Positions 1 to 64,000 of a stretch of 64,000 nucleotides of DNA are shown piece by piece. The stretch is taken from NCBI GenBank assembly GCA_963082975.1, contig OY720348.1, forward strand, positions 62,149,719-62,213,718, in the 5' to 3' direction. A program made the position numbers and the translations under genes. Under the pieces are notes generated by a model. The model was not told the DNA's origin and did no database searches. It worked only from the letters and a program-made list of their open reading frames with translations. The stretch is from Labia minor (Eukaryota > Arthropoda > Insecta > Dermaptera > Spongiphoridae). Numbering within the stretch: position 1 is the stretch's first letter; each line of letters opens with the position of its first letter.

Positions 1-21219
<21,219 letters not shown>

Positions 21220-21490
21220 CTATGTGCTATTAATCATATGTTTTATATTTTACTTTTTCATAAAAACTTATCGCTTTCTATATATATATATTTATATATA
21301 TAAAATAATAAGTTTTTTTTAATTATTATAAATAAATTATAATTAAAAACTTACTATTCACCTTATTTGTTTACAATTAATAAATAGGTTTCACTACTCA
21401 TATATAATTCCCTGATATTTCGACATTAGAATTAGGATTTTATATGCATATATATATCTACTACCTATTTCTAACTATATATCTCTTGTT

Positions 21491-21565
<75 letters not shown>

Positions 21566-22660
21566 TGATTTTAAAGTCATGTGATACAACATCTCGAAAA
21601 AAAATATATTTTAAAGTTGAAATATTTCTCGTGATTTCGAAATTTTATTTATTTATACTTTTCAATGTAATTATGATAAAAAAATTATCCGCCAAAAAAA
21701 TTGAATAATTTTAATTTCTTATAAACAACTTAGCAATTATGTTAATATTAGTTTAATTAAGGTTGTTATCATTCTAATTAATAATACATTAAAAGTATAA
21801 AAATATTTCAAATAATTTAAAAATATTATTTCTCCTTTCTACCTTCTCTCTGTATTTTTTTTTTATATTTAGATCATTTTATTATTTTATTTTAATTTTT
21901 AAAAATAAAAATAAATATTATCCTTTCGTCAATTATCATCGAAAGATGCGTGTTTTCAAAATTTTTCAAGTAATTTCCGGATATAGGTTTTTCTAGGAAT
22001 ATCTAAAACAAATTAAATGGAACATTAAATACCATGTATGGATACCAGATCACTAAATATATATATATATATAATAGATTGTTATTAAATATCAATTCAT
22101 TTCAATTTAAAGAGTATGTTTATTAGCCAAAATTTTACAATAGTTGATATATATATTTATCAGAACATACAAAAGATGAAAGTTACAATATTTACACAAT
22201 TAAATTGTTTCTTTTTGCGATCATTTTTTGATAAGCAATTAGAATTTTACTTAATTATATTTAATTTTACTTACATTTTTATTTACTCGAGCATATTTTA
22301 AGTTTAATATACATATAATCAGGGTTGTGAATGTCAACTCACCAGGAAAGGCTAGCAAAACCTGGTGATTGCAATTGTTATTAAATATTGTTGTGTATAT
22401 CTGGGAATTTTGTAATTTCTCGGGTTGAATTATTCCTATTCCACGATTCTTTTGTAGTGTTGGTAAGCATGTCTGAAAAGTTTTTGTATTTTTGTACATG
22501 CTGTACATTTTTAGCCATATTGGATATTTAGAGCATGGCTGAATAATAAAAAAGCTATCCCAAAGTTCAATAAGTTTTAGGTAATTGGAAGAAACCCTAA
22601 TACAAATTGTATCGAATGGAAACTAATTTGAAGGGGATAGTACAATCTTAATGTAGGAGT
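21220..22660. other. HECTD1 3' flank, A+T-rich spacer with TA microsatellite
   Basis: After the HECTD1 3' UTR the sequence is A+T-rich, with a (TA)n tract at about 21486-21566. The less biased stretch at 22320-22560 has no recognisable coding or repeat structure. Confidence 0.6.
21331..21384 (+). promoter_or_regulatory. Candidate HECTD1 polyadenylation signals
   Basis: AATAAA occurs at 21331-21336 and 21379-21384, about 110-165 bases after the HECTD1 stop. In such A+T-rich DNA chance matches are common; they are simply the nearest ones in the right place. Confidence 0.35.
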
Positions 22661-22689
22661 AGCGGGTGGACCCTCTCTATGATCCAGAT

Positions 22690-23045
22690 AGAGGTAGGTC
22701 CACTTCAGGGAAGCAACCCTGCTCACGCAAGCTACGACTTTTCCTCGCCTTTAATTGAGGAAGTCGTGTCCCAAATCCTAAAAATCCTATCTATTCAACA
22801 TTCAATCCTTCACATATACCCTCCCACTCATGCGTCAAACTCCCGCGACAAGTCGGATGAAGGTTTTCTTCGAGTTGGCATCACAGATAGGCCGAGCCCT
22901 TGATAGATAAGCTAAGGCGTTCCCCCATGCGACGCGCAACATCTTCGCCCGGAAGTTGTGAGAAAGGGAATAGGGCTACCTAACCTAGGACGGAGCAGAT
23001 TAAAGAAGCTAATCCACCATCACCAATAACAACAACAAACATGAG
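22690..23045. repeat. Unclassified G+C-richer dispersed repeat
   Basis: A G+C-richer block contains TTTCCTCGCC and TTGAGGAAGTCG. The same TTTCCTCGCCTT..TTTGAGGAAGTCGCGTCCTAA motif string recurs near 42704-42737. It ends with CACCATCACCAATAACAAC, a tail of the kind left by retroposons. Short reading frames in it do not resemble proteins. Confidence 0.45.
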
Positions 23046-24307
23046 GCTTAAACAATTTGCCCCTGAAGATGTACACAACCGGCCAAAATGAAGGAGATTG
23101 TCCAAAGGAGCAGGGACATATGCTAGAAAGAAGAAGGATGGTCTTAATGTTGACCAGATATGCATAGACCACGTCCTGCCCATGATATTTTTGGCGATTC
23201 GAAAACAAATAATCAGTTAATCAATATAATGCCATAATAACCTTAATTAATACTCGTAATAAATAATAACATTATTTAATCTTTTGTATTTTTTACATGG
23301 TTATTAGTTATTACATAGGTATTTAATGACTAGATAAATAAAATTCCTTATAATTGATTAACTCTACAGAACATTTGTTCTCGAAAACATGTACATCACT
23401 GATCTAAACTAGAATAAATGAAATGATTTCCCAAAAAGCAAAAATTCCCTTTATTTTGTGAACACACACTCCCTTTAGAAAAGGTGAATTTAAAATAAAA
23501 TATGGAGGAAACTACCGACCTTCATTTTGAAATTTAATTCAATATACACCCCCGCCTCAAAAAAAAAAATAATAATAAAGGAAATCTTATTTTTAAAACT
23601 AAAATTAAAATTAATCTACTTTCTATATATTTAAATATATTCGGTCTGTATATTTTTAGAATTTAAAAAAAGTTCATATCTTTATTATTTATTGTATGAA
23701 CTGGTGAAAAGAAACCAATATAAACAACAACAGAAGATAGGAATTTCTTTTAATATCCATGAAATTAACTTTAAAAAACTGGTTCTAATACGATTTTTGA
23801 ATACTAATATCATATCCTAATTCTTTTTTATATTTTTGTGTGTGAAAAGAAAAAGAAAAATTTAGTACGAAATATGAAATATTATCTTTTGAAAAATTAT
23901 TAAATGATCCGGAAATTAAAAGCAGAAGAAAATCTTAAAAATTTAATATTTAGTTTGCTTTTATTAATCAATATATATATAAATCTTAATATAAATTAAA
24001 AAACAAATTAAAAAATTATCATGATAGTAAGAGAAACATGAAAAATATAGAAATTATAGTGATATATATAAAAAGCAGGTGGGAAAGTGGGTGGTTCGTG
24101 GTCGCGTGCAGCCATCACACCAATTGCCTATCTCTAAGGGGCATAGTAAAAATTCACTTTTTTATAAAAATATTCATGAAATTTTGACAATCAACCCCTA
24201 TGTTTTATGATCGGATATTGTTTTAATTGATATTTCTCATAGGGGGAGGAAAAATTTAATCCATTTTGCTCTAACTCACCCCTAAATATGTTTTTTCTTA
24301 GAAAAAC

Positions 24308-24690
24308 ACCCTTTTTTCAATTTATTAAAATTTCTCTTAGAAATCATTTAATAAATTTTATTATCTATAACTTCAATCTTATCTAGGCACTTATATTGAA
24401 CAAAGGTTTTTTTCATTTTTTTAAAATTCCAATTCCTTCAGGGTAAATTTCAACCCTTAATTTTTAACTTTCAATTGAAAAAATAAAACCTTCCCAATAA
24501 AATTTTTTAGTTTTTTTTTTTTTTTAAATTTAAAAAAATTTATATTTTTATATTAAATTATTTCTAAATTTCAAAAAACATTAATTAAAGAACCTTTATA
24601 TAAAACAACCCTTTTTTCAAATTATTAAAATTTCTTTTAGAAATGATTTAATTACTTTCACTATCTATAGTTTACTCTTATCTATATTTA
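24308..24690. repeat. Pair of diverged direct repeats
   Basis: CCCTTTTTTCAAxTTATTAA plus TTTCTxTTAGAAAT occurs at about 24308-24385 and again at 24608-24690. No protein or RNA is suggested. The rest of 23060-24680 is plain A+T-rich spacer. Confidence 0.5.
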
Positions 24691-24800
24691 ATGATAATTT
24701 TGAAAGATATTATATTAATAATTTAGAATAATATATATATATATATATATTAAACAAATTAAAAAATTATCATGTTAGTAAGAGAAAGATGAATATTATC
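24680..24800. repeat. A+T-rich repeat, empty-site copy
   Basis: TTTAATGATAATTTTGAAAG, the following TATATTAATAATTTAGAATA and later CAAATTAAAAAATTATCATG match the sequence on both sides of the foldback element at 25676-26093. A partial third copy lies at 24000-24045. Confidence 0.6.
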
Positions 24801-25675
24801 TCGTATACTCTCGGCATCAGTCGGAAAAATTCGTTCCATATAAATGTTGATTTTTTATCTCTTTCCCACACATACTAAGCAAATCTTTTGAATCATTGCA
24901 AGTGAATTTAAGAAGTGCGGGTGGCTTCGGTTGAAAAAATCTGAACCGAACCCAACCGCAACCAATGATATCTTGATTTGAAACTACATAGGTTATTTGA
25001 ATTCCCTCGCGGGAGAATTTTTTCTGTAATTTTGATATTTGAATTCTCCCGTTTTTTATTAAATAAACAAAGGACATGATTCTACGTGAATATGTAAATA
25101 AAATATAAATTATAAATATGTCTATATATATATATATATATATATATTAATACTAAAAACATTGATAATAAATATATACTGCTATCGATATTACTTTTTT
25201 TCATAATCTTAAAATAATAATTTTAAAAATAATGATAATTTATAATAAAATTATTTAAAACTCCATCGATATAAATAAAATAATTAGAAAAAATAAATTG
25301 TAATAAAATATACTAATCTCACAAATTCCTTTTTTAAGCTCTGTAAACATAAAAAACAATAAATAAAACATTTTGAAAGTAAAGTAAATTAATTTAGGCT
25401 AATTGTACATGTTAAATAAATAAATATATTATAAAGTTTTTTATGTTCATTATCTTTATTAAATTGTTTTTTTGTGATATAATATTGATAAAAAATAATA
25501 TTAAATCTTATATAAATTTAAAAAAAAATTGAATTAGTTTACAATTTAATACAAATAATCAAACAAATATAAATTAAATAGATAATTGTAAAGATCATTT
25601 AGTAAGTATAAAATGAGTTCAAGTTGAGTATAATAATATAAAATACGTATATTTAATGATAATTTTGAAATATAT

Positions 25676-26093
25676 GTAAGAGCATTCCTATGCCACCGAT
25701 GTAGAAATAATAAGTCAACCTATTTAGAAATAATGAGGATCAAGTCACAGTGACAATAAACAAACTTTTAATTGTCTAAATATAAATAACCAAAACTAAT
25801 GTTTAATATTTTAATGTTGTTATTATCATAGACTGAACTGTTGTTTCTTTTTATTTAGGTAAATATTATAATAAACTAATGTATTAATTTTATATATAAT
25901 TTTAATAAAATAATAAAATCTCTTAAGCAACACACTGTGGATTTATTTAACAACATTATAGAACAACAGTTGAGTCTATTATAATAACATCATTAAAATA
26001 TTAAACAGTAGTTTTTTTGGTAACAATTAAAAGTATATTTATTGTCACTTTGACTTGATCCTCATTATTTCTAAATAGGTTGACTGCTCTTAC
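25676..26093. mobile_element. Foldback MITE with long inverted arms
   Basis: Left arm GTAAGAGCA.. and right arm ..TGCTCTTAC are complementary over more than 100 bases, sharing CAACCTATTTAGAAATAATG and AGGATCAAGT. The left arm carries an extra ~28-base insert after AGAGCA. The middle has no transposase. The target is A+T, so the target duplication cannot be fixed exactly. Confidence 0.75.
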
Positions 26094-26234
26094 ATATATT
26101 ATATTAATAATTTAGAATAATAATATATATATTAAACAAATTAAAAAATTATCATATTAGAAAGAGAAAGATGATTATTTAAAGTTTATTTAATCATTAA
26201 TTATTTTAAAATATATAGTATGTATAGTGTAGAT

Positions 26235-26648
26235 CAGAGGTTCTTAAACTTATGTACTCCGCGGACCCCCACTTGAAAAAATTTTTTTTGACGGACCCCA
26301 TCCCAACTTTAGGTAGGTCATTTTATTAGTTAATTTCTGGCTTACGATCTTATAAGAACAAGGATATATGATGAATATTTCTAACAGTGATTCGTGAATA
26401 ACGATTTTTTTGCATATTGTAGAACACATTTTATTAGAAATTATAATATTGAAGAAAGAAAATTCAGCTAAATATGAAGATGGAAACGGTAAGAATAGTT
26501 TTGCACATTTCGTTGAATTTGGGTATTTGATCTCTATTTCCTCACAAAGCCATGCCATCGCTCCTTTTATATTAAATAAAGTTTTAACTGACTCATCATT
26601 TTCTCGTGCACCCCCAGGGGTCCGCGGACCACAGTTTAAGAACGTCTG
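26235..26648. mobile_element. hAT-type transposon remnant with 8-bp target duplication
   Basis: Ends CAGAGGTTCTTAAACT and the complement of CAGACGTTCTTAAACT are flanked by a perfect GTGTAGAT repeat (26227-26234 and 26649-26656), as expected for hAT elements. The minus strand keeps FLPFPSSYLAEFSF, like the conserved C-terminal motif of ZBED/FAM200-related hAT transposases. Only about 414 bp remain, so it cannot move by itself. Confidence 0.85.
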
Positions 26649-26656
26649 GTGTAGAT

Positions 26657-27266
26657 TCATTTTTTATAAAATTCCATTATAATAAATTATTTTATAGTGT
26701 AAATATTAAATATTTATATTTTATATATATATTAAATATACCTGGCAATTTCTTCTCATTGTCAGATTCTCCGTCCACCATAATTACTTACTAATTCTTT
26801 TGTTCGAGTCACTTGTGCGTATATATAGAATGGGAAACAAAATAGGATGCTTATACTTGTACAATGACTTAATATATAATATAATTTACTAGTGTAAATA
26901 ATATGCCCTATAACAATTACACATTTTATTTATACAGATAAATTTAAATTTTTAAAGGAATACAATCATTTCTTTTGCACTAAACTAGCTAGTCTAGTTA
27001 GAAAATAATTATACAATCGCCTGTTGAAAGAGTTCGTTTTGAAGGGAGACAAGAGTATTCAAAGGTAATTTGAATAGGAAAAAAGATCAATAAGAGTATA
27101 TATCAATAAAATCTATTTTTCCCATTATAAAATATTATAAAATACAAACCAAAATTTTAAAACATAACAGGTTACAAAAATATTGACATTTTTTTTCCAA
27201 AAAGAAAAAATTTTTTTATATATATATATATATATTAAAGGCTTTTGACTTTTATATTTTAGATAG
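26657..27266. other. Spacer between hAT remnant and MDH1 3' end
   Basis: A+T-rich sequence without recognised genes. The part next to 27266 is the MDH1 3' UTR on the minus strand, and TA repeats lie at 27217-27235. Confidence 0.5.
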
Positions 27267-27269
27267 TCA
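27252..27269 (-). promoter_or_regulatory. MDH1: MDH1 stop read-through element with -SKI extension
   Basis: On the minus strand the MDH1 stop TGA (27267-27269) is followed by CTA TCT AAA ATA TAA. TGA CTA is the known leaky context used by mammalian MDH1 to make a peroxisomal isoform. Reading through adds one residue at the stop plus L-S-K-I, so the longer protein would end in -SKI, which fits the PTS1 pattern [SAC]-[KRH]-[LMI]. Use of this signal here is inferred. Confidence 0.65.
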
Positions 27270-30200
27270 ATCTTTACAAACATTAAAAGCTTCTTCTCGT
27301 TCTTCAAGTAATTCAGCTGTAGTTGTAGAAATCATTTTCTTGGAAAATTCGTTTATTGGTAAATTCTAAAAAGATTGAAAAATAAGAAATTAAATCATTA
27401 ATAGGATAAAAACCATTAGTACTAATATCTAATTTCACTAGACTTAAAATAATGTAAAAAAATATACCAAATCTATATGATAGGTACATGTTAAAATTTA
27501 TTTAAATTTACAATAACAAGCATTAAATGTACTTATAATATTTATTTTGTCTCAAAAGAATTTAAATTTTACTTAAAATGAATGATTTTAACCCAGATTA
27601 TACATTATTTGATTGTTTACATTCTTGATTAATCATTCTTGTTTTATAAATTTTGTTTGTTTGATTTTTTTGTAATTTAATAATCATATTAAGAATAGAA
27701 TCTATTTTCATCGTTAAAATAAAAACCATTTGTGATAATATAGGAAATTGAGAATAAATACATTTAACATTTACCTGAACTATTTTCCATTTTTTATTTT
27801 GGATAGTTACTGGAAAAGAGAAAATCACATTTTCTGGCACATCATAAGAACCATCGGACATAACACCCATGGAAACAAAGCAACCTGGTTTTGTGCCATG
27901 CCATAAATCGTGCATATGGTCACTGGCTGCTTTGGCAGCAGACATTGCAGATGACATTTTACGGGCAGCAATTACTGCAGCACCTCTCTTCTGTACAGTC
28001 TGAAAAGATTTCAAAAAAAAAAAATATTTTAGAAAACAACTTTGAGATTGTCTTAAAAGTTTATTTTTATTGATTATAATTCTATTAATATCATCCTCAT
28101 GACAATATTTAATAAATTATAAACAATTTTTTTTAATATAAATAGTATGAAAAAGAAAATGAATTACTAACCGAAACGAATTCTTCTGTTCTCCATTTTT
28201 CATCCTTAATTAAATCAGCAACATTTTGACCTTTGACTCGTGAATGAAAACAATCTGGAAATTGGGTTGATGAGTGATTTCCCCAAATTATTACATTGTT
28301 TACTTCCCCGACGGATACGCCAAGTTTCTGGGCAATTTGAGCTTGTGCTCGATTTTGATCAAGCCTTGTCATAGCACTAAAATTTTCTTTAGGAATCGAA
28401 GGTGCATATTTGGCACAAACTAATGCATTCGTATTGGCTGGATTTCCCACTACTAAAACTTTAACATCTTTTTTGGCATATTTATCGAGGGCTTGTCCTT
28501 GGACCTTAAATATTTTAACATTAGCAGATAAAAGATCTTTTCTTTCCATTCCTTCTTTACGAGGCATTGAACCAACGAGGAAGGCTGCATCGACACCTTT
28601 AAATGCTATTTCAGGGTCGGCAGTTGCAACAATTTCACTGATAAGTGGAAGGGCGCAGTCCGTTAATTCCATAACGACACTCTCTAATACTCCCATCATA
28701 GGTGGAATATCCAAAAGGAGTAATACAAGTTGTTGATCGCGGCCGAAAACATCACCTTTCGCAATTTGATAAAGAAGAGAATATGCAATTTGACCAGCAG
28801 CTCCAGTAATACAAACACGAATGGGAGCCTGAAATGATAAAAATTATGATAAAATGTTCGAATTTAATTTATTTTTTGGATTTTTAAAAAAAAAAATAAC
28901 AAAACTAACTTAAATATTTCTCAAATAGATTAATAATAAGTTGCAATTAGCTGGAGTGTCTCCACTCGACTATCTCGCAATTTGAATTGGATTAAATAAC
29001 ATAATATATTATATTTAAATTAAATTTAATTAATTATAAATTATAAATAATAAATATTAAACCAGCGCATGTTTGGTTTTTTATTGATGGCACCACGTCA
29101 CATGTTGGCGGGTGAGAATTGCAGTGTTAAAAAATTAATTCTGGTAATTTCAGCGAATCAATCAAGCTGAAATTCTATATATAGCAGTTTTATACAATTA
29201 TTAATCATGTGAAAAATTATCAAACATATATCTTTATTTTTACGGTCAAAAAAAATCAAAACGTAGGTAATGACCCTCTTCCGGTTGAGCTACATTTCTC
29301 AAAAGTTGATAGAAAACTACAAATTTTGAATAATGCCCATGAACCAAATTTCATCATTCTAGCTCAAACCGTTTTTGCATAATCTTGGTTACATACATAC
29401 ACACACACAGACATTTTTCTCAACCTTAGTGAAAATGATTCAGGAACCTTTAAAACGTATAAAAACATCAAAATCTCGACATCGAAAATTTTCGTGATCG
29501 CAATACTATCTCTTACGAGATAGTAAAAATTGACATTTTTCACAATAAATATATAAAAATATATAATTACATACATATAAAATATAATTTTTATCAAGAA
29601 ATTTTTTATGGTATAAAAAAACATTGAATAAAATAGTGAAATTTAAGAATTATTAAATAATTAAAAATAATTCGAACCAATTAATTTTTTTATATATTAA
29701 ATAATAATCTTTTGCATTTATTAAGATTATGTTTAATTAAATGAATTTCTTGAATATGGTTATTAACCATGACAAAGTTTTACAGTTAAAATAAAATCAA
29801 TTGTTTTAAACTCTCTTGAATGTTAAAGAATACTTATATAACTATTATTTATTAAAAAAATTAGGAAATATTAAATAATATTAAAATAGTTAATTACATT
29901 GACTTTTAAGTAGTTGAAAAATTGATAAAAAAAAACAAATAATTTATCGTCTTATTAGATAATAAAATGTATAACTTTTATCTTATGATTAATTCTGAAG
30001 GACAAATTTATTGAAGGCATTTTATCATCATAAAACATTCTATTTAGGGAATTATAATAAAAAAATCTCAATTATAATTTTTCACGTTTTTTTAATAAAA
30101 TTTAATTTCATTTGAATTTATGATTTGGTTTCTTTATTTAAATTGACATTGAGTTTCATTTTATTAGTATGACAGGCAGTTTCCATATTACATAAGAAAT

Positions 30201-30487
30201 TTTCAAGTATCCTTAATTTGTAAAATACTACTTATTATTCATATTAAAAAAATATATTTTCATAGTGTGAGTTCATTTAATTAATTCGTTAATTTATATA
30301 AATTTGACATATTTTTATAGTATTCTAAATAAATTTAAAAAAAAATCCGAATTGTTCTTTAATAATAATTCAATAAATATATATTATTTGAGAAAATAAA
30401 ATAAAAAAACAAAAAACAAACAAGAAATACTTAATTGTAAGGTATTAAAGAGTAAATAAATTGAATTGAGCTTGGAACTCTTACCAT
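27267..30487 (-). CDS. MDH1: Cytosolic malate dehydrogenase (MDH1)
   Basis: Interconverts malate and oxaloacetate with NAD in the cytosol, serving the malate-aspartate shuttle. Minus-strand exons: 30485-30487 (ATG only, at the end of exon 1), 28172-28828, 27775-27999, 27267-27365. Joins are all phase 0 and give 327 residues (human MDH1 334). Visible motifs: NAD-binding [13 protein letters not shown] near the N-terminus; the substrate-arginine loop [35 protein letters not shown]; catalytic histidine in [13 protein letters not shown]. The C-terminal helix ends [14 protein letters not shown]. The A-P-I-R-V start directly after Met, and the GAAGQ motif, mark the cytosolic rather than the mitochondrial form. 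There is no transit peptide. Stop is TGA with CTA after it (see read-through element). The gene looks intact. Confidence 0.96.
28829..30484 (-). other. MDH1: MDH1 intron 1 with transposon-derived repeats
   Basis: The intron holds an inverted copy of the 15240-15345 repeat (28940-29035) and a minus-strand partial copy of repeat B (29255-29480, see 48115). The rest is A+T-rich with no further gene. Confidence 0.6.
29255..29480 (-). repeat. Partial copy of dispersed repeat B
   Basis: TCAAAACGTAGGTAATGACC, AAAGTTGATAGAAAACTAC and TTTCTCAACCTTAGTGAAAA are the complement of the second half of repeat B at 48115-48633. This copy is clearly more diverged than those in the tandem array. Confidence 0.7.
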
Positions 30488-31214
30488 ATTTGTTGGAAAT
30501 TGGTTAAGGCTTGGAATCACAGACTATCGAGCTGTTGCAAGCGTATCGTAGACGTGCTTGTTTTAAAATGAAAAACCGGATCACAAGATGGGTTGATCAG
30601 TTGCAATGTTTGATTATGACATTGAACGATACCAAAGGTCAAGGATCCTTGTCAAACAAGAGAAACTAACCAAATGGACTGCCACTGATTTTAGCTTATA
30701 ATTTCGGAATTGAGAAAATGAATAAATAAAACAATCTTATTATAATTACAAACTTATATTAATCATTATACTTTCTAAAATATTTCATTTATTTAGTGAA
30801 ATTGATAGCTGCTTGTTAATTAACATAATTTTATTAGAATTCAAAGTTAAAAAAAACGGGACAAGAAGGGTCATATAGGGGTCATTAAGTTCATTAGTAT
30901 AATAAAAATATAATTATTAAATTTCAATTTTTAATAAATTTTAAATGATTTCTAAATTTTTACTTTTAATATTTCAAAAAAAAAAAACTAACAATTGGTT
31001 GATATTTTTGGAAATATTTGATTTTTGATTTTTTATTTTTTAATAAGATTAAATTAATTATTAATTAAAAATTTTAATTATAAGAGTTTTAAGTATTTTT
31101 AAACTAAAAAGAACCTAAATTATATTTCTTTCTAATTAGAAGATATTATTTTTATAAATTTCCATTAGTTATTTGTTTTTTTTAATAATTATTCCATATA
31201 CTGTTAACATTAGT

Positions 31215-31518
31215 AATCATTCTAGTTCATTTTTTAAATATTTTCTCAAGACATCTTCCAGAGACCATCAGGAAATCTTCTTTCATTCCTTAATCCGTTA
31301 AATGAATTTTGATATGATCCTATTTAATAGTTTCCAAGTATTTGATTAATATTTTAAATTCAATTAAATCATTCTAGTTCATTTTTTAAATATTTTCTCA
31401 AAACATCTTCCACAAACCATCAGGAAATCTTTCATTCCTGAATCCGTTAAATGAATTTTGATATGAGCCTATTTAATAGTTTCCAAGTATTTGATTAATA
31501 TTTTAAATTTAATCAAGT
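31215..31518. repeat. 152-bp tandem duplication
   Basis: Two adjacent copies beginning AATCATTCTAGTTCATTTTT start at 31215 and 31367. They differ at a handful of positions plus a small deletion. No coding sense is seen. Confidence 0.8.
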
Positions 31519-32273
31519 ACTTAAATGTTTATGCTATTTATTTTATTTATTTTTAAATAAAATATAATTTCTTTTACTCAATAACTCACATTATTCTGTT
31601 TTTCTAAATATATTTGATTTAATTTATTTGTTCTATAAATACTTATTTTTATTTTGATAATATTTATTATAATTTATTTTTTTCTTCTATTGTGCAATGC
31701 TAATATATATTTTGAAGCGATAAATGTAGGTACGGGAGAAGAATAAATATTCAGTAAAATAAAAAAACAAAACAAACCAATAGGTGGTATAAAAAAAAAC
31801 AAAGTATGGAGGATAACTTATTTATCAATAAAGATTATCTTAATATGAATTATAATTTTATAATTTTGCTTATGAAATACTGCCAAATTTATTATTGATG
31901 TGATAATATGCTAATCTTATACATATATTACGAAGCTACCTAAGCTATGGTCAGCTATGGTCTGTGCTATATACTAAGAAAAAAATAGAATTTCCTTAAA
32001 CATGACTACATTTTTAATTCAATTTAATTTCACATATTTTTAAACTAAAATATATCGATTTTAAATATGATGTATGTGAATTTCAGTATAATTAATAAAT
32101 AACAATTTTTAATTTATCTATACATATGTTTATATTTATTTATAATTTTAAGATTTACAATAATTTATATATATATATATGTATATATATATACATATAT
32201 ATATATATATAATTCAGTATTATATATTCTTAATAGAACTTTAAATAGGTTTTTTTAAAAATAAAAAATATAT

Positions 32274-32925
32274 TAGAGATGGATAATTCCTCAATGAACT
32301 GGTCAAAATGAACGGGTCGTGTCCGTCCATGACTATCGTTCAATTTCCATTCAAAAAAATTGCAATTATTCAGATTTAAAATATATTAGTTTATATAATT
32401 AAGTATAATAAATTTAATAAGATATTATCATTATTCTTCAATATTTTTAATAATTTCCATATTGAATTTTAGATAATTTAATATAAAAATATATTAATTA
32501 AAATATATTATCTATGATTCAAATATTTATCTTAAAGCCTAAGAGGTAGATAAATCCCTAAAAATTTATTAGAAACTTCTAATGATATAAGTATCTTAGA
32601 AAAAACTAATTTTTTCCGCTTGAAATATCTAACAAAAGATGTGGATTAGAATTACGTTTAATTTATTCTTAAAAATTTTTAAGATTAAAATCAAATTCAA
32701 ATATTGAATATATATTTTGTTAATGCCATTTTAATAATTTTAGTGCTATTCTTCAGTTTCAAATTACTTTCTATAATCTAAATACTTTCTTGTTAATATC
32801 TGTTATTTAATCTTGTGAAAAAAGTTTGGAAATAAGAGGTAAAATGAACGATGAACATGTCAATAAGAATGAGTTAAAAAGGAACGGTTCATTAAAAGGA
32901 ACGGATTTGCCCACATGTCTTTTAT
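32274..32925. mobile_element. Possible hAT-like remnant
   Basis: The left side AGAGATGGATAATTCC followed by AATGAACTGG, and on the minus strand the right side ACATGTGGGCAAATCCGTTCC with AATGAACCGTTCC, resemble degenerate hAT-type ends. Target duplications are not clear and no transposase is visible. Confidence 0.3.
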
Positions 32926-33288
32926 ATATATCTTTTAAATTCATAATTTCAACTTTAAAGTAAAAGTTTTTGGCGGTAATCTGAAGTGTCATTTTTTAAA
33001 GTAAAATTATTCTTATGATATATTTTTATTTAAAGCAGGTAATTATCAATTATTTAATGTTTTTTTATGAAATTATTTTTAATTTTCTTAAATTACTTAC
33101 TTAGAATAATTTATTGTTCTTAAACTAACACCAAAAATATTTGTATTATGAATCTAATGTAAGAAATATACAAATATATTAAAACCATAATATAATCTAC
33201 TTTTGAAGAAATATAAATAAATAATACCGCAAAAATAACTTCTTTTAAAATTTAATACTAACATATTATATTAATTTTATTTTTAGTA

Positions 33289-35507
33289 ATGGATATTGAA
33301 TGTTATCCTACCGAAGAAGAGTTGGATGAATTTTCCAATCAATATGAGGCAGAATTAGAATATTTACAAAATTTAAATGAATCTGAAAATAAAGGCCACA
33401 AAGTGAAAAAAGCACTTGATTTTGATAATACTGATTTAACATTAAACAATCTCGAGGTTTTTGAACTTTCACCAAAAACTATAAATGAAAACATATCAAA
33501 TACAAATATAGAAGAAAGTAAAAAAAGAAAACTTAATCCAGATGATAATTTAGATCTTAATTTAGATGATTATGTTACTAAAAAAGCAAAAGTAACGTCT
33601 GAAGTTGACAAAGATTTAGAAATGATAGAACATATATTAACTCTTCGAAAAATTCACAATGAAAAAAAATTTACATCTACTTACAGAAATTTTTATGGAC
33701 CAAAGAAATTATTTAAATTAGTATTAACCAGACCATCCTATCCAAGTATAGAAATTCCTTTAACAAGAGGATGTTCTCATTATGCTCGTATTTTATCAAC
33801 AAATCGACATCAAGAGGATATTGATAAAGTTAGCCAGAAATTAAAATTTCAAAATTCAAATCAGCATCTCATGCATGATTTTGATAAAGTAAATTTTACT
33901 TTTATCATAATTAAATATTTATATCCAAAAAGAAAGATATAATTAATTTGTTTTCAGATATATAAAGATGCATTAGAAATTCTTGAGAAAAAACAAACTT
34001 CACTAATTGATACAACAGAAACCTCATCTTTATTTTCTAATTCAAATGATCATAAAGTATGTTTAATATTATAAAATATTGATTGATATATACATATAAA
34101 ATACTATTTATTTATATTTTAATAATTTTTTTTGAAATTTTTAAATTTTAGTCACAAGAAAAATTGTGGGTAGAAAAATATAAACCAAAACGTTATATAG
34201 AATTGCTCAGCGATGAATCTATTAATCGTAACCTTCTTAGTTGGGTTAAACTCTGGGATCGATGCGTATTTAATCAAAATACGTCTAATACTAAAATAAA
34301 AGGTATCTTAGAACTTATAAAAAACTGTCCATTTGGTTTCATGAACTTGACTTTATAAATATATACTATTTAATTATTTTATATATATATAAATTGAATA
34401 TAATTAAGTAAATGTAATTAAGTAATCTATCGAAGGGTCGCTGATGAATGAGGATCCTTTGGATGAAAATGGGATACCACACACAAAAGTTGTACTTCTT
34501 TGTGGACCACCAGGACTTGGAAAAACTACCCTTGCTCATTTGGTGGCTCAACATGCGGGATATCGACCAATTGAAGTAAATGCAAGTGATGATAGAAGTC
34601 CTGAATTTTTTCATCAGGTAAATTCCAAATTTATTTAATTTCTATCAAAAACAAAGTAAAAACATTTAATATATTTTGTGCTCGTTCTCATTTCATTTAT
34701 CATTTTATTATTATTTTTTTAACATTTTTAGACACTGGAAGCAACTACTCAAATGCGTGCAGTAATTGGTGAAGAAAATCCACGACCTAATTGTTTGATT
34801 TTAGATGAAATTGACGGAGCTCCAGCACAAAGTATTGAAATATTGATTAAATTTTTAACTGGAAAACTTTCACGTAAAAATAAACGAAAAACACAAAATC
34901 AAGTTAGTATATAGATATGTGATTTTAAATTTAAATATATAATAATAATACTTTTTAAATTTTTCTCATAAAATCCTTTTTTTTCTTTTATATATATATA
35001 GTTTAATCTTAGAAGACCTATAATATGTATATGTAATGAAGCTTATGTTCCGGCTCTAAGAAACCTTCGTAAAATGGCTCTTATAATTAACATTCCTCCA
35101 ACACCAGCTCATCATTTAAAGGTTAATTCTTTTTTTAACTTAAAAATTTATATAGATTATTTATGTATTGTAAAAAGTTCTTTCCAGAATACATGTTAAA
35201 CTATTGAATATTAATATCTATATTATCTATATTAAAGGCGTTCCGTTTTATTACATCTATAGTTTAGACATGTATTAGAAGAACGTAAAATAAAATTTAA
35301 AAACAAATATCAGACACATAAAATAATTAAAATAATTAAATAAAAATATAGAGTGTTTCAAATTTGATAATTTTATTATTTATTATTTTTAACCTACAAT
35401 TATATTTTATAATTTTAATAAAACAATCTTTCAATTAAATAATTTTTGCTACACATCCCATCATTTCAAATAGAGAAATGATGATAGTAGGTTTTGGGCC
35501 CTGTCAA

Positions 35508-35543
<36 letters not shown>

Positions 35544-37465
35544 TTTAAAAGTGATGATTTGTTTCATATTAAGCATTTGATTTCAATTTAAAATTTTTAA
35601 TTTCAGAGTCGTCTCCAACAGATTGCTCAACGAGAAGGGTTACAAGCGGATCTTGCTTCTCTTGATATTCTTGTTTCTCGTGCTCATACAGATATCCGAT
35701 CTTGTCTAACTGCAATGCAATGGTGTTGGGCTCGAGGTCAACGTTTAGCTATATCCGATGCGCTTCTTGCTTCTGTTGGGAATAGTGGTTCAAATAAAGG
35801 ACTCTTTGCTGTTTGGCAAGAAATATTTCATGTAAATTTTAACATCCTATCATTTTATTTAAATTGTTTTCTTTTTATTGGATTTATGGAAATTATCTAT
35901 TTCGAGTGTATCAACGTAAATTTTTTCACTGACAGAGTTAAATTTCTTTTTTAATAGAAAAAAAGACAAAAAATATCTTCATATATTCGTGATACTAATT
36001 TACAAGATCCAGAAGATGGAGAATGTCTTGCTAAAGTTATAAAAAATTCTCCAACGGAAGAAAATAATCGTTATAATAGTGTTTTACGATCTGTTCAAAT
36101 GTTTGGAGATTATGAACGCCTTGCTATGGTATACTTTTTATTATAATCAAAAAAAAACATCATTGAATAATATGAATATATATTAAATATATTTCTCTTT
36201 AACTTAGGGCGTTTTTGAAAACTTTCTCTGGTTAAATCGCCGCCAAACAGATTTTCACTCTATTACTAGTGGATTGGAATGTTTTACTTGGTTTGATCAA
36301 TTACAAACACATTTAAATATTTATAGGTAATTTGTTATATTATATATAGTATAAATTGTAAACAATTAATGTTACTTATGTTTTTTCAGGAATTATGTTA
36401 TATTTCCATATCAATCTTATTGTTTTCTTCAGTGGCATCTTCATTTTGGTGATATTCATTGGCCTAAGATAGTTTATCCTAGAACAATTTACGATGTGAA
36501 ATCCAAAGAAACTCGTAATAAACAAACGGTTAAAGAACTTATAAAACATCTTGAACCTTTTAATCAAATAACAACAAATTATAGCTCATTTTTACTAGAA
36601 ATTCTCCCCTATTTAAATTATATTATTGCTCCCCCGTTACGAACATTAAATCCACAATTATATAATCAAACTGAAAGAGATATTCTAACACAGTTAGTAA
36701 ATATTATGATGAAATACCAATTAACATATATTTATCAGCAAAATGAAGATGGATCACAACAATATGTATTAGACCCTAATATTTCCTCATTAGTATTTAT
36801 GAAAGATAGTCAGATACCCTTGGAAGAATATTCGCAACATTTGAGACAAATAATTGCTCATGAAATTTCTACACAAAATATTCGAATTCATTCAAAATAT
36901 GTGCCTAAATTGTCTCAAAGAGAAAAACATGAGGAGAAATTAAATGAAAATCAGACAAAACCTGAACTAAAATTAAAGGTAAATATCATTCGAATATATT
37001 TTAGCAAAATATTAATTAATTTAAAACCTTTTAAAAAATTTTCAAATATATAAAATTTAATTCATATATATTATAATCCGTTAACACCTGTTCATACAAT
37101 TATCTCAAGCAGTGTATAAATTTCACTTATAGATAAAAGATTATAGTTAAATTTTTTCGTGTTATTGATAATAGAAACATTTAAAAATATTTTATAATCT
37201 TCTTAATATATTTTTTTAATATTTTTGAGTGATTAATTCGATTCATTAATATTAAATATTTTTATTTATATAGTTTAAGTAATCATTTTTTTTACAGCCC
37301 CTGCCCAAACCAAACAAACAATATTTTATACGTGATATAAAAAAAAATAAGAAGAATGATAATTCCTCTGAAGTTAAAATTCAATTTAAATCAGGAGTAA
37401 TTTTCAAATATCGGGAAGAACAATTAAGTGGTTTAAAGAAACCAGTACGTTTATGTGATCTTTAA
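33289..37465 (+). CDS. CHTF18: CHTF18, large subunit of the CTF18-RFC clamp loader
   Basis: AAA+ ATPase that, with RFC2-5, DSCC1 and CHTF8, loads PCNA in the nucleus and supports sister-chromatid cohesion. Exons: 33289-33888, 33958-34056, 34152-34302, 34436-34617, 34732-34902, 35002-35121, 35607-35831, 35958-36128, 36208-36326, 36390-36978, 37298-37465; 864 residues (human about 975). Order of parts: acidic/basic N-terminus, RFC box [18 protein letters not shown], Walker [13 protein letters not shown] (34504 on), [11 protein letters not shown], Walker [11 protein letters not shown], sensor-1 [22 protein letters not shown] collar and C-terminal region with [20 protein letters not shown] and PNISSLVF. 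It ends KKPVRLCDL. The ATG follows an acceptor-like TTTTTAG at 33286, so an upstream noncoding exon is likely. The acceptor at 34434-34435 lacks a good pyrimidine tract but is the only in-frame choice I found. Confidence 0.94.
35508..35542. repeat. (CA)n microsatellite in CHTF18 intron
   Basis: An uninterrupted CA dinucleotide run in the intron before the exon at 35607. Confidence 0.95.
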
Positions 37466-38809
37466 TCAAGATATAATTTAAAGTGATATTATTTGAATCT
37501 TCTTGTAATAGAATTAAATCGTATATTTTTTAAAATATTATATTATAATAATATTAGGAGTATTTTGCTTTGAGGAATATGATTATTTTCCACAAATGAA
37601 TAAATCTCAATTCCATTATTTAGAAATATTTTTTGAAATGCAGTTAAATTCCGTACTTAGAAATTTATTAACTATAGATAATTAGAAATAAGAGAATTAA
37701 TTCGTTATTATTACAAATAAATTAATATATTATTGATATATTTTTCTATCTTAAGAAATATCATATAGATTTTTTAAATTCAATTTAAAGCATTAAATAC
37801 AAATCGATATTATATAAATACCTATCTAAAATAGATAAATTCTTCATTTCTTATAATTATATTGTAAATTTATTAAAAAAAAGGTACAATTTTTATTTTA
37901 CAATACTATTGTAAATATACCAAACGTTTACACAAACCACCGATAATTTATTTAAGTTAGTAGTGAAACAGTCGCCAGTATCATTTTAATAATAGCTTTA
38001 TTTTACACTAATTTAAAAATTATTTATTAAAGGAAATTAAAACATTTAGTTTGAGTGATTAAATATTAATCCTTACATAAAGTAATACATATTAAGTATT
38101 TTATGGAAAACAAATCCTCGATATCATTTGAAATAATGAAAATTTTTATTTGTTTATATATATATTGAAAAATAAATCATAAATCAAATAGTTATAAATA
38201 AAAACAATTAACTATTAGAAAATATTTCTTTGGAAATATTAAGGAGGTCTGTGTTATATATATATTTACTAAAAATAGAATAATTATTAGACCCTATAAT
38301 TTCAAAGAGATGTCTAAATTTCGCACAAATCTTCACTAATGTTTAAAGAGCAAACCTTGAAATTTTGTAAAAACCTCATACTCACTATTCTTCATTCACT
38401 TTAAAAAGCTAATTAATATATTTTTAATTTTTGTTTTTAATTTTTATTATATAATTTCAATGGGTTAAGGTAAGGAGGTCTTTAATTCCTTCATCATCGA
38501 AATACGCCTCTAATAGGCCAAGTTCCTTTATCCTTAATTTATCTGTAATCTATAATAAACCATCCATTTTTTATTTATTATACTTCTCTATCATGGAAAC
38601 CCATTACCTTTACTATTCAAATGTATTACAAATAAACACTCTTTCTCTATTTCAGTTTATGAACTATTTTATTCTCATTGAGTAAATATAAAGTCTGATA
38701 TTTTCTTGTTTTTAATATATATGTATATTTGTTTTAATTGCCTACTCTAGTTCATCTTATCATTATTACTATTAAATTAAAAATGATAATGGTTATGTAT
38801 TTTCTTATA
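37466..38809. other. CHTF18 3' flank
   Basis: A+T-rich spacer between the CHTF18 stop and a mariner element. No gene or clear repeat is seen. Confidence 0.6.
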
Positions 38810-39493
38810 CGAGGGCAATTCACAAAGTAGGTTACTTTTTGGAATTAAGACAAAACTAGTACAGGAAAATGTTTTTTATTATATACATTTGAAAGAGCAA
38901 CTAAAATACTATTTTTCTATATAATCGCCAAAAAGTTGAGACATTTATCGTAGCGATGAACGAGCTTCGAAATTCCTTCCTCATAGAAATCCGCCGCCTG
39001 ACATGTCACGTGTTTCACCCAAGTCTCGTCTCCCGGAAGGAATGAATCACCTTGGTACTCGTAGGCCTCCAAAAATGACAAAGAGGCAGCCATTCGCTGA
39101 CCCTTGTTATGGTCTGTCAGAAGCTTTGTTACCCACCTGGCACAAAACTTATGGTAGCCTAACTTTTGAGAAACAATTTCGTACAATAAAGTGCGTGAAA
39201 TTTGTGGAAAACTGAAGGGAAGTTCGGTTATGGTGAAACGACGGTTTCCACTAATTTTTTCATTGATCTTGACCACGACGGTGACTGACTGGCTCAACAC
39301 TCAGGCGGCAGATTTCTATGAGGAAGGAATTTCGAAACTCGTTCATCGCTACGATAAATGTCTCAACTTTTTTGGCGATTATGTAGAAAAATAGTATTTT
39401 AGTTGCTCTTTCACATGTATATAATAAAAAACATTTTCCTGTACTAGTTTTGTCTTAATTCCAAAAAGTAACCTACTTTGTGAATTGCCCTCG
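38810..39493. mobile_element. Rearranged mariner with duplicated, inverted 3' end
   Basis: Flanked by TA, with ends CGAGGGCAATTCACAAAGT and its complement. The inverted arms are about 190 bp each, far longer than normal mariner ends, because both arms contain the transposase C-terminus (QAADFYEEGISKLVHRYDKC). The minus strand also keeps FPQISRTLLYEIVSQKLGY, KFCARWVTKLLTDHNKGQR and GDETWV (first catalytic Asp). The catalytic core after that is missing, so it is nonautonomous. Confidence 0.88.
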
Positions 39494-39656
39494 TATTTAT
39501 TCTGATTTATTCTTATTCTTTTCCAAAAGTTGAACTACCAGGTTATTACCAAAAATAAAAAAAAATGCTTCTTTTGATTATTTTCTCATTTGTTTTTAAT
39601 CTAAAATACTTTAATTAATAATTTTTGAAGAATAGTATTATATATATAATAGAAAA

Positions 39657-39783
39657 TCAATTGAACCCTAAGGTAGGGCAGTTAGATGGCGCTAGAATCA
39701 ATACCTTTAGTACTATAAGGACTATTTTACTGCATTTGAGCGAAATGTCTTGCTAGCAGACCTGCCAGCCTCACCCCGATCAT
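39657..39783 (+). other. Possible 5' noncoding exon of an unidentified gene
   Basis: A G+C-richer block with AGATGGCGCT (39684-39693) and CAGCCTCACCCCGATCATG is followed by a strong donor GTGAGT at 39784. It could be the first exon of the gene whose coding exons follow at 40430 and 43030. No transcript evidence is available. Confidence 0.3.
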
Positions 39784-40146
39784 GGTGAGTTTTCCGAATT
39801 TTTTTAATTAAAAATTCAATTATCCATGTTTATAATTTCAATTGAAAAAAATAAAAATCGATATTTTTAAATTAGTTTACGTTTTTATTTAAAAAATTTA
39901 TTATTTTTTTTCTCCTTTATGAAATCGATTATATTTATTTATTTAGTTTATTTTTTGAATATTTTTCAATCCCTTATAAAAAAAGACATCTATTACATAT
40001 TTGCATTAATCAAATATTTTTTTTTAACAAACACTCGGAAATAAACAGTATTAAAAAAAATGGAATAATTTTTCCGTATTCTACATAATATTAAATGTAT
40101 AGAAATAATAATATTAATAAATATATGGCAGTGGACAAGATATTAA

Positions 40147-40184
<38 letters not shown>

Positions 40185-40429
40185 TGTGATTTTAAAAATT
40201 ACACAATTTATTTCTTTTCCCTAATTTTAAAATCGACTGCAATATTTTTTTTATTATTTTAAAAAATTCAAAAGTAGTAGTATTTAAAAAAAAAGTTTAT
40301 ACTACATTATCATTTATTTGAGGAATGATAGATAAGGTGGTATACGATAAGATTGTCTGTGAATAAAATTCTAAGGTGTTGACATTTCGATTAGTTGAGC
40401 TCCGATGATCATCCATAATGTGACAGACG

Positions 40430-42593
40430 ATGACAGATGTGCCCAGGTTCGTTTACGATATTTAAATTCTTTCTTATTTTATTTATATTTTATTTATGTA
40501 ATATATTTATATCTATATATAACATAAATATATTATATATAAATTGTTAACCTCAATTATTATTTAGAATATAATAAAAACAGCTGTTATATTTCATTAC
40601 ACAATTTCTGAACTATTGATTTTAATTAAATGAATGACTAAATGAAGTTTTTCTTAACTTTATATATAATATTTATATGATAGAGATATCTATTTAAAAT
40701 AATAAAATCAGTTACATTTGATATTTATAATATCCACTGCCTAAGTCATTGACTCTGAAGGAGAAATGAGATATTTTCCTCTCCATTAATATATATATAT
40801 ATATATTTATTGGAATTAAAAGTTAAACATCATTTTTTATAAATGAAGAACATAAATTTCATCTCACCTCTTTTGATTAGCTGTTATAAAATGGTTGAAA
40901 TGAGACAAAAAGGAAAACATAATTTTTGGAATATAATTCAAGAAAAAAATGATCCATTAAATAAATACTAATCTCTAGAGTCCTAATTATCTTATTTATA
41001 TATTTATTCTCTCAATATTACAATTATTATTTATTTTTGTACTCAAACATAAGTTATCTTTTAAATTATATAGAAAAAACAATAAAAATAACTAGTAATA
41101 TAATTTATATAAAACTTATGGATAATTAAGATGAATAAATTTACAAAGAATATTTTTATATTTTTAAAATAAATATATATTTTGTATTTAATTTTTCCAC
41201 TTCCCTCAAGAGTTTGCGAATATATTATTTACATAAATTAGGTACATATTTATTTACAATTTTTTTTTTCACATTGTTTATTCAATTTTCTTAACAATAG
41301 AAATTTATTTAATATAAAAAAATGTTTAAAAATTAATTAATTAATATTAAACGATTGGATTTAGTAAAAGTTAAAGAATTAATATTATAACCATCATTTA
41401 ATTATTATTTAAAAAATTAAAAAAAAGATTAGGAATCAAAATATAATTAATATTAAAAAAAAATTAAAAAAATGGCGCATGATTGTTGATTTCATACCGA
41501 GAAAAGGTGAAAATTGAAGTTAACTATAACCTCAAGCTTATAAATATATGTATGTATAGTAATTCAACTTAACAATTCAATTTTTACTTTTTAATTGAAA
41601 TATTTTATAATCTCCTTGAAATAACAAATTAAATTTTATTCCTATATTAAAATATTTTCATAAAAGAATAGTAATTTTCCAAATTCTTTTTTATTTTGAC
41701 ATTAACATAAATAAATAATATTTCTTTATTTTAATTATTATATTGAAAAATTCTATAGACTATGTAACCAATTGATTTTTTTTTATAATTTTTATTTTCG
41801 ATTGCTTGGTTGATACTGTTTTTTTGCCCTTTTCATTTAATTCCACTTGCAAGAGAAAAAAATAAATATTTACAATTCTCTTGAAATAAATATATATTAA
41901 TTAGCTTTAAAGGCTAGTAGACAGGCTCTTGTAAAAAAAGGGATTTTATTGTTGAATTGATGCTGGGGATGGGTTGAGTGAAAAATTGACAGAGCCAACT
42001 CATTTCTAGATTAAGATTTTTATAGAATATATACTTTTATTTTTAAAAATTATAAAATACATAAACATTAACAAAACTCTCATCCATGTAAACAGTAAAA
42101 TTACTTTAATCGATAATAAAAATGTAATAAATCTAAATGGAAATATTACGAGGGAAAGTCAATAAGTCTGTGACTTTTTTTAATTTTCTGTTTCTTAAAT
42201 TAAATGGCAATAGTGCTCCTCTCAGCAGTCAACTATCAGCTGACTTCTGTCGAAATTTGAAGCAGCTGGGTCTTTTTGTTTTTGTTTGACATCCATTAAT
42301 AGCAGACTACCTCGTGATTTGAGAAGAAAATGGCAAAAAGTGAATTTCGTGTGGTCATTAATGTTTAGAGTTGTTTAACCGCAATATGGACGAGTTTTTG
42401 TGCCATTTCGTAATCGTGGATGAAACGTGGATCCACCACAAAACCCCAGCAGTCAAAAGCAGCGGGGTTTTCCGGGGGAATCGGCACAAATACCTATTTT
42501 GATGTCCTCGACAAATTTTATTTTTTGGAATTACGGACTTATTGATCTGCCCTCGTATACAAAAATAAATAAATAATTTTATTATAATATAAA

Positions 42594-42633
<40 letters not shown>

Positions 42634-43119
42634 TATATTTTAGAGTATACTATATGTGTCTATATTATAGTATACTCCTGTATTCAGGAAACAGCTAACA
42701 TTTCCTCGCCTTCATTTGAGGAAGTCGCGTCCTAACCGTAAAATATCCTATTTTAAAATCCTTCCCATATACTCCATCCACTCGCCAATCCGTCTAACCA
42801 ACGTAGCTGAAAAAGCTGTTTCATGCCTAACAACCCCCTAATCATTCAATGGCCAATGCTAAAACTAAAGTATAAAGAATGCTGGAAACAGGGGGGGGGG
42901 GCCTATATCAGAAAATGGATAAGAAAATAGGTTTAGAAATAACATTAATATAAAAAAGTAAGAACCAAGTGAATCTTGGTTTTGTGTATTTCAAACATCA
43001 ATCCTAATGATAAATGTTTTTGTTTCTAGCGTCCCACCACCACCAGCGCCGAATCCGGTGCTGGTGGAGGATCCTCCCAGTAGTGATGAAGGAGATCCAT
43101 GTCGAAGAATCTACAAAGG
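40430..43119 (+). CDS. Putative first coding exons of an unidentified gene
   Basis: Two pieces join in frame: ATG at 40430 to 40446 (M-T-D-V-P-S across the join) with donor GTTCGT, and 43030-43119 with acceptor TTTCTAG and donor GTAAAT. Together they read MTDVPSVPPPPAPNPVLVED, then PPSSDEGDPCRRIYKG, a proline- and acid-rich N-terminus. Both pieces are much richer in G+C than the surrounding DNA. I do not recognise the protein. The second block could instead be a last exon, because TAA follows AAAGGG in the same frame. No later exon is visible in the window, so the gene would continue beyond 64 kb. Confidence 0.4.
40447..42148. other. A+T-rich stretch without recognised features
   Basis: Contains short TA tracts and A+T-rich spacer. 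If the putative gene at 40430 is real, this is intron. TA repeats also occur at 40148-40181. Confidence 0.5.
42149..42555 (+). mobile_element. Internally deleted mariner copy
   Basis: Ends CGAGGGAAAGTCAATAAGTC and the complement of CGAGGGCAGATCAATAAGTC, flanked by TA. A transposase start MAKSEFRVV and a later VDETWIHHKTPAVK (catalytic Asp region) remain, with most of the gene missing between and after them. Confidence 0.85.
42700..42860. repeat. Second copy of the 22690 repeat family
   Basis: TTTCCTCGCCTTCATTTGAG and GAAGTCGCGTCCTAA match the block near 22738, and ACTCATGCGTC/ACTCGCCAATCCGTC are partly alike. A G run at 42891-42900 follows. Confidence 0.45.
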
Positions 43120-43439
43120 GTAAATAAACGTCTTTTTATTGTTTTAAGACAGTCCTAACCAAATAATACCAAATAATTTTAAAATATCTTAAGTCATAAT
43201 TTAAATCAAATGGTAGTTATGTGTGTGATACATAGATAAAAAGCATTTTATAATAAGTAAATACCCTCGAAAAAATTTAGCTTTGCACAACAACCTAAAA
43301 TTTAACTTTATTGCAAAATTTTTTTATATATTTTTATATATATCTATTATTTAATTTTATAATTAATAATAAAATAATTTTTATAATAATAATATTATAC
43401 TTACATTATATAAACCATGTTGGTTGATGTTTGATATTA

Positions 43440-44010
43440 GAATGACGTGTTCGCGAACTTTTAGTCAACCAATCATTTCTCTGCGATAAATTTAAATTGG
43501 AGCCAGCTGTGCAATCTACAGGTGTTTAGAAGGTGACACACTCGGTTTCAACTAGGCTCATGCCGTCATCCTGATTACGATGTTGCATTGGACAAGGCAA
43601 CACCATGCATTTACCGTAAAATAGTATTTTTCAAATGGTCATTCGATCGTTACTACACAGCAACTTTAATATCGCACCCAGTTTTTCTTCCTGGACGTCA
43701 GTTCATTATTACATGGGTCAATACATTAAAGGAGACTGGAAGTGTCGTACACCGCGTTCGCTCGATTTGGCCCCATGTTATTTTTTTTAATGTGATCTTT
43801 TTTATATGTCTTAAGTTCATTGTGTATACCGATCGCCCAAGAACCCTTGCTAAACTTAGACAATATTCGTCAAGGCGTTACCAACATACCGGTTGCTATG
43901 TTGGAAAGTCTGTCAAAGTTTTAAGAATTGGGCAAATCACTGCATTGATAATAGAGGGCGTCACCTGTTCGATACAATATTTAAAACAATTTTAAAATAA
44001 AATTTCCAAA
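43440..44010 (+). mobile_element. Decayed Tc1/mariner-type transposon
   Basis: Reading-frame fragments include HPVFLPGRQFIITWVNTLKE and TGSVVHRV (DNA-binding part) and, in other frames, VTNIPVAMLESLSK and GRHLFDTIFKTILK (C-terminus). These motifs are typical of insect mariner-like transposases with a DUF4817-type N-terminus. Much of the catalytic middle is gone, the remaining pieces lie in different frames, and I could not define a left end. Confidence 0.6.
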
Positions 44011-44099
44011 GTTTTAGTGTCCAAAAGAAATCAATCAATAACTATAAACAATTCTGTTTTATTAACTCTAAATCAGCAAATTAAGTTGCCCCACTCTGT

Positions 44100-46412
44100 A
44101 TTTAATATATATAAATTATTCTATTTCACCATTCAGCATCTTTTCTTTTTCTATAATTTATATTTATTAAATTTATTAAAAATATTAATTATAGTATAAT
44201 TTTAATTTTCAAGTAAAATTTTCTTTCATTATAGCTTATAAATTTTTTAGATGAACCTATTTCATATAAAATCTTTAAGGATATCCATCAAATTATAAAT
44301 AAATAAAAAAAACAAGTTTTCACGTTTAATTATTTTTTTATTGTGTCAATTGTGCTTAATAATTTATTCTTTTTCCCTAAGTCAGGTCGGAAAGTAGTAG
44401 GTGCCAGGGGCACTAATGATGAAACTTAAAACTTAATTTTGTAATCTGATCTGTACGTAAGGCATAAATGGCATAAATATTATTACAAAAATAAAATTAA
44501 CTTGTTTTGTGTGTGGCACACTTAATGTGTATTTAACAGAATGCAGTAGTATTAATGATCTGTTTTGTATCACACCAATGCATTTGGGCCGCTACCTCAG
44601 GCAAAGTGAATCGAAAGAATTTAATTTAATGCTAAAAAACATAACACGGAAACAGAATTTAAAATAAAATATAATTTACAAAGATCAACCTATTTTTCAA
44701 GACTTTTATTTCAACCTAAACCAAATATTATATTCTATTATTATAAGAAGAAATGATTGAGGAGTAATTAGATTCAATTTCATTTCTATTCAGATTTCTC
44801 TTCATATGTCCTATAGACTATAGATAATGGAAATACTTGTTATCTTGTTATCGGTGTTGTTAACGAAAACTAAAACATTCATGTATTGGTAGACAACCAA
44901 ATAATGACATACGATACCAACAAAAGTATCGATATCGGTATCGGATGAGCATCAAAAGATAGAGGCTATGACTAAAAACCTCGCCAGATTTTTTTAGTCA
45001 AAGTTGTTCATTGTTATACGCTTTTTATTAACTTCACTTTTCTGTCTGTCTTTCTGTCATGTTCAAAATTTGTAATTGGATTTTAACCCAACTTCTAGTT
45101 GAGCGATTTCGCTCAAATTTGAAACGTATATTGAAAGTCGATGACACTACAATAATCAAATAGAAATATTTTGACATTTTCAAAAATACGAATTTTTAAA
45201 ATTTGTGAATTAAAATAAAAAAAAAATTATATTAAACAAAATTTAATTAAATTCCAATTCATTTTAATAAAATTATAACTATACAAATATATAAAATGAT
45301 TAATAAAATGAATAATATTATATAAATAATTAATTTTTCTTAATCATAAATATTTTTATATAACTTATAAATTATAAATTTATAATTTTGTAATAATAAA
45401 AAAATATAAAAAACTAAAAACTTCAAAATAAATTAATAAATCACATTTTTAATATACACACGCTTTTAATCAAAAATGCCCTTAAAAAAATAGAAAATAA
45501 AATATTAATTAAACCTTGAATATTACCCTTTACATATGTCCAACAAAAAGCGTGCGGCGCATATAATAATAGTAAATTCTTTACCTATGTTCTACTTATA
45601 TTCATATGCACCCAGGCTTTTTTGTTGGGCATTTGTAAAGGATAATATTCAAGATTTAATTAATATTTTATTTTCTATTTTTTAGGGCATTTTGATTAAA
45701 AAGCGTGTATATTAAAAAGGTTTTTTATTAATTTATTTTTTGAGTGTATTATTCGATACTTTTGTACCGATGCCGGTATCATATCAGTAGTATTAGATCA
45801 TATAACAACTAAATAAACTGTTAAGTATGGTTCCATACACCGTGATCAATTAGACTGTGTACCAATACCTTGATCATTTCACCTACCCCAAAAAAAAACA
45901 AATATTAATTTTACTGACTAACTTGAATTAATTAACATAAAATTACAAAAAAAAGAGATTAATTTAATTATCTCATTAATAAATTTTTCATCATTTTATT
46001 GAAATATTCTTTTTCAATATATAAATTATAAAAAGAATAGAATATAAATAATATATAAGATTATAAATAATATATAAGATTATAAATAATATTTTATAAC
46101 ATAAATCACATTGAACGATATCACAGCATATCATTAAAATTTCAAATGAAACTTGTAATTGTAAAGTTGTCAGATCTATAAATAAAGAAAATTATTATGC
46201 AATCAATAATTTGATTCAATCAAATCTAATCTTACATTTTTAATATTTTTTTATAGAAACTAATATATTAATTTCAATCAATGTTAATTATATAATTACT
46301 TTAATTTTTTGTATGACTCATATCAACACATACATTCAATTAAGCTTTATTTACCTGATTTTTTAAATTTCACAATATATTTAACATATATATATATATA
46401 TATTAATATTCC
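44100..46412. other. Repeat-rich spacer
   Basis: Mostly A+T-rich. At 45040-45130 is a CTGTCTGTCTTTCTGTC tract next to TTGAGCGATTTCGCTCAAAT, a combination common at ends of arthropod dispersed repeats. A foldback element lies at 45424-45745 and a short (ATAATATATAAGATTATAA)n tandem at 46045-46090. Confidence 0.45.
45424..45745. mobile_element. Foldback MITE
   Basis: Inverted arms of about 120 bases: AATATACACACGCTTTTAAT, AATGCCCTTAAAAAAATAG and CCAACAAAAAGC on the left, with their complements on the right. A short central region separates them. No coding capacity. Confidence 0.75.
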
Positions 46413-46522
46413 CAGTGATGTATTGGTAAAATAAGAAGTAAGGGAACAAAAAAAAGGTCCTATTTTCAGCAAACATTTTTTCCATATAAGTTTTTATTTT
46501 TTCTTATTCTTACTATACAAAA

Positions 46523-47151
46523 AATAAGTTGACCTGTGACAAGGTCCGAACCGACCGATGGTTTGAAATAAATTAATTTCCAGCTACAGAAACAATTTCA
46601 AATAATTTTAATATATCTATTAATGTAATAAAAAACAGATAGGCATACATAAATAATAAATATAAACATTTTTAATTTTATTTTATTTATAATATATATG
46701 CAAGACCAGGCTGTGACGTCATGAATGACTGGATGACTTCATATAATTTTAAATCAAGAAAAAACTAATAAATATGATTTTTCTCGAGGATAAAACCAAT
46801 ACAAAGTGCATGATTCGTGGTGATATATAAAAAAATCTCCTTTGGTGTGAAAATAACCCTTTCCTTCCTATCGTCGATCGCTAATACTACCACTTCCGGT
46901 TTCCGGAATTGCACCAAAAGTTGATCAATTCATCCCACTGATGCATTAAGTAAATATACCAAATTTCATCAAAATCGGTTGAGCCGTTCAGGCTGTACAC
47001 ATCTATACGGACGGACAGACGGACAGACATACATCATGCTAAAAATACTTTTTTCTGTTTAGAAAATGCATGATTCGTGGAGATATGTAAAAATCTCCAC
47101 ATGTGAAATTTGGTGTGAAAACAATACCTCCCTTACTATCGTCGGTCGGTA
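46523..47151 (+). repeat. Dispersed repeat A, copy 1 (array left edge)
   Basis: Runs from AATAAGTTGACCTGTG to ATCGTCGGTCGGTA. It has ACCGACCG near the left end and its complement at the right end, a TGACGTCA-type pair, the tract GGACGGACAGACGGACAGAC, and two related halves each with TGCATGATTCGTGG. Further copies begin each unit; single copies are at 59102-59732, 59745-60392 and inverted at 61726-62350. No coding capacity. Family not recognised. Confidence 0.8.
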
Positions 47152-47180
47152 ATTAACGAACACAAAAAAAGAAATTCTAA

Positions 47181-47533
47181 GGCCCGATTCACACACAAGT
47201 GGCGTATGGCACTGGCGTGGTTCTGGCGTGGAACAGGTTTGTTAATGTAATTGCATTAGCTTATGACTCAATACCCACAGATATGGCGTGTTGGAGGAGT
47301 GGAAAATGGCACGAAGACCACTCCACTCCGACGCCACCGGTGGCTCGTAGGACTGGCACTCCACTTCTAGACCATTTCATTATTCATTTGGAGTGGTCTT
47401 CGTGCCATTTTCCACGCCTCCAACACGCCATATCTGTGGGTATTGAGTCATAAGCTAATGCAATTACATTAACAAACCTGTTCCACGCCAGAACCACGCC
47501 AGTGCCATACGCCACTTGTGTGTGAATCGGGCC
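47181..47533. mobile_element. Harbinger-like foldback MITE (five copies in array)
   Basis: Ends GGCCCGATTCACACA and its complement, flanked by TAA on both sides (47178-47180, 47534-47536), as expected of PIF/Harbinger insertions. Arms of about 145 bp are nearly complementary, with a central unique part including CCGGTGGCTCGTAGG. Copies in later units: 49697-50049, 52213-52565, 54729-55081, 57245-57597. No transposase. Confidence 0.75.
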
Positions 47534-48114
47534 TAACAGTATATTTAAGTGGGAGTTGTTGGGACATGAAAAAGAACGGGAACGCGTTCCGGTTCTGAAA
47601 AAAGGTAAGGGAACGTCGTTCCCCCGCGTTCCCCTCCCAATACACCAATGTATATTCCAAGATTTTATTTCTTTAAATGAGATAGTCCGATAGTCTTTTC
47701 TGATTTAATGATAGGTTTAAATAAAATCTTTCAATTCACCTTAATAAATCAATTGTGGTAAGATTGGATTAAAAAATCAACAATATATACGCCCATAATT
47801 TTGAAAGTGATCTAAATCATATATTTCTTGTTTCGAGATATTTAATGAATTACATTTGAATAAAAAATATTTTTACATTATACGACATTTTAATTTATAA
47901 TTTTCTTAGTTTTGATTAATTGAAATTTATTATGAATATGAAATTTCGTGTCAATTTCACACGAAAATGTTTTTAAAGCTTGAATTATATATAACTTAGA
48001 TCGTTTTCCAAATTAACTGAACGCCCTATATAAATACTTAAAGCAATAAAGAACTATGAGTTTTATTTGAAACAATAACTTTTTAATGAAATAATTTATA
48101 TGTACATTTATTAA

Positions 48115-48633
48115 TTACTTGTAAAAAGTAATCCATTTTTATCATTTCCAGTTTTTAAGATTCTCAAAATGTTCTTGAAAAACTGGAGAGATGTATGGTG
48201 GTAAATACATAATATCTTTATGTTTTTCTTCCGTTACTCTTCTAGTAGTGGTGTATTATGGAAGTAATTTAATATTTCCGTTCATTTTTGGTCCTCCTCT
48301 TTTAGGTGATACATGAAATTTGGAATCATTTCGTTGAAATAAAATCCGGCTGCGATATTTGTATTTTTCGATTTATGCTCAGGATTGTATAAGTAATTTG
48401 CTTTTATACTATCTCGCCAGAGATTTTATGTTTTTATATGCTTTGAAGGTCCCTGAGTCATTTTCACTAAGGTTGAGAAAAATGTCTGTGTATGTGTGTA
48501 TGTAGACAAGATTACACACAAACAGTTTGAGCTAGTATTATTAAATTTGTCATTATTCAAAATTCGTAGTTTTCTATCAACTTTTGAGAAAGGTAGCACA
48601 ATCGGAAGAGGGTCATTACCTACCACGTTTTGA
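48115..48633 (-). repeat. Dispersed repeat B, with a short coding-like stretch
   Basis: From TTACTTGTAAAAAGTAATCC to CCACGTTTTGA; repeated in all five units, at 61201-61721 and partly at 29255-29480. On the minus strand a stretch reads EEKHKDIMYLPPYISPVF, then QEHFENLKNWK-stop. Upstream in the 61-kb copy is PKRGRPKMN, an AT-hook-like motif. It looks like the C-terminal remnant of some protein, possibly a transposase. I cannot assign a family. Confidence 0.5.
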
Positions 48634-51600
48634 CTACTTTTCCTCTAAACTAACTGTAAAAATAACACACATTATTTACAAATGTACCAATACTAGTATC
48701 TGCAGGTTCATTTTTGACGATATTGTAAAAATTGCATTGAATAAAATTAATTTAAAATAATGTGGTGTGAAATAACTGATAAACTCATTTAATTTAAAAA
48801 TTTTGACTTAAACCACTTCCATTATTATGGGCACATATATATTTAGAAGTTAAGGGAATATTTTTAAAAATAATTAAAAGAATTTTCTTCAAAATAATGA
48901 TGTTAACTTTAATCTACAACATTCTAAATTCAAAATCTATTTGGGAGAAGGGGTTAATAATTTATATTTAGTCCCTTTCTGACAGCTTTAAGTTTTTTTT
49001 TTAATTAAACTCAATAGCTCAACCCAAAAATGAAAGAAATAAGTTGACCTGTGGCCAGGTCCGAACCGACCGACGGTTTGAAATAAATTAATTTCCAGCT
49101 ACAGAAACAATTTCAAATAATTTTAATATATCTATTAATGTAATAAAAAACAGATATGGAAACATAAATAATAAATATAAACATTTTTAATTTTATTTTA
49201 TTTATAATATATATGCAAGACCAGGCTGTGACGTTATGAATGGCTGGATGACGTCATATAATTTTAAATCAAGAAAAAAACTAATAAATATGATTTTTCT
49301 CGAGGATAAAACCAATACAAAGTGCATGATTCGTGGTGATATATAAAAAAATCTCCTTTGGTGTGAAAATAACCCTTCCTTTCCTATCGTCGATCGCTAA
49401 TACTACCACTTCCGGTTTCCGGAATTGCACCAAAAGTTGATCAATTCATCCCACTGATGCATTAAGTAAATATACCAAATTTCATCAAAATCGGTTGAGC
49501 CGTTCAGGCTGTACACATCTATACGGACGGACAGACGGACAGACATACATCATGCTAAAAATACTTTTTTCTGTTTAGAAAATGCATGATTCGTGGAGAT
49601 ATGTAAAAATCTCCACATGTGAAATTTGGTGTGAAAACAATACCTCCCTTACTATCGTCGGTCGGTAATTAACGAACACAAAAAAAGAAATTCTAAGGCC
49701 CGATTCACACACAAGTGGCGTATGGCACTGGCGTGGTTCTGGCGTGGAACAGGTTTGTTAATGTAATTGCATTAGCTTATGACTCAATACCCACAGATAT
49801 GGCGTGTTGGAGGAGTGGAAAATGGCACGAAGACCACTCCACTCCGACGCCACCGGTGGCTCGTAGGACTGGCACTCCACTTCTAGACCATTTCATTATT
49901 CATTTGGAGTGGTCTTCGTGCCATTTTCCACGCCTCCAACACGCCATATCTGTGGGTATTGAGTCATAAGCTAATGCAATTACATTAACAAACCTGTTCC
50001 ACGCCAGAACCACGCCAGTGCCATACGCCACTTGTGTGTGAATCGGGCCTAACAGTATATTTAAGTGGGAGTTGTTGGGACATGAAAAAGAACGGGAACG
50101 CGTTCCGGTTCTGAAAAAAGGTAAGGGAACGTCGTTCCCCCGCGTTCCCCTCCCAATACACCAATGTATATTCCAAGATTTTATTTCTTTAAATGAGATA
50201 GTCCGATAGTCTTTTCTGATTTAATGATAGGTTTAAATAAAATCTTTCAATTCACCTTAATAAATCAATTGTGGTAAGATTGGATTAAAAAATCAACAAT
50301 ATATACGCCCATAATTTTGAAAGTGATCTAAATCATATATTTCTTGTTTCGAGATATTTAATGAATTACATTTGAATAAAAAATATTTTTACATTATACG
50401 ACATTTTAATTTATAATTTTCTTAGTTTTGATTAATTGAAATTTATTATGAATATGAAATTTCGTGTCAATTTCACACGAAAATGTTTTTAAAGCTTGAA
50501 TTATATATAACTTAGATCGTTTTCCAAATTAACTGAACGCCCTATATAAATACTTAAAGCAATAAAGAACTATGAGTTTTATTTGAAACAATAACTTTTT
50601 AATGAAATAATTTATATGTACATTTATTAATTACTTGTAAAAAGTAATCCATTTTTATCATTTCCAGTTTTTAAGATTCTCAAAATGTTCTTGAAAAACT
50701 GGAGAGATGTATGGTGGTAAATACATAATATCTTTATGTTTTTCTTCCGTTACTCTTCTAGTAGTGGTGTATTATGGAAGTAATTTAATATTTCCGTTCA
50801 TTTTTGGTCCTCCTCTTTTAGGTGATACATGAAATTTGGAATCATTTCGTTGAAATAAAATCCGGCTGCGATATTTGTATTTTTCGATTTATGCTCAGGA
50901 TTGTATAAGTAATTTGCTTTTATACTATCTCGCCAGAGATTTTATGTTTTTATATGCTTTGAAGGTCCCTGAGTCATTTTCACTAAGGTTGAGAAAAATG
51001 TCTGTGTATGTGTGTATGTAGACAAGATTACACACAAACAGTTTGAGCTAGTATTATTAAATTTGTCATTATTCAAAATTCGTAGTTTTCTATCAACTTT
51101 TGAGAAAGGTAGCACAATCGGAAGAGGGTCATTACCTACCACGTTTTGACTACTTTTCCTCTAAACTAACTGTAAAAATAACACACATTATTTACAAATG
51201 TACCAATACTAGTATCTGCAGGTTCATTTTTGACGATATTGTAAAAATTGCATTGAATAAAATTAATTTAAAATAATGTGGTGTGAAATAACTGATAAAC
51301 TCATTTAATTTAAAAATTTTGACTTAAACCACTTCCATTATTATGGGCACATATATATTTAGAAGTTAAGGGAATATTTTTAAAAATAATTAAAAGAATT
51401 TTCTTCAAAATAATGATGTTAACTTTAATCTACAACATTCTAAATTCAAAATCTATTTGGGAGAAGGGGTTAATAATTTATATTTAGTCCCTTTCTGACA
51501 GCTTTAAGTTTTTTTTTTAATTAAACTCAATAGCTCAACCCAAAAATGAAAGAAATAAGTTGACCTGTGGCCAGGTCCGAACCGACCGACGGTTTGAAAT

Positions 51601-54600
51601 AAATTAATTTCCAGCTACAGAAACAATTTCAAATAATTTTAATATATCTATTAATGTAATAAAAAACAGATATGGAAACATAAATAATAAATATAAACAT
51701 TTTTAATTTTATTTTATTTATAATATATATGCAAGACCAGGCTGTGACGTTATGAATGGCTGGATGACGTCATATAATTTTAAATCAAGAAAAAAACTAA
51801 TAAATATGATTTTTCTCGAGGATAAAACCAATACAAAGTGCATGATTCGTGGTGATATATAAAAAAATCTCCTTTGGTGTGAAAATAACCCTTCCTTTCC
51901 TATCGTCGATCGCTAATACTACCACTTCCGGTTTCCGGAATTGCACCAAAAGTTGATCAATTCATCCCACTGATGCATTAAGTAAATATACCAAATTTCA
52001 TCAAAATCGGTTGAGCCGTTCAGGCTGTACACATCTATACGGACGGACAGACGGACAGACATACATCATGCTAAAAATACTTTTTTCTGTTTAGAAAATG
52101 CATGATTCGTGGAGATATGTAAAAATCTCCACATGTGAAATTTGGTGTGAAAACAATACCTCCCTTACTATCGTCGGTCGGTAATTAACGAACACAAAAA
52201 AAGAAATTCTAAGGCCCGATTCACACACAAGTGGCGTATGGCACTGGCGTGGTTCTGGCGTGGAACAGGTTTGTTAATGTAATTGCATTAGCTTATGACT
52301 CAATACCCACAGATATGGCGTGTTGGAGGAGTGGAAAATGGCACGAAGACCACTCCACTCCGACGCCACCGGTGGCTCGTAGGACTGGCACTCCACTTCT
52401 AGACCATTTCATTATTCATTTGGAGTGGTCTTCGTGCCATTTTCCACGCCTCCAACACGCCATATCTGTGGGTATTGAGTCATAAGCTAATGCAATTACA
52501 TTAACAAACCTGTTCCACGCCAGAACCACGCCAGTGCCATACGCCACTTGTGTGTGAATCGGGCCTAACAGTATATTTAAGTGGGAGTTGTTGGGACATG
52601 AAAAAGAACGGGAACGCGTTCCGGTTCTGAAAAAAGGTAAGGGAACGTCGTTCCCCCGCGTTCCCCTCCCAATACACCAATGTATATTCCAAGATTTTAT
52701 TTCTTTAAATGAGATAGTCCGATAGTCTTTTCTGATTTAATGATAGGTTTAAATAAAATCTTTCAATTCACCTTAATAAATCAATTGTGGTAAGATTGGA
52801 TTAAAAAATCAACAATATATACGCCCATAATTTTGAAAGTGATCTAAATCATATATTTCTTGTTTCGAGATATTTAATGAATTACATTTGAATAAAAAAT
52901 ATTTTTACATTATACGACATTTTAATTTATAATTTTCTTAGTTTTGATTAATTGAAATTTATTATGAATATGAAATTTCGTGTCAATTTCACACGAAAAT
53001 GTTTTTAAAGCTTGAATTATATATAACTTAGATCGTTTTCCAAATTAACTGAACGCCCTATATAAATACTTAAAGCAATAAAGAACTATGAGTTTTATTT
53101 GAAACAATAACTTTTTAATGAAATAATTTATATGTACATTTATTAATTACTTGTAAAAAGTAATCCATTTTTATCATTTCCAGTTTTTAAGATTCTCAAA
53201 ATGTTCTTGAAAAACTGGAGAGATGTATGGTGGTAAATACATAATATCTTTATGTTTTTCTTCCGTTACTCTTCTAGTAGTGGTGTATTATGGAAGTAAT
53301 TTAATATTTCCGTTCATTTTTGGTCCTCCTCTTTTAGGTGATACATGAAATTTGGAATCATTTCGTTGAAATAAAATCCGGCTGCGATATTTGTATTTTT
53401 CGATTTATGCTCAGGATTGTATAAGTAATTTGCTTTTATACTATCTCGCCAGAGATTTTATGTTTTTATATGCTTTGAAGGTCCCTGAGTCATTTTCACT
53501 AAGGTTGAGAAAAATGTCTGTGTATGTGTGTATGTAGACAAGATTACACACAAACAGTTTGAGCTAGTATTATTAAATTTGTCATTATTCAAAATTCGTA
53601 GTTTTCTATCAACTTTTGAGAAAGGTAGCACAATCGGAAGAGGGTCATTACCTACCACGTTTTGACTACTTTTCCTCTAAACTAACTGTAAAAATAACAC
53701 ACATTATTTACAAATGTACCAATACTAGTATCTGCAGGTTCATTTTTGACGATATTGTAAAAATTGCATTGAATAAAATTAATTTAAAATAATGTGGTGT
53801 GAAATAACTGATAAACTCATTTAATTTAAAAATTTTGACTTAAACCACTTCCATTATTATGGGCACATATATATTTAGAAGTTAAGGGAATATTTTTAAA
53901 AATAATTAAAAGAATTTTCTTCAAAATAATGATGTTAACTTTAATCTACAACATTCTAAATTCAAAATCTATTTGGGAGAAGGGGTTAATAATTTATATT
54001 TAGTCCCTTTCTGACAGCTTTAAGTTTTTTTTTTAATTAAACTCAATAGCTCAACCCAAAAATGAAAGAAATAAGTTGACCTGTGGCCAGGTCCGAACCG
54101 ACCGACGGTTTGAAATAAATTAATTTCCAGCTACAGAAACAATTTCAAATAATTTTAATATATCTATTAATGTAATAAAAAACAGATATGGAAACATAAA
54201 TAATAAATATAAACATTTTTAATTTTATTTTATTTATAATATATATGCAAGACCAGGCTGTGACGTTATGAATGGCTGGATGACGTCATATAATTTTAAA
54301 TCAAGAAAAAAACTAATAAATATGATTTTTCTCGAGGATAAAACCAATACAAAGTGCATGATTCGTGGTGATATATAAAAAAATCTCCTTTGGTGTGAAA
54401 ATAACCCTTCCTTTCCTATCGTCGATCGCTAATACTACCACTTCCGGTTTCCGGAATTGCACCAAAAGTTGATCAATTCATCCCACTGATGCATTAAGTA
54501 AATATACCAAATTTCATCAAAATCGGTTGAGCCGTTCAGGCTGTACACATCTATACGGACGGACAGACGGACAGACATACATCATGCTAAAAATACTTTT

Positions 54601-57600
54601 TTCTGTTTAGAAAATGCATGATTCGTGGAGATATGTAAAAATCTCCACATGTGAAATTTGGTGTGAAAACAATACCTCCCTTACTATCGTCGGTCGGTAA
54701 TTAACGAACACAAAAAAAGAAATTCTAAGGCCCGATTCACACACAAGTGGCGTATGGCACTGGCGTGGTTCTGGCGTGGAACAGGTTTGTTAATGTAATT
54801 GCATTAGCTTATGACTCAATACCCACAGATATGGCGTGTTGGAGGAGTGGAAAATGGCACGAAGACCACTCCACTCCGACGCCACCGGTGGCTCGTAGGA
54901 CTGGCACTCCACTTCTAGACCATTTCATTATTCATTTGGAGTGGTCTTCGTGCCATTTTCCACGCCTCCAACACGCCATATCTGTGGGTATTGAGTCATA
55001 AGCTAATGCAATTACATTAACAAACCTGTTCCACGCCAGAACCACGCCAGTGCCATACGCCACTTGTGTGTGAATCGGGCCTAACAGTATATTTAAGTGG
55101 GAGTTGTTGGGACATGAAAAAGAACGGGAACGCGTTCCGGTTCTGAAAAAAGGTAAGGGAACGTCGTTCCCCCGCGTTCCCCTCCCAATACACCAATGTA
55201 TATTCCAAGATTTTATTTCTTTAAATGAGATAGTCCGATAGTCTTTTCTGATTTAATGATAGGTTTAAATAAAATCTTTCAATTCACCTTAATAAATCAA
55301 TTGTGGTAAGATTGGATTAAAAAATCAACAATATATACGCCCATAATTTTGAAAGTGATCTAAATCATATATTTCTTGTTTCGAGATATTTAATGAATTA
55401 CATTTGAATAAAAAATATTTTTACATTATACGACATTTTAATTTATAATTTTCTTAGTTTTGATTAATTGAAATTTATTATGAATATGAAATTTCGTGTC
55501 AATTTCACACGAAAATGTTTTTAAAGCTTGAATTATATATAACTTAGATCGTTTTCCAAATTAACTGAACGCCCTATATAAATACTTAAAGCAATAAAGA
55601 ACTATGAGTTTTATTTGAAACAATAACTTTTTAATGAAATAATTTATATGTACATTTATTAATTACTTGTAAAAAGTAATCCATTTTTATCATTTCCAGT
55701 TTTTAAGATTCTCAAAATGTTCTTGAAAAACTGGAGAGATGTATGGTGGTAAATACATAATATCTTTATGTTTTTCTTCCGTTACTCTTCTAGTAGTGGT
55801 GTATTATGGAAGTAATTTAATATTTCCGTTCATTTTTGGTCCTCCTCTTTTAGGTGATACATGAAATTTGGAATCATTTCGTTGAAATAAAATCCGGCTG
55901 CGATATTTGTATTTTTCGATTTATGCTCAGGATTGTATAAGTAATTTGCTTTTATACTATCTCGCCAGAGATTTTATGTTTTTATATGCTTTGAAGGTCC
56001 CTGAGTCATTTTCACTAAGGTTGAGAAAAATGTCTGTGTATGTGTGTATGTAGACAAGATTACACACAAACAGTTTGAGCTAGTATTATTAAATTTGTCA
56101 TTATTCAAAATTCGTAGTTTTCTATCAACTTTTGAGAAAGGTAGCACAATCGGAAGAGGGTCATTACCTACCACGTTTTGACTACTTTTCCTCTAAACTA
56201 ACTGTAAAAATAACACACATTATTTACAAATGTACCAATACTAGTATCTGCAGGTTCATTTTTGACGATATTGTAAAAATTGCATTGAATAAAATTAATT
56301 TAAAATAATGTGGTGTGAAATAACTGATAAACTCATTTAATTTAAAAATTTTGACTTAAACCACTTCCATTATTATGGGCACATATATATTTAGAAGTTA
56401 AGGGAATATTTTTAAAAATAATTAAAAGAATTTTCTTCAAAATAATGATGTTAACTTTAATCTACAACATTCTAAATTCAAAATCTATTTGGGAGAAGGG
56501 GTTAATAATTTATATTTAGTCCCTTTCTGACAGCTTTAAGTTTTTTTTTTAATTAAACTCAATAGCTCAACCCAAAAATGAAAGAAATAAGTTGACCTGT
56601 GGCCAGGTCCGAACCGACCGACGGTTTGAAATAAATTAATTTCCAGCTACAGAAACAATTTCAAATAATTTTAATATATCTATTAATGTAATAAAAAACA
56701 GATATGGAAACATAAATAATAAATATAAACATTTTTAATTTTATTTTATTTATAATATATATGCAAGACCAGGCTGTGACGTTATGAATGGCTGGATGAC
56801 GTCATATAATTTTAAATCAAGAAAAAAACTAATAAATATGATTTTTCTCGAGGATAAAACCAATACAAAGTGCATGATTCGTGGTGATATATAAAAAAAT
56901 CTCCTTTGGTGTGAAAATAACCCTTCCTTTCCTATCGTCGATCGCTAATACTACCACTTCCGGTTTCCGGAATTGCACCAAAAGTTGATCAATTCATCCC
57001 ACTGATGCATTAAGTAAATATACCAAATTTCATCAAAATCGGTTGAGCCGTTCAGGCTGTACACATCTATACGGACGGACAGACGGACAGACATACATCA
57101 TGCTAAAAATACTTTTTTCTGTTTAGAAAATGCATGATTCGTGGAGATATGTAAAAATCTCCACATGTGAAATTTGGTGTGAAAACAATACCTCCCTTAC
57201 TATCGTCGGTCGGTAATTAACGAACACAAAAAAAGAAATTCTAAGGCCCGATTCACACACAAGTGGCGTATGGCACTGGCGTGGTTCTGGCGTGGAACAG
57301 GTTTGTTAATGTAATTGCATTAGCTTATGACTCAATACCCACAGATATGGCGTGTTGGAGGAGTGGAAAATGGCACGAAGACCACTCCACTCCGACGCCA
57401 CCGGTGGCTCGTAGGACTGGCACTCCACTTCTAGACCATTTCATTATTCATTTGGAGTGGTCTTCGTGCCATTTTCCACGCCTCCAACACGCCATATCTG
57501 TGGGTATTGAGTCATAAGCTAATGCAATTACATTAACAAACCTGTTCCACGCCAGAACCACGCCAGTGCCATACGCCACTTGTGTGTGAATCGGGCCTAA

Positions 57601-59101
57601 CAGTATATTTAAGTGGGAGTTGTTGGGACATGAAAAAGAACGGGAACGCGTTCCGGTTCTGAAAAAAGGTAAGGGAACGTCGTTCCCCCGCGTTCCCCTC
57701 CCAATACACCAATGTATATTCCAAGATTTTATTTCTTTAAATGAGATAGTCCGATAGTCTTTTCTGATTTAATGATAGGTTTAAATAAAATCTTTCAATT
57801 CACCTTAATAAATCAATTGTGGTAAGATTGGATTAAAAAATCAACAATATATACGCCCATAATTTTGAAAGTGATCTAAATCATATATTTCTTGTTTCGA
57901 GATATTTAATGAATTACATTTGAATAAAAAATATTTTTACATTATACGACATTTTAATTTATAATTTTCTTAGTTTTGATTAATTGAAATTTATTATGAA
58001 TATGAAATTTCGTGTCAATTTCACACGAAAATGTTTTTAAAGCTTGAATTATATATAACTTAGATCGTTTTCCAAATTAACTGAACGCCCTATATAAATA
58101 CTTAAAGCAATAAAGAACTATGAGTTTTATTTGAAACAATAACTTTTTAATGAAATAATTTATATGTACATTTATTAATTACTTGTAAAAAGTAATCCAT
58201 TTTTATCATTTCCAGTTTTTAAGATTCTCAAAATGTTCTTGAAAAACTGGAGAGATGTATGGTGGTAAATACATAATATCTTTATGTTTTTCTTCCGTTA
58301 CTCTTCTAGTAGTGGTGTATTATGGAAGTAATTTAATATTTCCGTTCATTTTTGGTCCTCCTCTTTTAGGTGATACATGAAATTTGGAATCATTTCGTTG
58401 AAATAAAATCCGGCTGCGATATTTGTATTTTTCGATTTATGCTCAGGATTGTATAAGTAATTTGCTTTTATACTATCTCGCCAGAGATTTTATGTTTTTA
58501 TATGCTTTGAAGGTCCCTGAGTCATTTTCACTAAGGTTGAGAAAAATGTCTGTGTATGTGTGTATGTAGACAAGATTACACACAAACAGTTTGAGCTAGT
58601 ATTATTAAATTTGTCATTATTCAAAATTCGTAGTTTTCTATCAACTTTTGAGAAAGGTAGCACAATCGGAAGAGGGTCATTACCTACCACGTTTTGACTA
58701 CTTTTCCTCTAAACTAACTGTAAAAATAACACACATTATTTACAAATGTACCAATACTAGTATCTGCAGGTTCATTTTTGACGATATTGTAAAAATTGCA
58801 TTGAATAAAATTAATTTAAAATAATGTGGTGTGAAATAACTGATAAACTCATTTAATTTAAAAATTTTGACTTAAACCACTTCCATTATTATGGGCACAT
58901 ATATATTTAGAAGTTAAGGGAATATTTTTAAAAATAATTAAAAGAATTTTCTTCAAAATAATGATGTTAACTTTAATCTACAACATTCTAAATTCAAAAT
59001 CTATTTGGGAGAAGGGGTTAATAATTTATATTTAGTCCCTTTCTGACAGCTTTAAGTTTTTTTTTTAATTAAACTCAATAGCTCAACCCAAAAATGAAAG
59101 A

Positions 59102-59732
59102 AATAAGTTGACCTGTGGCCAGGTCCGAACCGACCGACGGTTTGAAATAAATTAATTTCCAGCTACAGAAACAATTTCAAATAATTTTAATATATCTATT
59201 AATGTAATAAAAAACAGATATGGAAACATAAATAATAAATATAAACATTTTTAATTTTATTTTATTTATAATATATATGCAAGACCAGGCTGTGACGTTA
59301 TGAATGGCTGGATGACGTCATATAATTTTAAATCAAGAAAAAAACTAATAAATATGATTTTTCTCGAGGATAAAACCAATACAAAGTGCATGATTCGTGG
59401 TGATATATAAAAAAATCTCCTTTGGTGTGAAAATAACCCTTCCTTTCCTATCGTCGATCGCTAATACTACCACTTCCGGTTTCCGGAATTGCACCAAAAG
59501 TTGATCAATTCATCCCACTGATGTATTAAGTAAATATACCAAATTTCATCAAAATCGGTTGAGCCGTTCAGGCTGTACACATCTATACGGACGGACAGAC
59601 GGACGGACAGACATCATGCTAAAAATACTTTTTTCTGTTTAGAAAATGCATGATTCGTGGAGATATGTAAAAATCTCCACATGTGAAATTTGGTGTGAAA
59701 ACAATACCTCCCTTACTATCGTCGGTCGGTAA
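59102..59732 (+). repeat. Repeat A, terminal copy closing the tandem array
   Basis: The left part matches the A copies of units 2-5, but the right part carries its own variants (GATGTATTAAG; GGACGGACAGACATCATG). It is directly followed by another A copy. Confidence 0.85.
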
Positions 59733-59744
59733 AAACAATAAAAT

Positions 59745-60392
59745 AATAAGTTGACTTGTGGCCAGGTCCGAACCGACCGACGGTTTGAAAAATTAATTTC
59801 CAGCTACAGAAGCAATTTCAAATAATTTTAATATATCTATTAATGTAATAAAAAACAGATATTAATATAACATAAATATTTTTACCGACCGACGATAGTA
59901 AGGGAGGTATTGTTAATTTTATTTTATTTATAATATATATGTAAGACCAGGCTGTGACGTCCTGAATGGCTGGATGACGTCATATAATTTTAAATCAAGA
60001 AAAAACTAATAAATATTTTTTTTCTCGAGGATAAAACCAATACAAAGTGCATGATTCGTGGTGATATATAAAAAAATCTCCTCATGTGAAATTTGGTGTG
60101 AAAATAACCCTTCCCTTCCTATTGTCGATCGCTAATACTACCACTTCCGGTTTCCGGAATTGCACCAAAAGTTGATCAATTCATCCCACTGATGCATTAA
60201 GTAAATATACCAAATTTCATCAAAATCGGTTGAGCCGTTCAGGCTGTACACATCTATACGGACGGACAGACATCATGCTAAAAATACTTTTTTCTGTTAA
60301 GAAAATGCATGATTCGTGGAGATATGTAAAAATCTCCACATGTGAAATTTGGTGTGAAAACAATACCTCCCTTACTATCGTCGGTCGGTAAA
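59745..60392 (+). repeat. Repeat A, diverged copy
   Basis: Starts AATAAGTTGACTTGTGGCC and ends CGTCGGTCGGTA. It retains CTCCTCATGTGAAATTTGG where the array copies have a 15-16-base deletion. At 59884-59913 it carries an inverted piece of A's own right end (ACCGACCGACGATAGTAAGG). Confidence 0.8.
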
Positions 60393-61200
60393 AATACAAT
60401 AATTGCAACCCACACTTTATCAAGTCATTTCAATTTTTCAGATCTCCCTCAACTTCAAAAATCCTCTGCTATGTTGTCTCTTACATTTTATTCAAACAGT
60501 AAAAAGTAAAAAAAATAAAATGAAAATAATTGATAAATATAACATCAAAACAACATTAAATAATGTCAACATGCCGAAAATACTTCCAATGAATTTTTTA
60601 CTGGACCAAGGAAGAATGTTAACGAGTCGAGGGAAGTTATTCACATCTATTACTAGAGAATACAATTTTTAAATCAGCTTTAAATTGGAGTAAATATTAT
60701 TTGAAATGAAAATCGTTTTTTATTTTATTTTACAAATTACATTTAAAATCTGTCAATGTTTTTTTGAAATAAATAAATTGATAAAAATAAAATCAAATTA
60801 TCGAGTATATATAAATAAGTTCAAAATATTAAAAAATAAAAATTCTCTCACTGAATTTTTTTAGAGAATATAATAGAAAAAATATATATCTTAATACGTA
60901 TATTAGATAATTAGATATTAATTAATAATACAATTTAAAATAAAATTATAAAAATATGAGCTCACACACTTTTTGTTATTGGTTGATATATTTTTTAATA
61001 TTTTTAACTCTATCACATCACAAACCTTATATTTATTCAGATCTATTACTAGAGAATAAAATTTTTAAATTAACTTTCAATTGGGGTAAATTATTTGAAA
61101 TAAAATTAAAACATTTTTTTTTAGAATCAAAATTTTAAATTAACTTTCAATTGGGGTAAATTATATGAAATAAAATTAAAACATTTGTTTACTTGTAAAA
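60393..61200. other. A+T-rich spacer with reversed minisatellite units
   Basis: Contains CTTTCAATTGGGGTAAATTA units near 61080 and 61150, the inverse of the minisatellite at 62512-63019, plus a degenerate unit near 60680. No gene is recognised. Confidence 0.55.
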
Positions 61201-61721
61201 TTACTTGTAAAATGTAATCCATTTTTATCATTTCCAGTTTTTAAGATTCTCAAAATGTTCTTGAAAAACTGGAGAGATGTATGGTGGTAAATACATAATA
61301 TCTTTATGTTTTTCTTCCGTTACTCTTCTAGTAGTGGTGTATTATGGAAGTAATTTAATATTTCTGTTCATTTTTGGTCTTCCTCTTTTAGGTAAAAGAT
61401 CCAAAACATGAAATTTGGAATCATTTCGTTGAAATAAAATCCGGCTGCGACATTCGTATTTTTCGATTTATGCTCAGGATTTTTACTATCCTTTTTACTA
61501 TCTCTCCAGAGATTTTATGTTTTTATATGCTTTGAAGTTCCCTGAGTCATTTTCACTAAGGTTGAGAAAAATGTCGTGTATGTGTGTATGTAGACAAGAT
61601 TACACAAAAACGGTTTGAGCTAGTATTATTAAATTTGTCATTATTCAAAATTCGTAGTTTTCTATCAATTTTTGAGAAAGGTAGCTCAACCGGAAGAGGG
61701 TCATTACCTACCACGTTTTGA
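61201..61721 (-). repeat. Repeat B, diverged single copy
   Basis: Same order as the array copies, with small insertions and substitutions (for example AAAAGATCCAAAACATG after TTTTAGGT). It ends a few bases before the inverted A copy. Confidence 0.8.
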
Positions 61722-61725
61722 TTTT

Positions 61726-62350
61726 TACCGACCGACGATAGTAAGGGAGGTATTGTTTTCACACCAAATTTCACATGTGGAGATTTTTACATATCTCCAC
61801 GAATCATGCATTTTCTAAACAGAAAAAAGTATTTTTAGCATGATGTCTGTCCGTCCGTCCGTCCGTATAGATGTGTACAGCCTGAACGGCTCAACCGATT
61901 TTGATGAAATTTGGTATATTTACTTAATGCATCAGTGGGATGAATTGATCAACTTTTGGTGCAATTCCGGAAACCGGAAGTGGTAGTATTAGCGATCGAC
62001 GATAGGAAGGAAAGGGTTATTTTCACACCAAAGGAGATTTTTTTATATATCACCACGAATCATGCACTTTGTATTGGTTTTATCCTCGAGAAAAATCATA
62101 TTTATTAGTTTTTTCTTGATTTAAAATTATATGACGTCATAGAGCTATTCATGACGTCACAGCCTGGTCTTGCATATATATTATAAATAAAATAAAATTA
62201 AAAATGTTTATATTTATTATTTATGTATGCCTATCTGTTTTTTATTACATTAATAGATATATTAAAATTATTTGAAATTGTTTCTGTAGCTGGAAATTAA
62301 TTTATTTCAAACCGTCGGTCGGTTCGGACCTGGCCACAGGTCAACTTATT
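61726..62350 (-). repeat. Repeat A, inverted copy
   Basis: Reads TACCGACCGACGATAG to CCACAGGTCAACTTATT, the complement of the array A repeats. With 59745-60392 it forms an inverted pair about 1.3 kb apart. It shares GGCATAC-type variants with copy 1 of the array. Confidence 0.85.
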
Positions 62351-62511
62351 TTACTTTAGTACATTTGTAAATGTGTTTTAAAAAAAAAATTATATTTCGT
62401 TGATTTTAGTTTTGTATAAATTTAAGATTTATCATTTAAAAAAATACATAGTAAAATGATCATAACAAACTAATAAAATAATTTTGTTTTCAACAAACAA
62501 ATAAAAAAAAA

Positions 62512-63019
62512 CCTTTAATTTTTATTTCAAATAATTTACCCCAATTGAAAGTTAATTTAAAATTTTGATTCTAAAAAAAAAATGTTTTAATTTTATTTCA
62601 AATAATTTACCCCAATTGAAAGTTAATTTAAAAATTTTATTCTAAAAAAAAATGTTTTAATTTTATTTTATATAATTTACCCCAATTGAAAGTTAATTTA
62701 TAAATTTTATTCTAAAAAAAATGTTTTAATTTTATTTCAAATAATTTACCCCAATTGAAAGTTAATTTAAAATTTTGATTCCAAAAAGAAATATTTTAAT
62801 TTTATTTCAAATAATTTACCCCAATTGAAAGTTAATTTAAAATTTTGATTCCAAAAAGAAATATTTTAATTTTATTTCAAATAATTTATCCTAATTGAAA
62901 GTTAATTTAAAATTTTGATTCCAAAAAGAAATAGTTTAATTTTATTTCAAATAATTTACCCCAATTGAAAGTTAATTTAAAAATTTTATTCTAAAAAAAA
63001 ATGTTTTAATTTTATTTTA
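62512..63019. repeat. Minisatellite, about seven ~70-bp units
   Basis: CCAATTGAAAGTTAATTTA recurs near 62541, 62612, 62682, 62751, 62821, 62891 (one variant) and 62961. Each unit also has TTTTAATTTTATTTCAAATA. Reversed units occur near 61046-61190. Confidence 0.9.
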
Positions 63020-63021
63020 TA

Positions 63022-64000
63022 CTAGCTGATCAGAGCGCCTTCGGCGCTCTTCACACCTAGACGGGGGCTCCGCCCCCTGTACCCCCCCCCCCCGAGTGTC
63101 CCTATTCTGAGCTATAACAATCTAACTCCTACCCTATCCTATCTCTCTCACGTTCCTTCCTACATTGTCCACCCTGTTCACAATTGGTCTTCCAAACGGA
63201 CGTTTTCCAATCGAACTCCCACCAATATATTTTCCTCTCCCATGCTAGCCATGTGCCCTGTCGGCCCCAGCCTTCTCTATTTTATGACCTATAATTTAAT
63301 AATTTTGATCCCCTTTGATAATAATTTCCCGATTGCAACCTCGATTTAAATTCTTTGCAAATATTATTCTCTCTGATACTAATTATTTTGTCTTATCACT
63401 ATTAATTTCAAACCCCATCAATTTTCCTGCCTCGATTAATTTTTTTATGCTACTTTAAATGTTAATAATTTATTTAAAAAAAAATCAGAGTAAACAAAAT
63501 AAAAATAAAAAATAAAATTAGCATAACACTAAACTACTATAAAAATAATATTAAAAAATATATTATATATTAAAATCTTACGTGAAAATCCAATTATGAG
63601 ATCAAATTTTCTTAATTAAAATAATCTTAAAAATTAATAGTATTAAATTATAGCCGTAATGTGAATGTTTTCAAAGTTTAAAAGGCCAATAAGATCAATT
63701 GAGATATTGTAAATATCAATAGATATATAAAAAGATTTTTATCTGCACATTGCTCAGAATTTAAATTACCGCCAAATTATCGCCACCAGCGCCTCTATGA
63801 TCTAGTATGGTAACTAAACTATTTTTAATTAATATTCTTTATAATTTTTTTAAAATTTTTCTAATTAAAAAATCGAAAATCGGGCTTCGAGGTCTGGTGG
63901 CCAGCCCCTTTGTGCTTCCGTGTAAAAAATTCCAGGTCCCTGCGTGCGATAGTTTTTGCTGGAGAGCTCGGTCAGACAAACAGACAAACAAACAGACAGA
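63022..64000 (-). mobile_element. Helitron-like 3' terminus and following repeat sequence
   Basis: On the minus strand the end reads hairpin AGAGCGCC-GAA-GGCGCTCT (63032-63050), then GATCAG and CTAG with T outside. This is the CTRR-plus-hairpin structure of Helitron 3' ends. The element's other end is not visible. The window closes with a GACAGACAAACAGAC-type tract preceded by GCTGGAGAGCTCGGTC. No Rep/helicase is seen, so if a Helitron it is nonautonomous or incomplete. The boundary at 64000 is only the window edge. Confidence 0.5.
63105..63290 (-). mobile_element. LINE C-terminal fragment inside the Helitron-like region
   Basis: The minus strand reads GKRPFGRPIVNRVDNVGRN, then VREIG and further on AQNRD. 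The GRP-x(4)-R-x-D-x-V motif belongs to the C-terminal end of non-LTR retrotransposons, and the AQNRD box parallels TQDRE at 15034-15162. Confidence 0.45.

What the first reader, a model, noticed from the sequence alone, without database searches (positions are those of the whole stretch)
27252..27269. MDH1 stop codon TGA-CTA leads into a 5-residue extension ending -SKI
Seen: in frame after MDH1 the minus strand has TGA CTA TCT AAA ATA TAA, so read-through gives X-L-S-K-I. Known: mammalian MDH1 uses a leaky UGA CUA stop to make a peroxisome-targeted isoform, and PTS1 signals fit [SAC]-[KRH]-[LMI]. Inferred: this arthropod makes peroxisomal MDH the same way but with an extension only five residues long. 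Both the leaky context and a plausible targeting tripeptide occurring by chance together is unlikely in a stretch this short.
Basis: partly seen in the sequence, partly recalled or inferred. Interest (0 to 1): 0.85.

Follow-up and report, generated by a model that had tools for sequence, protein, structure and literature searches.

The report
Leaky MDH1 stop hiding peroxisome tag
In this animal gene for a cytosolic metabolic enzyme, a weak stop signal is followed by only four more codons that end in a peroxisome address tag, so a few copies of the enzyme are probably sent to peroxisomes, as already known for human MDH1.

Summary
On the minus strand, TGA CTA TCT AAA ATA TAA (27269-27252) directly follows an intact spliced cytosolic malate dehydrogenase CDS; read-through gives ...NVCKD-X-LSKI. 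Of 2287 TGA triplets with a closed downstream frame (both strands), 26 have CTA next, 6 end in [SAC][KRH][LMI], and only this one has both: about 3e-5 to 6e-5 per TGA stop. It falls on the gene whose vertebrate orthologs use UGA CUA read-through to add a PTS1. SKI is a working PTS1 in mammalian HAO1 (cited in PMC7108859), and UGA-CUA alone supports 1.5% read-through in human cells (PMC4132726). The best reading is a peroxisomal MDH1x made by read-through: a new, very short member of a known kind, since Stiebler 2014 already reports the MDH1 cryptic PTS1 as conserved in animals back to Hydra. Against it: U before and after the motif, and SKI outside two published tag patterns. Conservation in arthropods, the decisive test, could not be run. 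Read-through and import are inferred; that the host is an arthropod was not verified.

The parts
28172..28828 (-). MDH1 coding exon 2 ([17 protein letters not shown] ... EEFVS)
   Evidence: splice and translation; homology; flanked by AG acceptor and GT donor
27775..27999 (-). MDH1 coding exon 3 ([14 protein letters not shown] ... WKIVQ)
27270..27365 (-). MDH1 last coding exon up to the stop ([10 protein letters not shown] ... AFNVCKD)
30485..30487 (-). Candidate first coding exon: ATG directly followed by a GTAAGAGT donor, giving M-APIRV; not proven by any transcript
   Evidence: scan for short ATG exons with a donor, one of 2 candidates listed
27267..27269 (-). First stop codon TGA, proposed leaky stop; the base before it is T
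27264..27266 (-). CTA directly after the stop (read-through context UGA CUA; the next base is U, not G)
   Evidence: context from PMC4207609 and PMC4132726
27255..27263 (-). TCT AAA ATA = S-K-I, PTS1-type C-terminal tripeptide of the extended protein
   Evidence: SKI as PTS1 of HAO1 cited in PMC7108859
27252..27254 (-). Second stop codon TAA ending the extension X-L-S-K-I
26925..26930 (-). AATAAA, candidate poly(A) signal, so both stops probably lie on the same mRNA
   Evidence: only match to A[AT]TAAA in 27251-26700; no transcript data

Best explanation
The stop codon of this cytosolic MDH1 gene is a programmed leaky UGA. Most ribosomes stop there and make cytosolic MDH1. A small share (inferred, of the order of 1 to a few percent) insert an amino acid at UGA and add L-S-K-I before the TAA. 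The exposed C-terminal -SKI is then read by Pex5 as a PTS1, and the extended subunit, possibly with unextended partners, enters peroxisomes, where it helps re-oxidise NADH. Shown here: the gene, the frame, the context, the tripeptide and the low chance level. Inferred from other species: leakiness, import and metabolic role.
For: Intact MDH1 in frame up to the stop (67% identical to the aligned cytosolic MDH chain of 7rm9). The only one of 2287 TGA in the window to combine CTA (or even CT) with a [SAC][KRH][LMI] end; 3e-5 to 6e-5 per stop. Same gene and same UGA CUA core as human MDH1, whose cryptic PTS1 is reported as conserved in animals back to Hydra (PMC4207609) and throughout vertebrates (PMC5133446). 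UGA CU(A) is leaky in fungi and human cells; UGA-CUA alone gives 1.5%, and changing CAAUUA to CUAUUA after UGA in the OPRL1 context restored wild-type read-through, so U at the fourth place can work (PMC4132726). HAO1 needs its C-terminal SKI for peroxisomal targeting (PMC7108859 citing Recalcati 2001). Short extensions have precedent: human LDHB 7 and CACNA2D4 5 residues, as I read the table of PMC4999894 (its column heads were not in view; the 7 is also).
Against: No orthologous arthropod sequence, footprint or peptide could be examined. The base after CUA is U; G there was of particular importance in earlier work. The base before the stop is U, which is associated with lower read-through in mouse and human cells (PMC12233894), and the upstream context has more effect than the downstream one beyond the motif. 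SKI is outside the Stiebler expression and the consensus in PMC3781343, and was called weak for ACOT6. With I removed from the tag definition this site is not a hit at all. No downstream RNA structure supports read-through (z -0.43), although human MDH1 does not need its 50 bases downstream of the context. The extension is 5 residues against 19 in human MDH1, so only context and tag type are shared. Fly ribosome profiling (PMC3840789) has no word beginning malate or mdh in the held main text and tested PTS1 only in extensions of 12 aa or more.
Confidence: 0.8

Rival explanations
1. Coincidence: the stop is an ordinary UGA in an AT-rich 3' UTR that happens to be followed by CTA TCT AAA ATA TAA; any read-through is noise.
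For: No comparative or functional data. U on both sides of the motif is not the strongest context. Over the whole window about 0.07 such double hits are expected, and TGACTA is not enriched.
Against: The hit falls on the one gene where it is predicted: 3e-5 to 6e-5 per TGA stop, or about 0.3-1.0% for the tag alone once CTA is granted, for the two definitions that include SKI (ratios).
Confidence: 0.13
2. Read-through happens but its product is not peroxisomal: -LSKI is too weak or too close to the folded C-terminal helix to be bound by Pex5, and the role, if any, is something else such as stability.
For: The extension is only five residues; SKI was labelled weak for ACOT6; the PTS1 can be defined as a dodecamer (PMC3781343).
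Against: SKI is the working signal of HAO1; LDHBx works with seven residues.
Confidence: 0.06
3. The TGA is not a terminator read through by near-cognate tRNA but a recoded codon (selenocysteine) or an assembly error.
For: None found.
Against: No Rfam family reaches its gathering score in the window (that Rfam holds SECIS models is recalled); the best solved cytosolic MDHs align to query residue 322-323 of 326, so a stop is expected there.
Confidence: 0.01

Closest known systems
Vertebrate MDH1x (UGA CUA G read-through adding a hidden PTS1, SRL or CRL)
   Same: Same gene, UGA CUA stop context, in-frame extension ending in a PTS1-type tripeptide
   Different: Human extension 19 residues ending CRL; here 5 residues ending SKI, and U instead of G after CUA
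Mammalian LDHBx
   Same: UGA CUA read-through adding a very short PTS1 extension (7 residues) to a cytosolic NAD dehydrogenase
   Different: Different gene; two residues longer; conserved in mammals only
Fly CG1969 / mosquito AGAP010769 read-through PTS1; fly NADP-IDH UGA CU PTS1
   Same: Insect genes with a predicted PTS1 in a read-through extension
   Different: Other enzymes; the CG1969 extension region spans 39 bases in the table of PMC3840789
Mammalian HAO1
   Same: C-terminal SKI as peroxisomal signal
   Different: SKI is in the regular ORF, no read-through

Membership tests
MDH1x-type functional read-through (MDH1 with hidden PTS1) | Host gene is cytosolic MDH1 | tested here: met
   TIGR01758 equivalog above cut-off; 67% identity to an aligned cytosolic MDH
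MDH1x-type functional read-through (MDH1 with hidden PTS1) | UGA stop followed directly by CU(A) | tested here: met
   TGA CTA at 27269-27264
MDH1x-type functional read-through (MDH1 with hidden PTS1) | Extended motif UGA CUA G of the strongest contexts | tested here: not met
   Next base is T; not a strict requirement: UGA CU(A) is the core and CUAUUA worked in the OPRL1 reporter
MDH1x-type functional read-through (MDH1 with hidden PTS1) | In-frame extension ends in a PTS1 tripeptide | tested here: met
   SKI fits [SAC][KRH][LMI] and is a used PTS1 in HAO1; it is not in the Stiebler 2014 expression nor in the consensus of PMC3781343. No PTS1 predictor was run
MDH1x-type functional read-through (MDH1 with hidden PTS1) | Stop context and PTS1 conserved among relatives | not tested
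   No arthropod ortholog reached; the genome search unanswered in 13 tries
MDH1x-type functional read-through (MDH1 with hidden PTS1) | Measured read-through and peroxisomal import | not testable with these tools
   Needs footprints, peptides or reporters

The most novel reading that the evidence does not exclude
This is one of a class of minimal read-through tags: UGA CUA followed by only a PTS1 tripeptide (X-L-S-K-I), in which stop context, address signal and final stop together span 18 bases. Such tags would have escaped insect screens, because Dunn et al. tested PTS1 only on extensions of 12 aa or more, and Jungreis et al. [quoted passage not shown] Peroxisomal MDH by read-through would then be ancestral to animals, with the extension length free to drift.
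Probability: 0.35. Interest if true: 0.6.

Novelty: new member of a known kind. Interest (0 to 1): 0.42.

Why it matters
If right, it adds a very compact case to the evidence that animals supply peroxisomes with NADH-oxidising MDH by stop codon read-through rather than by a separate gene, with a shorter extension and a different tag from those of human MDH1. It also suggests that screens with a length cut-off of 10-12 codons miss the most compact cases, which is directly testable in any set of insect genomes.

Tried and rejected
Relatives: full-length MDH1 against viral contigs found 0 relatives among 11 pattern matches. The alignment A1 (window MDH1 plus one PDB cytosolic MDH) against genome contigs kept 80 of 524 relatives; the 80 titles are bacterial, best-segment identity at most 58%, so no use for the 3' end; the other 444 were not shown. 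Against viral contigs it gave 1 relative among 30 pattern matches, an uninterrupted match at 52% of unknown origin, not pursued. RNA structure downstream of the stop: not more stable than shuffles (z -0.43, 61 of 200 shuffles fold as well). Rfam on the window: 0 families at gathering score. tRNA scan: 0.

Literature: nine searches, several with capped lists (20 of 46, 20 of 56, 15 of 98, 15 of 32 and 15 of 397 papers shown). No listed title or abstract start was about MDH1 read-through in an insect or other arthropod. The species in Figure 4C of Stiebler 2014 could not be seen, so arthropods may already be among them. Papers were seen as passages found by search terms, except sections 7, 10 and 11 of PMC4207609, which were read whole. 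Recalcati 2001 itself was not read; it is known here from a citing sentence and its title in reference lists.

Nulls and a mended count: one search counted tag-like ends after TGA twice (12 printed); one search recounted 6, and the report uses 6. In one search the null built from the 400 bases after the MDH1 stop keeps the first base fixed as C, which inflates its CTA rate to 0.20; only tag rates and tag-given-CTA ratios are taken from it. The whole-strand joint rate of 6.1e-5 rests on about 12 hits in 198033 random draws. A PTS1 predictor could not be run.

Full report
What is there. The minus strand reads TGA CTA TCT AAA ATA TAA at 27269-27252. Splicing three exons with AG/GT borders (28828-28172, 27999-27775, 27365-27270) gives 326 residues of an intact cytosolic malate dehydrogenase ending ...[12 protein letters not shown], then stop, then LSKI, then stop. 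The protein passes the NCBIfam equivalog cut-off for eukaryotic cytosolic MDH (519.3 bits against 470.4). Its best five solved relatives are all named malate dehydrogenase, four of them cytoplasmic, and their alignments run to query residue 322-323 of 326, so the stop is where it should be. Identity to the aligned chain of 7rm9 is 67%. A first exon consisting of ATG and a GTAAGAGT donor at 30487 is a candidate only. AATAAA at 26930 suggests a 3' UTR of a little over 320 bases.

Chance. I took every TGA on both strands with a closed downstream frame, 2287 in all. CTA follows in 26, CT in 97; the downstream frame ends in [SAC][KRH][LMI] in 6. CTA or CT together with such an end occurs once, at the MDH1 stop (one search listed the same single site but printed 12 for the tag because of a double count). 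About 0.07 double hits (CTA plus tag) are expected in the whole window, so a hit somewhere would be mildly unusual, but at one named stop the probability is about 3.0e-5, or 3.9e-5 if the 2516-base tandem array is left out (1807 TGA). Given CTA, the tag alone has a chance of about 0.3-1.0% under the two definitions that include SKI (ratios). TGACTA itself is not enriched (26 against 26.7 expected).

Mechanism and its support. Stiebler et al. 2014 (PMC4207609; passages plus sections 7, 10 and 11; [quoted passage not shown] Hofhuis et al. 2016 (PMC5133446; passages) put MDH1 read-through at about 4%, name Arg and Trp as inserted residues, find no need for the 50 bases after the context, and report CRL in mammals and SRL in non-mammalian vertebrates (amphibia set apart in their discussion). 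Loughran et al. 2014 (PMC4132726; passages) give 1.5% for UGA-CUA alone and report that changing CAAUUA to CUAUUA after UGA restores wild-type read-through in the OPRL1 context, which speaks for tolerance of U in the place of the usual G, as here (TTGTAAAGAT TGA CTATCTAAAA). HAO1 requires its C-terminal SKI (PMC7108859, passage). Human extensions of 7 (LDHB) and 5 (CACNA2D4) residues appear in the table of PMC4999894, read without its column heads.

What speaks against, or is missing. The extension shares only context and tag type with vertebrate MDH1x, not length (5 against 19) or sequence. Stiebler et al. note that G after UGA CUA was of particular importance in other work; here it is U. The base before the stop is U, which goes with lower read-through in mouse and human cells (PMC12233894, passage), and the upstream context weighs more than the downstream one beyond the motif. 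SKI is outside one published search expression and one published consensus (PMC3781343), and was called a predicted weak PTS1 for ACOT6 (PMC8919083). The local RNA shows no unusual structure (z -0.43). No ortholog from a related animal was reached: the prokaryote collection kept 80 bacterial-titled records of 524, the viral collection gave none and then one uninterrupted match of unknown origin, and the own-genome search did not answer in 13 tries. There is no footprint, peptide or localisation evidence. Read-through and import in this species are therefore inferred.

Known or new. The mechanism and the gene are known, so this is a new member of a known kind. What would be new is the compactness: stop context, address tag and final stop fit in 18 bases. 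Insect screens were not built to see this. Dunn et al. 2013 ran the PTS1 predictor only on extensions of 12 aa or more (PMC3840789, passages). Jungreis et al. [quoted passage not shown] they also place abundant read-through in Pancrustacea. In nine literature searches, several with capped lists, no listed title or abstract start dealt with arthropod MDH1 read-through, but the species figure of Stiebler 2014 was not visible to me.

Verdict. Functional MDH1x read-through 0.80, coincidence 0.13, read-through without peroxisomal role 0.06, other 0.01. These are judgements resting on the low chance level and the strong prior from the vertebrate and Hydra cases.

Noticed in passing
46733-59759: Tandem array of a 2516-base unit, five full copies plus a part, 99.6% identical at that shift over the region, 68% A+T; each unit contains an internal inverted repeat (unit 448-802, 89%). 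Its period is above the limit of 500 of the tandem repeat finder. Real array or assembly artefact not decided.
   Followed up: partly
61053-61190 and 62502-63017: Arrays of a 70-base unit (2 and 7.4 copies), in opposite orientation to each other, on either side of partial copies of the 2516-base repeat, of which 61725-62352 is inverted.
   Followed up: partly
29263-29477: A piece 86% identical to part of the 2516-base repeat, in inverted orientation, lies upstream of MDH1 coding exon 2 (inside intron 1 if the candidate first exon is right).
   Followed up: no
20890-21219 (+): C-terminal end of a HECT-domain gene on the + strand, converging on MDH1 and ending in an ordinary TAA.
   Followed up: no
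35601-35954 (+): ORF with an RFC1-like AAA lid domain just below the curated cut-off (32.2 against 34.9 bits), perhaps a clamp-loader type gene.
   Followed up: no
25713-26085 and 45425-45739: Self-complementary palindromic stretches (77% and 84% to their own reverse complement).
   Followed up: no
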